From: Candidatus Kryptoniota bacterium
Lineage (GTDB): Bacteria > Bacteroidota > Ignavibacteria > Kryptoniales > JAKASW01
Direction of reading: 5' to 3'
Assembly: GCA_024641705.1 (NCBI GenBank)
Contig: JAHECO010000001.1
Span: 321,897 to 385,896 of the forward strand
DNA: 64,000 bases
Translations under genes and position numbers: made by a program
Notes under the pieces: model-generated
The model's database searches: none
Seen by the model: only the letters and a program-made list of their open reading frames with translations
Told to the model about the DNA's origin: nothing
Shown here: piece by piece, positions 1 to 64,000 of the stretch
How positions within the stretch are numbered: the first letter of the stretch is position 1
Layout: each line of letters begins with the position of its first letter

Positions 1-350
1 ATCCAAGGCATTCAATTACATGTGTTGTATGGGAGGCTGTCCAGAAAGTCTTGTCTGTCATGCTGAACGAAGTGAAGCATCCATTTTTCAGAACGAATAA
101 GTGGATTCTTCAGTCGCTCCGCTCCTTCAGAATGACATTTTCCTTGTTTTGGGACAACCTCAACTCCGGCGGGAATCCAGCCTGTACAAAAAGAGAATCT
201 GATTGAAACACCTCCTCTCCCCAAAAGTACGGGTTCACGCTCCCCACTTTCGCGGGGACAAGTTCCGCGGGAACTACAAATGACATTGATGCAGTACATA
301 CCGAGTTTCGGGATCAACGAAGCACGATCCCTTCGCCAGCCAGCCCCGCC
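1..350. other. Intergenic region, no gene seen
   Basis: Apart from the palindromic repeat at 56-137 nothing convincing is seen. A minus-strand open frame across 12-317 is repeat-derived and has no family resemblance. A short complementary pair around 235-275 (CCCCACTTTCGCGGGGA and nearby CCGCGGGAA) could form a hairpin after the minus-strand gene that ends at 351. Confidence 0.5.
56..137. repeat. Short dispersed inverted-repeat element (TGTCATnCTGAA...TTCAGAATGACA type)
   Basis: The left arm begins TGTCATGCTGAACGAAGTGA and the right arm ends with a sequence complementary to it (CTCCTTCAGAATGACA), separated by about 40 bases. This layout, with GCATCC/GGATTC next to the arms, is typical of small palindromic repeats scattered in intergenic DNA of many Bacteroidota-like and deltaproteobacterial genomes; spurious reading frames through it give peptides like HSEGAERLKN and FVQHD. 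Only this copy is seen in the window. It may be a MITE/REP-type element; no transposase is beside it. Confidence 0.6.
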
Positions 351-1403
351 CTACTCCCCCAGCTTCTCGAACGTCAGCAGCTCCGTCATCTCCGGCACGA
401 GCGGCTTACGCTCGAAGTAGTTGAACCTCCTGCTTGACCGCTCGGGGAGGTAGACCTTTCCGACACTCTTGTAGTTGCTTTCCAGGAACAGTCGCTGGAC
501 TTCGTAAGGGTAGTCTGCGACCCCGGTCTCTCCGACCTGAGGAGTCACCACGACGGACACCCTGCCGCGCACCTTCAATATCCTGTTCGCCTCCCTGTAG
601 ACAGTCTTGAACTTCATCTTGAAGTTGGAGAGCGCAACCGTCAGGTCCTCGGTCCCGGAATAGAATTCCGCCGGGAGATCGAGAAAGACAAAGTCGGCCG
701 AGTTCGTTTCAGCCGGTATGCCGGTCAGGAAGATGTTGTTCTGCTTTATGCGCTCGTCGGACGGTTCCGAATCGTAAAGCCTGTAGCGCCGGTCGCCGAA
801 ATACGGTATCTTGTCTATTACGTCGCCGAGTGTGCCGCTGCCTGCGAACGGGTCGACGATAAGCGCTCCCGCGTTCGAGTAATGGTAGATAGCGTTGGCG
901 ACGATTTGTCCGGCGATTCTCCCTTTGTAACCCGGCTTTCCGAAGCGCGGGTCGGCTACCTCGAAGCTCCAGACATTCGTATTTCTCAAGTCGAATCCGA
1001 ATTTCGTCCGCTCCGATTCCCGCTCCGTTAGTGTGTCCTCGCGGATCTTCTTCCTGAGCTCTGCGATGGTCCACTTGTTCTGGATAGCGGCCTTCTCGTA
1101 TTCCCTCCGTTTGTCATCGTCGCCGACCTTGGTGGCGAGTTCGAAGTAGAAACTTTCTGGAAGCTTCCTCTTCTTCATATCGGGGTAGTAGGTGAAATAG
1201 GCCTGACACTGCCTGAGGAGGCTCGGCTGAAACTTAAAACCGGGGTAAGACGAGAGGACCTTGTAAAGCTCCTCTTCGGACAACTTGTTTGATTTCGCGT
1301 AGGGAAGGATCTTTTCTACGATGAATCTCCCCACATCCCAGAAGCTGTCGACGGAAAGGGAATTCAGTTTTTCGGCCAGTTTCTGCAGCGCATCGTTTTT
1401 CAT
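351..1403 (-). CDS. DUF1016-N-like domain fused to a DNA-methyltransferase-like domain
   Basis: About 350 residues. The first 120 resemble the DUF1016 N-terminal helical domain: WDVGRFIVE, then PGFKFQPSLLRQ, YFTYYPD and a later WTIAELRKKI. The C-terminal half looks like an AdoMet methyltransferase: VDPFAGSGTLGD is a motif-I-like loop, but the place of the catalytic (D/N/S)PP(Y/F) reads FLDLPAEF, so activity is doubtful. DUF1016 proteins normally end in a PD-(D/E)XK nuclease; here a methylase-like domain sits instead. I start at 1403 because AAGGAGGGG lies 7 bases upstream of that ATG; an in-frame upstream ATG would put this ribosome site inside the gene. Function is unknown; a DNA-modification or defence-related role is inferred. 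Confidence 0.6.
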   Translation of the reverse strand: MKNDALQKLAEKLNSLSVDSFWDVGRFIVEKILPYAKSNKLSEEELYKVLSSYPGFKFQPSLLRQCQAYFTYYPDMKKRKLPESFYFELATKVGDDDKRREYEKAAIQNKWTIAELRKKIREDTLTERESERTKFGFDLRNTNVWSFEVADPRFGKPGYKGRIAGQIVANAIYHYSNAGALIVDPFAGSGTLGDVIDKIPYFGDRRYRLYDSEPSDERIKQNNIFLTGIPAETNSADFVFLDLPAEFYSGTEDLTVALSNFKMKFKTVYREANRILKVRGRVSVVVTPQVGETGVADYPYEVQRLFLESNYKSVGKVYLPERSSRRFNYFERKPLVPEMTELLTFEKLGE

Positions 1404-1490
1404 GTCATGCCCCTCCTTTTTTTTGCACACGGAGAAAGCTGAAAGAAACGTATTCCGCTGTAAAAGGCTATCCCGCGATTTTCCCGGCGG

Positions 1491-1940
1491 TCATCTCGCG
1501 CTTTTCAGCGGAGTCTTTGAAGTGTCCTTCCAGCTCCGTATATAAGACACTATGTCTGATGTCAATGTCCCCGGCGTGAAAAGTTCTCCGACGCCGAGTT
1601 CTTTCAAAGCCTTGATATCCTTGTCCGGGATTATCCCGCCTCCGAAGAGGAGGACGTCGCCGAGTCCCTTCGCGTTCATGAGGGAGCGAACCTTCGGGAA
1701 GATGGTCATATGGGCACCGCTGAGAATGCTTATGCCGATCACGTCGACATCTTCCTGCAGCGCCGCTTCGACGATCATTTCGGGAGTTTGCCGAAGGCCC
1801 GTGTAGATAACTTCCATCCCCGCATCTCTCAGCGCCGCGGCAACGACCTTCGCTCCGCGGTCATGTCCGTCCAGTCCCGCCTTCGCGATCAGGACGCGGA
1901 TTTTCTGCCTGCCGTTGCCGGAATCGTTCCGACTTTCCAT
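1491..1940 (-). CDS. Stand-alone cobalamin-binding domain protein (methylmalonyl-CoA mutase C-terminal type)
   Basis: 149 residues. The B12-binding signature is clear: [10 protein letters not shown] (DxHxxG, whose His replaces the dimethylbenzimidazole ligand), then SILSGAH and [10 protein letters not shown], as in the small domain of methylmalonyl-CoA mutase and related acyl-CoA mutases. It is only the cobalamin domain; the catalytic TIM-barrel subunit is not beside it, so it would act with a separately encoded large subunit. AAAGGA precedes the ATG. A PduO-type cobalamin adenosyltransferase is encoded at 37523-38089. The fold and B12 binding are well supported; the exact mutase it serves is not shown. 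Confidence 0.85.
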
Positions 1941-2047
1941 CGCAATCCTTTCGTTCTTGACGGCGCAACAGCCGGGTAGGCGCTGCGCGTGTTCTATCTG
2001 AGTGAGCCTCCTTGCCCGGAAAAGTTCGTTTGTCCGGGACCGCGGCG

Positions 2048-3010
2048 TCAGTTGTTGTCTATCCTGCCGTTAAGGGTCACAGAATATCGCTTCTGCATGT
2101 AAGATAGCACTCCCGCCCCAATTATAACAGCGAACCAGAGCGTCGCGCCGCGAACGATGAAGGTCGCGGCAACCGATGCGTCTTTCGGGACATTCGCGAA
2201 TATGAGAAGTCCGGCTAGCGAAGTCTCCGTTACGCCGAGACCGCCCGGGAGGAATGAGATAGCCCCCACGACGGTCGAGAACGCATAGATGAACGAGGCG
2301 GATAGAAGCTTGAAGTGAACGTCGACGCCGTCCAGCACAAAGAAAAACCCGATGCACTCCGAGAACCATGCCACGAGCCCGAGCAAGGTCGATACTGCAA
2401 GTACGCGGCCCGTGAGGAGCGTGTGCGATGTATCGTAGGCAATTTGAATGGGCTTAATCCATTTCGCCACCAATGGTATCCGCTCCGCGTAACCGATAAT
2501 CCTCTTCGAGACAGACTTGTTGGCTATGATGGCAATCCCCAGGATCAGTACGAGCGCGAACGCGATTATGAACCGCTTGTCGTGACCGATGCTGTAGGCG
2601 CCGGCAACGGCAATTATCAGAAGCGCGAGGAAGTCGGTTATCCTCTCCGCGAGAATGATCGGCGCGGACTTGCTGATCGGAACGGAATGGAGAGACTTCA
2701 GGAAATACGACTTCACGACCTCGCCCATCTTGCCTGGCGTGACGGACATCGAGAGAGACGACATGAACACTCCGAAGCTCTCGGAACGGGGGATATCAAT
2801 CTCAAGCGCCCTTAGATAATATTGCCATCTTACGAACCGAACGAGGTAGTTCACGAGCGAGAGGGCAAGTATGAGTGGAAGAAGCCCGTAAGAGAAAGTC
2901 TCTATCGTTTCCTTCATCTCTTCGGTGTTCGCGTAAATGGAGAACGCGATGCCGATGACGGCGGCGATTGCGATGGATATGAAGAGCTTATCGCGAAGTT
3001 TTTTCAGCAT
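2048..3010 (-). CDS. Flippase-like integral membrane protein (UPF0104/LPG synthase TM family)
   Basis: About 320 residues with at least seven hydrophobic segments and family motifs [28 protein letters not shown] and [18 protein letters not shown] near the C-terminus. The family includes the membrane part of lysyl-phosphatidylglycerol synthases and many lone proteins; without the cytosolic aminoacyl-transferase part this one is likely a lipid-linked substrate transporter or flippase, which is inference. It follows maf closely. I prefer the ATG at 3010, just before LKKLRDKLF and the first membrane segment; a TTG at 3040 would add ten polar residues. Confidence 0.8.
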
Positions 3011-3061
3011 TCGTCCCGAACTGCTTCGTGTGCGATCCAAGCCGTGCCGTGCAGAAATATC

Positions 3062-3646
3062 TCAGCGACCGGCACGCGCAAAACTTTTCAGAGCAAGATA
3101 AAACCTGGGAAGCGGCAGTCCAACAACATTGTAGAAATCTCCGTCTATCCTTGCGACGAAGAGTGCGCTCAGGTCGTCCTGGATACCGTATGCGCCGGCC
3201 TTGTCGAACGGGGCCCCGGATTCTATATATTCTTCGATCTCTTCGTCTTCGAGCTTCCTGAACGTTACATCGGTCGCCTCGCACTCGCTCAGTAGTTTTT
3301 CGCTTGGGACTTCCAGAAGCGTGAACCCGGTGAACACGGTGTGCGTCCTGCCGCTCAGCGTCCTGAGCATTCTCCTGGCGTCCTCCGCGTCGAGAGGCTT
3401 GTTCAATACTCCGCCGTCGATGTAGACGATCGTATCGGCAGCAGCGATGATCCCCTCAGTTATTCGCGTCGCCGCCTCCCTCGCCTTCTTCTCGGAAAGA
3501 CTCATGACGTATTCCCGGGGGTCGTTAGTGAAGTGGTTGTTCTCGTCCACTTCGACGTCGAGGAGAGTGAAATTCATTCCGACCATTTCGAGTATCTGCC
3601 GGCGCCGCGGCGATCTCGATGCCAGGTAAAAGTGAGGCAAGTTCAT
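3062..3646 (-). CDS. maf: Maf-family nucleoside triphosphate pyrophosphatase
   Basis: 194 residues, the usual length. Starts with YLASRSPRRRQILEM (the S-x-S-P-R-R phosphate-binding loop of Maf/HAM1-like enzymes), has ADTIVYIDG with the catalytic Asp, and LSGRTHTVFTGF. These proteins hydrolyse dTTP/UTP or modified nucleotides to the monophosphate and act as house-cleaning enzymes; overproduction interferes with septation in Bacillus. Located 51 bp upstream of the flippase-like gene on the same strand. An AT-rich inverted repeat lies between maf and the upstream spoIID-like gene. Confidence 0.93.
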   Translation of the reverse strand: MNLPHFYLASRSPRRRQILEMVGMNFTLLDVEVDENNHFTNDPREYVMSLSEKKAREAATRITEGIIAAADTIVYIDGGVLNKPLDAEDARRMLRTLSGRTHTVFTGFTLLEVPSEKLLSECEATDVTFRKLEDEEIEEYIESGAPFDKAGAYGIQDDLSALFVARIDGDFYNVVGLPLPRFYLALKSFARAGR

Positions 3647-3655
3647 GAAAATTTT

Positions 3656-3776
3656 GAATTATTAATTTTGAATTCCTGACCTGTCGTCAGGACAGGTTTG
3701 AATTGGGAAACATGAAATCACAATCTTGAATGGCCTCTTCTTTAATTAAGAATTTAAAATTCAAAATTAAAAATTC
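3656..3776. repeat. AT-rich inverted-repeat element between spoIID-like gene and maf
   Basis: Two 19-base arms (3656-3674 and 3758-3776) are complementary at 18 of 19 positions; the right arm reads AATTCAAAATTAAAAATTC. Between them is a GC hairpin CCTGAC-CTGTC-GTCAGG at 3675-3691. The composition is strikingly unlike the surrounding genes. It fills the whole gap between the two minus-strand genes. It may be a MITE-like repeat or a transcription-ending hairpin. Confidence 0.65.
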
Positions 3777-3778
3777 TC

Positions 3779-5116
3779 TCAATAGACTTTCTTAACCACC
3801 GTCCCGGGGTAATAATGAGACAGAATTTGTTTGTAGGAATAACCGAGACGCGACATTCCGAGCGCCCCCCACTGGCACATCCCGACCCCGTGACCGTTTC
3901 CCTGCCCCTTTATTACAATCTTCCTTATGTTCCCGCCGTAATTCCTGAAGACCGTAATCTTGAACATGCTGCTTCTCAGGATCCCACCGATGCTCGTCTT
4001 GAAAAGATAACGTGTGCGGTCCCCGCGAACGTAGTATACGCTGTCGTTGTCCGTCTTGATCTCGAGCGAATCGACCCTTGTGGACGGGAAGCGGTCGAGG
4101 ATCATGATTGAATCGACATTCCCCTTCACGGGCCTGGATGCAAACATGGGATTTGCCATCCCGAGGTTAGTACGCACAAGCCGGTTAAGCTCGTGTCCGG
4201 AGAAGCTCACGGTCCAGTAGAATCTCGGATTGTAAATGCAGAAAGGTTCGCCGGTCGCAGAGTCCATGTCGGAAACTCCCTGGAGGTAGGGAAGAGCGGG
4301 TTGTCCCTGCCAGACATTCTGCACTTCCTCGGTGTGTCCGCCGCAGGTCGAGTGGAAGAAGCATCTTGCCGGCTGCCCTTCGTACTCGACGATCATCCCG
4401 GACGTGAACTGAATTGCGCTGTCGGCGAGCGACTTGTATCTCTGAATTCCCGAATAGACCTGGTCCCTTGTATCCGCGTAGACATCGAACCCTTTCGATG
4501 TCGGACCGTTCGCGAAAGAGTCGACGTCGCTCATGCGGAAGAAGGCGTAGTTCCTCGCGGCGATTGCCTGTGCCATGCACGCCTGCAGTTCGTCGGGCCG
4601 GAGATTGTTCACAAGTTCGTTCGGTACCACGCCTCTGAGGTATGTCTCCAGCGGGACGGAGTTTATCAGGCGGAATCCCCCGTTGTTCTCGGGGATTATC
4701 TCGAATTTGCCGGGATATGTCTGATAATTGAAAGTGATTCCGTCTGCGGCATTTGCTGTAACCATTGGCCCGAGGGTATCGGCAGGTTCGATCGTTATCG
4801 GTGAGAAGAACTCGATTTGCTGATTGGGCAGCGACGCGACGGGAGTCCCTTGCAGGGAAAACCTGAACGAGATCGACGCGTTTTCAAGAACCGCAATGCC
4901 GATACCCTGGTAGGTCAGTCTGTAATTCCCGCCGAGGTGGATCGTGAGGCTCGGTCTGCTCTCGGTCAGGCAGACCCGTATGTTCGGTTCGCTGGTGTAG
5001 ACAAAGATAGACCTGGAAAATGAAGTCGAAGCCGCTAGGAGGATGCTGAGGAAGGTTAGGAGCAGAAGTCCGGCGGGATTCCGGTGACCCGTGGGATCCT
5101 CTGTCGGAAAACTCAT
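3779..5116 (-). CDS. SpoIID/LytB domain protein, exported
   Basis: 445 residues. A hydrophobic stretch (residues about 16-33, LLLLTFLSILLAAS) is a signal peptide or anchor. The SpoIID domain is recognised by PLETYLRGVVPNEL, AQAIAARNYAF, FFHSTCGGHTEEVQ and the C-terminal GNGHGVGMCQWGALGM. SpoIID is a lytic transglycosylase acting on denuded glycan strands; outside spore formers such proteins are presumed cell-wall enzymes or amidase enhancers. The upstream small secreted gene overlaps the start by 4 bp, so the two are probably co-transcribed. Confidence 0.88.
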   Translation of the reverse strand: MSFPTEDPTGHRNPAGLLLLTFLSILLAASTSFSRSIFVYTSEPNIRVCLTESRPSLTIHLGGNYRLTYQGIGIAVLENASISFRFSLQGTPVASLPNQQIEFFSPITIEPADTLGPMVTANAADGITFNYQTYPGKFEIIPENNGGFRLINSVPLETYLRGVVPNELVNNLRPDELQACMAQAIAARNYAFFRMSDVDSFANGPTSKGFDVYADTRDQVYSGIQRYKSLADSAIQFTSGMIVEYEGQPARCFFHSTCGGHTEEVQNVWQGQPALPYLQGVSDMDSATGEPFCIYNPRFYWTVSFSGHELNRLVRTNLGMANPMFASRPVKGNVDSIMILDRFPSTRVDSLEIKTDNDSVYYVRGDRTRYLFKTSIGGILRSSMFKITVFRNYGGNIRKIVIKGQGNGHGVGMCQWGALGMSRLGYSYKQILSHYYPGTVVKKVY

Positions 5117-5526
5117 CTAAACATTGCTTTGATGCTGCCCCACGTCCGCTTCGCGACGCCGGAAAGACCTGAGAATTCGTACGTGACGGTGATGTAGCTC
5201 GATGAGGCTATCTCAGTAGACCCGGACATTGCGAGGATGCGATACACAAACACGGAGGCGGATGAAGCCTTGTAGATTGCCTTGTCAACAACCTGGTAGA
5301 CGCTCCCGGCTCCGGTCGCGGTGACCGTTGCCACCTGGGAATAGCTCTGGTCGACCGGGGATACCCTGACGACAGAGAAGTCCTTCACGCCGTCCTCTTG
5401 TGAGGTGGACCACTGTATAAGTATGCCGTCGGATTGGCTTGTCCCGCGGACATCGGAGAAGGTCACCGACGAGGAAGGGGCAAAGGCCATCAGGAAAACC
5501 GCGAAAGCAATCAGAAAGTACTTCAT
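5113..5526 (-). CDS. Small exported protein with a fibronectin-III-like domain
   Basis: 137 residues. Starts with a clear signal peptide (MKYFLIAFAVFLMAFAPSSS). The rest looks like one FnIII-type beta sandwich: LIQWSTSQEDGVKDFSVVR, a QVVDKAIYKAS stretch and VFVYRILAM, patterns common in Bacteroidota extracellular proteins. Its stop overlaps the start of the SpoIID-like gene by 4 bp, implying a shared transcript and perhaps a shared cell-envelope role. No catalytic motif is seen. Confidence 0.7.
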   Translation of the reverse strand: MKYFLIAFAVFLMAFAPSSSVTFSDVRGTSQSDGILIQWSTSQEDGVKDFSVVRVSPVDQSYSQVATVTATGAGSVYQVVDKAIYKASSASVFVYRILAMSGSTEIASSSYITVTYEFSGLSGVAKRTWGSIKAMFR

Positions 5527-5644
5527 CAGTGGTTCAATTTATCCCCGAACACTTTGTAAGTCAAGAGTTTCGTCGCAAATGTGTGACCCCGGCACTTCCA
5601 GGCGGTGTTGAAGTTTGGGTGCCCCTTGGCTAACTTGATAAATC

Positions 5645-6472
5645 ATGCTCGAATATTTCGTGGATTTGCTGAAAATTTCGCTCCCTATCCTCTACCTGTT
5701 CACAATCTTCCTGTACGGGCTGGCGTTTTTCCTGGATGAGCCGTTCGGAATAAGGAACAGGACGCGCTTTCTAATCGGAACGCTGACCGTTCATCTCGTT
5801 TACCTCATAAGCCGGACGATTTTGACGGGGCATCCCCCGACGACGTCCGTTTTCGAGATTATGAGCGTTGTTTCGTTCACCATCGGGCTCGCCTACGTCT
5901 CCATCGAGACGACAACCAAGGTGAAGGAAACGGGAGTCTTTATCCTTTCGCTGGCGTTCCTGTTTGAAGTGGTTTCAGCTGCGTTCGTAAAGGCCGAGGT
6001 ACACGTCAACCCTATCCTCAAGTCGAGCGTCCTCGGGCTGCATGTCGGCAGCGCCATGCTCGGTTACAGCGCGCTGGCGATTGCCGCGGTGTACGGCGGG
6101 CTTTACCTGATGATGTATCATGAAATAAGGTCGAGCAAGTTCGGAATCGTCTACAGGAAGCTTCCCGATCTGAAGTCGCTGGAGAAGCTGAGTTACGTTT
6201 CAATCGTCCTCGGGTTTATCTTCCTCTCCGTTGTCATACTTGTCGGGTACGTTTGGCTTCCGAAGACCATCGACGATTTTTCCTATTCCGACCCGAAGCT
6301 GATAATAACCGACATAGTCTGGGCCATTTATTTCGTCGCGCTTCTCTCGAAGAAGATGATGAGATGGACAGGGCGGACGGTCATGATCGTGTCTATGATC
6401 GGGTTTCTCCTGACGGTCGTTTCGATGGTCGTGGTCAACGTGTTCCTGCCGAGTTTTCATAATTTTAAATAA
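5645..6472 (+). CDS. CcsA/HemX-like cytochrome c assembly membrane protein
   Basis: 275 residues with eight hydrophobic segments. Of the CcsA/ResC-type pattern it has LHVGSAMLGYSALAIAAVYGGLYLMMY, and DIVWAIYFVALL near the end; a WGxxW haem-handling motif is not obvious, which is more like HemX. Members either help covalent haem attachment to c-type cytochromes or, as HemX next to hemA, limit glutamyl-tRNA reductase levels. It sits directly before hemA, the usual hemX/ccsA place. The start lacks a strong ribosome site. Assignment to the family is firm; choice between the two roles is not. Confidence 0.8.
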   Translation: MLEYFVDLLKISLPILYLFTIFLYGLAFFLDEPFGIRNRTRFLIGTLTVHLVYLISRTILTGHPPTTSVFEIMSVVSFTIGLAYVSIETTTKVKETGVFILSLAFLFEVVSAAFVKAEVHVNPILKSSVLGLHVGSAMLGYSALAIAAVYGGLYLMMYHEIRSSKFGIVYRKLPDLKSLEKLSYVSIVLGFIFLSVVILVGYVWLPKTIDDFSYSDPKLIITDIVWAIYFVALLSKKMMRWTGRTVMIVSMIGFLLTVVSMVVVNVFLPSFHNFK

Positions 6473-6538
6473 ATGAATGATGGTCCGGGAGTTCATACCT
6501 TGCCTGTCATTCGGCTACTGCAGATAGACTGAATTAGA

Positions 6539-7807
6539 ATGTTCAAGCTCACCGCGGTTTCGATCAATCACAGGACCGCAAACGTCGAAGCCCGCGAGAA
6601 AATATTTTACACCACGGATGAAATCCGGGAATTATCGGAAAAGCTGAAGTCTGCCGCGCAGGAATCGCTTGTCGTTTCCACGTGCAACCGGACAGAGCTC
6701 TACATGATCCCCTCTTCGGGTCCAAAAACTCACGACGAGCTGTACCGGCTGGTTCGCCAGGGCAAGAGGCTCGGCGACGGCGAGCTGGAGGTGAGTTACG
6801 AAACGTTCGAGGGATTCGAGGCCGTCCGGCATCTTTATGCCGTCGCGACGGGGATCGATTCACTCATGCTCGGGGATATCCAGATCCTGGGACAGGTGAA
6901 GGAGGCCTACAACACCGGCGTAGAGCTCGGGACGGTCGGCACGCTTCTGCACCATGCCTGCCAGATGGCGCTGAAGGCCGGCAAGCGTGCGAAGGCAGAG
7001 ACGAAGATTTCCGAAGGAGCCGTGTCGGTCAGTTACGCCGCCGTCGAGCTCGCCGAGAAAATCTTCGGCAGCCTCAAGGGAAGAACCGCACTTCTTATAG
7101 GAGCGGGTGAGACGGCAGAGCTTGCGGCGAAGGACCTCAAGCCGAAAGAGATCGGCCGCCTCTTCATAGTGAACAGGACGCTCGAGCGGGCGAAGAACCT
7201 CGCGGAGCAGATCGGCATGGGAGAGGCCGCTTCCCTGGATGCTCTATCCGAGAAGCTCCCGCACGCCGATATCGTGATTTCAAGCGTCGGCGGCTCGGAA
7301 CACATCCTGACACGCGATATGGTCGCAGCGGCCATGAAGGTACGCGAAAACAATCCCCTGCTGATAATCGACATCGGCGTTCCGCGGAACGTGGACCCGT
7401 CCGTAAGGAAGATATCCAACGTCTTCCTCAACGACATCGATTCCCTCAATCTGATCGTCGAGAAGAATATGCAGATGAGGCGCACGGAGGTAGTGGCGGT
7501 TCAGAGGCTCCTCGACGAGGAGCTCAACGATTTTATAAAATGGTACAGTTCCCTCGAGGTGGGTCCGACTATCAAGATGCTGCGCGACAAGATCGAGCAC
7601 ATTCGCGAGGAGGAGATCAACCGGCATAAAGGGAAGTTGAATGGTGCGGACCTGGAGATCGTCGACGAGGTGACGCGGTCGCTCGTGAACAAGATACTCC
7701 ACGAGCCGATGACGAATCTCAAGAACGCCGAGAACGGTATATCGATGGTCGATCGCGTAAAGATGCTGAAGTCGCTGTTCGGGTTGGAGGAAGATGAAAA
7801 AGGTTAG
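6539..7807 (+). CDS. hemA: Glutamyl-tRNA reductase
   Basis: 422 residues, full length. First committed enzyme of C5-pathway tetrapyrrole synthesis: NADPH-dependent reduction of glutamyl-tRNA to glutamate-1-semialdehyde. The N-terminal catalytic domain has VVSTCNRTELY with the nucleophilic Cys; GDIQILGQVKEAY and KRAKAETKI follow; the NADPH domain has LIGAGETAELAAK; the C-terminal helical dimerisation domain carries IVEKNMQMRR. Overlaps hemC by 14 bp, so expression is coupled. Its product is used by HemL, encoded at 15237. Confidence 0.97.
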   Translation: MFKLTAVSINHRTANVEAREKIFYTTDEIRELSEKLKSAAQESLVVSTCNRTELYMIPSSGPKTHDELYRLVRQGKRLGDGELEVSYETFEGFEAVRHLYAVATGIDSLMLGDIQILGQVKEAYNTGVELGTVGTLLHHACQMALKAGKRAKAETKISEGAVSVSYAAVELAEKIFGSLKGRTALLIGAGETAELAAKDLKPKEIGRLFIVNRTLERAKNLAEQIGMGEAASLDALSEKLPHADIVISSVGGSEHILTRDMVAAAMKVRENNPLLIIDIGVPRNVDPSVRKISNVFLNDIDSLNLIVEKNMQMRRTEVVAVQRLLDEELNDFIKWYSSLEVGPTIKMLRDKIEHIREEEINRHKGKLNGADLEIVDEVTRSLVNKILHEPMTNLKNAENGISMVDRVKMLKSLFGLEEDEKG

Positions 7808-8717
7808 AATCGGGACCCGCGGGAGCCAGCTCGCACTCTACCAGGCAAACGCCGTTGCCGACTATATCTGCGGAAGCCACCCCGGCGTCGGCACGGAGAT
7901 CGTGAAAATAAAGACGACCGGCGATAAAGTGCTCGATTCACCGCTGTCGAAGATCGGCGACAAGGGGCTTTTCACCAGGGAGATCGAACGGGCACTGCTC
8001 GACGGGGAAATTGACTGTGCCGTCCACAGCCTGAAAGACCTGCCGACCGAACTTCCCCAAGGGCTCGGCATCATAGCCTTCAGCGCGCGCGAGGATGTCC
8101 GCGACGCCCTCATAGCGCAGGACGGCATGAAGTTACTCGAACTCCCGAAGGGGGCCACTGTGGCGACCGGGAGCCTGCGGCGGCGTTCGCAGCTCATGCA
8201 TCTCAGGAGCGACCTGAACCTCGTCGACATCCGCGGCAACCTCAATACGCGCCTGAGGAAGCTCCAGGAGGAAGGCTATGCCGGCATGATCCTGGCGTTT
8301 GCCGGTATCAAGCGCCTTGGTATGGCGGACAAAGTGACCGAAGTCCTCAATCCGGAGACGATGCTCCCCGCCGTCGGCCAGGGTATCATTGCCGTCGAAG
8401 CGCGTGAGTCCGACAACGGGATGAAAGAGCTCATGAAGGGATACAACGTGCAGGAGTCCGAGACGGCGGCTCTTGCGGAACGCGCTTTTCTCGCCCGGCT
8501 GGAGGGAGGATGCCAGGTCCCTATCGGAGTTTACACATCGTTTGGAGATAATAGTGTCAGGGGGATGGTCGCCTCGCTTGACGGAGAGACATTGATAAAC
8601 GGCACCGTCGCCCTGGACCAAAAGAATCCCGGAAAGACCGGTGATGAACTGGCAAGAAAGCTCCTGACGCTCGGAGCGGATAAAATACTCGAAGAGATCA
8701 GGAGCGCGTCGGCTTGA
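7794..8717 (+). CDS. hemC: Porphobilinogen deaminase (hydroxymethylbilane synthase)
   Basis: 307 residues. Joins four porphobilinogens into hydroxymethylbilane. Motifs: IGTRGSQLALYQAN at the start, HSLKDLPTELP, TGSLRRRSQL, DIRGNLNTRLRKL, and LEGGCQVPIG holding the Cys that binds the dipyrromethane cofactor. Length and motifs are standard. Lies between hemA (14-bp overlap) and hemD (27-bp gap), a classic hemACD order. Confidence 0.97.
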   Translation: MKKVRIGTRGSQLALYQANAVADYICGSHPGVGTEIVKIKTTGDKVLDSPLSKIGDKGLFTREIERALLDGEIDCAVHSLKDLPTELPQGLGIIAFSAREDVRDALIAQDGMKLLELPKGATVATGSLRRRSQLMHLRSDLNLVDIRGNLNTRLRKLQEEGYAGMILAFAGIKRLGMADKVTEVLNPETMLPAVGQGIIAVEARESDNGMKELMKGYNVQESETAALAERAFLARLEGGCQVPIGVYTSFGDNSVRGMVASLDGETLINGTVALDQKNPGKTGDELARKLLTLGADKILEEIRSASA

Positions 8718-8744
8718 TTCGAGGAGAAAGGTCGTGTCATCCCA

Positions 8745-9509
8745 ATGCAAGTTGACTTACCGCTTTCCAGCAAAAGGATTGTCGTAACCAGGACCGAAGA
8801 TCAGTCCGAATCCATTACCACCGAACTGGAAAAGTTCGGAGCGCACGTCCTTTGCGTTCCCACGATAAGGATAGAGACAGCCGCTCTTTCCCAGGAGGAT
8901 TCGGCTCGAATTGCAGGCTTCAGCGGTTACGACGTCGTGATCTTCACGTCTGTCAACGCGGTCAAGAACGCAGCCCTGCACGCCGGCATGAAGAAGGGCG
9001 CCGACGGCAAACCGTTCGTGATAGCCATCGGAAAGAAAACCTCCGAGACCGTTACACAGGCCGGAATCATTCCCGATTTCGTCCCGGATAAATTCAATTC
9101 TGCCGAGCTCATGAAATCTCTCGGCGATTTCGACTGGAAGGGCAAGCGTGTGCTCATACCGAAGGGGAGTCTCTCCGGCAGCGAGGTGGCCGATTCGGTG
9201 AGGGCCCACGGCGGAGCTGCGGAAGAGGTCGTGGTCTACAACACGCTTCCCAACGATTCCATCGACGTCGGGATGAAGGAGCAGATAGTCGCCGGTGAGT
9301 TTGATATCGTAGCCTTCTTCAGCCCGTCCCAGGTCAGGAATTTCCTCGGAGTCTTTGGTGCCCGTGTACTTAGCGGGAAGGAAATTGCCGCCATCGGTCC
9401 GACCACGAGAAAGGCCGCCGAAAACCTCGGACTCGGCGTCGATGTCGTCCCGGAAAATTCAACCATAGAAAACCTGGTGGCTAGTTTGGTCAGACATGAA
9501 AAAGCTTGA
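8745..9509 (+). CDS. hemD: Uroporphyrinogen-III synthase
   Basis: 254 residues. Cyclises hydroxymethylbilane with inversion of ring D. The family is poorly conserved; the signs here are KRIVVTRTEDQS at the start, DVVIFTSVNAVKNA, a central VLIPKGSLSGSEV, VVVYNTLP, DIVAFFSPSQVRNF and the C-terminal AAIGPTTRKAAENLGL. Position between hemC and hemE supports it strongly. Its end overlaps hemE by 14 bp. A GAGGAGAAAGG site lies somewhat far (about 14 bases) from the ATG. Confidence 0.93.
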   Translation: MQVDLPLSSKRIVVTRTEDQSESITTELEKFGAHVLCVPTIRIETAALSQEDSARIAGFSGYDVVIFTSVNAVKNAALHAGMKKGADGKPFVIAIGKKTSETVTQAGIIPDFVPDKFNSAELMKSLGDFDWKGKRVLIPKGSLSGSEVADSVRAHGGAAEEVVVYNTLPNDSIDVGMKEQIVAGEFDIVAFFSPSQVRNFLGVFGARVLSGKEIAAIGPTTRKAAENLGLGVDVVPENSTIENLVASLVRHEKA

Positions 9510-10524
9510 CAACGACCTCCTTCTGAGAGTCATTGAAGGGCGCTCTGCCGAACGGACGCCGATTTGGATCATGCGTCAGGCGGGGAGATACCTGCCCGAG
9601 TATATGGCGATCAGGGCACAGCATGATTTCCTCACGATGTGCAGGACACCGGAGCTCTCTTCCGAGGTTACGATTCAACCGGTGGATATCGTCGGAGTCG
9701 ACGCGGCGATAATATTCTCCGACATACTCGTTCTCCCCGAAGCGATGGGCATGCACCTGGTCGTCGAAGAGGGGAAGGGCGGGCCGCGCTTCACCAATCC
9801 GATCAGAAACAGGGAGTCGCTTTCTTCGGTACATGACGCGGATTGCGGGAAAGGCCTCGAATACCTCTCGGATGCAATCCGACTTACTGTCGAGAGATTG
9901 AACGGGCGCGTTCCGCTTATCGGTTTCAGCGGTTCTCCCTGGACCCTTTTCGCCTATATGGTTGAAGGCAAGGGGGGCGAGTTTGTGCACGCGCGGGCAA
10001 TGCTTTATGAAGATCCTTCGACCGCTCACCGGCTGCTTGAAATCCTCGCAAGGAACGCCGTTTCCTACCTGAAGATGCAGCGCGAAGCGGGTGCTGACGT
10101 CGTCCAGATCTTCGATACCTGGGCCGGTGCACTCCCTCCGGCTCTTTTTGAAGAGTTTTCGTTGAGATATATAAAGGAAATTGTCCGGTCGCTCCAACCT
10201 GAAGTGCCGGTGATCGTTTTCTCCAAGGGAGCTAACTATTCCCTGGAGGCAATAGGCTCCATCGGAGCATCGGCAGTGGGTGTCGATTGGACAATCCCGA
10301 TAGGCGAAGCCGCACGGCGCGCGAACAACGTTGTCCAGGGAAATCTCGATCCCGCTCTTTTGTTTGCCGGTTCCGAAGCGATACGCCGCGGTGCGGAAGC
10401 GGTCCTGGAACAGGCCCCGTCTGGAAAACATATCTTCAACCTCGGTCATGGGATCATGCCCGGAACACCAGTCGCGAATGTCAGGGCACTTGTGGATTTT
10501 GTGAAATCGTGGAGGGCGAATTGA
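9496..10524 (+). CDS. hemE: Uroporphyrinogen decarboxylase
   Basis: 342 residues. Decarboxylates the four acetates of uroporphyrinogen III to give coproporphyrinogen III. Shows the family signatures IMRQAGRYLPEY (with the substrate-binding Arg) and GFSGSPWTL, plus DILVLPEAMG and LGHGIMPGTP near the end. Overlaps hemD. Next downstream is hemH rather than a coproporphyrinogen oxidase, see findings. Confidence 0.97.
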   Translation: MKKLDNDLLLRVIEGRSAERTPIWIMRQAGRYLPEYMAIRAQHDFLTMCRTPELSSEVTIQPVDIVGVDAAIIFSDILVLPEAMGMHLVVEEGKGGPRFTNPIRNRESLSSVHDADCGKGLEYLSDAIRLTVERLNGRVPLIGFSGSPWTLFAYMVEGKGGEFVHARAMLYEDPSTAHRLLEILARNAVSYLKMQREAGADVVQIFDTWAGALPPALFEEFSLRYIKEIVRSLQPEVPVIVFSKGANYSLEAIGSIGASAVGVDWTIPIGEAARRANNVVQGNLDPALLFAGSEAIRRGAEAVLEQAPSGKHIFNLGHGIMPGTPVANVRALVDFVKSWRAN

Positions 10525-10594
10525 ACCGGAGTCCGCGAGGGTGTACAATCGCGCTTTCTTGCAGCGTCGTATCTGACGGCGCGGGGGAGATGTA

Positions 10595-11563
10595 ATGGAC
10601 AAGATCGGCGTGGTGCTCCTGAATCTTGGCGGCCCGTTGGCGATCGACGATATCGAGGAGTTTCTCTTCAACCTGTTCATGGATCCGTATATAATCGAGA
10701 TTCCGCTCGGCGGCTTTCCGAGAAGGATGCTTGCGAGGTTCATCGCCAAACGACGGGCGAAGAAGACGGCGTACTATTACGAAATCATGGGAGGGAAATC
10801 CCCGCAGTCCGAGCTGACGATGCGGCAGGCCGATGCTCTCGAAAAGAAACTTCAGGAGAGTATCGACGCGAACGTGTACGTCGGGATGAGATATTTCAAA
10901 CCGTACATAGAAGAGGCTTATGCTTCGCTCTTGAATGACAACATAGAGAACGTCGTTCTACTTCCTTTATATCCTCATTATTCGAGGACCACTACCCTGT
11001 CCAGTTTTGAGGAGTGGAATCGTGTTACCAGACATCCCGGAAGAAGGATGAAGGTCATACAAATCGATGACTACCATGACGATCCTCTCTATATCGGCGC
11101 GGTGAGTGCGAGGATCGGCGAAGCGCTCGCTAAATTCCCGGAAGACGTGCGGAACAATGTCCACATACTCTTCAGTGCGCATGGCGTTCCGGTGCGGGTG
11201 ATAAAGCGCGGCGATCCTTACCAGAAGCAGATACTGGAGACAGTAGGCCTTGTATCGAAAAATTTTCCGAACCCTCATTCTCTCGCGTACCAGAGCAGGG
11301 TCGGACCCGTGAAGTGGCTTGGCCCGCCAACCCTGGAAGAGATAAAGCGCCTCGCGGCGGGAGGCGAGAAGAACATCCTTGCGGTTCCCATAAGCTTTGT
11401 CAGCGAGCATTCGGAAACACTGTACGAAGTAAACTATCTTTTCAGAAAGGAAGCAGCGCAGGCCGGAGTCAGGCAGTTCGAAATGATGCCGGCGCTGAAC
11501 GACTCGCCGAAATTCATAGAGACTCTGACTGGGCTGGTATTGAAGAGAGCGAAAGAGTTTTAA
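10595..11563 (+). CDS. hemH: Ferrochelatase (proto- or coproporphyrin type)
   Basis: 322 residues. Inserts Fe(II) into the porphyrin. Motifs: VLLNLGGP at the N-terminus, LLPLYPHYSRTTT, LFSAHGVP with the metal-binding His and ISFVSEHSETLYE with the catalytic Glu. Whether the substrate is protoporphyrin IX or coproporphyrin III cannot be read reliably; the hemE-hemH-hemY order is also the order in Firmicutes that use the coproporphyrin route. A ribosome site (GGGGGAGAT) precedes the ATG. Confidence 0.95.
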   Translation: MDKIGVVLLNLGGPLAIDDIEEFLFNLFMDPYIIEIPLGGFPRRMLARFIAKRRAKKTAYYYEIMGGKSPQSELTMRQADALEKKLQESIDANVYVGMRYFKPYIEEAYASLLNDNIENVVLLPLYPHYSRTTTLSSFEEWNRVTRHPGRRMKVIQIDDYHDDPLYIGAVSARIGEALAKFPEDVRNNVHILFSAHGVPVRVIKRGDPYQKQILETVGLVSKNFPNPHSLAYQSRVGPVKWLGPPTLEEIKRLAAGGEKNILAVPISFVSEHSETLYEVNYLFRKEAAQAGVRQFEMMPALNDSPKFIETLTGLVLKRAKEF

Positions 11564-11702
11564 AGGTCCGCCGAATGGATGAAATGAAGACGGAAATATC
11601 GGCAGGATGCCCGGAGGATGTGCGCGCGGCGCGATTGCCAAACAGTCTGACGGAAACTGCCCCTCGTGCGGGATATGGCGGTCTTAATAATCTTGGATTG
11701 AT

Positions 11703-13055
11703 ATGAGAATAGCAGTAGTCGGTGCCGGCATTTCGGGATTGTCGGCGGCGCATTTCCTGAGAAAAGCGGGCGCGGAAGTTGCGGTGTTCGAGAAGAATCC
11801 CGGCCCGGGAGGCACGATCGGCACGAAGGTCATCGACGGTTATCTCGTCGAGAGCGGACCCAACAGCACATCGGAAACTAACTTTGTCATAGATGAGCTC
11901 CTGTCCGATCTGTCGATCAGCGACGAGAAGGTCTACGCCGACGAGACATCGAAGTACCGCTTCATCCTGCGCAACGGCAGGCTTCACGCGCTGCCGGGCG
12001 GACCGGGGTCGTTCATCTCGACGAAGCTGTGGACTCTCGGGGGCAAACTGAGGTTGTTTGCCGAGCCGTTTATAGGAAAGGCCGGGTACGAAGAATCGAT
12101 TGCCGATTTCGTCACGCGCAGGCTTGGGGGCGAGTTTTTGGACTATGCGATAAACCCGTTTGTCGCGGGCGTCTATGCCGGCAGCCCCTCTGACCTCAGC
12201 GTACGTGCCGCGTTCCCCAAACTCTACGCGCTGGAGGAAAAATACGGTGGACTCCTGAAGGGGGCCCTGCTGGGAGCGCGTGAGAGGAAGAAAAGAGGGA
12301 CGAAAGCAAGGGCGTCCGCAAAACTGTTCTCCTTCCGAAGCGGCATGGGGATACTCACATCCACCATTGCCCGTGAACTTGGCGAATCGATACGGTTCGG
12401 AGCGGCGGTGGAGAGTGTTAAACGGGACGGTACCAGCTTCGTCGTGAACTACTCGCTCAATGCCAAACTCGACAGCGGGATTTTCGACGGCGTAGTCCTT
12501 TCCGTCCCGGCGTTCGCCGCGGCCGCTATTGTGAAGTCATGGCTGCCCGAGCTGTCGAGCGAGCTGGCGAAGATCAAGTATCCTCCCGTCGCGGTAGCGG
12601 TCCTCGGCTACAGGCGCGAGCAGGTGAGAACAGACCTGAAGGGGTTCGGATTCCTGGTGCCGGAGGTTGAAAGCAGAAAGATACTCGGGACGATCTGGAG
12701 TTCCAGCATATTCCCCGACCGTGCTCCGGAGGGATGCGTGGAATTCACTTCATTCATAGGAGGCTCGAGGCAGCCCAAGCTGACCGCGCTCTCCAGTGAG
12801 GACGTTGCCAGGGTGGTACACGAGGAGAACGCCGCGCTGATGAAGATAGACGGAGTGCCTGTCTTCCGCGCCGTCAGCAAATGGGAGAAGGCAATCCCCC
12901 AGTACAACATAGGCCACCTGTCTATCCTGGACGCAGTCAGGCACGTTGAAAGCCTGTACAAGGGATTTTATATTTGTTCGAACTATAAGGACGGAATTTC
13001 CGTCGCCGACTGCATTGCGAACGGGAAGAAAACCGCCGAGAGTTTTTTAGCCTGA
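11703..13055 (+). CDS. hemG: FAD-dependent protoporphyrinogen/coproporphyrinogen oxidase (HemY type)
   Basis: 450 residues. The N-terminus is a dinucleotide-binding fold, VVGAGISGLSAAHFLRKAG, followed by VFEKNPGPGGTIGT; later GPNSTSE, YAINPFVAGVYAG and the C-terminal flavin contact YKDGISVADCIANGKKTAE are typical of HemY/PPOX. It oxidises protoporphyrinogen IX, or coproporphyrinogen III if this lineage uses the alternative route. Separated from hemH by 139 bp without another gene. The symbol hemG is used in its broad sense; this is not the short flavodoxin-like HemG. Confidence 0.94.
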   Translation: MRIAVVGAGISGLSAAHFLRKAGAEVAVFEKNPGPGGTIGTKVIDGYLVESGPNSTSETNFVIDELLSDLSISDEKVYADETSKYRFILRNGRLHALPGGPGSFISTKLWTLGGKLRLFAEPFIGKAGYEESIADFVTRRLGGEFLDYAINPFVAGVYAGSPSDLSVRAAFPKLYALEEKYGGLLKGALLGARERKKRGTKARASAKLFSFRSGMGILTSTIARELGESIRFGAAVESVKRDGTSFVVNYSLNAKLDSGIFDGVVLSVPAFAAAAIVKSWLPELSSELAKIKYPPVAVAVLGYRREQVRTDLKGFGFLVPEVESRKILGTIWSSSIFPDRAPEGCVEFTSFIGGSRQPKLTALSSEDVARVVHEENAALMKIDGVPVFRAVSKWEKAIPQYNIGHLSILDAVRHVESLYKGFYICSNYKDGISVADCIANGKKTAESFLA

Positions 13056-13133
13056 AGGAAAGCTTCGCCGCGAGCACGCGGTGAGATTATCCGAATTTTG
13101 ACCGGAGTTCATTGTGGAAAGGAGTAATATGCC

Positions 13134-14150
13134 ATGATTACCATGACTGAATATCAGAAGAAAACCGGTTTCCCGACCGTGAGGATGAGAAGACTGAGGA
13201 TGACCGAGACGATTCGGGAGATGGTGCGCGAGACCGTGCTGCAGCCGTCGGACTTCATCTATCCGATGTTTGTTGTGCCGGGCAAGAAGGTGCGCCGCGA
13301 AATCTCGTCGATGCCCAACGTGTTTCAGCTTTCGGTTGACGAGCTCGTGCGCGAATGCGAGAGCGTTTACAAGTCGGGGGTGAAGTCGGTAATCCTGTTC
13401 GGAATACCTTCACATAAAGACGAGTACGGCTCCGAAGCTTACGATGAGAACGGCATAGTCCAGCAGGCAATCAGGGAGTTGAAGAAGCAACTGCCCGACC
13501 TGTTCGTCATAACGGACGTCTGTCTATGCGAGTACACTTCGCACGGCCACTGCGGCGTTCTGCGCGAGATATCCCCCGGGCAGGTGGAAATTGTGAACGA
13601 TGAGACCCTTGACCTTCTGGCCAAAGAAGCGCTGACGCACGTGCAGGCGGGTGCCGACATGGTCGCACCGAGCGACATGATGGACGGCAGGGTCGCGGCG
13701 ATAAGAAACCTCCTTGACGAGAACGGGTTTCTCTCGACGCCGATCATGAGCTACGCGGCAAAATATGCCTCCGGTTTCTACGGCCCGTTCAGGGACGCGG
13801 CGGAGTCGACCCCGAAGTTCGGAGACCGCAAGAGCCACCAGATGGATCCCGCCAACACGAACGAAGCCGTCCGCGAGGTCGCGCTCGACATAGACGAAGG
13901 GGCGGATATCGTGATGGTCAAGCCCGCACTTGCATACCTCGACGTGATCTACCGGGTGAAGAACGAATTCAGGATGCCGACGGCAGCATACCAGGTGAGC
14001 GGCGAATATTCGATGATCAAGGCGGCCGCGCGAAACGGCTGGCTCGACGAACCGAGGATCATGATGGAGACGCTCACGGCCATAAAGAGGGCCGGCGCGG
14101 ATCTGATACTCACGTACTTCGCGGTCGACGCGGCGAAACTGCTCAGGTGA
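13134..14150 (+). CDS. hemB: Delta-aminolevulinic acid dehydratase (porphobilinogen synthase)
   Basis: 338 residues. Condenses two ALA molecules to porphobilinogen. It has the cysteine-type zinc site ([14 protein letters not shown]), the two Schiff-base lysines in [17 protein letters not shown] and [11 protein letters not shown], and [10 protein letters not shown]. The ATG at 13134 follows AAAGGAG; an earlier ATG at 13129 stops at once in its frame. A small hairpin follows the stop at 14155. Confidence 0.97.
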
Positions 14151-14154
14151 TTTT

Positions 14155-14175
14155 CCGAAGGTTCAATACCTTCGG
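14155..14175. other. Hairpin after hemB (GAAGGT/ACCTTC type)
   Basis: CCGAAGGT-TCAAT-ACCTTCGG makes a perfect 8-bp stem 4 bases after the hemB stop and 14 bases before the next GTG start. No T-run follows, so it is not an ordinary intrinsic terminator. Similar core sequences sit at 15185 and 25190. Confidence 0.55.
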
Positions 14176-14189
14176 AAGGTAGAGACGCA

Positions 14190-15173
14190 GTGGAGAGGGT
14201 CTTTGTCACAGGGGCCAGCGGGCTTATAGGTTCGAACCTTTGTCACAAGCTGAGCACGCTCGGTTACGAAGTGACGGGCATGGTGCGGGAGAAATCCAAC
14301 CTTCTCGGGCTCAAAGGCTTTCAGGGCAGGATAGTCCGCGGCGACATACTTGACGAGGCGGGGCTCGCGAGATCTATGGAGGACGCCGATTATGTCTTTC
14401 ATACTGCAGGGTTGGTAAGTTTCGACAACAGGAGGCGTGAAGAACTCAATCGCGTAAACTCAGCCGGGGTTCGCAGCGTGGTTGGCGCCGCTCTGAGGGC
14501 CGGAGTGAAGCGTGTCATCCACACGAGTTCGGTCGCTGCGATCGGCATTCCCGAGGAGGGCAACATCGCGGATGAGGGGGTCGAATACAACAGGTTCAGA
14601 CACAACGTATCCTACGGCGACAGCAAACATCACGGGGAAGTCGAGATTAGAAAGGGGGTCGAACGCGGCCTCGACGCGGTGATCGTTAATCCGGCATCCG
14701 TGATTGGACAGAGAGATGTCTATTTCCACTCCGGAATACTCCTTAAGATCTTGAGAGGGAAGAGGGTTGTCCCCTACCTCCCGGGCGGTATGTGCGTCGT
14801 GGGTGTAGATGACGTCGTGGAAGGCGAGATCGCGGTCCTCAATGCAGGCAGGACGGGTGAGCATTACATACTTGGAAGCGAAAACATGACCTTCAAAGAG
14901 CTCTTCGGGCAGATTTGCCGCGTTGTCGGTGCAGCTGCTCCCCGCTTGCAGGTACCGATTTGGGGGGCAAGAGCGTCGGCTTCCTTGCTCGAAATCCTGT
15001 CGGTCCTGACCGGGAAGCCTCCCGTCCTGACGAAGGCGCATGTTGTGAGCGCGACTCTACCTCATTATTTTTCATCCACGAAGGCGATGCGCGAACTCGG
15101 CTACCGTCCGAGCCCAGTCCTGGAATCGATAAGGAAATCGTACGCCTGGTATCTTGAGAATGATTTGATGTGA
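14190..15173 (+). CDS. NAD(P)-dependent epimerase/dehydratase family protein (extended SDR)
   Basis: 327 residues, GTG start. Rossmann motif VFVTGASGLIGSNL, active-site set HTSSVAAIG and YGDSKHHGE (YxxxK, with the usual upstream Ser), and VNPASVIGQRD. It resembles dihydroflavonol-reductase-like and nucleoside-sugar epimerase-like SDRs acting on unknown substrates. It lies inside the haem block between hemB and hemL, which is unusual for this family; a role in tetrapyrrole metabolism is not shown by the sequence. Confidence 0.85.
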   Translation: MERVFVTGASGLIGSNLCHKLSTLGYEVTGMVREKSNLLGLKGFQGRIVRGDILDEAGLARSMEDADYVFHTAGLVSFDNRRREELNRVNSAGVRSVVGAALRAGVKRVIHTSSVAAIGIPEEGNIADEGVEYNRFRHNVSYGDSKHHGEVEIRKGVERGLDAVIVNPASVIGQRDVYFHSGILLKILRGKRVVPYLPGGMCVVGVDDVVEGEIAVLNAGRTGEHYILGSENMTFKELFGQICRVVGAAAPRLQVPIWGARASASLLEILSVLTGKPPVLTKAHVVSATLPHYFSSTKAMRELGYRPSPVLESIRKSYAWYLENDLM

Positions 15174-15184
15174 GTATGTATCTA

Positions 15185-15216
15185 ACCTCGCGAGGGTTCC
15201 TTAACCTTCGCAAGGT
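15185..15216. other. Hairpin before hemL (GAGGGTT/AACCTTC type)
   Basis: GCGAGGGTT-CCTT-AACCTTCGC forms a 9-bp stem with one G-T pair, extended outward by ACCTC against AAGGT with one mismatch. It starts 12 bases after the SDR stop and ends 21 bases before hemL. No T-run follows. Related in core sequence to the hairpins at 14155 and 25190. Confidence 0.55.
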
Positions 15217-15236
15217 CGGAAACCAAAGGAGAAAGC

Positions 15237-16535
15237 ATGAAGAATCTCAATACGAAGAAGAGCAGCAAACTTTTCGATGAGGCGAAGAAATATCTCCCGG
15301 GCGGGGTGAATTCACCCGTCAGGGCGTTCAAGTCGGTGAAGCGCGATCCCCTGTTCATCAGCAGGGCGAAAGGACAGTATATATACGACGTCGATGGGAA
15401 CAGGTTCATAGACTACGTCGGGTCGTGGGGCCCGATGATACTCGGCCACGCCCATCCGGCAGTGATTGCTGCCATAAAGAAAGCGGCGACAAACGGGACC
15501 AGTTTCGGAGCCCCGACGGCGAGCGAAGTGGAAATGGCCAGGCTCGTCCGGAAGATGATGCCGTCGGTGGAGGTCGTCCGGATGGTAAACAGCGGCACGG
15601 AGGCAACGATGAGCGCGGTCCGCGTGGCGAGGGCCTTCACGAACCGCGAGAAGATCGTAAAGTTTGCCGGCTGCTATCACGGGCATTTCGACAGCTTCCT
15701 CATCAAAGCCGGATCGGGCGCGACCACTTTCGGTACGCCCGACTCGCCCGGCGTGCCCGGGGATCTCGCCGCGAAGACGCTTGTGGCGGAGTTCAACGAT
15801 CTGGAGTCGGTAAAGAGATTGTTCGAAGACAACCGCGGCGAGATCGCGGCTGTTATTGTCGAACCCGTGGTCGGAAATATGGGGGTTGTCAATCCGAAAG
15901 GTGGGTTTCTTCTCGGCCTACTGGACGTGGCACATTCGAATGGCGCGCTGCTCATACTCGATGAAGTGATGACAGGTTTCAGGCTTGCGAGAGGCGGCGC
16001 GCAGGAATTGCTCGGCATAAGGCCTGACCTCACGACTTTCGGGAAAATTATCGGCGGCGGACTCCCCGTCGGTGCATATGGAGGGAGGCGCGAGATAATG
16101 AGAAGCGTTTCTCCCGACGGCCCGGTCTACCAGGCAGGGACTCTCTCCGGCAACCCGCTGGCGATGGCGGCTGGGCTCGCGCAGTTGAAGATCCTAGACA
16201 AGCAGAGGGGTATTTACAGGAGACTGGAGAAACTCGGGAAACTGCTGGAGGACGGGATAAACAGAAACATGGTGAAGCTCGGTTTGAGTTACACTCTCAA
16301 CCGCGCCGGTTCGATGTTTACGCTGTTCTTCACGAGTGAGCGAGTGCACGATTTCAATTCAGCGCTCGCATGCGATACAAACAGGTTCGCCGCATACTAC
16401 GGCGAAATGCTGAAACGCGGCATCTATCTTCCCCCGTCGCAGTTTGAGGCGGCGTTCATCTCGGCTGCACACACGGAACGCGACATAGAAAAAACTATCG
16501 CGGCGAATTACGATTCGCTCAAGGCGATCAGTTGA
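15237..16535 (+). CDS. hemL: Glutamate-1-semialdehyde 2,1-aminomutase
   Basis: 432 residues. PLP enzyme converting glutamate-1-semialdehyde to 5-aminolevulinate. Motifs: YLPGGVNSPVRAFK, VNSGTEATMSAVR, CYHGHFD, ILDEVMTGFR, and the PLP lysine in TTFGKIIGGGLPVGAYGG; also YQAGTLSGNPLAMAAG. An AAAGGAG site precedes the ATG. Together with hemA it shows that this organism uses the C5 pathway. Confidence 0.97.
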   Translation: MKNLNTKKSSKLFDEAKKYLPGGVNSPVRAFKSVKRDPLFISRAKGQYIYDVDGNRFIDYVGSWGPMILGHAHPAVIAAIKKAATNGTSFGAPTASEVEMARLVRKMMPSVEVVRMVNSGTEATMSAVRVARAFTNREKIVKFAGCYHGHFDSFLIKAGSGATTFGTPDSPGVPGDLAAKTLVAEFNDLESVKRLFEDNRGEIAAVIVEPVVGNMGVVNPKGGFLLGLLDVAHSNGALLILDEVMTGFRLARGGAQELLGIRPDLTTFGKIIGGGLPVGAYGGRREIMRSVSPDGPVYQAGTLSGNPLAMAAGLAQLKILDKQRGIYRRLEKLGKLLEDGINRNMVKLGLSYTLNRAGSMFTLFFTSERVHDFNSALACDTNRFAAYYGEMLKRGIYLPPSQFEAAFISAAHTERDIEKTIAANYDSLKAIS

Positions 16536-16577
16536 ATTCTTTCGCTGATGGAGGAAGAACGCGTGAAGTGGTGGGTA

Positions 16578-16871
16578 CTACTTCGTCGCTTCCGCTGTGG
16601 TCTTCGCTTGTTCCGCCGTCTTCTTCCTGCCTTTGTACATTATGCCGATAGGGACTATTACGATGTACCCTATGAAGAGGAGTACCGGAACGAGATCCAG
16701 CGGGATGAATCCGTAGACTGTGTTGTTGGTTGCGAGCAGGATGTAGGCGACAATTATAAGGAGAGCGCCGCCGATAATTATCGTGTAGTTAGTCCGGTTG
16801 AGCGGCATTTCCGTCTGGACTTTCGACCTTCTCTGGCGCTCTGTTCGCCTGCTCTTTATTGCTCTTGCCAT
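16578..16871 (-). CDS. Small two-TM membrane protein (DUF3098-like)
   Basis: 97 residues. A basic N-terminus (KSRRTERQRRSK) leads to RTNYTIIIGGALLIIVAYILLA and a second hydrophobic segment LVPVLLFIGYIVIVPIGIMY, then a charged Lys/Ala tail. The layout matches DUF3098-type proteins of Bacteroidota. Convergent with hemL, with a 42-bp gap. Function unknown. Confidence 0.7.
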   Translation of the reverse strand: MARAIKSRRTERQRRSKVQTEMPLNRTNYTIIIGGALLIIVAYILLATNNTVYGFIPLDLVPVLLFIGYIVIVPIGIMYKGRKKTAEQAKTTAEATK

Positions 16872-17282
16872 CTTTTCCTGCTTTCTTTTTCACAATATAA
16901 AATTGAAGACTGAACTAATTCAACATAGGAGATGATATCGCGGAGATGTTTGTCCGTGACTCGTTTGCTGAATTTGCCTGCGGCGTCGGCATCTCTTTCA
17001 GTGAACCATTGTCGCCGATGTCGCGGATTTCACGTGGATTCGGAATAATGTGCTTGACAATTATCGGCAAAGTCGCCAACTTAATTACCGATAAAGTAAC
17101 CGATTACTTAATTTCGTGGACCCATGAATTTGTTCCAATTTCGGCCATTTGTTGAAGGTCTGCCTGAACATATGCCGATTTCGGACGAATCATACTTCTC
17201 GCGACATCTGTTTCAGGTTACAATTTGATTTTGTCCGCAGATTGGGAAAATTTGAACATGAAAATGTCGGAAATGGACGAAG
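16872..17282. other. Intergenic/regulatory region upstream of the larA-family gene
   Basis: No gene is supported in these 411 bases. The composition becomes AT-rich towards the plus-strand gene at 17283. Visible elements: a TTGACA box at 17054-17059 without a clear -10 at normal spacing, and a palindrome AAGTAA-CCGA-TTACTT at 17094-17109 that could be an operator. The divergent gene ending upstream at 16871 would also be transcribed from here. Confidence 0.45.
17094..17109. promoter_or_regulatory. Candidate operator palindrome
   Basis: AAGTAA-CCGA-TTACTT is a perfect 6-4-6 inverted repeat about 175 bases upstream of the larA-family gene, downstream of a TTGACA box. No regulator is encoded beside it, so the binding protein is unknown. 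Confidence 0.3.
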
Positions 17283-18554
17283 ATGCTGTTTTACAGTAAG
17301 GGATCGGTCGATTCCAGGCTGTCGGTTGAGGATCTGAGAGAGGGCCTCCGCGAGGCGCTGGGAAAGTTGGGCGCGCGCAAGAAAGTCGTCGCGATTCCGC
17401 CCGACATAACAAGGCTGCATTCGCAGGCCGGAATACTGACCGAGCTTGTCTGGGAATACTACGGAGACAAGCTGTCGGATATTCTGCCTTCGATAGGAAC
17501 ACATGTACCGATGACCGATGCTGAGATTAGCGCTATGTACGGAAAGATTCCGAAGAGTCTCTTCCGGGTCCACAACTGGAGGGACGGTTTCGTCACGCTC
17601 GGTGAAGTCCCGCCCGACTATGTGCGCGAAGTGTCTGAAGGAGCTGTCGACTATGCGATCCCTATCCAGGTCGACCGGCTCGTGGCACAGGGCGGTCACG
17701 ACCTGATCCTGTCGGTAGGGCAGGTTGTGCCTCACGAAGTCATAGGCATGGCGAACCATAACAAGAACGTGTTCATCGGAACCGGAGGCAGAGAGGGAAT
17801 CAATAAGTCTCATTTCCTCGGGGCGGCATACGGGCTCGAAAGAATCATGGGACGCGCGGATACGCCGGTCAAGAGGGTGCTCAACTACGGCGCCGAACAT
17901 TTTGCGAAACACCTTTCGATAGTGTACGTGCTGACAGTCGTTGACAAGGATGAGACCGGTGGTATTGTGGTGAGGGGTCTGTTTGTCGGAGACGACCTGG
18001 AGTGTTTCAACCTGGCCGCGGAACTTTCGTTGAAGGTAAACTTCTTCATGCTCGATCAGCCGCTGAAGAAGGTCGTCGTCTATCTCGATCCTGCCGAATT
18101 CAAGTCGACATGGCTGGGCAACAAATCCGTCTACCGGACCCGCATGGCGATCGCGGACGGCGGCGAGCTTATCGTGCTGGCGCCCGGCCTGAAAGAGTTC
18201 GGCGAGGATGGAGGCAACGATGCCATAATCCGGAAGTACGGTTACGCCGGTACGCCGCGTGTTCTCGAGCTCGTCAAACGGAACGACGATCTCAAGAATG
18301 CTCTCGGCGCTGCCGCTCACCTGATACACGGATCCTCCGAAGGGAGATTTTCGATAACGTACTGTCCCGGCCGCCTGACGAAAGACGAGATCGAAAGTGT
18401 TAATTTCAATTATGCCGATCTCGGCGCGATGATGAGGCGATACGATCCGGCAAAGCTGAAGGACGGTATGAACGTGCTCCCGGACGGGGACGAAGTGTTC
18501 TACGTTTCAAATCCTGCGCTCGGGCTGTGGGCGCACAAGGGTCGTTTCAAATAG
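17283..18554 (+). CDS. Nickel-dependent lactate-racemase family protein (LarA-like, DUF2088)
   Basis: 423 residues. N-terminal AIPPDITRLHS matches the P-D-x-T-R motif of LarA; SIGTHVPM corresponds to the GTH catalytic-His region; GQVVPHEVIGMANHNKNVFIG matches the second active-site segment. Counting from PHE, the Lys of NHNK lies 10 residues after the His, the same spacing as His174 to Lys184 (the nickel-pincer attachment Lys) in Lactobacillus LarA, so the cofactor site looks kept. LarA homologues racemise or epimerise many 2-hydroxy acids, including sugar acids; next to 6-phosphogluconate dehydrogenase and a KDG-type kinase a sugar-acid substrate is plausible. The cofactor genes larB, larC and larE are not in the window. 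Confidence 0.85.
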   Translation: MLFYSKGSVDSRLSVEDLREGLREALGKLGARKKVVAIPPDITRLHSQAGILTELVWEYYGDKLSDILPSIGTHVPMTDAEISAMYGKIPKSLFRVHNWRDGFVTLGEVPPDYVREVSEGAVDYAIPIQVDRLVAQGGHDLILSVGQVVPHEVIGMANHNKNVFIGTGGREGINKSHFLGAAYGLERIMGRADTPVKRVLNYGAEHFAKHLSIVYVLTVVDKDETGGIVVRGLFVGDDLECFNLAAELSLKVNFFMLDQPLKKVVVYLDPAEFKSTWLGNKSVYRTRMAIADGGELIVLAPGLKEFGEDGGNDAIIRKYGYAGTPRVLELVKRNDDLKNALGAAAHLIHGSSEGRFSITYCPGRLTKDEIESVNFNYADLGAMMRRYDPAKLKDGMNVLPDGDEVFYVSNPALGLWAHKGRFK

Positions 18555-18625
18555 ATTCAGCGGGCAGGAATCAGCGAATCAGATCAATGAAAGTTTTCAA
18601 CTCTTAATTCAAAAGGAAAAGTCGA

Positions 18626-20080
18626 ATGTCACAGAAAGCAGATATCGGTTTAATCGGACTGGCGGTCATGGGCGAAAATCTCGTGCTGAACATGGAGAGC
18701 CGCGGTTTCACTGTGGCGGTGTTCAACCGTACCGTCGAGAAGGTAACTCATTTTGTCGAAGGGCGGGCGAGGGGAAAGAATATTATCGGAACTCACAGCA
18801 TAGAGGAGCTGGTCTCATCGCTCAAGACTCCCCGCAAGATAATGTTGATGGTGAAAGCCGGCAAGCCGGTTGACGAGTTCATAGAGCACCTCATTCCGCA
18901 CCTTGAGAAAGGCGACATAATAATCGACGGCGGGAACTCCCATTATCCCGACACGATCCGCAGGACGAAATACCTCGAGAGCAAAGGTCTGCAGTATATT
19001 GGCACCGGCGTATCCGGCGGTGAAGAAGGAGCGCTGAAGGGACCGTCTATCATGCCCGGCGGGTCCCCGGACGCGTGGCCGCATGTGAAGCCGATATTCC
19101 AATCGATCGCCGCAAAGGTGGAAGACGGCACCCCATGCTGCGACTGGGTCGGGAGCGATGGCGCCGGGCATTTCGTCAAGATGGTCCATAACGGCATCGA
19201 ATACGGCGATATGCAGCTCATTACCGAAGCATACCAGATTATGAAAGAGCTCCTCGGGATGGGTGCCGAAGAAATGCACGAGGTGTTCAAGAAATGGAAC
19301 ACGGGGGACCTGAACAGCTACCTGATCGAGATAAGCAGGGACATCCTGGCGTTCAAGGACACTGACGGGAAGCCGCTTGTCGATAAGATCCTGGATACCG
19401 CCGGCCAGAAGGGGACCGGCAAATGGACAAGCGAGACATCTCTCGACCTTGGAATCCCCCTCACGCTCATAAGCGAAGCGGTCTACGGCCGCTGTCTCTC
19501 GGCGATGAAGGAAGAGCGGGTCGAGGCGGCGAAAGTTCTGCAGGGTCCAAAGCCGTCCTTCAAAGGCGACAAGCAGGCATTCCTCAACGACCTCGAGAAA
19601 GCCCTCTACGCGTCGAAGATCGTTTCTTACGCACAGGGGTTCACGCTCCTTCGTGCGGCCGCGGCGGAGTACAAGTGGAACCTCAACTACGGCGGGATCG
19701 CGCTTCTGTGGAGAGGGGGCTGCATAATCCGCAGCATCTTCCTGGGTAAGATAAAGGAAGCATTCGACAGTAGTCCAAGCCTCAGCAACCTTCTCCTCGA
19801 TCCGTTCTTCAAAGGAAAGATCGAGCAGTCACAGGACGGATGGCGAAGGGTCGTGTCGACCGCCGTCATGAACGGGATCTGGGTACCGGCATTCTCGACG
19901 GCGCTGAACTACTTCGACGGTTACCGCAACTCGCGGCTGCCGGCGAACCTCCTGCAGGCGCAGCGCGACTATTTCGGCGCACATCAGTACGAGCGCGTCG
20001 ACAAACCGCGCGGAGAATTCTTCCACACGAACTGGACGGGCCGCGGCGGCGAAACGGCATCGTCGACATATTTGGTTTAA
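18626..20080 (+). CDS. gnd: 6-phosphogluconate dehydrogenase, decarboxylating
   Basis: 484 residues, the length of the classic dimeric enzyme. Oxidative pentose-phosphate step from 6-phosphogluconate to ribulose-5-phosphate. Motifs: IGLIGLAVMGENLVLNM, GGNSHYPDT, GTGVSGGEEGA, KMVHNGIEYGDMQLI, and DTAGQKGTGKWTS. The C-terminus ends with the usual FHTNWTGRGG. Preceded by AAAAGGAAAAG. An AT-rich palindromic repeat separates it from the kinase gene downstream. Confidence 0.96.
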   Translation: MSQKADIGLIGLAVMGENLVLNMESRGFTVAVFNRTVEKVTHFVEGRARGKNIIGTHSIEELVSSLKTPRKIMLMVKAGKPVDEFIEHLIPHLEKGDIIIDGGNSHYPDTIRRTKYLESKGLQYIGTGVSGGEEGALKGPSIMPGGSPDAWPHVKPIFQSIAAKVEDGTPCCDWVGSDGAGHFVKMVHNGIEYGDMQLITEAYQIMKELLGMGAEEMHEVFKKWNTGDLNSYLIEISRDILAFKDTDGKPLVDKILDTAGQKGTGKWTSETSLDLGIPLTLISEAVYGRCLSAMKEERVEAAKVLQGPKPSFKGDKQAFLNDLEKALYASKIVSYAQGFTLLRAAAAEYKWNLNYGGIALLWRGGCIIRSIFLGKIKEAFDSSPSLSNLLLDPFFKGKIEQSQDGWRRVVSTAVMNGIWVPAFSTALNYFDGYRNSRLPANLLQAQRDYFGAHQYERVDKPRGEFFHTNWTGRGGETASSTYLV

Positions 20081-20094
20081 AGAAAAGAAAACTC

Positions 20095-20297
20095 GAAATG
20101 CTAAACTCTAAATCCTAAATGAGCGCCATGCGCCATCCCGCATATCCTTTTTGAATAACGATGAGCGGGACAAATACGAATGTCCAACATTCTTGATTGT
20201 GAAACGGCTGTGTCGTGCATCCACCAATGCCCTTCGTTGAATGCATGGGGCCTTTTGAGTTTTGGATTTGTTTAGAGTTTAGTATTTAGGGCTTAGG
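20095..20297. repeat. AT-rich palindromic element (CTAAACTCTAAATCC family), copy 1
   Basis: The left arm around 20098-20115 (AAATGCTAAACTCTAAA) is complementary at 16 of 17 positions to the right arm around 20271-20287 (TTTAGAGTTTAGTATTT). The right end, TTTTGGATTTGTTTAG ... TTTAGGGCTTAGG, is nearly identical to the right end of the element at 56215-56367. The middle carries no gene. A MITE-like dispersed repeat is the best reading. Confidence 0.65.
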
Positions 20298-20352
20298 TTT
20301 TCTTAAGAAGTGTGGTAGGGCATAACTACAAAACAATAAATAGGGATTTCAT

Positions 20353-21435
20353 ATGAGTGATGATCTCAATGTACCGCAAAAGGGTGCGCTCGATTTTGTG
20401 TCGCTGGGTGCGCTCGTTCACAGGCTCGATCCGGGAATAGTCCCTTTCAGGAAAGCGACGGAATGCAGGATCCACGTCAGCGGCGGCGAGTTCAATGTGG
20501 CCGCCAACCTCGCGGACTGCTTCCAGCTGAACACCGGTATCGTTTCCGCAATTGTGGATTATCCGATAGGCGACTTGATCACCGAGCGGGTGAAAGCGAT
20601 GGGGGTCAAGCCGTTCTACAAGCGCTTCAAACACAACGGAGTAAACGGGCCTAACATGGCGACGGTGTACAGCGACATGGGACACGGCATCAGGCCTCCC
20701 GTCGTGTTCTACAACCGTGCCAACGAAGCAGCCGCTCAGCTCAAGCCGGGCGACTTCGATTGGGGGACGATCTTCTCGGGCGGTGTCAGGTGGTTCCACA
20801 GCGGCGGGATCTTCGCGGCGCTTTCCGAAACGACGGGTGAGGTCATTGTGGAAGGGATGAAGGCCGCGAAGAAAGCGGGAGCCATTGTCAGCTTCGATCT
20901 CAACTTCCGGGAAAAACTCTGGAATATCTGGGGCGGTCAGAAGAAGGCGGTCGAGGTAGTAGCCCGCATCGTGGAGAACGTCGATGTCCTGGTCGGAAAT
21001 GAGGAGGACCTGCAGAAAGGCCTCGGGATCCCGGGACCGGAGGTTTCCTCGAAGTCGAAGCTCGACCCGAGCACTTTCTTCGGCATGATCGACAAGGTTG
21101 TGGCCAAGCATCCGCAGGTAAAGGTGGTCGCGACGACGCTCCGGGAGGTGCATTCGACGAACCACCACGGGTGGGGAGCGGTCGCGTGGGTTAACGGAAA
21201 GACTTACGCGTCACCTACCGCGGATCTCGACGTACTTGACCGCGTCGGCGGCGGCGACGGGTTCGCCTCGGGATTCTTCTTCGGTCTCCTTACAGGTGAG
21301 ACTCCGGAGGAAGCGGTGAAACTCGGCTGGGCTCACGGAGCTTTGCTGACGACATTCCCCGGCGACACGACAATGGCAACCGTCGACCAGGTCCGTGCCT
21401 TCGCGAAGGGCGGATCGGCAAGGATCCAGCGATAG
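20353..21435 (+). CDS. PfkB-family sugar kinase (2-keto-3-deoxygluconate kinase-like)
   Basis: 360 residues. Ribokinase-fold kinase: GGEFNVAANLADC near the N-terminus, SGGIFAALSE, VSFDLNFREKLW, VGNEEDL, and the ATP/catalytic motif DRVGGGDGFASGFFFGL with the catalytic Asp. The NFRxxLW segment is common in KDG kinases. It would phosphorylate 2-keto-3-deoxygluconate from uronic or sugar acid breakdown, consistent with the GH67 glucuronidase at 49623 and gnd upstream; the substrate is inferred. Confidence 0.85.
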   Translation: MSDDLNVPQKGALDFVSLGALVHRLDPGIVPFRKATECRIHVSGGEFNVAANLADCFQLNTGIVSAIVDYPIGDLITERVKAMGVKPFYKRFKHNGVNGPNMATVYSDMGHGIRPPVVFYNRANEAAAQLKPGDFDWGTIFSGGVRWFHSGGIFAALSETTGEVIVEGMKAAKKAGAIVSFDLNFREKLWNIWGGQKKAVEVVARIVENVDVLVGNEEDLQKGLGIPGPEVSSKSKLDPSTFFGMIDKVVAKHPQVKVVATTLREVHSTNHHGWGAVAWVNGKTYASPTADLDVLDRVGGGDGFASGFFFGLLTGETPEEAVKLGWAHGALLTTFPGDTTMATVDQVRAFAKGGSARIQR

Positions 21436-21444
21436 CAAGTGTTT

Positions 21445-21470
21445 GGCCGTCACCTATGTGGGTGACGGCC
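21445..21470. terminator. Strong hairpin after the kinase gene
   Basis: GGCCGTCACC-TATGTG-GGTGACGGCC is a perfect 10-bp stem with a 6-base loop, 10 bases past the kinase stop. No T-run follows (GGATCCCCC), so it may be a REP-like hairpin or a transcript-stabilising element and not a true intrinsic terminator. The GTGACGGCCGG end recurs beside the transposase remnant at 25646. Confidence 0.5.
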
Positions 21471-21630
21471 GGATCCCCCGTCGCTGAATTGAATCTCTGA
21501 TTTTCCCTCCCTATTTTGGCTCCGTCAGAGGACCTGTTTTAAGACCATTTCGGTATGCCGGAGCACCTGCCTTGAATTAACTCTTTCAATCCGAGAATCG
21601 TACATAACGTTCGAAAGCGGGTCAGGTGTC

Positions 21631-23247
21631 GTGCCAAAGCGGCTTTCACAACAGATAATCATTTCCTTGACGATTATCGTCATGGTGGTATCGGGGGTTT
21701 CCGGATATATCAGCCTGAAGAACCAGGAGCGCGAGATCCTGCAGGCCATGATCACGGGGGCCGACCAGCTCTCCAAAGGGATCACGAGTGCAACATGGCA
21801 CGCGATGCTGGCCGACGACCGGTCGGCAGCCTACGAGGTGATGCAGACAATCGCCGCCAATCCGGGGATCAGCCGCATCAGGATATTCAACAAGGAAGGG
21901 AGGGTGATGTTCTCGACGAAAGCGGTCGACGAGAAGCAGGTGAACAAGAGTGCCGAAGCCTGCGCCATGTGCCACGCCTCATCGAAGCCGCTCGTGAACA
22001 TTGATGCCTCCTCGCGAGCCAGGATTTTCCGCCCCGCCGACGGGAACAGGCAGCTCGCGATGATCACGCCTATCTATAACGAACTTTCCTGCAGCGACGC
22101 CCCGTGCCACGCTCATCCGAAGACGACGAACGTGCTGGGAGTCCTCGACGTCGCGTTCGACCTGGGGCCTCTCGATTCAGAGTTAAGTGCGGCAAGAGTT
22201 GAAGTCCTAGCGGTCACCGGCATCCAGATTGTTCTCATAGGACTCTTTATCGTCTTCTTTACCCGTCGCTTCGTCGACAAGCCTATCAATCAGCTGATTG
22301 CAGGGACCCGGGCGGTCAGCGAGATGCAGCTCGATCACGTTGTCGAGATCACCTCCAGCGCGGATCTCGGAGAGCTCGCGCACGAGTTTAACGTTATGAG
22401 CGAGCGGCTCAACAAGGCGATGGCGGAGCTTAACCAGGCTACCCAGGATCTCGAGCTGAAAGTCAAAGACAGAACTAAGCAGCTGGAGGTGGCACATCAG
22501 AAGCTCCTGCAGAGCGACCGGCTTGCATCGCTCGGTCAGCTGTCCGCTACCGTGGCACACGAAATAAACAACCCTATATCAGGTGTCCTGAATCTCGCGA
22601 TGCTCCTCGACAGGATCATGAAGGAGGACGGTATCCCGAAAGACCGGCTCCCCGAGTTCAGGAGGTACCTCGGCCAGATCATAGATGAAACGACCCGGGT
22701 CGGAAGGATCGTGTCCGACCTCCTCGCCTTCTCGCGGAGGTCGAAACCGCAGAGCACGAACATGGACCTGAACGGGGTTATCAAAAGCACCCTTCTGATA
22801 CTCAGACACAGGCTGGAGCTCGGGGACATCGCGCTGGAGCTTCATCTGTCCGATACACTGCCGCTTGTGGAATGCGACGGTTCGCAGATGCAGCAGGTTC
22901 TTATAAACCTTGTGATGAACGGCGCCGAAGCGTGCCAGAACAAAGGCCACGGTACGATATCGATAATGACGAGACGGGAAAACGAATCTGTCGTTCTCCA
23001 GATATCCGACACCGGGGACGGGATTCCCAAAGAAGCTCTTCCCAGGATCTTCGATCCCTTTTTCACGACGAAAGGCGAGGTGAAGGGGATCGGACTGGGA
23101 CTGTCAGTGGCCTACGGGATTGTCGACGCGCACGGGGGCGATATCAGCGTCGAAAGCACCGTCGGTATGGGAACTGTATTTACGGTCACTATCCCTATCA
23201 AGAAATCGCCGGTTCAGTCGGGCGAACTCACCGGAGTGAAGGGCTGA
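21631..23247 (+). CDS. Membrane sensor histidine kinase with a c-type-haem motif in the sensor domain
   Basis: 538 residues, GTG start. TM1 at about residues 8-25 (IIISLTIIVMVVSGVSGYI); a periplasmic domain of about 170 residues with a haem-binding ACAMCHA (CxxCH) and a second CSDAPCHAHP (CX4CH-like); TM2 (IQIVLIGLFIVFF); a HAMP segment; a coiled linker; HisKA with VAHEINNPISG; HATPase_c with LVMNGAEA, DTGDGIP and GIGLGLSVAYGIV. It should sense redox state or a small gas/ligand through a covalently bound haem. Its stop overlaps the ATG of the archaemetzincin gene, and a sigma-54 activator follows, making one three-gene unit. Confidence 0.9.
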   Translation: MPKRLSQQIIISLTIIVMVVSGVSGYISLKNQEREILQAMITGADQLSKGITSATWHAMLADDRSAAYEVMQTIAANPGISRIRIFNKEGRVMFSTKAVDEKQVNKSAEACAMCHASSKPLVNIDASSRARIFRPADGNRQLAMITPIYNELSCSDAPCHAHPKTTNVLGVLDVAFDLGPLDSELSAARVEVLAVTGIQIVLIGLFIVFFTRRFVDKPINQLIAGTRAVSEMQLDHVVEITSSADLGELAHEFNVMSERLNKAMAELNQATQDLELKVKDRTKQLEVAHQKLLQSDRLASLGQLSATVAHEINNPISGVLNLAMLLDRIMKEDGIPKDRLPEFRRYLGQIIDETTRVGRIVSDLLAFSRRSKPQSTNMDLNGVIKSTLLILRHRLELGDIALELHLSDTLPLVECDGSQMQQVLINLVMNGAEACQNKGHGTISIMTRRENESVVLQISDTGDGIPKEALPRIFDPFFTTKGEVKGIGLGLSVAYGIVDAHGGDISVESTVGMGTVFTVTIPIKKSPVQSGELTGVKG

Positions 23248-23828
23248 TGCGAAAGGTTTACGTTTCCCCGGTGGGAGCTGTCGGCGGAGAAATGATGACG
23301 ATGATCGCCCGTCACGTGAGCGAATTGTTCGGGTTCGAGGTCGAGAGGTACACCTCGTTCCCCGAGCCTGACTATGCGCTCGATGGAAGGAGGATGCAGT
23401 ACAGTTCCACGCTGATCCTGCAGAACCTCGCGCAGGTCTGTCCGCCTGATGCCGTCAGATTCCTTGTGGTCACCGGAGCCGACCTGTTTATCCCGATGGT
23501 TACCTTCGTTTACGGCCAGGCGCAGCTGTCTGGGAGAGTCGCGATAGTCTCTCTCGCGAGAATGGCACAGGAGTTCTACGGTCTGCGTGCTAACAAGGAA
23601 CTCATGATACGCCGCATGAGAAAAGAGGTGGCACACGAACTGGGGCACACTTTCGGGCTCGTGCACTGCCGCGACAGGTCATGTCTCATGTCGCTCTCGA
23701 CCGAAATCCCCCAGATCGACGTGAAGTCGGACGATTTTTGCAGAAGCTGCTGGACGGTATTGGAGGAGGAACTTATGAAACTGAGGAAAGAAAGGAAGAA
23801 GAACAAAGTAGTGGAGTTACGCAGATGA
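23247..23828 (+). CDS. Archaemetzincin-family zinc metalloprotease
   Basis: 193 residues. Shows the archaemetzincin zinc signature AHELGHTFGLVHC (HExxHxxGxxHC) followed by further cysteines (CLMSLS, DFCRSC), the second zinc-site pattern of this family. No signal peptide, so probably cytosolic. Its start overlaps the kinase stop by one base and its stop overlaps the response-regulator ATG by 4 bp, so it is translated as part of the two-component operon. Substrate unknown; a link to signalling is inferred from context only. A longer in-frame reading upstream is just the shadow of the kinase gene. Confidence 0.9.
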   Translation: MRKVYVSPVGAVGGEMMTMIARHVSELFGFEVERYTSFPEPDYALDGRRMQYSSTLILQNLAQVCPPDAVRFLVVTGADLFIPMVTFVYGQAQLSGRVAIVSLARMAQEFYGLRANKELMIRRMRKEVAHELGHTFGLVHCRDRSCLMSLSTEIPQIDVKSDDFCRSCWTVLEEELMKLRKERKKNKVVELRR

Positions 23829-25183
23829 AAACGCAATGGGAAATACTCGTGGTAGACGACGAAGAGGTGATGAGAGAATCTTTGGTGGCGTGGCTGCGCG
23901 AAGACGGCTACGGTGTCGATTCCGCCGCGTCGGGCAACGCCGCGATCGAGAAGGCGAAGGAAAAAGATTACGCGATTTACTTCATCGATTTGAAAATGCC
24001 CGGCGGGATAGACGGTATCGAGACGATGATGGAGATTAGAAAATTTCACCCCGATGCCTCGATAATCATCATCACCGCCTACGCCACAGTCGACACGGCC
24101 ATTTCCGCCATGAAGGAAGGGGCGCAGGAGTATATCGTTAAGCCCTGCAACCCTAAGGAAATTTCGATCCTCGTGGAGAGGATAATAAAGGTGAAGAATC
24201 TCCAGCGGGAGAATATGATACTGAGAAAGAAGCTGACCCGGCAGTACAGTTTCCACGATATAATCAGCAAGAATCCCAGGATGCACCACATCTTCGAGCT
24301 GGTACAGGAAATCTCGAGCCTGAAGAGTACGGTGCTCATCCAGGGCGAAAGCGGTACGGGGAAGGAGTTGCTGGCCAGGGCTATCCACTATTCGGGAGAC
24401 CGGGCGTCGAAGCCGTTCATCGGGGTCTCCTGCGCGGCACTTGCCGAGACACTGCTGGAATCCGAGCTCTTCGGCCACGAGAAGGGGGCGTTCACCGGCG
24501 CGGTTGCGCAGAAGAAGGGCAAGTTCGAACTCGCGGACGGCGGAACGATTTTTCTCGATGAGATCGGGGACATCTCTCCGAAACTTCAGATGGACCTGCT
24601 CCGCGTGCTGCAGGAAAGGAGTTTCTACAGGGTCGGCGGGACAGAGGAGCTGACCGTGGACGTCCGTGTTATCGCGGCCACGCACAGGGATCTTTCCGAA
24701 GCCGTGGCAGCGGGAACATTCAGGGACGATCTCTACTATCGCCTCAATGTGATAAACATACAGATCCCACCTCTCAGGGAGAGGCGCGAAGATATACCCA
24801 TACTTGTCAGAAGCTTCATGGAACGGCTTTCGCACGAGCTCGGCAAAGAAATAGAGGATATTACGGAATGCGGGCTCAAACTCCTGATGGATTACAACTG
24901 GCCGGGCAATGTCCGCGAACTTGAGAACGCGGTCGAAAGGGCGATGGTGACATGCAAGAATGCCGTTCTTACGGATGAGGATTTCGGGTTTCTCGAGCAA
25001 AACGGCTCGAAGAAGCAGTCATGGAATGTGCCCGATAACCTTCCCCTTACGGACGTGGAAAAGCAGGTCATCGCAGCGACGATCAGACGGACAGGCGGAA
25101 ACATAAAGGAGGCGGCCTCGGTACTCGGGATTGACAGGTCGACGCTTTACGAGAAGATAAAGAGGTACGAGATACAGAGGTGA
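23825..25183 (+). CDS. NtrC-type sigma-54-dependent response regulator
   Basis: 452 residues. Receiver domain [16 protein letters not shown] with the phospho-acceptor Asp in [13 protein letters not shown]+ domain with Walker [14 protein letters not shown], the sigma-54-contacting GAFTGA loop (KGAFTGAV), Walker [13 protein letters not shown]-terminal Fis-type [28 protein letters not shown]. It activates sigma-54 RNA polymerase, presumably after phosphorylation by the kinase encoded two genes upstream. Start at 23825, overlapping the previous stop (ATGA). A candidate sigma-54 promoter is found upstream of the redox operon at 33006-33019. Confidence 0.95.
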
Positions 25184-25189
25184 GAGCTG

Positions 25190-25216
25190 ACCTTGTGAAG
25201 GTTAGTTGAACCTTGC
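25190..25216. other. Hairpin after the response regulator (GAAGGTT/AACCTT type)
   Basis: AAGGTT-AGTTG-AACCTT forms a small stem 14 bases after the regulator stop, preceded by ACCTTGTG. It shares its core with the hairpins at 14155 and 15185, which are also placed just after a stop codon. Confidence 0.4.
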
Positions 25217-25251
25217 GCCGGGTGTATCGGGATCTTCTACACCACGGGGTC

Positions 25252-25302
25252 GCCACGGACCGCTCCGTGACGAGAAAGGAGGGTGCACGGTGGGATTGCG
25301 CG
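25252..25302. repeat. Left direct repeat flanking the REP-transposase remnant
   Basis: A hairpin CCACGGAC-CGC-TCCGTGACG, then GAGAAAGGAGGG and TGGGATTGCG. The same order of hairpin, ribosome site and start-codon region recurs at 25727-25778 (TCACGGACCAATCCGTGA, GAGAAGGAGG, TGGGATTGCG). In this copy the sequence leads into the transposase gene. Confidence 0.6.
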
Positions 25303-25613
25303 GACGTTCTTCATTTTCAGATGAGACCACGTATTTTGTCACGACAACGGTCGTGGGCTTTGCCCCCGTCTTCAGAGAGGATTGCTACTGCGACATCCTA
25401 GTCCGAAACATCAGACACTATCAGCAAAGATATAGATTCAATATCTTCGGGTATGTCATCATGCCGACTCATTTCCATTGGATCGTAGAGGTACAACCCG
25501 CGATCGGGACTATCTCGGATGTTATGCGTGATCTGAAGAAGTACAGTGCGCGGAATTATTGTTTGGATGATCACTCAATTCTTTATGTCAATACGCATTG
25601 GTATGATGGATGA
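25290..25613 (+). pseudogene. REP-associated tyrosine transposase, truncated
   Basis: 107 residues from a GTG preceded by GAAAGGAGGG. It has the IS200/Y1 (HUH) family pattern: TTYFVTTTVVGFAPVF at the N-terminus, FGYVIMPTHFHWIVEV with the HxH metal-binding pair (HFH), then DVMRDLKKYSARNY. Intact REP-associated transposases run to about 150-200 residues; this one stops soon after the helix that follows, so it is probably a decayed copy. It lies between direct repeats and several CACGG/CCGTG hairpins, the usual setting of such genes. Whether it still acts is doubtful. Confidence 0.75.
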
Positions 25614-25633
25614 TGCTGGGGCTGCAAGGTCGC

Positions 25634-25653
25634 GTCACGGCGTGGGCCGTGAC
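25634..25653. repeat. REP-like hairpin downstream of the transposase remnant
   Basis: GTCACGGC-GTGG-GCCGTGAC is a perfect 8-bp stem, 20 bases past the truncated gene. It shares the CACGG/CCGTG core with the hairpins at both flanks and the GTGACGGCCGG end with the hairpin at 21445. Confidence 0.6.
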
Positions 25654-25726
25654 GGCCGGGGTGAACAAGAAGATGAAGAGACACTAGATACAGAGACAAG
25701 ATCACGTAACACACGGGCACAAGGGA

Positions 25727-25778
25727 GTCACGGACCAATCCGTGACTGAGAAGGAGGACGACCGGATGGGATTGCGGT
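25727..25778. repeat. Right direct repeat flanking the REP-transposase remnant
   Basis: TCACGGAC-CAA-TCCGTGA hairpin, then GAGAAGGAGG and ATGGGATTGCGG. It copies the hairpin, ribosome site and first codons of the transposase (left copy at 25252-25302), after which the sequence runs into the end of the minus-strand gene at 25778. It looks like the 5' end of a second, lost element. Confidence 0.55.
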
Positions 25779-26620
25779 CACGGCTCGAGGAATATTTCCC
25801 TCCAGACGCCGTCCCAGTCGGCATCCGGATAATTCATAGTCAGATCTTCAACCAGCTCTCCGCCGTCCGCAAGATCAATTCCTACCTCCTCTGAAGCAAG
25901 CGCCATTTGAAGCCGCTCGATCTCTCTCGTAATCCACGGGCGAATCTCTTCCCCATTCAGTAAGTGGCGCAGGTCGCGGTCGTCCGGCGGGGCCACTCTG
26001 AGATAGAACCTGCTGCCCGGGCCGCCAGTCTCCACGACCTTCCCGTCCACAGGCGAGAGCACACGGATTCTCGATCCATCCTTGAGGAGAAACCATCCCT
26101 TCCCGTTCACCGTGAGCATGCTTCCGGCTCGCGGGAGCTCCGCGCTCGCGCCGTTTCTCAGGACTCTCTTCCCAAATTCGTCGAGCCCGACCGTGAGAGT
26201 CCCGTCGGCTTCCTTCCTCACCCACGTGTGGCCCCGATGATACAGGCGATCGAGAGGCATCCTGAGTCCGCGGGACATCTCCCTGTCCGGCGCCATTCCC
26301 GCTGTGGCCTCGCCCGCCGCAATCTTAGTTGCGGCGAACTCTCTGTGAAACCTGCAGGTACGACAGTCGAACCCGTTCGGACATATCCTGTCGCTTACAT
26401 CGCCGGTGAAAACATGGCGGCAGGTTCTCGCAAAATCACCGAGGTCGTTGAAATCGACATGCCACCTGATCCCATCTAGATTCTTTGATTTCAGATCGCG
26501 CAGAGCCCGAACTGCGGCGAGCCCGCAGCTTGCGATAAGTATCCCGACGACGGAATAGAATATAGTCAGGAATACTATTTGTCCCGTCTCCCAGCTAAAG
26601 CCGTAAACCCACGGAAGCAT
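25778..26620 (-). CDS. Membrane-anchored GcvH-like (lipoyl-fold) protein of the redox operon
   Basis: 280 residues. One TM near the N-terminus (IVFLTIFYSVVGILIASCGL), then a cysteine motif TCRHVF...RICPNGFDCRTCRFH, then a glycine-cleavage-H-like domain (HRGHTWVRKEADGTLTVGLDEFGKRVL, later SPVDGKVVETG). In true GcvH the lipoylated Lys lies seven residues before the SP of YSPVSGEV; here that position is Gly (LLKDGSRIRVLSP), with a Lys two residues earlier, so lipoylation is doubtful. Last gene of the operon, 3 bp after the NrfD gene. Probably an accessory or electron-transfer partner of the membrane complex; role unknown. Confidence 0.75.
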   Translation of the reverse strand: MLPWVYGFSWETGQIVFLTIFYSVVGILIASCGLAAVRALRDLKSKNLDGIRWHVDFNDLGDFARTCRHVFTGDVSDRICPNGFDCRTCRFHREFAATKIAAGEATAGMAPDREMSRGLRMPLDRLYHRGHTWVRKEADGTLTVGLDEFGKRVLRNGASAELPRAGSMLTVNGKGWFLLKDGSRIRVLSPVDGKVVETGGPGSRFYLRVAPPDDRDLRHLLNGEEIRPWITREIERLQMALASEEVGIDLADGGELVEDLTMNYPDADWDGVWREIFLEP

Positions 26621-26623
26621 AAG

Positions 26624-27865
26624 TCAGTCTCCTTGTAGTCTGATTGCGCCGGCCTCCTGGGGGAATAGCCGCAGGTATCTGAATGATAATGAGTAAACTA
26701 TTACGCCATACGCAACTACGAAAAGAAACGCCGCCACTTCCTGCCAGCTCGGCGAGTACAGCATGAACTTATCGAACGGCAATGTCGGCAGAGAAAGGGT
26801 CTGTATCGTCATCACGAACCTGTTAAGGAGTATACCGCAGCAGACGAGAAATGACGAGAAAACCAGCCAACCCACTCGAAGCTGTTTGTTTCCCGCCAGA
26901 AGTAGTAAGGCGGGGACCAGGCCGAAAACAACGACCTCAAGAAACAGAATCCACACGTTGAAAGGTGCCCAAAGGAAGAAGCTCATACCCGACAGCCCGA
27001 ACTCAGGAACGGTTTTGTTGAGCCATCCGAGTGTGTCGACCGACTTCAAGAGGACATAGACGATAAGGAGGATGCCGGAAATTCTTGCGAGCAGCCTGCT
27101 CACATTGTCTGTCACAAGTCTCTTACCGCTGATCTTCGACACGAGCCATGTTGTGAGGAGGATGAAGCTCGGTCCGGCGGCCACGGCAGAAACGATGAAC
27201 AGGAAGAAGGTGGTCGGCCAGATACCGATTCCCTCTCTGAAAGCGAACGGCCGTCCCTGGAGAACTCCGTACAAGCCCCCCAGCGAGCCCTGGTGAAAAA
27301 AGGAGAGAAACGTCCCGACTCCCGCGAGTATCGGCATGACCTTGTGAAGCTCGAATTCGAAGACAAGAAATGCCGGTATGTCTTTCAGCTTTCTGTTCTT
27401 CATTAAGATAGGAGCGTACTCGATGGCGAGTACCGTAAGGTAGCACGTGATGCAGAACGTAACTTCCGTCAGCATCGAATGTACGTTGGGATGCCAGAAC
27501 GTGAACCACGCACGGAGCGGCTGGCCTACGTCTACCATGAGAATCAGGATCGCTCCGCTGTAACAGATGAAACCAAGTACTACCGCGCTGCTCAGGACAG
27601 CTCTCAGCTCGTGTCTCTTCATTATGTACACGAGGAATCCGGTGAAGAAGGCGCCGGCTCCGAGAGCGATTATCGAGAGGTCGAGGAATATCCAGAGGCC
27701 GAACGCAAACCGGTTGTCCATGTTGGTCTGGTTCAGACCCTTCGAGAGGCAGAGATAGATGGCGTATGCACCCAATACTAGCATTACCGCCCACGGTGCA
27801 ATCCACAAAGCGAATCTCCGGAACGGAGCGCGCTGGGCGCCGCGTGCGACGAGGTGCCTATCCAT
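26624..27865 (-). CDS. NrfD/PsrC-like integral membrane quinone-interacting subunit
   Basis: 413 residues with about ten hydrophobic segments (for example WVMLVLGAYAIYLCL, IIALGAGAFFTGFLVYIM, AVVLGFICYSGAILILMVDVGQPL). The GAGAFFTG and DxGxPLR-type patterns are those of the QrcD/ActC/NrfD branch of the polysulfide-reductase membrane family, which binds quinones without haem. The gene overlaps the end of the iron-sulfur gene by 8 bp. It should anchor the cytochrome-MopB-FeS module in the membrane and exchange electrons with menaquinone. Confidence 0.88.
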   Translation of the reverse strand: MDRHLVARGAQRAPFRRFALWIAPWAVMLVLGAYAIYLCLSKGLNQTNMDNRFAFGLWIFLDLSIIALGAGAFFTGFLVYIMKRHELRAVLSSAVVLGFICYSGAILILMVDVGQPLRAWFTFWHPNVHSMLTEVTFCITCYLTVLAIEYAPILMKNRKLKDIPAFLVFEFELHKVMPILAGVGTFLSFFHQGSLGGLYGVLQGRPFAFREGIGIWPTTFFLFIVSAVAAGPSFILLTTWLVSKISGKRLVTDNVSRLLARISGILLIVYVLLKSVDTLGWLNKTVPEFGLSGMSFFLWAPFNVWILFLEVVVFGLVPALLLLAGNKQLRVGWLVFSSFLVCCGILLNRFVMTIQTLSLPTLPFDKFMLYSPSWQEVAAFLFVVAYGVIVYSLSFRYLRLFPQEAGAIRLQGD

Positions 27866-28663
27866 TGCGCTCCGCCTTTCCGGCGAAATCTTCTTCTCCC
27901 AGCCTCCTCACCCACTCACGCTCTGAGCGATAATACACCTTCGGAGCAGTCCCAAGATTTTCCAGAAGCCGGAAAGTCTTGCCGTCCTCGAAGAGGCGGA
28001 ACACGTTGGAGCTTTCGTCGAGAAGATCGCCGAATGTTATAGCCTTCGCCGGGCAAGCTTCAACGCATGCCGGCACGTAATCTGACAGATCTATGTCACG
28101 TGCACCACGGACAGCCGCCTTTTCGCGTGCCGCCTGAAGCCGGTGAAAGCAGAAGTTGCATTTCTCCACGACCCCCCGCATCCGCGGCGCCACATCGGGA
28201 TTCAGCGCACCCTCCATCCCTTTCGGCCACTCAGGGTCCCACCAGTTGAAGTACCTTGCGTGATACGGGCATGCTGCCATGCAGTACCTGCATCCGAGAC
28301 ATCTTACCGGGATCTGCCCGACGATTCCGGTAGCCGAATCGACTTCCACCGCGTTCTGCGGGCAGACGGAAACGCAGGGGGATGATTACCGCATTGCTGA
28401 CACGAAACAGGAAAGTAAACCGACTCGCTCTCCGGGTAACTTTTCCCGTTGTCGGCCCTGTACACTTTCATCAATGTGATGCCGGTCCTGTCCGTTGATT
28501 CCGGCGGTCCCGGCGGGACGTTGTTCTCGATCGCACATGCTACCATGCATGCACCGCAGCCAGTGCAACGATCCAGGTCAATGACCATCCCGTATCGTGC
28601 GGTCCGATGTTTCCGTCCGGAGCTGGCTACGCCGGGGATATTTCTGCTGATGTCAGTCGCCAT
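27858..28663 (-). CDS. 4x[4Fe-4S] ferredoxin-type subunit, interrupted by a frameshift
   Basis: Two frames together make a complete DmsB/PsrB-type protein of about 268 residues. Upstream part: RCTGCGACMVACAIEN and SCQQCGNHP; downstream part: VDSATGIV, RCLGCRYCMAACPYHARYFNWW, KCNFCFHR and CVEACPAKAITFG. The join is at a run of five G (plus strand 28377-28381); six would restore CQQCGNHPPCVSVCPQNAV, a perfect CxxCxxxxCxxxC site. All four cluster sites are then present. Overlaps the MopB gene by 37 bp if the first ATG is used. Either a sequencing error or a real lesion that would disable the complex. Confidence 0.85.
28377..28381. other. Frameshift site in the iron-sulfur gene
   Basis: A run of five G on the plus strand (five C in the coding sense). 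Adding one base keeps the cysteine pattern and links the two open frames without any loss; all flanking motifs on both sides fit one protein. Confidence 0.75.
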
Positions 28664-30819
28664 GTCGAATTGCTCTCTATTTTGCAGATGTCAAGTATGG
28701 CATCATCGTTTTGAGGTTCAACTCTTTCGAAACTCCTAGGAGCCGGGCCGACCGATGCCTCGAGCACTCCCGGCATGACTGAAGCGTCGAGGCGTACTGT
28801 AACCCTTGCGGAACCCGACTCCGTCGTGACGGCCGCGACGGCTCCGTCGGTCAGCCCTCTCTCTTTGCCCGTCACCGGATTGATTGACACTGTGTTTCCT
28901 GTTTTCATCAAATCCGATTCCCTGTATAGCTTCGTCATAATCGTGTTTTCCTGCGCGATCGTTCCCGCTCCCCGCGTCCCGACCGGAACAAGAGTAAGCG
29001 TGCCTGTCCCATGATCACGCTCCGCCGTGGATGCTATGCGATCGAAGCTGGCGCCATCCAATCCAAGAAACGAGAATCCCATCGAGGGTACTCTCTCCGC
29101 GCGCTCGTCCGTCCAGCACCCACCGTGTTCCATTATCTCGTGGAGCCTGGGACCGGCCAGCCTGGACAATTTGGTGGTTTCTCCTGATGCCGGATCGAAA
29201 ACGAAGCCTCTGCGCCCGGAGAAGATCCGGTCGATTCTTCTTTTGATGAGCCCTTCCGTCGTCATGGATTGGAAATCTGGATCGGGATGTGCTGCGATCA
29301 TGGCAGCCATCCTCTTCAGAAACTCGAGAGGTTCTGCAGACTGTCCGCGAGAGGTGTCCAGCTGCCTGGTAATTCTGTACGACGCTAGAGAAGCGCTTGC
29401 GGGAGACGGCAAATCACCGGTAGTTTCCATGTATCCCGGTGACGGTAGGAGGTAATCCGCGTGGCGTGCCGCTCCCGCAAGGTGGGAGGCAAAGCTGATA
29501 ACAATCGGATTAGTTGCGACCAGCTTCTGTCGGATCAGGCTCCAGGGCATTGCGTCACCCGAGTCCGCACCGTCTATTATCAATACCTTGATAGAATGAT
29601 CCGGCAGATCAACCAACTGCGTTTCGTCGACCAGGTGATCGTTCCGCTCTAACGGGCCCGGCAATTCACCTCGCGCGACCAATTCGCCTTTCGTACCCAC
29701 TGCGCCGAGGAGGATATTCAGATCCATGAACAGGATCTGCTCTTCAAGACTGAACGGACCGCCGGCGTGGCTTCCTCCGAAAACTATCAAGGAGGGCTTA
29801 TTGGCGGCAAGCTCTCTCGCGATCCCTGCGATCTTCTCAGCGGGTATACCGGTCTTCGCGCCGACGTTAGCGGGGGAAAATCTCTTGGTCAGTTCTCTGA
29901 AAGATCTTCCGGAGCCGTTGTCGAAATCTTCGGAGCGCTCGCGCAACTTCCCAATGTCGCACAACCCTTCGGCGAGCAGAACGTGAGAAAGTCCCAGCGC
30001 CAATGCTCCCTCTGTCCCCGGTTTCACCGGGATCCATTCGTCGGCAAGCTGCGCGGTCCTGGAATGGGCGGACTCTACCTGTGTTATCCTCAACCTGCTG
30101 TTGCCGCTTCGAGTCATGGCTTCCGTAATCGCCTTGAACTGACCGGGCGTTCCCCAGCCGTCGAGTACCGGCGTTCCGAAGCTGAGGATCGTCCTGGCAT
30201 TCTCCGCGTCGAACCCAAACTCTGCACCGCGACAGTGCAGAACGGAATATATAAGTCCTGCGGGAATTTCGCTGGTCGACGGCGGATTTATGTAGACTCC
30301 TTCGTTTAGCAAGCCAAGGAACCGCCTGTAGATATATGATAGGGTCCTACTGGGCTGCATATCCATGATTGCGACCGAACCGCGATTTTCAGATGAAATT
30401 GCACGTGCGATATCGGAAGCCGCATCCTCCGCCGCTATCGGCATCAGCCTGGTATCCGTCCCGTCTCCAACCCGCCTCAAAGGGTGCAGAAGTCTGGAAG
30501 GATGATACCGGAGGAGGTGTCCCGCGATACCCATGGCGCAGAGCGATCCGGCACCGACGGGATCTCCGGCAATCCCCGACAACCCGACCGGGCGGTTCTC
30601 TACGCATCGGACCCGAACCCCGCATCCCATGGGGCACAGCGTGCAAGCGGTGTATTTGTAATTAATCCTCCCTTTCGGCGGAACCGGGATCCATGACCAG
30701 TTCTGTGTCCACTTGGCCGATTCGTCGAGCAATTTCCAAGGCAAGGGAGTGAGGATTAACCCTGCCACCGAACCGCCTATGAGCTTGAGCCAATCGCGAC
30801 GTGAAATTTTGCTCGACAT
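28627..30819 (-). CDS. MopB-family (molybdopterin oxidoreductase-like) subunit, Qrc/ACIII-like, TAT-exported
   Basis: 730 residues. N-terminal twin-arginine signal SRRDWLKLIGGSVAGLI, then a [4Fe-4S]-type site ACTLCPMGCGVRV ... GSLCAMGIAG, then MopB core segments such as FGGSHAGGP, DLNILLGAVGTKGEL and LLPSPGYMETTGDLP, and a C-terminal PVTGKERGLTDGAVA beta-barrel. In QrcB and ActB the homologous subunit carries no molybdenum; whether a pterin is bound here cannot be told. It lies between the pentahaem cytochrome and the ferredoxin genes, the qrcABCD order. Confidence 0.88.
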   Translation of the reverse strand: MSSKISRRDWLKLIGGSVAGLILTPLPWKLLDESAKWTQNWSWIPVPPKGRINYKYTACTLCPMGCGVRVRCVENRPVGLSGIAGDPVGAGSLCAMGIAGHLLRYHPSRLLHPLRRVGDGTDTRLMPIAAEDAASDIARAISSENRGSVAIMDMQPSRTLSYIYRRFLGLLNEGVYINPPSTSEIPAGLIYSVLHCRGAEFGFDAENARTILSFGTPVLDGWGTPGQFKAITEAMTRSGNSRLRITQVESAHSRTAQLADEWIPVKPGTEGALALGLSHVLLAEGLCDIGKLRERSEDFDNGSGRSFRELTKRFSPANVGAKTGIPAEKIAGIARELAANKPSLIVFGGSHAGGPFSLEEQILFMDLNILLGAVGTKGELVARGELPGPLERNDHLVDETQLVDLPDHSIKVLIIDGADSGDAMPWSLIRQKLVATNPIVISFASHLAGAARHADYLLPSPGYMETTGDLPSPASASLASYRITRQLDTSRGQSAEPLEFLKRMAAMIAAHPDPDFQSMTTEGLIKRRIDRIFSGRRGFVFDPASGETTKLSRLAGPRLHEIMEHGGCWTDERAERVPSMGFSFLGLDGASFDRIASTAERDHGTGTLTLVPVGTRGAGTIAQENTIMTKLYRESDLMKTGNTVSINPVTGKERGLTDGAVAAVTTESGSARVTVRLDASVMPGVLEASVGPAPRSFERVEPQNDDAILDICKIESNSTWRLTSAEISPA

Positions 30820-30899
30820 TCCTATGACCGTGTAATGTTAGTGTGAGCAGGTGGTTCTCTATGCCCGGCGTGATTGCAGTTCATGGGATCAAGAATCGT

Positions 30900-31532
30900 C
30901 TATTTGTGACAGCCTATGCAGCTTTCATTCACGCCCTTCGCGCGGTGGCAGCTCGCACAGTCGTCCATACTCATTCCCCGTGAAGGGGTGGAAGGGACGT
31001 TGAAGAGTGTCCTGCCAAAAATATCCAGGCTGTACCCGCTGATGCGGCTGAAGCGCGCCGGCCTGAGATTACTGGTGTACGCGTGACCGAAATGACACGA
31101 CTGACATTTGAGGCCGGCCAGCCTGACATGCGTGGCATGAGAAAAGTAGACATTCTCGGGCTGTCTTGAGTAGACCACCCAAGGTATCTCTCTCCCCGTA
31201 TTAACGTAATCCGTGACTAATCTTGTGTCTTCATTGGAAGTCCCGACAGGCTCTGAATGACAGGGCCTGCAGACTTTTGTGGCGGGTATCCCGATGAAAC
31301 GCCCGTCTTTGTCGTATGTGTGGCAGTCGACGCACTTCAGACCGATGTTGTCGCCCGTGTGGGTCTTGTGACTGAACTGGAGCGGCTGGTCGACGGACCT
31401 GAATATGAGGTAGGGGAATACAATCCAGCCGAGGAGGAGAGTCCCCGCCAAGCCGGCGAAGAACATCCTCTTCCCAGGCCGTCCGTCGGGAACTGTGGTA
31501 GCATCTTCCGTCTCATTTATAGCAGAGTTCAA
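30900..31532 (-). CDS. Pentahaem c-type cytochrome, membrane anchored (ActA/QrcA-like)
   Basis: 210 residues. A TM segment (FFAGLAGTLLLGWIVFPYLIF) then a periplasmic part with five CxxCH motifs: CVDCH, CRPCH, CQSCH, CASCH and CIGCH, plus FSHKTH and FSHATH histidines that can be distal ligands. Five haems match ActA of alternative complex III, six being usual for QrcA. It probably passes electrons between the MopB/FeS module and periplasmic carriers. Encoded 80 bp upstream of the MopB gene. Confidence 0.9.
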   Translation of the reverse strand: MNSAINETEDATTVPDGRPGKRMFFAGLAGTLLLGWIVFPYLIFRSVDQPLQFSHKTHTGDNIGLKCVDCHTYDKDGRFIGIPATKVCRPCHSEPVGTSNEDTRLVTDYVNTGREIPWVVYSRQPENVYFSHATHVRLAGLKCQSCHFGHAYTSNLRPARFSRISGYSLDIFGRTLFNVPSTPSRGMSMDDCASCHRAKGVNESCIGCHK

Positions 31533-31559
31533 GTATTCCCCGGTTAGCCTTTCTATAGT

Positions 31560-32543
31560 TCAATGATCACTGTAACCGCTTGGACGCGGCGAAAAGAATT
31601 CGTCGTAAAGCAGAAGTATTTCCTCTTTGCTGAGGTGTTTGATCAGGTCGTCGCTGAACATGCCGCCGTCAGCCATCATCCGCTGGCCCTTTGCCTGTCT
31701 GTCTACGGATCTCTCCTGCGCGAATTCTGTCAGTCTCCCTGTCTCGTCCTGCATCCAGTCATGTGCTTGCTTGCCGTGGATCAGACCTCGCGCAATGTCG
31801 GAGTCCTTATGCGTGGGTCCGGCAGTCGTCGCCGGCTTGCATTCGAAGAGCCAGCCGAGGGTGTAGGGATCGGCTACCACTCTCCCCGGATCGGCTCTCA
31901 AATGACTGTTGACCGCGGATACGACCATCCTGCCCGGAAAGATCATCTGGAAATCGATTCCGCCCACGGTAAGGCTTGCCGCGGGGTTGTGTTCGCCCCC
32001 CGTGGTCGCAAATGTGAGCCTGTCAATCTTTCCGAGGACTTTCGCCAGGAAAGCGTCGATGCCGATGTGGCACGTGCCGTCCTCGTCGATGTCCGCCCAC
32101 ATGTGATTGGGCGAATAATGAAGCCAGCCGACGGTCTGAATCCCGTCCACAAGCCAGTATCCGCTCGCGTCGTCCTCGCCGGGGTCGAGTTCCGGCGCGA
32201 TAACGTCGTGTGGAGTCAGCAGCCCCGGGCTCTGCATTGTCTGAAGAAGTTCACAATACCTGTGGCTGGATGTCCCGCATCTGGTGAGGCTTGGATTGCT
32301 ATAGGGAACGTATTTCACTACCGAAGCCGCGGAGCAATACTGACAGAGCGACTCCTGAAGGAACGGGCAGTGGTCCTGGCTGGGAAGATCTTCGCAGTGC
32401 TGCTTTGCAGATGGGCACGTAACGTACGCCGGGGAGGAGCATCTTTCGCTGCTTTCGTCACCTTGGCTGCGCACGATCAATTTCTTGAATTCCGATGCGC
32501 AGCAAAATTTCACCTGAGCCTCTCTGAGAAACGGGCATCTCAT
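31560..32543 (-). CDS. Cysteine-rich GcvH-like protein of the redox operon
   Basis: 327 residues, no signal peptide. The first 100 residues hold two related cysteine modules: CPFLREAQVKFCCAS...ERCSSPAYVTC and CPFLQESLCQYCSAAS...TRCGTSSHRYC. Then a GcvH-like domain (HMWADIDEDGTCHIGIDAFLAKVLG, later FPGRMVVSAVN and DPYTLGWLFEC, matching the DPYGEGWL end of H proteins). At the lipoyl-Lys position there is Gly (VGGIDFQMIFP), so the swinging arm is absent. A polar C-terminal tail follows. The cysteines could bind Fe-S clusters or zinc. Its place in the operon suggests a soluble, cytosolic partner; function unknown. Confidence 0.75.
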   Translation of the reverse strand: MRCPFLREAQVKFCCASEFKKLIVRSQGDESSERCSSPAYVTCPSAKQHCEDLPSQDHCPFLQESLCQYCSAASVVKYVPYSNPSLTRCGTSSHRYCELLQTMQSPGLLTPHDVIAPELDPGEDDASGYWLVDGIQTVGWLHYSPNHMWADIDEDGTCHIGIDAFLAKVLGKIDRLTFATTGGEHNPAASLTVGGIDFQMIFPGRMVVSAVNSHLRADPGRVVADPYTLGWLFECKPATTAGPTHKDSDIARGLIHGKQAHDWMQDETGRLTEFAQERSVDRQAKGQRMMADGGMFSDDLIKHLSKEEILLLYDEFFSPRPSGYSDH

Positions 32544-32585
32544 CGGATCTCACCACGCTTTGGATGTGATCTCATTCCTGCACTC

Positions 32586-32894
32586 CTACTTCCGGGTACG
32601 CCGGCTTTTCTTCTTTGGATCTTCGACCTTCGGCATGCTTTCGATCCCGTCCTCGGTAACTACGAGCATTTCGTTGCCGTCAAGCTTCTCTCCGCCATCA
32701 GCCATCGTTACCCCCAGACCGTTGACTACGAACGCGTGGTCGTCGGCTTCAACACGCTCGGTAGCTCGTGCCTTCACTCGCTCTCTGATTTCTTTTAGAG
32801 CTGCGAAGCCGATGACAATGATGCATGCCAGCGTGACCAACCCTAGTACGAGATTCGTCACGTTCAACCAGAAAACTTCATCGTAAGTAAACAC
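32586..32894 (-). CDS. Small single-TM protein, first gene of the redox operon
   Basis: 102 residues. An N-terminal TM segment (VTNLVLGLVTLACIIVIGFAAL) followed by a charged helix (KEIRERVKARATERV) and a C-terminus rich in Lys/Arg. AAAAGGAGG lies upstream of the GTG/ATG start on the minus strand. Similar short anchors precede GcvH-like genes in comparable clusters, but I cannot assign a family. Probably an assembly or anchoring subunit. Confidence 0.7.
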   Translation of the reverse strand: MFTYDEVFWLNVTNLVLGLVTLACIIVIGFAALKEIRERVKARATERVEADDHAFVVNGLGVTMADGGEKLDGNEMLVVTEDGIESMPKVEDPKKKSRRTRK

Positions 32895-33005
32895 GGTTTA
32901 CCTCCTTTTACCCGGACGTGCTCCCGGTGTGGATACAGGGAGCAACACTCACGGTTGGACTTTTCTACATCTGTTCCCTGAAAGAGATCAGGTACCCTAT
33001 ATTGG

Positions 33006-33019
33006 GCAACCAATATGCC
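33006..33019 (-). promoter_or_regulatory. Candidate sigma-54 promoter of the redox operon
   Basis: On the minus strand the sequence is CGGCAT-ATTGG-TTGCC, close to the TGGCAC-N5-TTGCW consensus, with the invariant GG and GC exactly 10 bases apart. Transcription would start about 100 bases upstream of the first gene (start at 32894). A sigma-54 activator is encoded at 23825-25183. Confidence 0.45.
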
Positions 33020-33133
33020 GGACGGCCGTGACGACTCCGCCGAACGACGCAAGCGGTTGATAAAGCGTGAAATATATTTGTTACGGTTGTATCAGGCGCG
33101 ATTCATTTGTCGGGACCCGTGCGGGAATCGGCT

Positions 33134-33143
33134 ACACGCGTGT
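33134..33143. promoter_or_regulatory. Candidate enhancer palindrome
   Basis: ACACGCGTGT is a perfect 10-base palindrome about 120 bases upstream of the sigma-54-like promoter (minus strand), a normal distance for an NtrC-type binding site. Only one clear site is seen. Confidence 0.25.
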
Positions 33144-33282
33144 CGGGAATTCCGCCGTCGGCATTATCCGTTCCGTCTCCCAACGACAGCGCGCGCAAAA
33201 GAGCGGGGTAATTGCACCTGGCCATTTCATTGATTCGGAATTCGGGTGGCCATATATTTACCTATAACTAGAGGAGTTATGG

Positions 33283-34386
33283 ATGTTGGAAGGTACCCTG
33301 ACTGAGATGCACACGCGTCTTGGAGCGCAGTTGGTTCAGGTAAATGGATTGTCGATACCGGGGAAGTACTCATCGGTGGAGGAGGAATACGCAGCGGCGC
33401 GGAAGTACGCGGTATTCTTCGACCTGTCGCACTTCGGGAAGCTTCGGCTTACGGGAAATGACGCACTCGACTTGCTGAACAGGATCTCCACGAATGATCT
33501 CGGCGGGATGCGGCCGGGAATGGGCAAGCAGACATTTCTTGCGACTGAGAAGGGAAGGGTCGTCGACCTCTGCACGGTGTATGTTCAGCAGTCAAGCATT
33601 CTTCTCAGGACCAGCCCCAACAATTCCGAGAATGTTAAGAAGTGGATAGAGAAATTTGTCATCTCGGAAGACGTTAAAATAGAAGATGTGACCGCAAATT
33701 TCCCGATGTTCTTTGTCGCAGGGTCCTCGGCTGTCGACTTCCTCAAAGAGTTCGCACATTCAAGCTACAAGGCGTTTCTCGATGTGGCGAAGATGCCGCG
33801 GTTTAATTTCATAAGGACATTCCTCGGTTCACACGAGGTCTTTCTTTCAAGAACGGACTTCGCGATGGGGAACGGTTTTATTCTGCTTGTGAATCCTGAC
33901 GATACCGAGGCCATTTGGAACTCCCTTCTGGATAACTCGAAAACGTACGGTGCTGCTCCTGCCGGGTTGGATACGTTCGAGGTGTTGAGGATCGAAAACG
34001 GTACACCGCTGTACCCGAGTGAGCTGAACGAAGAACTCAATCCGCTGGAGGTCAACATAATAGAAGCCATCAGCGACAATAAGGGCTGCTACGTCGGTCA
34101 GGAGGTCATAGCGAGGCTGCAAACTTACGACAAGGTGAGAAAGCGGCTTGTCGGGCTCGTTGCCGATTCCAGGATGCCGCCCGAGGCAAAGATATATGAG
34201 GCGAAATCGGGCTCGGGAAATGAAATAGGTGTCGTGTCGAGTTCCGTCAGGTCTCCGGGACTTGGAAAGGAAATCGCGCTTGCGTACATCTCCATGCAGC
34301 AGTTGATCCCGGGGTCTAAGTATTCCGTAAGGGTTGGAGGGAAGACGATCGAGGCAGAACTCTCGACGCTTCCGTTCAACGTATGA
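33283..34386 (+). CDS. YgfZ/GcvT-domain folate-binding protein
   Basis: 367 residues. Aminomethyltransferase fold with YAVFFDLSHFGKLRLTGNDALDLLNRIS at the N-terminus and the YgfZ signature NKGCYVGQEVIARL at residues about 265-280. YgfZ proteins bind tetrahydrofolate and support repair or assembly of Fe-S enzymes such as MiaB. It follows a GAGGAG site. It lies divergent to the redox operon, whose Fe-S subunits may need such a factor, though that link is only positional. Confidence 0.9.
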   Translation: MLEGTLTEMHTRLGAQLVQVNGLSIPGKYSSVEEEYAAARKYAVFFDLSHFGKLRLTGNDALDLLNRISTNDLGGMRPGMGKQTFLATEKGRVVDLCTVYVQQSSILLRTSPNNSENVKKWIEKFVISEDVKIEDVTANFPMFFVAGSSAVDFLKEFAHSSYKAFLDVAKMPRFNFIRTFLGSHEVFLSRTDFAMGNGFILLVNPDDTEAIWNSLLDNSKTYGAAPAGLDTFEVLRIENGTPLYPSELNEELNPLEVNIIEAISDNKGCYVGQEVIARLQTYDKVRKRLVGLVADSRMPPEAKIYEAKSGSGNEIGVVSSSVRSPGLGKEIALAYISMQQLIPGSKYSVRVGGKTIEAELSTLPFNV

Positions 34387-34434
34387 GCATGACGAACGGT
34401 CGAACCGGTACCGAGAATAGCTCATGGAATTGAA

Positions 34435-34920
34435 ATGGAACAGATAAAGGTATCCACGGCTGGAAACAAGGCGGAAGTTTACAGAGAACTGCTCCCTCAG
34501 CTTGAGTCGCTCGTTTCGGGAGAGAACGATTTCATTGCGAATGTCGCGAACCTTTCCGCCGCGCTCAAGCAGGCGCTTCCATACGCGTCCTGGGTCGGGT
34601 TCTATTTCATGAAGGAAGGAGGGCTCGTTGTCGGTCCTTTCCAGGGAAAGGTGGCATGTACAAGGATCAAAATCGGCAGCGGAGTGTGCGGCACTGCCGC
34701 CGCTTCGAAGAAGACGCTTATCGTCCCAAATGTCGCCGAATTCCCCGGCCATATCTATTGTGACCCGGATTCGAAGAGCGAGATCGTCGTTCCGTTAATG
34801 AAGAACAACGAAGTCGTCGGCGTGCTCGACATCGACAGTTCGTCGCTGGATTCATTCGATTCCGTCGATGCTCAATACCTCGAGCAGGTGGCCGGACTGG
34901 TAGGGAGTCTGTTTCCCTAG
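34435..34920 (+). CDS. msrC: Free methionine-(R)-sulfoxide reductase (GAF domain)
   Basis: 161 residues. A single GAF domain with the fRMsr signature: ASWVGFYFM, GPFQGKVACTRIKIGSGVCGTAA, and FPGHIYCDPDSKSEIVVPL. The three conserved cysteines (in VACTR, GVCGT and IYCD) are the redox-active set. It reduces free methionine sulfoxide with thioredoxin. Next gene begins 15 bp downstream. Confidence 0.9.
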   Translation: MEQIKVSTAGNKAEVYRELLPQLESLVSGENDFIANVANLSAALKQALPYASWVGFYFMKEGGLVVGPFQGKVACTRIKIGSGVCGTAAASKKTLIVPNVAEFPGHIYCDPDSKSEIVVPLMKNNEVVGVLDIDSSSLDSFDSVDAQYLEQVAGLVGSLFP

Positions 34921-34934
34921 ATGGGATCTGCAGG

Positions 34935-35684
34935 ATGTCGGCAAAGGCTTTGAAGAAAGTGGATAGAAAGGTCGCTCTCATCACCGGGAGCGGAAGAAGA
35001 CTGGGCCGCCGGTCGGCACTCGCTCTCGCGGAGGACGGATGGAATATCGTCGTAAATTACGCGCACTCCGCGAAAGACGCGGCGGACACGTTGAGAGACA
35101 TCAAAGCGCTCGGCGTCGACGCCATAAGCGTGAAGGCGGACATAACCAGCTCGAAGCAGGTCGACGCGATGTTCAACCAGGCATTCGGGCATTTCGGCAG
35201 GATCGATCTGTTGGTCAACAACGCGGCGATATTTCCTCCGCCGAGAAAACTCGCCGAAATTACCGATGATCTCTGGGACTACGTGATTTCCACGAACCTT
35301 ACCGGGCAATTTTACTGCGCTCGGGCTGCGGCCAAGCTCATGGAGGAACGCGGCGGGAAGATCATAAACCTGGCCTCTCTCGGCGGATTTCAGGTTTGGC
35401 CGGAACACATCCCCTACAACGTGGCTAAATCCGGTGTGATCATGCTGACCAAGGCGCTTTCGAAGGCTCTCGCGCCGAAAGTCACGGTCAATGCCATCGC
35501 ACCGGGAACGATCATTATACCCGGAGAGGAATCGGAAGAAATCAGGCATATCGAGGAAAGAAAAATTCCTCTCCAGCGGTACGGTGAGGCTGGTGATATA
35601 ATCTCTGCACTTCTATATCTTGCACATGCCGACTATGTGACCGGGCAGATACTCACGGTCGACGGCGGCAGAGCAGTGTTATGA
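34935..35684 (+). CDS. Short-chain dehydrogenase/reductase (FabG/pteridine-reductase-like)
   Basis: 249 residues. NAD(P) motif ALITGSGRRLGRRSALAL, the NNAAIF motif, catalytic YNVAKSG (YxxxK) and C-terminal TGQILTVDGGR. The TGxGRRLG glycine motif with RR is shared by pteridine reductases, so a pteridine substrate is possible; it might also be a fatty-acid or general keto-reductase. Lies after the GAF gene, likely same transcript. Confidence 0.85.
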   Translation: MSAKALKKVDRKVALITGSGRRLGRRSALALAEDGWNIVVNYAHSAKDAADTLRDIKALGVDAISVKADITSSKQVDAMFNQAFGHFGRIDLLVNNAAIFPPPRKLAEITDDLWDYVISTNLTGQFYCARAAAKLMEERGGKIINLASLGGFQVWPEHIPYNVAKSGVIMLTKALSKALAPKVTVNAIAPGTIIIPGEESEEIRHIEERKIPLQRYGEAGDIISALLYLAHADYVTGQILTVDGGRAVL

Positions 35685-35779
35685 CAGAATCGAGAGCGAG
35701 AAAAAAATCGATGTGTGTTGCCGACGTGTACTCTCAGCGGCTGCCTTCTTCAAGCTCCCAGGGAATCAATCGGAGGTAA

Positions 35780-36652
35780 ATGCCAGCGAAAAAATCTACC
35801 GCGAAACGCATCCACATTCCCGAGAAAGCGTATAAGGACATCGACTTCCTGAACAGTCCGGACGCGCGGGTAATACGGATACTCTCGGAATACCTGGAAC
35901 CGCTCTCGAGGTTCCGGAGGCTACGGATAAGAGACACCGTCGTCTTTTTCGGCTCGGCACGCGTTACCCCGCTGCCCGAAGCGCGGGCCAAACTCTCTGA
36001 CGTAAAGGCGAAGATCAGAATCGCGGAGAAGAAGAGGTCCGGCTCCCGCTCCCTGGCCCGGCTGCGGAGGGAACTGGAGCTTGCCGAAGGGAGACTCCAG
36101 ATGGCCCGCTACTACGAGGATGCGGTGACCCTGAGCGAGATGCTCACCAGGTGGTCCAAGAAAATCAGCAAGAAGGGAGAGCAGCGTTTCGTCGTCTGTT
36201 CGGGCGGAGGACCCGGGATCATGCAGGCCGCCAACAAAGGGGCGATCCGCGCGGGAGGACTCTCCGTCGGACTGAACATAAGCCTTCCCCATGAGCAGTT
36301 CCCGAACCCGTATATTTCTCCCGACCTGGACTTCGAGTTCCATTACTTCTTCATGCGAAAGTTCTGGTTCGTCTATCTTGCCAAGGCGCTCGTGGTTTTC
36401 CCCGGCGGATTCGGCACGCTCGACGAACTGATGGAAGTCCTGACACTTCTGCAGACGAACAAGATCAGGAAGAAGATGACGGTACTCATATACGGTTCGG
36501 CGTACTGGAAAAAGATCCTCAACTTCGATGCGCTCGTCGAAGCCGGGGCCATCGACAATTCGGACCTCCGCCTCATCTATTTTGCGGACGACCCCAAAAC
36601 GGCTTTCAAGTTTCTGACCGGCGGTATCAAGAAGAATTACGACATTAAATGA
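35780..36652 (+). CDS. LOG-family nucleotide-binding protein (lysine-decarboxylase-like fold)
   Basis: 290 residues. Has the diagnostic GGGPGIMQAANKGA and FPGGFGTLDELMEVLTLLQ motifs of LOG phosphoribohydrolases, with FFGSARV at the start of the Rossmann domain. Residues 60-110 form an inserted charged helix (KIRIAEKKRSGSRSLARLRR), not seen in short LOG proteins but common in the longer TIGR00730-like group. Likely hydrolyses nucleoside 5'-monophosphates to base and ribose phosphate. CGGAGGTAA precedes the ATG. Confidence 0.88.
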   Translation: MPAKKSTAKRIHIPEKAYKDIDFLNSPDARVIRILSEYLEPLSRFRRLRIRDTVVFFGSARVTPLPEARAKLSDVKAKIRIAEKKRSGSRSLARLRRELELAEGRLQMARYYEDAVTLSEMLTRWSKKISKKGEQRFVVCSGGGPGIMQAANKGAIRAGGLSVGLNISLPHEQFPNPYISPDLDFEFHYFFMRKFWFVYLAKALVVFPGGFGTLDELMEVLTLLQTNKIRKKMTVLIYGSAYWKKILNFDALVEAGAIDNSDLRLIYFADDPKTAFKFLTGGIKKNYDIK

Positions 36653-36665
36653 CGCGGACCGACAA

Positions 36666-37526
36666 ATGAGACAGGAACCCGATTCAAAGTTCAAGGCATT
36701 GATGAAACTCCTCGACGACGACGACCCCCAGGTGTTCGCGGCTGTCGAGAGGGAGCTCCTCGACGGAGGCGACGAGGTGGCCCATATGCTCGAGATGGAG
36801 ATCGACAATGCCGACACAAACGTGAGAAAACGGATCGAAAATCTCGTTTCAAGGATGCACCTCGAAAAGCTCCAGAAAGAGTACGATCTCCTGCTCGACT
36901 TCGTCTCGCGGCCGGACTTCTCTCTCGAGCGGGCACTCTATCTCCTGGCGAAGCCGCTCTACCCGGATGTCGATTTCGCGGAGGTCGAATCGGAACTCAA
37001 CGAGATCGCAAACGAGCTCAGGAAAAGGATCGCGGCGGCGGAGGACCCGTACGATATAGTCCAGCATGTCAACGACTTCTTCCTCGTGGAAATGGGTTTC
37101 GCGGGCAACTCTAAGGATTACTACAATCCCGACAACAGCATGCTCCACCGCGTGCTGGAAACACGCCGCGGCATTCCGATCTCGCTCGGAATAGTCTACC
37201 TCCTCGTCGGGAGGAGGCTTAACCTGCCGGTCTACGGCGTCGGTGCACCTGCGCATTTCCTCGTGAAGTTTGTGCTTGAAGGGAAAGAGTTTTATGTCGA
37301 TGTTTTCAACGGCGGCAGGATCATGTCGCGGAAGGACGCAGAGGATTCGATCAGCAACATGGGATTCTCTTTCGAATCCAGGTTTCTGAAGATTTCAAGC
37401 GACCTCGAAATGCTGGCAAGGAGCTGCCGCAATATGGCCCGTGCCCTTTCGGCTATAGATGAACAGCCGAGGGCGAACGTGTTGATGGAATTGTCAATCG
37501 AGCTCGAAAGGCTTATCGCGTTTTGA
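36666..37526 (+). CDS. SirB1-like transglutaminase-fold/TPR protein
   Basis: 286 residues. The core RRGIPISLGIVYLLVGRRLNLPVYGVGAPAHFLVKF is typical of the SirB1/COG2912 family (transglutaminase-like fold); the active-site Cys of true transglutaminases is not visible. The C-terminal helices (YCRN-like, ARSCRNMARALSAI) fit the TPR-like tail. Function unknown. The stop overlaps the TTG start of the adenosyltransferase gene. Confidence 0.85.
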   Translation: MRQEPDSKFKALMKLLDDDDPQVFAAVERELLDGGDEVAHMLEMEIDNADTNVRKRIENLVSRMHLEKLQKEYDLLLDFVSRPDFSLERALYLLAKPLYPDVDFAEVESELNEIANELRKRIAAAEDPYDIVQHVNDFFLVEMGFAGNSKDYYNPDNSMLHRVLETRRGIPISLGIVYLLVGRRLNLPVYGVGAPAHFLVKFVLEGKEFYVDVFNGGRIMSRKDAEDSISNMGFSFESRFLKISSDLEMLARSCRNMARALSAIDEQPRANVLMELSIELERLIAF

Positions 37527-38089
37527 AGATATACACGAAGACCGGCGACAAAGGAGAGACGAGCCTTTTCGGCGGAGAACGTGTGCCGAAGGATGAGCCG
37601 AGGATAGAAGCCTACGGGACTGTGGACGAGCTCAATTCCCTGATAGGTGCCGCACGTTCGTTCAACGATGACAAAAGCATCGACCGGATGCTCGGAGATA
37701 TCCAGAACGAGTTGTTCGTCCTCGGAGCTGATCTCGCTACTCCCCCCGGCAGCAGGAAGACCTCCGTGCCCCGCGTTGGCCGGGATGCCGTCGCTTCGAT
37801 CGAGAAGATGATAGACGAAACGGATGCCCGTATGGAACCGCTGAAATCTTTCATACTCCCGGGCGGGTCGCGGGCCGCCTCTCTTCTGCATCTCGCACGC
37901 ACCGTCTGCCGCAGGGCCGAACGGCGCGTCGTGTCGCTGAAAAAGCAGGGGGAAGTTTCGGACGATGTATTGATTTATCTCAATCGCCTCTCGGATTTCC
38001 TCTTTGTGCTCGCCAGATACGCAAACAAAACCGGTAAGGTAACTGAGACTCTCTGGAACCCCGGCCCAGGGTCCGACGCTCGCTCATGA
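37523..38089 (+). CDS. ATP:cob(I)alamin adenosyltransferase, PduO type
   Basis: 188 residues, TTG start overlapping the previous stop. Begins IYTKTGDKGETSLFGG, then EAYGTVDELNS, LILPGGS-like FILPGGSRAASLLH, and CRRAERRVVSL, the standard PduO/MMAB set. Makes adenosylcobalamin, the cofactor of methylmalonyl-CoA mutase; a B12-binding mutase domain is encoded at 1491-1940. Overlaps the next gene by 4 bp. Confidence 0.93.
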   Translation: MKIYTKTGDKGETSLFGGERVPKDEPRIEAYGTVDELNSLIGAARSFNDDKSIDRMLGDIQNELFVLGADLATPPGSRKTSVPRVGRDAVASIEKMIDETDARMEPLKSFILPGGSRAASLLHLARTVCRRAERRVVSLKKQGEVSDDVLIYLNRLSDFLFVLARYANKTGKVTETLWNPGPGSDARS

Positions 38090-40176
38090 CCTTTCTCAAT
38101 CCGCTCGTCCTTTTCGGGCTGATCGCTGCCGGGATACCGATACTGATCCATCTACTGCAGCTGAAGAAGCTCAGGCAGGTGGAGTTTTCTTCCATAAGGT
38201 TTCTGAAGGAGATACAGCATGCTTCCGCTAAGCGCGTGAAACTCCGCGACTATCTCCTCCTTCTCCTCCGCACTGTCGCGATAGCGTCGCTCGTCCTCGC
38301 GTTTTCCCGTCCCGCGATAAAGGGATTCCTCGGTTCTAATTCCAGAACGTCCGCCGCCGTCATCGTGGACAATTCGCCTTCGACGACCGCGAGGAACGAG
38401 TATGGAGAAATATCGGGTCAGATAAGAAGTGCTGCCGCCGGTCTCCTGAACAACCTGCACTCCGGTGACAACGCGAGTCTTCTTTTTACATCCGGCCTGG
38501 CCGATACCGCGGCGGTCGGATCTACGCTCGATCCGAAATCGCTTTCGAACAGGCTGACAAGGTCGGAACCTTCTAATGTGAGCGGGAGCTACGCGTCCTC
38601 AATACGAGAGGCACTTCAGTCGCTCGCATCCTCAGGCTACGCGAACAGGGAAGTGTACGTCGTCGGCGACATGCAGAGGAGCCAGTTCGGAACTCCCGTC
38701 GCGACGCGGGTCCAACCGAATACGCGTATCTTTTTCATCAAGACCGAAGAGTCGCCGAACGACAATCTCTCGGTATCACGCGTCAAGCTCGTCAATCCTG
38801 TCGTCCAGGCAGGCGCACCGTCCGAGATCGAAGCGACGGTGACTAACAACGACGGCTCGGATATGAGCGGTGTCGTAGTGGGCCTGTACATCGACGGGAA
38901 GAAGGCGGCGCAGTCGGTAGTCGATGTCGCCGCGCGAACTTCGAGAGCCGTAAGACTCGCATTCAATGTCGTCCCGAGTGGTTTCCATCAGGGAGCAGTT
39001 CGCATCGACGACAATTCCATGCAAAGTGACAACGCGTTTTACTTTTCCTTCTATGCGATCCGGAGGCTCGATGTGCTGATCGTAAGCTCGGCACAGGGCA
39101 GCGATTACATTCTTAGCGCCGCCCGGGCGGTGGTGGATACTTCTACCACCATCAACACGAGTATCGTCACCCCTGCTCAGCTTCTCTATTCGAGCCTATC
39201 GGGGGTTGACGTAGTCGTGACCGAATCGTACCCTGCCGGAAACGGATCGTCGGGCCCGGTCCAGGGATTCAACGCCAGGATCGAACGTTTCGCAGAGGGG
39301 GGAGGCGGAGCGGTCCTCTTTGCCCCGCCGCCCGACGGGATCGGCTCATTTGCGGGCCTGATGGCCGGAATGGGAGTCGGCTCGGTCTCGAGGATCATTT
39401 CGGGTCCGAGGACCGGATTCCTCAGCGTCGAACGGATCGATGCCGCGGATGACTTCTTCTCCGGAATTTTCTCGTCGGGCGAAAGTGCCGACAGGATAAA
39501 GAGCCAGCTGGTAACCAAGGTATACAGCGGAGCCGTCGTCGATCCCGATCCCTTCGCCCATATCCTGATGAGCACGTCTGCCGGTCCATTTTTAATGAGC
39601 AGGGAAGTCGGTGACGGGTTTGTTTTTGTGATGACTTCCGGGGCCGACACTTCGTCTTCGAATTTTCCCCTCTCGCCTTTCTTCCCGGTTGTAGTCCAAC
39701 GCGCCCTTTTCTATTCGGCGGCCGTCAGGCACAGGCCGGTTCAGATCTACGCCGGGCAATCCGCCGAATGCCGGTATCCTGCCGGCGGTGTGAAAACAGC
39801 GACGCTCATTTCCCCCCCGGGCGAACGGACAAATGTCCTTCCCGATTATGCCGGTGGAACCGCGAGGTTTACTTTGAAGAGCCTCGATCGGATCGGTACC
39901 TACATACTTGCGGCACCCGACACTCTCTGCGAGATATCGGTGAACGTCGACCCGAGGGAGTCCGATCTGGCGCAGGCTTCGGTTTCCGATATGAAGCAAT
40001 TCGCACGCAGGATCGGATTTGCGGAAGGAAACATATTCATCGTGAACGCGGACAAGAACGCCGCGGCTGCCGTCGACAGGCTACGCCGCGGGCGGGATCT
40101 GTCATCATTTTTTGCGGCAGCCGCACTCTTGTTCCTTATCGCCGAAATTTTTGTTTCCAGGATGAAAACTCTTTGA
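38086..40176 (+). CDS. BatA-type N-terminal double-TM domain protein
   Basis: 696 residues. The N-terminus MTFLNPLVLFGLIAAGIPILIHLLQLKK and a second TM (YLLLLLRTVAIASLVLAFSRPAI) are the BatA/aerotolerance N-terminal domain (TIGR02226). A von Willebrand-like VIVDNSPST segment follows, then a large beta-rich periplasmic part, and one TM near the C-terminus (FFAAAALLFLIAEIFVSRM). Such proteins are common in Bacteroidota and related phyla. Role unknown. Starts on the last codons of the adenosyltransferase gene (ATGA). Confidence 0.85.
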   Translation: MTFLNPLVLFGLIAAGIPILIHLLQLKKLRQVEFSSIRFLKEIQHASAKRVKLRDYLLLLLRTVAIASLVLAFSRPAIKGFLGSNSRTSAAVIVDNSPSTTARNEYGEISGQIRSAAAGLLNNLHSGDNASLLFTSGLADTAAVGSTLDPKSLSNRLTRSEPSNVSGSYASSIREALQSLASSGYANREVYVVGDMQRSQFGTPVATRVQPNTRIFFIKTEESPNDNLSVSRVKLVNPVVQAGAPSEIEATVTNNDGSDMSGVVVGLYIDGKKAAQSVVDVAARTSRAVRLAFNVVPSGFHQGAVRIDDNSMQSDNAFYFSFYAIRRLDVLIVSSAQGSDYILSAARAVVDTSTTINTSIVTPAQLLYSSLSGVDVVVTESYPAGNGSSGPVQGFNARIERFAEGGGGAVLFAPPPDGIGSFAGLMAGMGVGSVSRIISGPRTGFLSVERIDAADDFFSGIFSSGESADRIKSQLVTKVYSGAVVDPDPFAHILMSTSAGPFLMSREVGDGFVFVMTSGADTSSSNFPLSPFFPVVVQRALFYSAAVRHRPVQIYAGQSAECRYPAGGVKTATLISPPGERTNVLPDYAGGTARFTLKSLDRIGTYILAAPDTLCEISVNVDPRESDLAQASVSDMKQFARRIGFAEGNIFIVNADKNAAAAVDRLRRGRDLSSFFAAAALLFLIAEIFVSRMKTL

Positions 40177-40237
40177 TGAACCTCTTATATTAAAGCGTTA
40201 GCATATGACGCAAAAAAGCGAGGTGTATTAAGCTACA

Positions 40238-41500
40238 TTGATTTCAACCAGCGATAAGCTCGATCGTGCGCTTGTTGTCGGGGTCGTGTTTAAAAGCGAC
40301 GAGCGCCAGCATGTTGATGAATACGTCAACGAAGTTGTTTTGCTAGCGGATACTGCCGGAGCGAGGGTAGTCAGGACGGTCTTCCAGGAAAGGCAGTCGC
40401 CTGACCCGGCGTATTTCATCGGGAAGGGAAAGGCGGAGGAGATAAGGGCGGTCTGCGACTCAGAGGACATCAGCCTGGTAATTTTCGACGACGACCTATC
40501 GGGGGTGCAGATCAGAAATCTCGAGAAAGTCCTCGACCGGCGCATGCTCGACAGGAGCGGGCTCATACTCGACATATTCGGCCTGCGCGCCAGGACGCGT
40601 GAAGCGAAACTCCAGGTGGAGATGGCCCAGCTCAGGTACAACATGTCGAGACTGGCCGGCCAGTGGCAGCACTTCTCTAAACAGTACGGCGTCATCGGGA
40701 CGAGGGGACCCGGTGAGAAACAGATCGAAGTGGACCGCCGGGTGATCAAGAAGAGAATCTCTGCATTGCGGCAGAAGCTCGAGGCGATCTCCGACCAGCG
40801 AGAGCTCAGGCGGGCGCGCCGCAATGAATTTCCCAAGTTTGCGCTGGTCGGGTACACGAACGCCGGCAAGTCTACGCTCATGAACGCGCTGAGCGGTGCA
40901 GCGACTTTCGTCGAGAACCGGCTCTTCGCCACGCTCGACACTTTTACCCGCAAGGCTTTTCTCACGAATTCGATCCAGTGCCTGCTGGTCGATACGGTCG
41001 GGTTTATCCGCAAGCTCCCTCCCGACCTGGTCGCGTCTTTCAAGTCGACGCTCGAAGAGGTCGCGTTCGCCGATTACATCCTCCATGTCGTCGACATATC
41101 CAACCCGGCATTCCGCGAGCAGATAGACGTTGTCAACGAGACGCTTGCCCAGCTCGGCTGTAATGACAAGCCGACGATGCTCGTCTTCAACAAGGTCGAC
41201 AAAGTCGCTGAGTTCGGCGTCGTGAGGAGTGTCCTGAACGAATACAACGGTGGCTCTGTCGCCCTTTCCGCCGAACGTCTGATCAACCTCAACCAGCTAA
41301 AAGACAGGATGCTTGAGATGATGGGGTCGGATATAGTGGAGAAATCGTTCCGCATAAAACCGACTCAGTCAGAGAAACTGGCGAAGATACTATCGGTCGC
41401 AGAGTTCGTGCAGGAAAGCGAACATCCCGGCAGCGTGCATATTAAAGTCCGCATGAGGAAGAAAGACTGGGAGAAACTCAAGCGCGAGATATACGCCTGA
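40238..41500 (+). CDS. hflX: GTPase HflX
   Basis: 420 residues, probable TTG start. N-terminal HflX domain with DPAYFIGKGKAEEI and IFDDDLSGVQIRNLEK, then GTRGPGEKQIEVDRR, G1 GYTNAGKSTLMNAL, G3 DTVGFIRKLP and G4 FNKVDKV. HflX splits 70S ribosomes, important in heat or antibiotic stress. The TTG lies 13 bases after GAGGTG; another start is not obvious without losing the ISTSDKLDRALVVG strand. Confidence 0.93.
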   Translation: MISTSDKLDRALVVGVVFKSDERQHVDEYVNEVVLLADTAGARVVRTVFQERQSPDPAYFIGKGKAEEIRAVCDSEDISLVIFDDDLSGVQIRNLEKVLDRRMLDRSGLILDIFGLRARTREAKLQVEMAQLRYNMSRLAGQWQHFSKQYGVIGTRGPGEKQIEVDRRVIKKRISALRQKLEAISDQRELRRARRNEFPKFALVGYTNAGKSTLMNALSGAATFVENRLFATLDTFTRKAFLTNSIQCLLVDTVGFIRKLPPDLVASFKSTLEEVAFADYILHVVDISNPAFREQIDVVNETLAQLGCNDKPTMLVFNKVDKVAEFGVVRSVLNEYNGGSVALSAERLINLNQLKDRMLEMMGSDIVEKSFRIKPTQSEKLAKILSVAEFVQESEHPGSVHIKVRMRKKDWEKLKREIYA

Positions 41501-41519
41501 CCAACCTTTTGGAGATTCA

Positions 41520-41927
41520 ATGAACGTAATCGACAAGACCCTCTATCACCAGATCCATCCTTTCAAGATGGTCACGGATGTCGTGGCTGCGTTTACGGCG
41601 GTTTATCTCCTCTGGCTTCATCTTATCGTCGTGGGGCTCGTCGTGGGCTTCATCCCGTCGCTCGCAATTTCGTTCTTCATGATAAGGACTATGGAATTTG
41701 AAAAGCAGAAGCAGTCGAAGTTAGGTAAGTATATAAAGAGGTACATGGGGCGTGGTGCCGACACCGCGCGGTCGGTAGGTTTCGTAGTCATGCTGACGGG
41801 CGGCTGGTTCCACCTCCTGTGGCTCGTCGGGCTCGGTTTCCTGGTAATCATCGCGGCATGGGTAAACGGACTTGTCTACAAGAGGCAGATGCCGGCTGAA
41901 ACGAAGCAGCGGAAGCGACCTCGGTAA
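41520..41927 (+). CDS. Small membrane protein of unknown function
   Basis: 135 residues with three to four hydrophobic segments (FTAVYLLWLHLIVVGLVVGF, GFVVMLTGGWFHLLWLVGLGFLVIIAAWV) and a basic C-terminal tail (KQRKRPR). No recognised family. It follows hflX by 20 bp and may be in the same transcript. Confidence 0.7.
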   Translation: MNVIDKTLYHQIHPFKMVTDVVAAFTAVYLLWLHLIVVGLVVGFIPSLAISFFMIRTMEFEKQKQSKLGKYIKRYMGRGADTARSVGFVVMLTGGWFHLLWLVGLGFLVIIAAWVNGLVYKRQMPAETKQRKRPR

Positions 41928-42012
41928 CTCCTTTCGGAAATTATGCGCCATTTGCTCTCGGTCTTCTTGAGGTGTAAATTTTGTGGAGTCTAACTAAAAA
42001 TACTGGGATAAG

Positions 42013-42879
42013 ATGAAGATATTCGAAAAGGATGGGCACAAGATAATCTGGGGAGAAGCGATCGACGCCTTAGAGAATGTTGAAGATAATTCTGTAGATC
42101 TAATCTTCGCTGATCCGCCGTACAACATCGGAAAAAAGCTTGTGGATGTTCCCAAACGCTGGGAGTCAGACGGGTCGTATCTGAAATGGTGTTACAGATG
42201 GTTGGACATTTGCATCAGCAAATTAAGCCGCAATGGAACAATGTACGTGATGACGGCAACCCAGAATATGCCTTATTTCGATCTTTTCCTTAGAGAGAAA
42301 CTCACTATCCTTTCACGAATCGTGTGGTCTTATGATAGCTCGAGTGTTCAGGCACGCAAATATTTCGGTTCTCTGTATGAGCCTATACTCCATTGCGTTA
42401 GGAACGACAAGAATTACACCTTCAACTCTCGAGATATTCTGGTCGAAGCAAGGACTGGCGCGGTAAGGAAGTTAATTGACTACCGAAAATCGGTCCCTGC
42501 GGTTTATAATTCCAAGAAGGTTCCAGGAAACGTGTGGCACATTCCTCGCGTCAGATACCGCATGGACGAGTACGAAAATCATCCGACTCAAAAGCCTATA
42601 GCCCTTTTAGAAAGAATCATCAAAGCAAGCAGTAATGAAGGGGATTTAATTCTCGATCCCTTCTCAGGTACCTTCACGACTTCCTATGTTGCTAAGCAAC
42701 TCAAGAGGAGATCGATTGGCGTCGAGATCAACGAGGAGTATGTGAAAATAGGCCTGCGCCGGTTGGAGGTTACTACCCACTTCAAGGGAGAACGTCTTCG
42801 CAGGCAACCGAAAAGCTATGAGCACCCAATAAGCGAGAAACCAACAACAATCGATATTGGTTCAATCAAAACCTTCTAA
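42013..42879 (+). CDS. YhdJ-like adenine-specific DNA methyltransferase
   Basis: 288 residues. Beta-type order: catalytic IFADPPYNIGKKL first, then AdoMet motif LILDPFSGTFTTSYVAKQL and IGVEINEEY. Its middle, IVWSYDSSSVQARKYFGSLYEPIL, NYTFNS, LIDYRKS, VPGNVWHIPRVRYRMDEYENHPTQKP, follows E. coli YhdJ closely, which methylates the second A of ATGCAT. So ATGCAT (NsiI-type site) is the predicted target, by inference. AT-rich compared with its neighbours. The following endonuclease gene overlaps the 3' end, making a type II restriction-modification pair. Confidence 0.92.
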   Translation: MKIFEKDGHKIIWGEAIDALENVEDNSVDLIFADPPYNIGKKLVDVPKRWESDGSYLKWCYRWLDICISKLSRNGTMYVMTATQNMPYFDLFLREKLTILSRIVWSYDSSSVQARKYFGSLYEPILHCVRNDKNYTFNSRDILVEARTGAVRKLIDYRKSVPAVYNSKKVPGNVWHIPRVRYRMDEYENHPTQKPIALLERIIKASSNEGDLILDPFSGTFTTSYVAKQLKRRSIGVEINEEYVKIGLRRLEVTTHFKGERLRRQPKSYEHPISEKPTTIDIGSIKTF

Positions 42880-43604
42880 AATTCCACGTAGGCAAGAAGA
42901 AACTCGATCTTTCCGAATCTATCATTCAGATAATTGACGCTTATATTGAAGCGAAGAAAAGTTCATTCGACCGATTCATTAAGTTCTGCGAAAATGCGGA
43001 GGAGCTCAAAGGAGATGAACTTATTGAGTTTATCACGGGCTTACTCGAACCGACTGTAGACGCTAGAATCTTCGAAATAGTAAGCTACAGTATTTTAAGG
43101 TATTACTATCGTAATCAGAAACTCTACTGGGGATTCGATCCCGAAGACCTACAGGAGGACAACCTTGAGCTGTACAAAACTGGGCGGACCAATGCCAATG
43201 ATGGTGGCATTGACTTCGTTATGAAGCCATTAGGACGATTCTTCCAGGTCACAGAAACTGTGGATGTGAAGAAATACTTCTTAGACATTGACAAGATTGA
43301 GAAATATCCAATAAAATTTGTCGTGAAGTCCTCTGATCCGACTGAAACGATCAAAGAGAAGATACGAGAACAAGCAGAGAAGCAATATTCAATCACCGCA
43401 ATTGTTTCTCGGTATATGGAGTGCATTGAGGAAGTCATCAATATTCCTGAATTGCTCCTGAAGTTCAAATCGGCTGTCAATCAGGGCTTCTTGAACAACA
43501 TACTCACAGAGATTACCAAGCAAAGCAGGGTGGAATTCAATTACGATGAGGATGATTACGACGTTAGTGAGTATGAAAATGGCATAGTGCCAGAGGCAAA
43601 ATAG
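42822..43604 (+). CDS. Type II restriction endonuclease-like protein, start unclear
   Basis: An open frame of about 260 codons begins within the methyltransferase 3' end and runs to 43604. It holds DGGIDFVMKPLGRFFQVTE, a PD-(D/E)XK-type core (D ... Q/E-x-T-E). The frame has no ATG, GTG or TTG until 43221, well inside the coherent protein (YWFNQNLLKF, FDRFIKFCENAEEL and ILRYYYRNQ lie upstream). An ATG at 42818 sits one base out of frame at the very start, so a one-base shift could have removed the start; otherwise a non-standard start is used. As partner of a YhdJ-like methylase it should cut ATGCAT, by inference. If the start is lost the gene is a pseudogene. Confidence 0.6.
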   Translation, partial: APNKRETNNNRYWFNQNLLKFHVGKKKLDLSESIIQIIDAYIEAKKSSFDRFIKFCENAEELKGDELIEFITGLLEPTVDARIFEIVSYSILRYYYRNQKLYWGFDPEDLQEDNLELYKTGRTNANDGGIDFVMKPLGRFFQVTETVDVKKYFLDIDKIEKYPIKFVVKSSDPTETIKEKIREQAEKQYSITAIVSRYMECIEEVINIPELLLKFKSAVNQGFLNNILTEITKQSRVEFNYDEDDYDVSEYENGIVPEAK

Positions 43605-43780
43605 AGGGGGTAAACGCCACATAACAAACGATACAAATATACTCATCCCATTTATCTTACTATTCGCTTATTCATAATTCCACGATTCCGATATTCCGTC
43701 TCGAGACTTATCCTCATCTTAAACTCAGCTTCACATTAGCTTAAAGTCCCGGTCGTAGCTTGTATCAAACGGGGTAACAA

Positions 43781-43858
43781 AAGGCGCTGCCAACCAAAAG
43801 GCCTCCACAAGACCAAACCATCCAAGCCACAGTTCGAAGCAGGCGGCGCCTTTTTTTT
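43781..43858 (+). terminator. Long-loop intrinsic terminator or small RNA
   Basis: AAGGCGCTGCC at 43781-43791 pairs with GGCGGCGCCTT at 43842-43852 (one G-T pair), followed by eight T. The 50-base loop is large for a simple terminator. It ends transcription of the restriction genes or is the 3' end of a small RNA. Confidence 0.55.
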
Positions 43859-43905
43859 CTTGCGTCGCCGGGAGTCAGGGAATCCGTGTTTCCATTATTT
43901 TTTCC

Positions 43906-43940
43906 TTGACTTTTGCCAATATATGTATTATTGTGCATAT
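43906..43940 (+). promoter_or_regulatory. Candidate promoter with overlapping inverted repeat
   Basis: TTGACT, 17 bases, TATTGT: a sigma-70-like pair at 43906-43911 and 43929-43934. ATATG at 43921-43925 and CATAT at 43936-43940 form an inverted repeat with a 10-base spacer around the -10 box. It drives the ABC transporter genes; an ArsR-type repressor is encoded at 45576 and could bind here. Confidence 0.4.
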
Positions 43941-44081
43941 GTTAATTTATTGCTCCCGCGAAGAGGCTGGAGCGAATTGATGCAAGCCAGTAAGCGCCGT
44001 TGCACCGGCCGGATAGGCGGAAGTTGTGCCCGACAAATGAGCACGTGTTGAATGCTGTCACCAAGTTGGAAAGGGGTCGAA

Positions 44082-44786
44082 GTGGACACAGCGAAGAACA
44101 ATCTCGTGGAGTTCGAGGGGGTGACTGTCTGTTACGACAGTGTTCCAGCCCTGAAAAACGTGAGTCTCTCATTTGCAAGCGGACAAGTCTTCGGTTTTCT
44201 GGGACCGAACGGTGCCGGCAAAACAACAACCATCTATACGATGTTGGCATTGCTCGAGCCCAGCGAAGGCCGGTGTCACGTTGCGGCGAAAAGAATCGGA
44301 TTTGTGCTCGACAAGCCCGGCCTGTTCGACGACATGACCTTGATTGAGAATTTAGAATTCTTCTCCAGGCTGTCCGGGACACAGGCTGAACGGTTGGATA
44401 AGGGGCGTATCGAAAGACTTGTCGAATCGGTCGGGCTCAGGGGTTACGAGAGAAAGGTTGTCAAAACCTTTTCAACGGGGTTGAAGAAGCGCGGAGAACT
44501 GGCGAGGGCGCTGCTGCAAGACCCGGATCTGCTGATATTGGACGAACCCACTTCAGGATTAGATCCCATCGGCCAGGTCGAATTCAGAAGCCTCATGAGG
44601 AGCCTGGTCGCTTCTAAGCAATGTGCCGTTTTCATTACCAGCCACAATCTGACCGAGATCGAGGCGGTATGTAATGAGTTTGCCATTATCAGTGGCGGGG
44701 AAATCAGGATTCAGACCACCATTGAATCGCTGCACAGTTCGGGCAAGACACTGGAACAATTATACGTAGAGGAGGTGAGCGCATGA
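44082..44786 (+). CDS. ABC transporter ATP-binding protein (ABC-2 export type)
   Basis: 234 residues from a GTG preceded by GGAAAGGGG; an upstream ATG at 44052 lacks a ribosome site. Walker A GPNGAGKTTTIYTM, Q-loop region KPGLFDDMT, signature FSTGLKKR (a variant of LSGGQ), Walker B LLILDEPTSGLDP and H-loop ITSHNL. It belongs to the drug/antibiotic or sodium exporter class. Overlaps the permease gene by 4 bp. Confidence 0.92.
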   Translation: MDTAKNNLVEFEGVTVCYDSVPALKNVSLSFASGQVFGFLGPNGAGKTTTIYTMLALLEPSEGRCHVAAKRIGFVLDKPGLFDDMTLIENLEFFSRLSGTQAERLDKGRIERLVESVGLRGYERKVVKTFSTGLKKRGELARALLQDPDLLILDEPTSGLDPIGQVEFRSLMRSLVASKQCAVFITSHNLTEIEAVCNEFAIISGGEIRIQTTIESLHSSGKTLEQLYVEEVSA

Positions 44787-45490
44787 AGACACTTTCCGTG
44801 CTATTGTGGAAGGAGTGGAAGGTGATGACGCATGGTTACCTTCTGCATGTGGTTGCATTCTTTGTCGTGATAAACGCCATGGCCGCCTATTCCGCATGGA
44901 CGTTGATCTCCCTCGGCGTGAGCGCCGATAACATGGGGGAATTGATGGGAACCACGGCGTGGTTCGCCCTTTACGCGGGCGGCGGGTTCATCCTGCTTTC
45001 GATGGTATCGATGATAATTGCGAAGGAAAAATTCAGCGGTTACGTGCACAACCAGCTTGCCTACGGTATCCGCTTTTCGAGAATAGTGTTTGGTAAGGCG
45101 CTCTTTGTCACGCTGCTGTCTCTTGCGGAACTTCCCGTCATGGCGCTGTTCTTTGTGTTGCTCCAGTCCTGGGGGAGCAAGACCTCGATGCATCCCTTTT
45201 TCCAGATGCTTCCCGCCGCTCTGTTTGTGTTTCCTCTTCTTATGCTTCTCATTAGCTGCTTGGTCACCGCGATAAACTACGTGAAGCCCCAGCTGAGCCA
45301 GATCACAAACATCGTCACGTTCACCTTTGCGTTCATATTACTGTCTTACGCACGCGCAACCGTTCATGCCCTGACGTCTGCGTCGCCGGTTGTTGTGGAT
45401 ATCTTGCCGGTAGTAATTCTTTGCGCCGCGATCTGGTTTTTTCTCAAGTTGGCTGACCAATTGCCCAAGTCGACGATTTTGAAGAATTAG
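44783..45490 (+). CDS. ABC-2 type permease
   Basis: 235 residues with six hydrophobic segments: GYLLHVVAFFVVINAMAAYSAW, AGGGFILLSMVSMIIA, FVTLLSLAELPVMALFFVLL, FVFPLLMLLISCLV, NIVTFTFAFILLSYA and VVDILPVVILCAAIWFFLKL. It is the membrane half of the exporter encoded with 44082-44786; the substrate cannot be told. Confidence 0.85.
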   Translation: MKTLSVLLWKEWKVMTHGYLLHVVAFFVVINAMAAYSAWTLISLGVSADNMGELMGTTAWFALYAGGGFILLSMVSMIIAKEKFSGYVHNQLAYGIRFSRIVFGKALFVTLLSLAELPVMALFFVLLQSWGSKTSMHPFFQMLPAALFVFPLLMLLISCLVTAINYVKPQLSQITNIVTFTFAFILLSYARATVHALTSASPVVVDILPVVILCAAIWFFLKLADQLPKSTILKN

Positions 45491-45575
45491 AGAGACTCAT
45501 GTTGCAGGTTACCACTCGGCATCTTGAGCTTGCGAAAAAGGGATGTTATTCTGAACGTACGAAGTTGGACCGTCG

Positions 45576-45854
45576 ATGAAGAACATAGGAGCGATATTTG
45601 CCGCGCTGAGCGACCCGACAAGGAGGCAGGTGCTGGAACACCTGAGGGGAGAGGACCTGACTCCTTCAGACCTGCTCGAACGGATTGACGTCAGCCAGCC
45701 GACGCTATCGCATCATCTGGATATTCTGAAACGCGCCGAGCTGGTGGAGACCACGCGCGAGGGGCAGTTCATCCGATACTCGCTCAACATGACCATTTTC
45801 GAGATGGCTTTGGAATACATGGCAATGCTAACCAAAAAGGGGAAGACGAAATGA
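45576..45854 (+). CDS. ArsR-family transcriptional regulator (SdpR-like)
   Basis: 92 residues. Winged-helix HTH with IFAALSDPTRRQVLEHL, DLTPSDLLERIDVSQPTLSHHLDILKRAELV and REGQFIRYSLN. No metal-binding cysteines, so not an As/Cd sensor; with the SdpI-like gene overlapping it by 4 bp it resembles the Bacillus sdpR-sdpI pair, in which SdpR represses its own operon. Confidence 0.9.
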   Translation: MKNIGAIFAALSDPTRRQVLEHLRGEDLTPSDLLERIDVSQPTLSHHLDILKRAELVETTREGQFIRYSLNMTIFEMALEYMAMLTKKGKTK

Positions 45855-46516
45855 AACTGAGCTGGAAACGCGAGATGCTGGGGGTGGCGGTACTGGCGGC
45901 GCTGGCAGCCGTGGCAATTCATTATTATCCGGTTCTCCCGGCGCGGATGCCGAGTCACTTCGATATTCACGGGAGGGCCAACGATTGGACAGGCAAGAAC
46001 ACTTTCTTCCTCATGTGGGGAGCTTATCTCATAGTTCCCTACTTGCTCATAACTTTCCTGCCGTTCATAGATCCGCTGAAGGACAAGATCATGCCGAAGT
46101 TCAAGGTGCTCCTTCTTCTGCGGGATATCCTCCTCGTCGTGTTTGCGGTGTTGTTCCTCCTCAGTATAAACGCGGGAGTCGAGGGAAAATTCAACAGCGA
46201 CTGGTTCGGTATCGCCATCGGGCTCTTCCTGAAAGCCCTGGGCAACTATATGCCGAAGTTCCCCCAGAACTGGTTCATCGGGATAAAGACCCCCTGGACA
46301 ATCTCGTCAGAAACGGTCTGGAAGAAGACGCATATCCTCGGCGGCTGGATGTACACGTCGCTCGGCGTGCTCACGGTCGTCTTTGCGGTTTTTAAACTAG
46401 GCATCGCTATCCCGACTCTTCTCGTCCTGCCTGTCACCGCTATAGCCGTGATTTATTCGTTCTTCCTGTACAAAAAAACCGGGGGAGCGGCTGCGGCGAA
46501 GGGCGCAAACTCTTAA
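45851..46516 (+). CDS. SdpI/DUF1648-family membrane protein
   Basis: 221 residues with about six TM segments. The N-terminal YPVLPARMPSHFDIHGRANDWTGK is the DUF1648 motif; ALGNYMPKFPQNWFIGIKTPWTISSETVWKKTHILGGW is the SdpI immunity-protein segment. In Bacillus, SdpI protects against the SDP killing factor and titrates SdpR. No toxin genes are seen here, so the role may be general envelope-stress resistance. Overlaps the ArsR gene. Confidence 0.9.
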   Translation: MKLSWKREMLGVAVLAALAAVAIHYYPVLPARMPSHFDIHGRANDWTGKNTFFLMWGAYLIVPYLLITFLPFIDPLKDKIMPKFKVLLLLRDILLVVFAVLFLLSINAGVEGKFNSDWFGIAIGLFLKALGNYMPKFPQNWFIGIKTPWTISSETVWKKTHILGGWMYTSLGVLTVVFAVFKLGIAIPTLLVLPVTAIAVIYSFFLYKKTGGAAAAKGANS

Positions 46517-46548
46517 TCTTAACCGATAATACTGTGGAGCTAATTAAA

Positions 46549-47979
46549 ATGATCAGACAATTCTCAAGCACGATACTTTTCTTGGTAATCCTGTCTCTTG
46601 CCGCGGCACAGCCGGCGGCGGCGCAGACAAACGATGTAAGGTCTGCACGCGAAGTCATAACGTTGATGGACAAGGGTGAATTCAAAGAGATTACTTCGAT
46701 GTTCGACAGTACGATGAAGAAAGCGGCACCGGAGGAGAGGCTCCGTGCCATATGGACCTCGTTGATCGGTCAGACGGGGGAGCTGCAGCAACAGCTCAAT
46801 GATTCGACATTTCAGTACGGCGGTTACGACATAGTCATAGTGACGTGCAAATTCCAGAAATCCTATCTTGACGTGAAGGTTGTGTTCGACAAGGGAGGCA
46901 AAGTCGCCGGTCTCTTCTTCCTGCCGCATCGTACACCTGAGGGCGGTGACACATCCGGTCCCACGAATGGGCAGCAATCCGGGGACAGCCTGACCGGACA
47001 TTACGTATCACAAGACGTGGCGTTCGAGAACGAGGAAGCGCATATCACCCTGGCCGGCACATTGACAATCCCGGACTCGGTCGGGAAGTTTCCTGCAGTG
47101 CTGCTCATTGCCGGCTCGGGACCACACGACAGGGACGAGACGATATTCGGACACAAGCCGTTCCTGGTCCTGGCCGATTATCTTACGCGGCACGGGATCG
47201 CGGTGCTGAGGTATGACAAACGCGGGGTCGGCAAATCAACGGGCGATTACGCCGCTGCGACCACAACGGATTTCGCATCGGATGCGCTCGCTGGAGTCGA
47301 TTATCTCATGACGCTCAAGGCTGTCGACCACGGGAAGATCGGTCTTGTTGGTCACAGCGAAGGCGGCATGATAGCACCCGTAGTGGCGGATAAATCTAAC
47401 CACGTGGCTTTCATAGTCTTGATGGCGGGTCCGGGAGTGTCCGGCTACAGAACCATCCTGAGCCAGCTTGCCCTTATCGACAAGGCATCCGGCTTGAGCG
47501 ACAGTGCCGTCGCCGCGGCTGTCTCCCTCGAGAAGAAGATCCTCCGCGTCGTAATGACGGAGAAGGATTCAGCAAGGGCTGCCGCCACTCTGCGGAACAT
47601 CTTGGAAACCGAGGCCAATCAGACCCCGGATGCGGCCGAGGCGTCTATAGGACAATTGCTTTCTCCGTGGTACGAGTCATTTCTGGCATATGATCCCGCG
47701 CCGGCCTTGCGGAAGGTGAAATGCCCGGTGCTTGCAATCTGGGGGAGTAAAGACCTGCAGGTTCCGCCTTCCGAGAACATGCCTGCGATGAGGAAGGCTT
47801 TGAAGAGCGGGGGAAATAAAAGTTTCAAGGTGGTCGAATTGCAGGGGCTTAACCACCTTTTCCAGGACGCCCAAACCGGTTCTCCGCTGGAATACGGTAT
47901 CATCAAGGAGACGATCTCACCGAAGGCCCTGGATGTTATTACTAACTGGATATTGAAGGAGACGGGTAAGAAGAACTGA
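46549..47979 (+). CDS. Exported alpha/beta hydrolase with N-terminal DUF3887-like domain
   Basis: 476 residues. Signal peptide (FSSTILFLVILSLAAAQPAAAQ), an N-terminal DUF3887-like domain (FKEITSMFDSTMKKAAPEERL), then a hydrolase: LLIAGSGPHDRDE, LRYDKRGVGKSTGDY, nucleophile elbow GLVGHSEGGMIAP, Asp region PVLAIWGSKDLQVPP and His region GLNHLFQ. The substrate is unknown; probably a secreted esterase or acyl hydrolase. The ATG at 46549 is preceded by TGGAG; a GTG 15 bases upstream is possible. Confidence 0.88.
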   Translation: MIRQFSSTILFLVILSLAAAQPAAAQTNDVRSAREVITLMDKGEFKEITSMFDSTMKKAAPEERLRAIWTSLIGQTGELQQQLNDSTFQYGGYDIVIVTCKFQKSYLDVKVVFDKGGKVAGLFFLPHRTPEGGDTSGPTNGQQSGDSLTGHYVSQDVAFENEEAHITLAGTLTIPDSVGKFPAVLLIAGSGPHDRDETIFGHKPFLVLADYLTRHGIAVLRYDKRGVGKSTGDYAAATTTDFASDALAGVDYLMTLKAVDHGKIGLVGHSEGGMIAPVVADKSNHVAFIVLMAGPGVSGYRTILSQLALIDKASGLSDSAVAAAVSLEKKILRVVMTEKDSARAAATLRNILETEANQTPDAAEASIGQLLSPWYESFLAYDPAPALRKVKCPVLAIWGSKDLQVPPSENMPAMRKALKSGGNKSFKVVELQGLNHLFQDAQTGSPLEYGIIKETISPKALDVITNWILKETGKKN

Positions 47980-48263
47980 CTCTCGCACGAGTCCTCGCCG
48001 CCGGGGACACAACCGTAACAAATATTCTGTTCTATCATGTCGGGGGATTTCCGCATCCGGGGAGCGTGCGGTAGCGGTATGTCCGGAAACATCCTCGCCG
48101 GATCGGCGTATGCTTGGTAAGCATGCGAGGCTTCGGTCCTTTACAAGATGATGGGCGAGTTTGGAGAGTCATCCGACCGGTTTGTATAATGACAAGTGGC
48201 ATAGGGCAGAAACATCGGAATCGGCTTTTTCAGTGGGAAAAGCGCAAGCGTGGAGGCTGTAAG

Positions 48264-49343
48264 ATGAAAAAGAAGTTCCTCGTCGCTTCAATGGCGGCAA
48301 TCTTCATGATAACGGCGGCCTATCCTTTGATTTCCGCACACGCGGCTGATACGCGCCGTCTCCTTAACATGAGGGGACACTGGAAATTCAATCTAGGCGA
48401 CAACCCTTCATGGTCTGATCCGAAATTCGACGACAGGGAGTGGTCGGAAATTTATGTCCCGGCACAATGGGAAGATGAGGGCTACCCCGGTTACGACGGT
48501 TACGCGTGGTACAGGAAGCATTTCAAGGCGTCGGATAGTTGGCGGGCAAAGGACCTGCTGCTCGAACTCGGGATGATCGACGATGTCGACGAAGTCTATG
48601 TGAACGGGCAGCTGGTGGGAAATACAGGATCGTTTCCGCCGGAGTACGAGACGGCATACAACGCTTACCGCCAGTACTCGATTCCTTTCGCGGTCCTCAA
48701 TCCCGATGGCGATAACGTCATAGCCGTGCGCGTATTTGATGACCACGGCGTGGGTGGTATCGTCGATGGCCGTGTCGGTATATATGAGCGCCGCTACTTC
48801 GTCGACCCGGATATTCCCCTTCCGGTTACATGGAAGTTTAAGACGGGAGACGACATGGATTGGAAGGAGGCCGGCTACGAGGACAGCGACTGGAAGGAAG
48901 TGCGCGTTCCGGCAAATTGGGAAACACAGGGCTTCAGAGGTTATGACGGCTATGCCTGGTACAGGGTAACGTTCAAAGTGCCGTCGGAATACAAGGACGA
49001 AAACCTGATAATGCTTGTCGGAAAGATCGACGACTTCGACGAGGTCTACTTAAACGGGAAGCGTATCGGGCGCACCGGTTCGATGCCGAAATACAAAATG
49101 ACGTCGACGAACTCGAACGATTACAATCAAGTCCGGGCATACACAATCCCGTCCGGAGTCCTTCGCTTCGGAGATCAGAATACGCTCGCGGTACGTGTGT
49201 ACGACTGCTGGCAGGGAGGCGGGATATACGAGGGGCCTCTCGGGTTGGTAACCAGACAGCATTACCGCAGCAGAAATTACAGGCATACTTTCAGAAATGT
49301 GGAAAGCTGGTTCGAGAATTTGTTCGACGATATATTCCGATGA
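48264..49343 (+). CDS. Secreted protein with two tandem sugar-binding jelly-roll domains
   Basis: 359 residues. Signal peptide (FLVASMAAIFMITAAYPLISAHA). Two copies of a GH2-type galactose-binding-like domain of about 150 residues follow; matched pieces are GYDGYAWYRKHF and GYDGYAWYRVTF, DVDEVYVNGQLVGNTGS and DFDEVYLNGKRIGRTGS, NVIAVRVFD and NTLAVRVYD. No catalytic domain is attached, so it is probably a carbohydrate-binding protein. AGGAGGC... ribosome site (GGAGG) lies 8 bases before the ATG. A terminator follows at 49463, so it is transcribed apart from the GH67 gene. Confidence 0.82.
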   Translation: MKKKFLVASMAAIFMITAAYPLISAHAADTRRLLNMRGHWKFNLGDNPSWSDPKFDDREWSEIYVPAQWEDEGYPGYDGYAWYRKHFKASDSWRAKDLLLELGMIDDVDEVYVNGQLVGNTGSFPPEYETAYNAYRQYSIPFAVLNPDGDNVIAVRVFDDHGVGGIVDGRVGIYERRYFVDPDIPLPVTWKFKTGDDMDWKEAGYEDSDWKEVRVPANWETQGFRGYDGYAWYRVTFKVPSEYKDENLIMLVGKIDDFDEVYLNGKRIGRTGSMPKYKMTSTNSNDYNQVRAYTIPSGVLRFGDQNTLAVRVYDCWQGGGIYEGPLGLVTRQHYRSRNYRHTFRNVESWFENLFDDIFR

Positions 49344-49462
49344 ATTCCGCGGCCGTGAATTCGAAGGCCGGGGCGCGAATGAGATAACGTGAGTCAGGGC
49401 CCGGCTCCAGGGTTGGACATCGACTCCTGCCAGCCATAGACATCATTCACGCCTGCATTTTC

Positions 49463-49503
49463 CCTCCCCATTCTCCCTCTTTCGAGAACGGGGAGGTTTT
49501 TTT
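49463..49503 (+). terminator. Intrinsic terminator
   Basis: CCTCCCCATTCTC pairs with GAGAACGGGGAGG (one A-C mismatch), loop CCTCTTTC, followed by seven T. It lies 120 bases after the jelly-roll gene and 120 before the GH67 gene. Confidence 0.85.
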
Positions 49504-49622
49504 ATATGCTCTTGGGTTCCCCGAGAACGCTTCTGTAACACAGAGTCGTTACCCCGGCACGAAATCTCTGGCCTCTTTGTGTCGCAGGCCGTAAGTTTAA
49601 CAGCACACAAAGAGGGAGTGCC

Positions 49623-51785
49623 ATGAAAAGGACTTTGATAGTACTCGGCTTGCTCATAACGCTGGCGGGTCTTACTACCGATGCCCGCGCCGACGACGGG
49701 TACAGGCTCTGGCTGAAGTACGATCTCGTTTCCAACCCGCAGAAGCTGAGAGATTACAGGACCTCTGTCAGGGGATGGATGATCTCAGGAAGCTCGCGGA
49801 CAATCCAGGCGGCAAGGAAGGAACTACGGAACGGACTGAACGGGTTGCTAGGCTCGGAAATCCCTGAAGTAGACGGTATCGGTGAGGGCAACATTTTGAT
49901 ATGCGGCACCTACCGGGACAATCCTCTCCTTCGCGGAATAGACTTGAAAGACAAGCTTGAGGAAGCGGGAACTGAAGGTTTCGTGATAATGACTGGGAAA
50001 GTCGGTGGAAAGGACGCGATAATCGTCGCAGCGAACACTGATATAGGCGTACTTCATGGAGTGTTTGACTTCCTCAGACTTCTACAGACTCAGCGGGATA
50101 TAGGCGATCTCGACATAGTATCGTTTCCGAGGATCAAACTCAGGATCCTCGACCATTGGGATAACCTGAACGGCACGGTCGAAAGAGGGTACGCCGGATT
50201 TTCGATATGGAACTGGCACACGCTTCCTGTCTTCATCAAGCGCCGGTATATCGACTACGCGCGCGCGAACGCTTCGATCGGGATCAACGGTACGGTCTTA
50301 AACAGTGTGAACGCTGATCCCCTCATCCTTACACACCGCTATCTCGTGAAGGTCGCGGCTCTTGCCGATGTCTTTCGTCCATACGGTATAAAGGTGTATC
50401 TCTGCGCGAACTTCGATGCGCCGATTACGCTCGGTAAGTTGAAGTCGGCGAGCCCTCTCGATACAAACGTCAGGAAGTGGTGGAAGGACAAGGCGGACGA
50501 AATCTACTCGCTCATTCCCGACTTCGGCGGCTTCCTCGTGAAAGCGAACTCCGAAGGACAGCCCGGTCCTTCCGACTACGGTCTCACACAGGCGGACGGA
50601 GCCAACCTCCTGGCCGATGCGGTACGACCGCACGGAGGTATCGTGATGTGGAGGGCATTTGTCTACACTTACAACCCGAAGGACCGTGCGAAGCAGGCCT
50701 GTGAAATATTCAAGCCGCTCGACGGGAAATTCGCTTCCAACGTATTGCTGCAGATAAAGAACGGTCCTCTCGACTTCCAGCCTCGCGAGCCTTTCAGCCC
50801 CCTGTTCGGCGCGATGCCGAAGACGAACCTGATGATGGAGTTCCAGATCACCATGGAGTATCTCGGCCAGGGCACGAGCACGGTTTTCCTGGCGTCTCTA
50901 TTCAAGGAAACACTGGAGTCCGACACGTACGCGAAGGGGAAGGGCTCGACCGTAGCGAAGGTCGTCGACGGTTCACTCGATGGGCATACGCTGACCGGGA
51001 TAGCCGGCGTGTCCAACATCGGCGCCGACAGGAATTGGACCGGCAACGAGTTCGGGCAGTCGAGCTGGTACGCCTTCGGCCGGCTCGCCTGGAATCATGA
51101 TCTCACTTCGAAACAGATCGCCGATGAATGGATAAGGATGACGTTCTCGAATGATGCTGAAGTCGTCGCATCCGTTGAAAGAATCATGCTTGAGTCCCGG
51201 GAGAACGTGGTGAACTACATGGATCCTCTCGGCTTGAACATGATATTCGGCTACGACAACCACTATGGTCCGGGTCCGTGGGTGGACTGGTCACCGCACC
51301 CCGATTGGAATTCGACATACTACCACAAGGCTGACAGCCTGGGCGTCGGTTTCGACAGGACGAAGACGGGGAGCGATGCCGTCAGCCAGTATCACCCGCC
51401 ACTTTCCGCCGAGTTTGCCTCGCTGACCGAATGTCCGTTAAAGTACCTTCTATGGTTCCATCACGTTCCGTGGAATTATCAGATGAAATCGGGGAAGACA
51501 CTCTGGGACGATATTTGTTACCACTACTATGCGGGGGTCGACAGTGTCCGTGAGATGCAGAATATCTGGAATTCGTTGAAGGGTAAGATCGACAAACAGG
51601 AATGGAACGACGAGCAGATGTTCCTAGATATACAAGAGAAAGAAGCGGTGTGGTGGCGGAACGCGTGCGCGCTTTATTTCCAGACATTCTCGAAAATGCC
51701 GATACCCGCCGGCCTCGAGAAACCGGATAAGACGCTTGAATATTACGAGAGCTTGAAATTCCCGAATGCTCCGGGAACATGGTAG
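49623..51785 (+). CDS. aguA: GH67 alpha-glucuronidase, exported
   Basis: 720 residues, with a signal peptide (TLIVLGLLITLAGLTTDARA). GH67 motifs: RILDHWDNLNGTVERGYAG, FLVKANSEGQPGPSDYG with the general-acid Glu, then GPLDFQPREPFSPLFG and MMEFQITMEYLGQ carrying the Asp/Glu base pair. Releases (4-O-methyl)glucuronic acid from xylo-oligosaccharides. Typical length. It fits with the KDG-type kinase at 20353. The symbol aguA is used for GH67 enzymes; agmatine deiminase has the same symbol in other systems. Confidence 0.95.
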   Translation: MKRTLIVLGLLITLAGLTTDARADDGYRLWLKYDLVSNPQKLRDYRTSVRGWMISGSSRTIQAARKELRNGLNGLLGSEIPEVDGIGEGNILICGTYRDNPLLRGIDLKDKLEEAGTEGFVIMTGKVGGKDAIIVAANTDIGVLHGVFDFLRLLQTQRDIGDLDIVSFPRIKLRILDHWDNLNGTVERGYAGFSIWNWHTLPVFIKRRYIDYARANASIGINGTVLNSVNADPLILTHRYLVKVAALADVFRPYGIKVYLCANFDAPITLGKLKSASPLDTNVRKWWKDKADEIYSLIPDFGGFLVKANSEGQPGPSDYGLTQADGANLLADAVRPHGGIVMWRAFVYTYNPKDRAKQACEIFKPLDGKFASNVLLQIKNGPLDFQPREPFSPLFGAMPKTNLMMEFQITMEYLGQGTSTVFLASLFKETLESDTYAKGKGSTVAKVVDGSLDGHTLTGIAGVSNIGADRNWTGNEFGQSSWYAFGRLAWNHDLTSKQIADEWIRMTFSNDAEVVASVERIMLESRENVVNYMDPLGLNMIFGYDNHYGPGPWVDWSPHPDWNSTYYHKADSLGVGFDRTKTGSDAVSQYHPPLSAEFASLTECPLKYLLWFHHVPWNYQMKSGKTLWDDICYHYYAGVDSVREMQNIWNSLKGKIDKQEWNDEQMFLDIQEKEAVWWRNACALYFQTFSKMPIPAGLEKPDKTLEYYESLKFPNAPGTW

Positions 51786-51827
51786 GAAAGCTCAATCTGC
51801 CGATGAAAGGATGCACTTGAAAGGAGA

Positions 51828-52328
51828 ATGGAACCTGTCTCCATGAATAACAAGCGGGCCTTCAGGAATTTCACGATGCACGTTCGCTCGACGCCCGACA
51901 GGGTGTTCCCGCTCCTATGTCCGGTGAGGGAATACGACTGGATAGAGAACTGGGAATGCGAGATGGTCCACAGCCGCTCCGGCTTTGCCGAACTTGACTG
52001 CGTTTTCAAAACGAGACACGAGGACGTCGAGGAAACCTGGACGGTAAGCAGGTATGAGCCGAACGAGCTGATCGAATTCATATTGGCGTCCAAGTTCAGA
52101 GTAATGAGGTACAGGTTTACGCTTGCCCCTGATGGAGAAAATGGAACGCGGATTGAAATCGAGCAGACTGCAACCGCTCTGAACAGTGAGGGAAACAAAC
52201 ATGCCGAAGATCCGCGGTTCGAGCTTCATATGAAGACGCTCGAGATCATGCTGAATCATTACCTGGTTACGGGGAAAATGATTTCGAACGACGAAGCACT
52301 TAGGCAGGTAGATGCTCGAGCCCGTTGA
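51828..52328 (+). CDS. SRPBCC (START-like) domain protein
   Basis: 166 residues. Polyketide-cyclase/START-like fold: FTMHVRSTPDRVFPLLCPVREYDWIENW, then alternating beta strands (EETWTVSRYEPNELIEF, RFTLAPDGENGTRIEIEQTA). It would bind a small hydrophobic ligand. The 51828 ATG sits only one base after AAGGAG; an ATG at 51843 is an alternative. Function unknown. Confidence 0.75.
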   Translation: MEPVSMNNKRAFRNFTMHVRSTPDRVFPLLCPVREYDWIENWECEMVHSRSGFAELDCVFKTRHEDVEETWTVSRYEPNELIEFILASKFRVMRYRFTLAPDGENGTRIEIEQTATALNSEGNKHAEDPRFELHMKTLEIMLNHYLVTGKMISNDEALRQVDARAR

Positions 52329-52369
52329 TACGTTTGTCTCCGAATCATCGGGCTGATCCGGCCGACTGT

Positions 52370-52738
52370 CTAATTCTGATGGGCAAGAATCATAGGAAGC
52401 GGCTTAAGCTCCCTGCGCAGCGGATCGAGCACGAGGCCGAGCGCCTCGAGCGTCAGCGCGCCCAGAAGTGTCGCATCATCTTTCTCCCCAAAGATAACGT
52501 CTGCCCCGCCCCTCTTGTTGCCGTACTTGAAAAGTGCGACTCCCTTTTTTCGCGTAATGGTGCTCCCATCCGCCAAACGGAATTCCTCCTTCGCGATGGT
52601 TTTTATCTTGAGACGTCTTAGCACCGGGCGCGGGACTACCGAATAGACTGCTCCCGAGTCAACGATGAAATCCAACGTCTCCTCTCGCCCGGGCGAAGCG
52701 GGATTCGCCACCTGCAGCTTTAATGTCGTTATTCCCAT
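52370..52738 (-). CDS. Retropepsin-like aspartic protease, clan AA
   Basis: About 122 residues. The core TLDFIVDSGAVYSVVP holds the D-S/T-G active site, followed by EFRLADGSTITRKKG and DATLLGALTLEALG, the pattern of small bacterial retropepsin-like proteins. GGAGGAGC lies 5 bases before the ATG at 52738; a longer frame upstream has no such site. Opposite in direction to the neighbours on both sides. Substrate unknown. Confidence 0.8.
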   Translation of the reverse strand: MGITTLKLQVANPASPGREETLDFIVDSGAVYSVVPRPVLRRLKIKTIAKEEFRLADGSTITRKKGVALFKYGNKRGGADVIFGEKDDATLLGALTLEALGLVLDPLRRELKPLPMILAHQN

Positions 52739-52892
52739 TTTTGCTCCTCCAGGCATAATATATGCAACATCACGAGCTACTTCCATGAAGTCTTCTCGGC
52801 GAATCGTTTTCTGCCGCCATCGTCGTTAGCTTCGCTTGGCCCCACCCCTTAAATTGTCAGACAAAAACAACAGCTTAAATCAAACGGAGACC

Positions 52893-54386
52893 GACGTGAC
52901 GAAGCAAGCGAAGCAGAAGCTAAGGAAGAAGATTCCGAAAATGAGGTTTGGAGGAGAAGCCAGAAGCAAGAAGTCACAGGCAAGATCCGGCAAGGCCAAG
53001 ATATCTTCTTTTGCTTTTGAGAAAGAGTCGCTTGATATGCTTAGCTCAGCTCTAGATGAGCTTGAGCAAGGCTTTTCGGGGCTCCCACCGGCTTTAACGT
53101 CCGTCGGGCAAAGGAAAGCCTTTGAAAAGGTGATTCAAGAAGTTGCGGAACGCATGAAGGACAACTATCCGTACTTCCATCCTTTATATGCCGGACAGAT
53201 GCTGAAACCTCCGCACCCGATCGCCAGGATTGCATACATGCTTTCGATGTGGATCAACCCCAACAACCACGCGCTCGACGGCGGGCGTGCGAGCTCGAAG
53301 ATGGAAAAAGAAGCCGTCGCGGAGATCGCGCGGATGTTCGGCTGGAAGACGCATCTCGGTCATCTCACCGGCGGGGGAACGATGGCAAATCTCGAATCGC
53401 TCTGGGTCGCGGGCCAGCTGAATCCCGGCAAGAAAGTCGTCGCCTCCGAGCAGGCGCATTACACTCACTCGCGCATTAGCTCAGTGCTCGGTCTGGATTT
53501 CGAATCTGTCCCGTGCGACGGAAAAGGCCGGATGAACCTGGACGCGCTGAAGAAACTCCTGGAGGGCGGCAAAGTCGGGACGGTTGTCGCGACGATCGGT
53601 ACGACTGCGACAGGCACCATCGACCCGCTGCCGGAACTCCTCCAGCTGCGTGAGCAGTACGGTTTCCGGCTTCATGTGGATTCGGCCTACGGAGGCTACT
53701 ATGTCCTCGCGGACAATCTCACGAAAGAGACGAGGGAAGTGTACGACAGCATGGGTGAAGCGGATTCTATCGTGGTCGATCCGCACAAGCACGGGCTCCA
53801 GCCGTACGCGTGCGGCTGCGTAATATTCCGCGACCCCACCGTTGCCCGGTTCTACAAGCACGATTCACCGTACACGTATTTCACATCCGAAGAGCTCCAC
53901 CTCGGCGAGATCAGTCTCGAATGCTCGAGAGCGGGAGCATCCGCGGTGGCGCTGTGGGCGACGCAGAGGCTTCTGCCGCTTACCAGAGGAGGAGAGTTCG
54001 CGAAATCGCTTGAGAGCTGCCGTGAGGCGGCGCTCGATTTCTATGCGAGGCTCAGCTTGGACAAGCGGTTTATCACGCCGTTTCCACCGGAACTCGACAT
54101 CGTGGTCTGGGCGCCAACCGCCGGCACGGTTACGGGGTCGTCCGTGTTGTCGTGTGCGATATTCGACGAGGCGGCGAAGCATAACCTGTACCTCGCACTG
54201 GCAGAACTGCCCGTCGATTTCTTTGATACGGCAGCTGTAGGCATGCGGAAAGACTCTGAGACTATCACTTGCCTGAGATCTGCGCTAATGAAGCCTGAAC
54301 ACAAGAAATGGATTCCGCGAATGTGGAAGATACTTGATGACGCGACAGATGAGGTGATGCGGCGTAGAGAAGCCGGGAAGATTTGA
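52893..54386 (+). CDS. PLP-dependent group II amino acid decarboxylase
   Basis: About 497 residues. PLP-binding DPHKHGLQPYACGC (Schiff-base Lys), HVDSAYGGYY (Asp/Ala-contact), and THLGHLTGGGTMANLESLW are those of aromatic/glutamate/aspartate-type decarboxylases. The first 60 residues are Lys/Arg-rich and atypical. Three starts are possible: TTG 52836, GTG 52893 (CGGAGA six bases before) and ATG 52941. The substrate amino acid cannot be told. Confidence 0.85.
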   Translation, partial: DVTKQAKQKLRKKIPKMRFGGEARSKKSQARSGKAKISSFAFEKESLDMLSSALDELEQGFSGLPPALTSVGQRKAFEKVIQEVAERMKDNYPYFHPLYAGQMLKPPHPIARIAYMLSMWINPNNHALDGGRASSKMEKEAVAEIARMFGWKTHLGHLTGGGTMANLESLWVAGQLNPGKKVVASEQAHYTHSRISSVLGLDFESVPCDGKGRMNLDALKKLLEGGKVGTVVATIGTTATGTIDPLPELLQLREQYGFRLHVDSAYGGYYVLADNLTKETREVYDSMGEADSIVVDPHKHGLQPYACGCVIFRDPTVARFYKHDSPYTYFTSEELHLGEISLECSRAGASAVALWATQRLLPLTRGGEFAKSLESCREAALDFYARLSLDKRFITPFPPELDIVVWAPTAGTVTGSSVLSCAIFDEAAKHNLYLALAELPVDFFDTAAVGMRKDSETITCLRSALMKPEHKKWIPRMWKILDDATDEVMRRREAGKI

Positions 54387-54519
54387 AGATGGGAAGATGA
54401 GAAGATTTGAGAAGTGTGGAGGACAGTCGAACATGGGAAACAGACTCTTGTGGGCGGGGGTGCGGCGAACCGAATCGAAAAGTTATAAACCCAACATGTA
54501 GCGAAGAGGCAGAGATACG

Positions 54520-55149
54520 ATGCGGACGTTGAAACATTTATTCGACAGAAACAGAGACTGGGCGGCGAAGATGAAGGAGAGGGACCCGGAATTTTTTGCG
54601 AGGCTCTCCAAACAGCAGGCGCCGCAGTACCTGTGGATAGGCTGCTCGGACAGCCGTGTCCCCGCCACCGAAATTGTCGACCTCCTGCCGGGAGAGATTT
54701 TCGTCCACCGCAACATCGCGAACCTGGTTGTCCACTCTGATCTCAACTCGCTCTCAGTGATCCAGTTTGCGGTGGAAGTTCTCGAGGTGAAGAACATCAT
54801 CGTGTGCGGTCATTACGGCTGCGGCGGGGTCAAAGCCGCGATGGGAGATGAGAAGCACGGCATGATGGACAACTGGGTACAGTACATCCGTGATATATAC
54901 CGGCACCATCAGATCGTGCTCAAGGCGCAGCCTGACGAGCCGGCCAGGTACAATCTGCTTTGCGAACTAAACGTAATGGAACAGGTGTGGAATGTGTGCC
55001 AGACGACTTTCGTCCAGAACGCCTGGGACACCGGGCGGGAGTTGAACGTCCACGGCTGGATATACGATATCGGCGACGGCATCCTGAAAGACCTGGACGT
55101 CACTGTGACGAACCGGGCGGAATCGGTGGCGATAAGAAGAAAAGTCTAG
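54520..55149 (+). CDS. can: Beta-class carbonic anhydrase
   Basis: 209 residues. Zn ligands: Cys and Asp in WIGCSDSRVPA, His and Cys in CGHYGCGGVKAA; VHRNIANLV precedes. It interconverts CO2 and bicarbonate. Length and motifs are standard for the E. coli Can-like group. Transcribed toward the amidase gene. Confidence 0.96.
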   Translation: MRTLKHLFDRNRDWAAKMKERDPEFFARLSKQQAPQYLWIGCSDSRVPATEIVDLLPGEIFVHRNIANLVVHSDLNSLSVIQFAVEVLEVKNIIVCGHYGCGGVKAAMGDEKHGMMDNWVQYIRDIYRHHQIVLKAQPDEPARYNLLCELNVMEQVWNVCQTTFVQNAWDTGRELNVHGWIYDIGDGILKDLDVTVTNRAESVAIRRKV

Positions 55150-55275
55150 GAAGGCCGGGCTATTTCCATGGGCGCAATTTGCTGTGTGGTGGACGGCTAT
55201 GCTCCGGTATTGTGATTTTCTTTCCGTTAGTTTTTGTATCTTGATCTCAGTTTTTTATCAATGGAGCGTTTTGGA

Positions 55276-56187
55276 ATGAAGTGGAAAAACAAATCGAAGG
55301 TCCCGGGCAAATTCACCGCGGGCCTGCTGCAGATGACCCTCGGCACAAACGCCGACGCGAATCTGAAGAAAGCGGTGTCCATGATCGAGAAGGCTGCCAG
55401 GCAGGGAGCGGAGGTCATTTGCCTGCCGGAACTCTTCAGGTCGCAGTATTTTTGCCAGACGGAGGACATCAGGAATTTTGAACTGGCTGAAACGATACCC
55501 GGCCCGTCGACGCAGGCCGTATCGAAGGTTGCGAAGAAGCACAAAGTGGTGGTGATCGTCCCGCTGTTCGAGAAACGGGCGATGGGCGTCTACCACAACT
55601 CGGCGGCGGTCATCGACGCGAACGGTGAAATAGCAGGCGTCTACCGGAAGATGCATATTCCCGACGATCCTGCTTTTTACGAGAAGTTCTATTTCACTCC
55701 CGGAGATCTCGGGTTCAACTCTTTCCGGACGAAGTACGGGGATATAGGTACGCTTATCTGCTGGGACCAGTGGTATCCCGAAGCCGCGCGTCTCACCGTG
55801 CTCAAGGGCGCGAGCATACTCTTCTACCCGACCGCGATCGGCTGGCACCCGCACGAGAAGGCCGAACACGGGATAGCGCAGTTTGAATCATGGCAGACCG
55901 TGCAGCGCGGACACGCGATCGCGAACGGCGTCTACGTTGCAGCGGTCAACCGTGTCGGGATCGAAAAGGTGAACGACAAGAGTCCCGGCATAGAGTTCTG
56001 GGGACAGTCATTTATAGTCGATCCCCAGGGAAAGTTCATCGCGCAGGCTTCAGTCGACAGGGAAGAAATACTCATGGCGGAGATCGATCTGGAGCGGATA
56101 GAATATATAAGGCAGAACTGGCCGTTCCTCCGAGACAGGAGGATAGACGCGTATGACGGAATCAAAGAGAGATTCATCGGAAGATAG
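55276..56187 (+). CDS. aguB: Carbon-nitrogen hydrolase, N-carbamoylputrescine amidase-like
   Basis: 303 residues. Nitrilase-superfamily triad Glu-Lys-Cys: CLPELFRSQYFC, YRKMHIPDDP, LICWDQWYPEAAR. The YF(C)Q, HIPDDPxFxEKFYF and SWQTVQRGHAIANG segments match AguB. It converts N-carbamoylputrescine to putrescine, CO2 and ammonia. GGAG is placed 9 bases before the ATG at 55276; ATGs or TTG upstream are less likely. The agmatine deiminase follows after a repeat element. Confidence 0.92.
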   Translation: MKWKNKSKVPGKFTAGLLQMTLGTNADANLKKAVSMIEKAARQGAEVICLPELFRSQYFCQTEDIRNFELAETIPGPSTQAVSKVAKKHKVVVIVPLFEKRAMGVYHNSAAVIDANGEIAGVYRKMHIPDDPAFYEKFYFTPGDLGFNSFRTKYGDIGTLICWDQWYPEAARLTVLKGASILFYPTAIGWHPHEKAEHGIAQFESWQTVQRGHAIANGVYVAAVNRVGIEKVNDKSPGIEFWGQSFIVDPQGKFIAQASVDREEILMAEIDLERIEYIRQNWPFLRDRRIDAYDGIKERFIGR

Positions 56188-56214
56188 AAAGCGTCTCTTG
56201 AAGACAGCAGGAAG

Positions 56215-56367
56215 AAATCCTAAATCCTAAACACTAAATTCTAAACAAACTCAAATTCGCAAAACTATAATGACCAAAATGCTGGAAGGAGCAGGACCGC
56301 AGGATTTAGGTGTTTCGAATTTTGGGTTTTGGATTTGTTTAGGATTTCGAATTTAGAGCTTAGGATT
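56215..56367. repeat. AT-rich palindromic element (CTAAACTCTAAATCC family), copy 2
   Basis: The left part (AAATCCTAAATCCTAAACAC) and the right part (TTTGTTTAGGATTTCG, then TTTAGAGCTTAGGATT) are inverted repeats of each other. The right end agrees closely with the end of the element at 20095-20297. It fills the gap between aguB and the agmatine deiminase gene. Confidence 0.65.
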
Positions 56368-56381
56368 GGCCCAACTACAGC

Positions 56382-57458
56382 ATGAAAACAACTAGGCTCG
56401 ACATGCTTCCATCCCAATTCGGTTACCGCCTCCCCGCGGAGTGGGAGAAGCACGAGGCGACATGGCTCGGCTGGCCGCACAACAAGAGCGACTGGCCCGG
56501 AAAGTTCGCGCCGATTCCCTGGGTCTATGCCGAGATAGTCCGAAGGATATCCGCGGGCGAGAAGGCCAGGATTGTCGTCGAGTCGAAACAGCACGAGCGG
56601 CAGGCGCGCGCCGTGCTGGAGTCGGCGAACGTCGAGCTGATAAGCGTGGAGTTCTATATCATGAAGACCGACAGGGGCTGGACGCGCGACTCCGGTCCGC
56701 AGTTCATCAAAAGTGCCGGCGGGATCAGACAGGTGAATTTCAGATTCAATGGATGGGCAAAATATCCGAATTACAAGAAGGATCGCAACCTTCCCGCTTT
56801 CATCTCCAGGAAACTCGGACTCTCCTCGTTCCTCCCCGGACATAACGGTGATCACGTTGTCCTTGAAGGGGGCTCCATAGACCATAACGGGAAAGGGACG
56901 CTCCTCACGACGGAAGAGTGTCTCCTCGACGAGCAGGTACAGGTGCGGAACCCGGGGTTCAGGAAGGATGACTACGAGGAGGTCTTCCGGGACTACCTCG
57001 GAATCACAAACGTGCTCTGGCTTGGCAAGGGAATCGCCGGCGACGATACTCACGGGCACGTCGACGATCTCTGCCGGTTCGTGAATGAGAAGACAATCCT
57101 CCTCGTGGAGGAAAATGATTCGCGGGACGACAACTACAGGACGCTCGCAGAGAACAAGGAACGGATCCAGGCTTTCAGACTCGAGGACGGTTCAAAACCG
57201 GAGGTTGGCTTCCTGCCGATGCCGCATCCGGTGATTTTCAAAGGACAGAGACTCCCGGCGAGCTACGCGAATTTCTACATCTGCAACTCCGCAGTCCTCG
57301 TGCCGACCTTCGACGATCCGAACGACAGAGCCGCACTCGGAATCATCAGTGAGTTCATCAATGATCGTCCTGTTATCGGCATACATGCGCTAGACCTAGT
57401 CTGGGGTTTGGGGACACTTCACTGCCTGACGCACGAGCAGCCGGCGAAACCTGGCTAA
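56382..57458 (+). CDS. aguA: Agmatine deiminase
   Basis: 358 residues. Peptidylarginine-deiminase fold: WEKHEATWLGWPHNKSDWPG at the start, TDRGWTRDSGP, GDDTHGHVDDLCRF, and the catalytic Cys in GTLHCLTHEQP. It hydrolyses agmatine to N-carbamoylputrescine and ammonia, the step before aguB upstream. The arginine decarboxylase is not in the window, unless the PLP enzyme at 52893 acts on arginine, for which there is no evidence. Confidence 0.94.
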   Translation: MKTTRLDMLPSQFGYRLPAEWEKHEATWLGWPHNKSDWPGKFAPIPWVYAEIVRRISAGEKARIVVESKQHERQARAVLESANVELISVEFYIMKTDRGWTRDSGPQFIKSAGGIRQVNFRFNGWAKYPNYKKDRNLPAFISRKLGLSSFLPGHNGDHVVLEGGSIDHNGKGTLLTTEECLLDEQVQVRNPGFRKDDYEEVFRDYLGITNVLWLGKGIAGDDTHGHVDDLCRFVNEKTILLVEENDSRDDNYRTLAENKERIQAFRLEDGSKPEVGFLPMPHPVIFKGQRLPASYANFYICNSAVLVPTFDDPNDRAALGIISEFINDRPVIGIHALDLVWGLGTLHCLTHEQPAKPG

Positions 57459-57644
57459 GATCATGCCGATGAGCATGGTCCTTTCAACGAAGTGGGGCCC
57501 ATGCAGTGCAGGATAGGTTATTGTCCCGCCGGTCATTGTCATTGAAGTAGCAAGGTTGTTCCTTCGACGACCTACACATATATTTTGATCAGATATGACA
57601 CAAGACGAGACACACGGGAATAAAATCAGCCAGACAGGGAGAGA

Positions 57645-58232
57645 ATGACAGACGCCCAGAAGCATGCTCTTGAACTGGAATACGGACTAACCAAAGATGA
57701 GCTTTTAGACGCAATAAACCTTCGGTTTCGTGCAAAGGTTACACTCGAAGGAGCAGTAGCCGAAGTTCAGCTCGGCAAGCATATCCAGCATCTCCTTGAC
57801 ACCGGCGTGATCACTCGTTTTGAGGCTCATGACAAAGACGGATACCCGGACTATTCAATCTATCTTCCTAAGACTCCGAGCAAAGCATTGCGTGTGGAAT
57901 GCAAGAATATCCGAAACTCAGACGAAGCTTACCGGAAAGGTGGCGAGATCACTGCCTACAAAGTTGAGACACAGAAGACGAGGGCTTCCAAGGGAGACAA
58001 AAGCAGCCGTTTCTATAGCTTCAGTCAGTTTGAGATCCTTGCTGTTTGTCTCGGCAAGAAGACGCACGACTGGACACAATTCGTGTTCATAGAAAGCAAG
58101 TGTCTCGCAAAACATCCTGACTACAAGAAGAAAATGGCTGTGATGCAACGCGTGCCACTTCCGGGTTCCGCCGTGGCTTCACCGTGGTACACTACATTGG
58201 AAAGTCTAATCGAAAGGTTGGGAAAACGATGA
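57645..58232 (+). CDS. Type II restriction endonuclease-like protein (PD-(D/E)XK)
   Basis: 195 residues. Core GYPDYSIYL ... ALRVECKNIRN: Asp in PDY and E-x-K in ECK, typical of restriction endonucleases. GGAGAGA is before the ATG. The stop overlaps the methyltransferase ATG by 4 bp, so this is the endonuclease of a restriction-modification pair. The recognition site is unknown. Confidence 0.8.
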   Translation: MTDAQKHALELEYGLTKDELLDAINLRFRAKVTLEGAVAEVQLGKHIQHLLDTGVITRFEAHDKDGYPDYSIYLPKTPSKALRVECKNIRNSDEAYRKGGEITAYKVETQKTRASKGDKSSRFYSFSQFEILAVCLGKKTHDWTQFVFIESKCLAKHPDYKKKMAVMQRVPLPGSAVASPWYTTLESLIERLGKR

Positions 58233-59173
58233 GACCTGCATACAGTACAGCTTTAGGCAAAGCTTATTGCGGTGACTCGCTCGCTCTGATGAGTGACATG
58301 GCCCCGAACTCAGTCGATTTGGTCGTCACCTCTCCGCCATACGCGCTTTATTTCAAGAAGGAATACGGGAACGCAGACCAGGCCAACTATATCAACTGGT
58401 TTTCGCCGTTTGCGTCAGAGATAAAAAGGATTCTGAAACCGACCGGAAGCTTCGTCCTGAACATAGGCGGAACATGGGCGCCGGGCAATCCGACCCGCTC
58501 TCTCTATCATTTTCGTCTCCTGCTTCATCTCTGCGACGAGATAGGGCTAAACCTGTGCCAGGAATTCTTCTGGTACAACCCCGCAAAGCTCCCCGCGCCT
58601 GCGGAATGGGTAAACGTGAGGCGAATCCGCGTGAAGGATTCCGTTGAATATATTTATTGGCTTGGTAAAACACCGCACCCCAAAGCAGACAATTCCAAAG
58701 TCTTGCAGCCGTACAGCAAGGATATGATTCGCCTCATTCGCAAAGGAATAACCAAGACCGTTCGTCCGTCCGGACACAACATCAAAGAGACTTTCGCCCA
58801 GGACAGGGGCGGATCGATTCCCGGGAATCTCATCGAATGCGGGAACAACGAGAGCAACAGCAATTACTTTGCCGCACTGAAAAAGAAGAAGCGAAAAATT
58901 CACCCCGCACGATTCCCTGCTGAGCTGCCGCGCTTCTTCATGAATTTCCTGACCGATGAAGACGATCTTGTCCTCGATCCTTTTGCAGGTTCAAACACGA
59001 CAGGATATGTTGCAGAGTCGCTCAACAGACGGTGGATTTCCATGGAAATCAACTCCGACTACGTCGAGGATTCACGGCTGCGCTTCCAGATCGCCGAAGC
59101 AAATCCGTCTGTGCAATTGGAACATCCTGCTCGACCCGTTCAGCTAAAGCTGCTGAATGAAAAGAGAGGCTAA
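58229..59173 (+). CDS. DNA methyltransferase (TSPPY, N4-cytosine/N6-adenine type)
   Basis: 314 residues from the ATG at 58229. Catalytic VVTSPPYALYFK first and AdoMet motif LVLDPFAGSNTTGYVAESL near the C-terminus, i.e. beta order. The SPPY form is usual for N4-cytosine methylases, though a few adenine enzymes share it. It pairs with the nuclease gene overlapping its start. A longer frame from 58184 is inside the nuclease gene and lacks a ribosome site. Confidence 0.92.
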   Translation: MRPAYSTALGKAYCGDSLALMSDMAPNSVDLVVTSPPYALYFKKEYGNADQANYINWFSPFASEIKRILKPTGSFVLNIGGTWAPGNPTRSLYHFRLLLHLCDEIGLNLCQEFFWYNPAKLPAPAEWVNVRRIRVKDSVEYIYWLGKTPHPKADNSKVLQPYSKDMIRLIRKGITKTVRPSGHNIKETFAQDRGGSIPGNLIECGNNESNSNYFAALKKKKRKIHPARFPAELPRFFMNFLTDEDDLVLDPFAGSNTTGYVAESLNRRWISMEINSDYVEDSRLRFQIAEANPSVQLEHPARPVQLKLLNEKRG

Positions 59174-59257
59174 CAGAAAAATCTTGTTCGGATGCAAAAC
59201 AGATAGAGCTGCAGCAAGCGTATTAACTACCTTTTACCGGGCTTGTACTATGTATAG

Positions 59258-59905
59258 ATGGCGAGCCGATATAGACTGCACTCTACAGGAGCAAGGCGTG
59301 AAATGGTAGTTGAAACTGCTGCGTCTTTCGCTAAGTACAAATTGATGCTAAAAGATGATGTCTCCAAAGTAAGGGAAGAAGATGTATCATTCATAATAGC
59401 ATCAGCTTCCGAAGATGTTTTGGAACGACTTGGAGTTCCGATGTTCTCTAGGTTGGTGCAGGTCGAAGTCCCATATCCTGGACAAAATGAACGATGCGAT
59501 GTATTCCTAAATTCTAAACAGTTCCCGTTTCCGCATCCCGAATTTAGTTCGCACGATACCTACGTAGAATGCAAGTTTTTTAGACAGGGTGATTCTGGCG
59601 GAAATAAAACAAATCGAGCAAAGCCTTTATGGAATGACTTTAGAAAAGTGATCAAGTTGAGCGGTTCTTTAGCTTACAGTGTAGTGTTGTGCGAAAATGA
59701 TATAAACACAGTTTTGCCTTTAGGAGGCAAGCATAGCGCTGCGATCCGGCAATGTTTTTTGCCGGAATCAGATTCTAAGTTCTCACTTTGGGTCGAACCG
59801 AACTTTTTTGTTTCGGGCAGTACCTCCGTGTTGGTGAGAAGCAGTGGTAGAAACAGTAAGGAAATTAAAATTGTTAAAAACATCTCTGCCAACCATTCCC
59901 CTTGA
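59258..59905 (+). CDS. PD-(D/E)XK-like protein of unknown function
   Basis: 215 residues; AT-rich. RCDVFLNSKQFP ... DTYVECKFFRQG gives an Asp and an E-x-K at the right order and spacing for the PD-(D/E)XK nuclease core. No family name recognised. It follows the methyltransferase gene by 84 bases in the same direction and may be a third component of the system or a separate nuclease. Confidence 0.6.
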   Translation: MASRYRLHSTGARREMVVETAASFAKYKLMLKDDVSKVREEDVSFIIASASEDVLERLGVPMFSRLVQVEVPYPGQNERCDVFLNSKQFPFPHPEFSSHDTYVECKFFRQGDSGGNKTNRAKPLWNDFRKVIKLSGSLAYSVVLCENDINTVLPLGGKHSAAIRQCFLPESDSKFSLWVEPNFFVSGSTSVLVRSSGRNSKEIKIVKNISANHSP

Positions 59906-60076
59906 AGTTTACTAATAACCCCGATCGTCTTTTTAGAATTTACGTATTTCATTTGTTCTCAAATGGTGAAAACTGTGGTGCATTTGAATTCTGACACTTT
60001 GTAGCCGGCCGTTCAACGTGTCGGGATGTTATGCGAGTGTATGGCAGGATAATTATAGTTAGCGAGAGGCAAATCC

Positions 60077-60871
60077 ATGCGTGAATTATCAACTGAACAT
60101 GCGAGGTACTGTTTAGCTCGACTAGGATTAGTTGCGGAAGACATAGATGTTGCTCCTTACGAGAAGCGAGCGGACTTACGTGCTCGGTGGCTATCCGAAG
60201 AATACTTATTTGAGGCTAAGTCGCGCGAGCCACACAGTGGTTGGCTTGCACTTCGTAAACAAGCGATCGCAGAAATCGGCGCCAGCACATCCCGGCCCGT
60301 CGAGCCATGGAACTCTCTTGCAAGCACCATTGAGGAAGCTTACGACCAGTTAATGGCTACCCCATGTTCCAAGAATGCATTCCGGATCCTTTGGGTTGTA
60401 GCCCCGAACTTGGATGACAGTTTTGTAATAGCATGCCTCGAAAAACGTTTACTTGGAACGAAGTGTCTCACAGCAGTGGCCGATCCTAATGCGCTGGTAA
60501 TGCCAAGAATGCTAGATTGCTATCATTATTCTCAAAACGGCTTTGAACGTTGCCCCCATCTAGACGGCGCCATTCTTTCATCGATAGAGGGCGGGCGACT
60601 CTATCTTAACTACTACTCTCCGAACCACTTACGGTTCAGGACAAGTTATCTCTACAAAAAGTTTGCTGAAAAATCGGCCGTTGTCGACCCTGAGATCGAG
60701 GTTGAAAAAGGAAACGCGCTTATGTTGGCAAACGATTTCTGCGGTCCACGAGATGGGGGGCATCAGTGGGAGTACTTGAAGCAAAAATATTCTCTTCTCA
60801 CATGTGAGGCAATAGAAAGCCAATTCAATAGTCTCTTGGTTCTCCCGAGTCGAATGCTAGGTGGCACATGA
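60077..60871 (+). CDS. Second PD-(D/E)XK-like protein of unknown function
   Basis: 264 residues. KRADLRARWLSEEYLFEAKSREPHSG shows Asp ... E-A-K, the PD-(D/E)XK pattern with about 13 residues between. The remaining part (ILWVVAPNLDDSF, LYLNYYSPNHLRF) is not recognised. AT-rich and same strand as the restriction genes. Likely part of the defence cluster. Confidence 0.55.
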   Translation: MRELSTEHARYCLARLGLVAEDIDVAPYEKRADLRARWLSEEYLFEAKSREPHSGWLALRKQAIAEIGASTSRPVEPWNSLASTIEEAYDQLMATPCSKNAFRILWVVAPNLDDSFVIACLEKRLLGTKCLTAVADPNALVMPRMLDCYHYSQNGFERCPHLDGAILSSIEGGRLYLNYYSPNHLRFRTSYLYKKFAEKSAVVDPEIEVEKGNALMLANDFCGPRDGGHQWEYLKQKYSLLTCEAIESQFNSLLVLPSRMLGGT

Positions 60872-60936
60872 TCACGTTGAGATCATTATTCCACCTGAAA
60901 CTATGGTAAGAAGATAACATCAAAGGTAGATGTGCT

Positions 60937-61191
60937 GTGAAATACGCTGATGAGGAAATAATCGGAACCAGAAGCGGAAGAAGCATTTCCCCCCAATTTG
61001 AATTGGAATGCCAAGAGATTATTTGTCAGGCCCTTGTCGAATTGATGACGGAGAAAGGATTATATCAGAACATAAACATAAACTATGAGGATGTTGTTAC
61101 CTCCGCGGTTGAGCAGGCTGCGGATCAATATTCGCGGTGCGCAGGAGTTGATACCCGGCACACGTCTCTCACGTCGGCTAAGCTGTCGTGA
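60937..61191 (+). CDS. Small hypothetical protein in the defence cluster
   Basis: 84 residues, GTG start with a weak AAAGG site. Acidic helical sequence (FELECQEIICQALVELMTEKG) with no recognised domain. It lies at the end of the AT-rich cluster and may be real or a chance frame. Confidence 0.35.
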   Translation: MKYADEEIIGTRSGRSISPQFELECQEIICQALVELMTEKGLYQNININYEDVVTSAVEQAADQYSRCAGVDTRHTSLTSAKLS

Positions 61192-61249
61192 AGCTCGGGG
61201 CCTGTCAGTTTGACTTTTGCCAGACCGCAGGCTAATTTTTGCATGAGAC

Positions 61250-61711
61250 ATGCGCGTGTTCGCAACGATGTCAAAAAATACTATCCACCCTGAATTAATC
61301 GCCCCCTGCGGAATGAACTGCGCGGTGTGCAGCCGTTATCTCGCCTTCATCAACAAAATCCCGCTCAAAAAGGGAATTATCTACTGTGAAGGGTGCCGTC
61401 CCGCCGACAGACGCTGCGCGATGATTAAGAAGAGATGCAAAGATGTGCTCAGACTTGATGAGGGTGAAGTCGATTATTGCTGTGATTGTGATGACTATCC
61501 GTGCGAGAGTCTCAGTCGCCTCGACAAACGGTATCGTGAGAACTACGGCATGAGCATGATCGACAACCTCGAACAGATCAGGTCCATTGGGTTGGCCGAA
61601 TTCATCGCGGAGCAATCGGAGAAGTACAGGTGCCCGCGGTGCGGCGGTTTGATTTCGGTGCACAACAAGAAGTGTTTCAAATGTGATAAGATAGTGAGCT
61701 GGAAGAAGTAG
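61250..61711 (+). CDS. DUF3795 cysteine-rich protein
   Basis: 153 residues. APCGMNCAVCSRYLAF, YCEGCRPADRRCAMIK, CKDVL, DYCCDCDDYPCESLSRLDKRY and a C-terminal zinc-ribbon-like CPRCGG ... CFKCDK. These match DUF3795, a family of unknown role common in anaerobes. ATG at 61268 (MSKNTIHPEL) is an alternative start closer to the domain. Confidence 0.85.
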   Translation: MRVFATMSKNTIHPELIAPCGMNCAVCSRYLAFINKIPLKKGIIYCEGCRPADRRCAMIKKRCKDVLRLDEGEVDYCCDCDDYPCESLSRLDKRYRENYGMSMIDNLEQIRSIGLAEFIAEQSEKYRCPRCGGLISVHNKKCFKCDKIVSWKK

Positions 61712-61900
61712 GGCGCCTTATCCAGTTTTCGGGACCTCAGTTTTTATCATGGTGTTGTAAGGGTATGTAAAGGCGTGTCCTGCGGCGTCGAGGCTGGAAA
61801 TCGGAAGAGTTCCTCGTAACCAGCACCCAAGGCGACACGTAATCCTTGAAGTCAGGTTTTCAGACTGTAATCAGGTGAACTAACTGGGCAGGCAATTAAG

Positions 61901-64000
61901 ATGTCGTGTATCCGCGCCGCAATCTTGCTTTCGATCTTTTTGATTTCGACGCAGGCGTTCCCGCAGACCGGGACAATCACCGGCTTCGTCTCGGACTCGA
62001 AAACAGGCGAGCCGCTCGCCGGTGTGAATATTCTTGTGAATGAATTGAAAAATACGGGCGCCGTGACGGATGCGGACGGCCGGTTCATAATGATCGTTCC
62101 CTTGGGGAGCTATTCACTGAAAGCGAGTGCGGTCGGATTCCGGCCGGTGGTAAGGACTGACGTTATCGTCACCGCCGGGGCGAGACTCATGTGGCACTGA
62201 AGCTTTCGGAAGCTCCCGTTGAGCTGGGCCAGGTAACGATAACTCCCGATTACTTTGAGAAAGCCGCGCTCGAAAACAACCTCAGTACTGTGGTCCTGGG
62301 TTCGGAAGAAGTGAAGAGATCTCCCGGCTCGGCGCAGGACTTCCAGCGGATACTGCAGGCGATGGCCGGGGTGTCCTTCACAACCGACCAGACGAATGAA
62401 CTCCTCGTGCGAGGCGGGGCTCCCGACGAGAACCTGACGGTCTTCGATCATATGGAGATACATTCCACAAATCATTATCCCAACCAGTTCAACTCCGGCG
62501 GTCCGATAAACATGATCAATGTCGACCTGATCCAGGATGTCCAGTTCTCTACCGGTGGTTTCATCTCGAAGTACGGGGACAAATCCTCTTCGGTGATGAC
62601 GATAACCACGAGAGAGGGAAGTCGGGAAAGTCTCCTTAGAGGTAATGTAAATCTGTCGATGGCGGGATACGGTGCGGTCCTCGAGGGGAGAATAAACGGA
62701 GGCAGGGGCTCATGGCTGATCTCGGCAAGGAAGAGCTACGTCGATCTGATCGCGGGATCGTTCGGGCTGACAGCGATACCGAAATATTACGATCTGCAAT
62801 CGAAGGTCGCGTACGACCTGTCCCGGGTACATGCCCTGTCCTTCTCGGCGATTTACGGGAACGACATGATAGACATCGTCGGGGAACCGGGTGCGGTGAA
62901 TCCGGTCATGGCGGGCCGGGTGGATTCGGTGGACATCTATAACGCCGACGTGAGACAGCATCAGTATGCCGCGGGGATCACGCTCGAGAGCAAATGGTCC
63001 GAGCGTTTCATTTCTATTATGACGATATCCAGGAACAGCTTCAGCGACGGCACTTATGTTACCGGCGACTTCACGAGACGAAGCTACGACTCAAATGGGA
63101 AAGTCGGTGCGACGAGCGTTCTGAAAACCAGAGACGTTTACACGCAGAGTGCCGATAACGGTGAGACCGCTCTGAATTCGGAGTTTATCTGGAATCTGAG
63201 CAGCGCAAACGAACTCAACTTCGGCGCGGCCCTGAAGTTCATAGATTTCAAATCTCTCGAAGCCGTCGAGGCGGACACAGCGAGGTATGACCTGAACCGC
63301 GACGGCGGGTACGATGTCACCGTGATCGTGCCGCCGGCGCATATCGACTACAATTTCCCGTTCCCGGACCAGTACAAGGCTTATTTGTTTGCAAACGACA
63401 AGGTAAGAATATTCGACGGGAGACTCGTTTTGAATGTCGGGCTGAGATACGACTATATGTCTTACAGCGGGAATGGCGATATAAGCCCGCGTCTCTCGGC
63501 CTCATATTCACTGGTGCCGGGGAGCGTAACCCTGAACCTGGCAGCCGGCAAGTACTACCAGACTCCCCCGCTTCCATACTTCGGGGACAGGTACCAGTCC
63601 GAAGTAAACAGGTACCTTATGAGCAGTCTGGCAGACCATTATGTGCTTGGAGTGGAATACCTCCCGGCGTCAGGGCTGAAGATTGACGTGGAAGGATATT
63701 ACAAGAGATATTCCCGCCTTCCAATCTCCGAGGACTTCGTCCATTTCTTCGACAGGACTTACAGATCGGAGAGAATCCTGAATATCGGACGGCAGGATGT
63801 GCAGGGGATCGACGTTTTCGTTCAACAGAAACTCGTCAAGGACATCTACGGGACAATCGCCTTTTCCAGAATGTGGAGCAAGTACTACGACCCGAGATTG
63901 GGGATGGAGGGGAAGACATTTACCTCGCCTTTCGATTTTCCGTATGTGGCCACGGTTATTACGGGGAAGAGGTTCTCAGGACTCAGGTCGAGTCTGAACG
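61901..64000 (+). CDS. TonB-dependent receptor with carboxypeptidase-regulatory-like N-terminal domain; frameshifted, truncated by the window end
   Basis: Frame one (61901-62200) gives a signal peptide (IRAAILLSIFLISTQAFPQ), and the CarboxypepD_reg-like domain TGTITGFVSDSKTGEPLAGVNILV ... GRFIMIVPLGSYSLKASAVGFRP. The following frame is open to the end: ALKLSEAPVELGQVTI, then a plug domain (LVRGGAPDENLTVFD, SGGPINMINVDLIQDVQF, GGFISKYGDKSSSV) and barrel strands. Adding one G in the GGGG run at 62177-62180 rejoins them (VTAGGETHVALKL). Outer-membrane import of a large or chelated substrate. Sequencing error or lesion not separable. Confidence 0.85.
62177..62180. other. Frameshift site in the TonB receptor gene
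   Basis: A run of four G; a fifth would join the two frames as TAGGETHVALKL, matching the pattern expected after the regulatory domain. As in the iron-sulfur gene, the lesion is a missing base in a G/C homopolymer. Confidence 0.7.

Follow-up and report, generated by a model that had tools for sequence, protein, structure and literature searches.

The window, a stretch of 64,000 nucleotides from a Candidatus Kryptoniota bacterium, carries an operon on its minus strand in the order p102 - CPFL-GcvH - qrcABCD - GcvHD. The first gene (32586..32894) encodes p102, a protein of 102 aa with one transmembrane (TM) segment and no Pfam or NCBIfam match, in which a W-x2-TN motif in or near the TM segment and a C-terminal LG(V/L/I)TMADGG are conserved. 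The second (31560..32543), directly upstream of qrcA, encodes the 327 aa protein CPFL-GcvH, whose coordinates and strand had been predicted exactly. The following four genes have QrcA, QrcB, QrcC and QrcD as their best family matches, in that order, and only QrcA scores above its family cut-off. They encode a QrcA-like multiheme cytochrome c (30900..31532; NF041781, 191.5 bits, cut-off 180) with 5 CxxCH motifs in its orthologs, a QrcB-like molybdopterin-family protein with a twin-arginine leader (28627..30819; NF041783, 275.5 bits, cut-off 440), a QrcC-like 4x[4Fe-4S] protein with an interrupted frame (27858..28663; NF041782, 241.7 bits for the 3' part, cut-off 400) and a QrcD-like NrfD-family membrane subunit (26624..27865; NF041784, 561.2 bits, cut-off 570) that exceeds its cut-off in six other genomes. 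On these matches, the four genes are predicted to encode a menaquinone reductase. The qrcC frameshift lies near position 28340 (frames 28304-28663 and 27858-28349, overlapping at 28304-28349); as qrcC is open there in the nearest relative, G009, and intact in that genome and other orthologs, the break is taken to be an assembly error or recent mutation. The last gene (25778..26620) encodes GcvHD, a second lysine-less GcvH-like protein with an N-terminal TM segment, a Cys motif (CRH...C...F.C..C..H), a GcvH domain and a terminal LADGG. Close to its end, each of the two GcvH-like proteins also has an ADGG motif like that of the p102 tail. In one genome (G023, L123:4697-6310) GcvHD is duplicated in tandem and the second copy has no TM segment. 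The gene order of the operon is fixed in Bacteroidota/Ignavibacteria, Acidobacteriota and KSB1; the Krumholzibacteriota and Eisenbacteria contigs that show it are partial.

A regulatory trio lies beyond GcvHD on the plus strand. Its histidine kinase (21631..23247; HisKA, HATPase and HAMP domains) has a periplasmic sensor region with one c-type heme motif (CAMCH) and a weak match to the PF21563 heme sensor. The kinase is followed by an archaemetzincin of family M54 (23244..23828, start approximate; NF033823, 155.8 bits, cut-off 145) with the full zinc motif HELGHTFGLVHC, and by an NtrC-family sigma-54 response regulator (23825..25183, start approximate), for which the best NCBIfam match is an AtoC-type regulator at 473 bits. 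The trio is adjacent to the operon in many loci and elsewhere in others, and the unlinked copies retain their gene order (e.g. Acidobacteriota L122 and L124). The kinase was found in 13/13 genomes with CPFL-GcvH that were tested (52-58% identity), including those where it is not adjacent. Upstream of p102 by ~125 bases, a sigma-54-like -24/-12 promoter, TCCGGCATATTGGTTGCCC, was located on the minus strand (33005..33030, coordinates approximate). Sites of this kind, defined by GG and GC at -24/-12 in a sequence close to TGGCAC-N5-TTGC, precede p102 in 24/40 orthologous loci against 2.4 expected, with control counts of 2/40 on the other strand and 1/40 inside genes; loci L036, L053 and L056, which have no Qrc, also carry them. 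None of this respiratory and signalling context, which proved the most informative, figured in the original prediction. Elsewhere in the window, the plus strand holds an apparent heme biosynthesis cluster at 5645-16535 (by sequence look hemA, hemC, hemD, hemE, hemH, protoporphyrinogen oxidase, hemB and hemL), as well as adenine-type DNA methyltransferase-like genes at 42013-42879 and 57645-60871 whose neighbours resemble restriction endonucleases.

CPFL-GcvH consists of two 4-Cys modules (aa 1-46 and 57-102), a lysine-less GcvH domain (aa ~128-240) and a C-terminal part made up of a helix and an (L/M)ADGG motif. The two related segments on which the original prediction was built are present, CPFLREAQVKFC followed by RC...Y..C in module 1 (32406..32543, minus strand) and CPFLQESLCQYC followed by RC...H.YC in module 2 (32238..32375, minus strand), and the spacing within each is C-x10-C-x(17-26)-C-x7-C. 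The density of Cys had been overestimated at about 14 in 100 residues, as the first 100 residues hold 11 and the whole protein 13 (positions 3, 14, 15, 35, 43, 50, 59, 67, 70, 89, 97, 158 and 235). Patterns within the GcvH domain served to gather homologs, which means that relatives without that domain would have been missed outside the surveyed class; the resulting 45 come from five phyla or candidate phyla, namely Bacteroidota/Ignavibacteria, Acidobacteriota, KSB1, Krumholzibacteriota and Eisenbacteria, group names being those of the sequence record titles and of NCBI taxonomy. Four Cys in each module (3, 14, 35 and 43; 59, 70, 89 and 97) are invariant in 45/45 of these homologs, and a ninth, C158, within a G-x-CHIG-x-D motif, is kept in 44/45. 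Profiles of the two modules over the 45 homologs align with each other across 47 columns (hhalign, probability 98.6, E=8e-16). Moreover, the similarity score of the modules in the window sequence was reached by 0/20,000 full shuffles and by 3/20,000 shuffles in which Cys were held fixed. Chance similarity is ruled out by these comparisons, which indicate that the modules are true, homologous repeats. The proposals of a duplicated module and of Cys conserved among orthologues were thus both borne out. On the opposite strand, a 411 aa ORF (31563-32798) crosses the CPFL-GcvH gene; it was rejected as a real gene, and is probably a composition artefact, because that strand has stops in most of the orthologous loci tested.

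Neither Pfam nor PDB sequences nor Foldseek gave any match to the module, metal-binding families and folds included, so that a known zinc or Fe-S fold was rejected. Convincing matches to it among 149 genomes of the class were confined to CPFL-GcvH. Pfam and NCBIfam recognise the GcvH part only, which agrees with the original view that no protein of this build had been described. When folded alone (85 rows) the module was modelled with moderate confidence as a small hairpin followed by two short helices, and in the full-length AlphaFold2 model both modules are of low confidence. The conserved CxxC knuckle typical of Zn and Fe-S sites is absent from the modules. Probably, the modules either hold a metal or Fe-S cluster or provide thiols that work as a redox switch.

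The central domain has the barrel-sandwich GcvH fold, as had been proposed. Pfam GCV_H matches aa 141-265 (E=3.8e-8) and is also hit by 41/45 of the homologs; in the AlphaFold2 model most of this part has a pLDDT of about 90 or higher, and Foldseek aligns it with the E. coli H-protein (3a7a) at a TM-score of 0.83. Against the GcvH equivalog TIGR00527 the protein scores 31.4 bits, below the cut-off of 115.85. A conserved lysine is absent from the lipoyl hairpin (residues 188-206) in 45/45 homologs, in keeping with the original reading of the window protein; the family hairpin reads V-N-G-V-D-L...FP, with a tip that is mostly N-G and in the window protein G-G. CPFL-GcvH therefore cannot be an ordinary lipoyl carrier, and an active carrier is ruled out. 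A separate true GcvH with TIEAVKTVSD at its lipoyl hairpin is encoded in the same genome. Neither a TM segment nor a leader was found in CPFL-GcvH, the maximum 19-residue hydropathy being 0.7-1.8.

In a set of 296 genomes of Bacteroidota, the 11 that encode full-length CPFL-GcvH are also the 11 with a QrcD match over 550 bits. Among 149 Acidobacteriota draws, Qrc was present in two and CPFL-GcvH in the same two plus G324. CPFL-GcvH may be a cytoplasmic, transient maturation factor or chaperone of Qrc that delivers Fe-S clusters to QrcC or proofreads QrcB for Tat export, a possible but somewhat doubtful role: its gene directly precedes qrcA, a twin-arginine leader is present in QrcB, co-occurrence with QrcD is 11/11 in Bacteroidota and the eight Cys could carry a cluster, but not every genome with Qrc has CPFL-GcvH (G603 and G574 lack it) and, as detailed below, the protein has survived intact where Qrc was independently lost. 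It is also absent from the qrcABCD operon of Desulfovibrio, whose four genes suffice and by themselves complement a deletion (PMC13059093). It is unlikely that CPFL-GcvH is instead an additional electron-transfer subunit, with Fe-S clusters in its modules forming a cytoplasmic exit or entry for electrons of Qrc or a related NrfD complex. In favour of such a subunit are the two modules with their eight invariant Cys, encoded beside a quinone-reactive complex, and the four Cys of GcvHD. However, the Fe-S partner of QrcD-type subunits is periplasmic and these subunits have no cofactors of their own (PMC6303296), the operon encodes no cytoplasmic redox partner enzyme, and the Cys spacings are unlike common Fe-S motifs and match no solved fold.

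A closer look at the loci shows that the two partners can be separated. In four cases (G001, L053, L056 and L058) Qrc and GcvHD are missing and CPFL-GcvH, with its module Cys, is kept beside the regulator. Two more loci (L078 and L081) have CPFL-GcvH beside the regulator and no Qrc or GcvHD, on contigs that start inside the CPFL gene. The CPFL gene runs directly into the convergent regulator in all of these, and a genome-wide search in each for a QrcD ortholog (over 500 bits) found none. A further genome (G010, L034:10655-12114) has lost qrcABC and retains fragments of qrcD and GcvHD beside an intact CPFL-GcvH. Detection of p102 failed in L058, and in L078 and L081 its position falls outside the contig. 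When presence of Qrc was mapped on the CPFL tree, seven changes were needed, at least six of them forced by well-supported branches; Qrc was lost on at least six independent occasions with CPFL-GcvH retained. Almost all genomes, including those that lost Qrc, are MAGs, and where a genome is incomplete the absence of a gene counts for less; this does not apply to G001, which is 98% complete, or to loci where CPFL abuts the regulator. The opposite case is provided by the Myxococcota G603 and G574, which have Qrc genes and GcvHD with no CPFL-GcvH; in G603 the operon is wholly visible and contains neither p102 nor an adjacent trio. Exceptions are therefore seen on both sides, and the two do not occur strictly together in the genomes surveyed, which were from phyla other than Desulfobacterota. 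From these patterns, GcvHD goes with Qrc, and CPFL-GcvH, together with p102 where visible, goes with the trio. Inheritance of CPFL-GcvH follows the heme-kinase trio more faithfully than it follows Qrc, and a role as a pure Qrc subunit is weakened by its repeated retention without Qrc.

The same retention bears on the improbable alternative that the modules are structural zinc sites and CPFL-GcvH a passive structural subunit of a Qrc/NrfD membrane assembly. Small Cys4-like modules modelled as a hairpin and two short helices would fit this, and a GcvH fold without its active residue suggests a scaffold; yet persistence after loss of Qrc and the tie to the kinase trio would go unexplained, unless the protein served another NrfD complex.

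More faithful inheritance with the trio than with Qrc raises the possibility that CPFL-GcvH lets the cell read respiratory electron flow. Our preferred reading, to which we assign a probability of roughly 40%, is that CPFL-GcvH works in the cytoplasm as an adaptor, docked at the membrane and based on a metal or on thiols, which informs the kinase, archaemetzincin and sigma-54 regulator of electron flow. The protein would dock at the inner face of the membrane, with the H-protein fold, no longer able to carry lipoate, acting as a scaffold and the two 4-Cys modules supplying a metal, an Fe-S cluster or redox-switch thiols. Its place, shared with p102, may be next to QrcC/QrcD, the quinone-reactive pair, or next to a related NrfD complex, from where the state of electron flow between periplasmic cytochromes and menaquinone would be passed to the c-heme kinase, the archaemetzincin and the sigma-54 regulator. 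The trio could in turn control the p102-CPFL-Qrc operon, with the regulator presumably acting at its promoter. Among readings that cover the conservation of the Cys, the lost lysine, the link to Qrc, retention after its loss, the link to the trio and sigma-54 control, an adaptor is the simplest. Against it, a different NrfD-FeS complex is still present in the genomes from which Qrc has gone, and the true partner could be that complex; G603 has a kinase (50% identity) and regulator without CPFL-GcvH; the genomes that have lost Qrc are MAGs; and the low confidence of the module model and the lack of a CxxC knuckle also count against an adaptor of this kind.

Qrc is known from sulfate reducers, as a complex of four subunits. 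The present loci place it in Bacteroidota/Ignavibacteria, Acidobacteriota and further lineages, accompanied by additional partners that are strictly conserved. Respiratory gene clusters have put the H-protein fold to new use without lipoate, and a novel 4-Cys module has emerged and undergone duplication. What is lost and what is retained divides the system into a respiratory part, Qrc with GcvHD, and a signalling part that comprises p102, CPFL-GcvH and the kinase, archaemetzincin and regulator, a split that offers a testable idea of electron-flow sensing and of what archaemetzincins do in bacteria. More speculatively, and with the odds leaning against it, the system may represent an undescribed respiratory-chain sensor, in which a lipoyl-less H-protein with two metal-binding modules at the cytoplasmic face of NrfD/Qrc-type complexes would turn the redox state of quinone and cytochrome into a signal that runs through a c-heme kinase, an archaemetzincin acting as a cytosolic protease, and a sigma-54 regulator. 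If true, this would give the enigmatic archaemetzincins a role. Searches of the literature for GcvH with Qrc or NrfD, and for archaemetzincin with NrfD, turned up no account of a system or protein of this build.

Several known systems resemble parts of this one. The glycine cleavage H-protein (GcvH; PF01597, TIGR00527) shares with CPFL-GcvH the fold of the central domain, the HEW-like and GID/GIT-like motifs and the DPY-x2-GWLF end motif; unlike GcvH, CPFL-GcvH has no lipoyl lysine, its hairpin reads VNGVDL..FP and it has extra N- and C-terminal parts. A paralogous GcvH-FeS-NrfD-GcvH-heme kinase cluster, found in the same genome as the window (G000:C35, about 74,700-80,200, L028:7685-13157) and in many genomes of the class (also L030, L031 and L033), likewise has two GcvH-like proteins flanking FeS and NrfD proteins and a linked heme kinase, joined in other copies by a regulator and archaemetzincin. 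It differs from the CPFL operon in that the first GcvH has its own TM segment and no CPFL modules, and QrcA and QrcB are absent. Such clusters are widespread in the class and apparently undescribed. The closest relatives of the four qrc genes are QrcABCD of Desulfovibrio, which have the same A-B-C-D order and form a four-subunit complex with QrcA-C in the periplasm (PMC6303296); in contrast to that four-gene operon, the one described here adds p102, CPFL-GcvH and GcvHD. Finally, an unnamed novel family is reported beside qrcABCD in Blakebacterota/Orphanbacterota (PMC9727166), and so, like CPFL-GcvH, adjoins these genes in non-sulfate-reducers of the FCB group. Compared by definition only, that family has no Pfam match whereas CPFL-GcvH hits GCV_H, which makes p102 a likelier equivalent.
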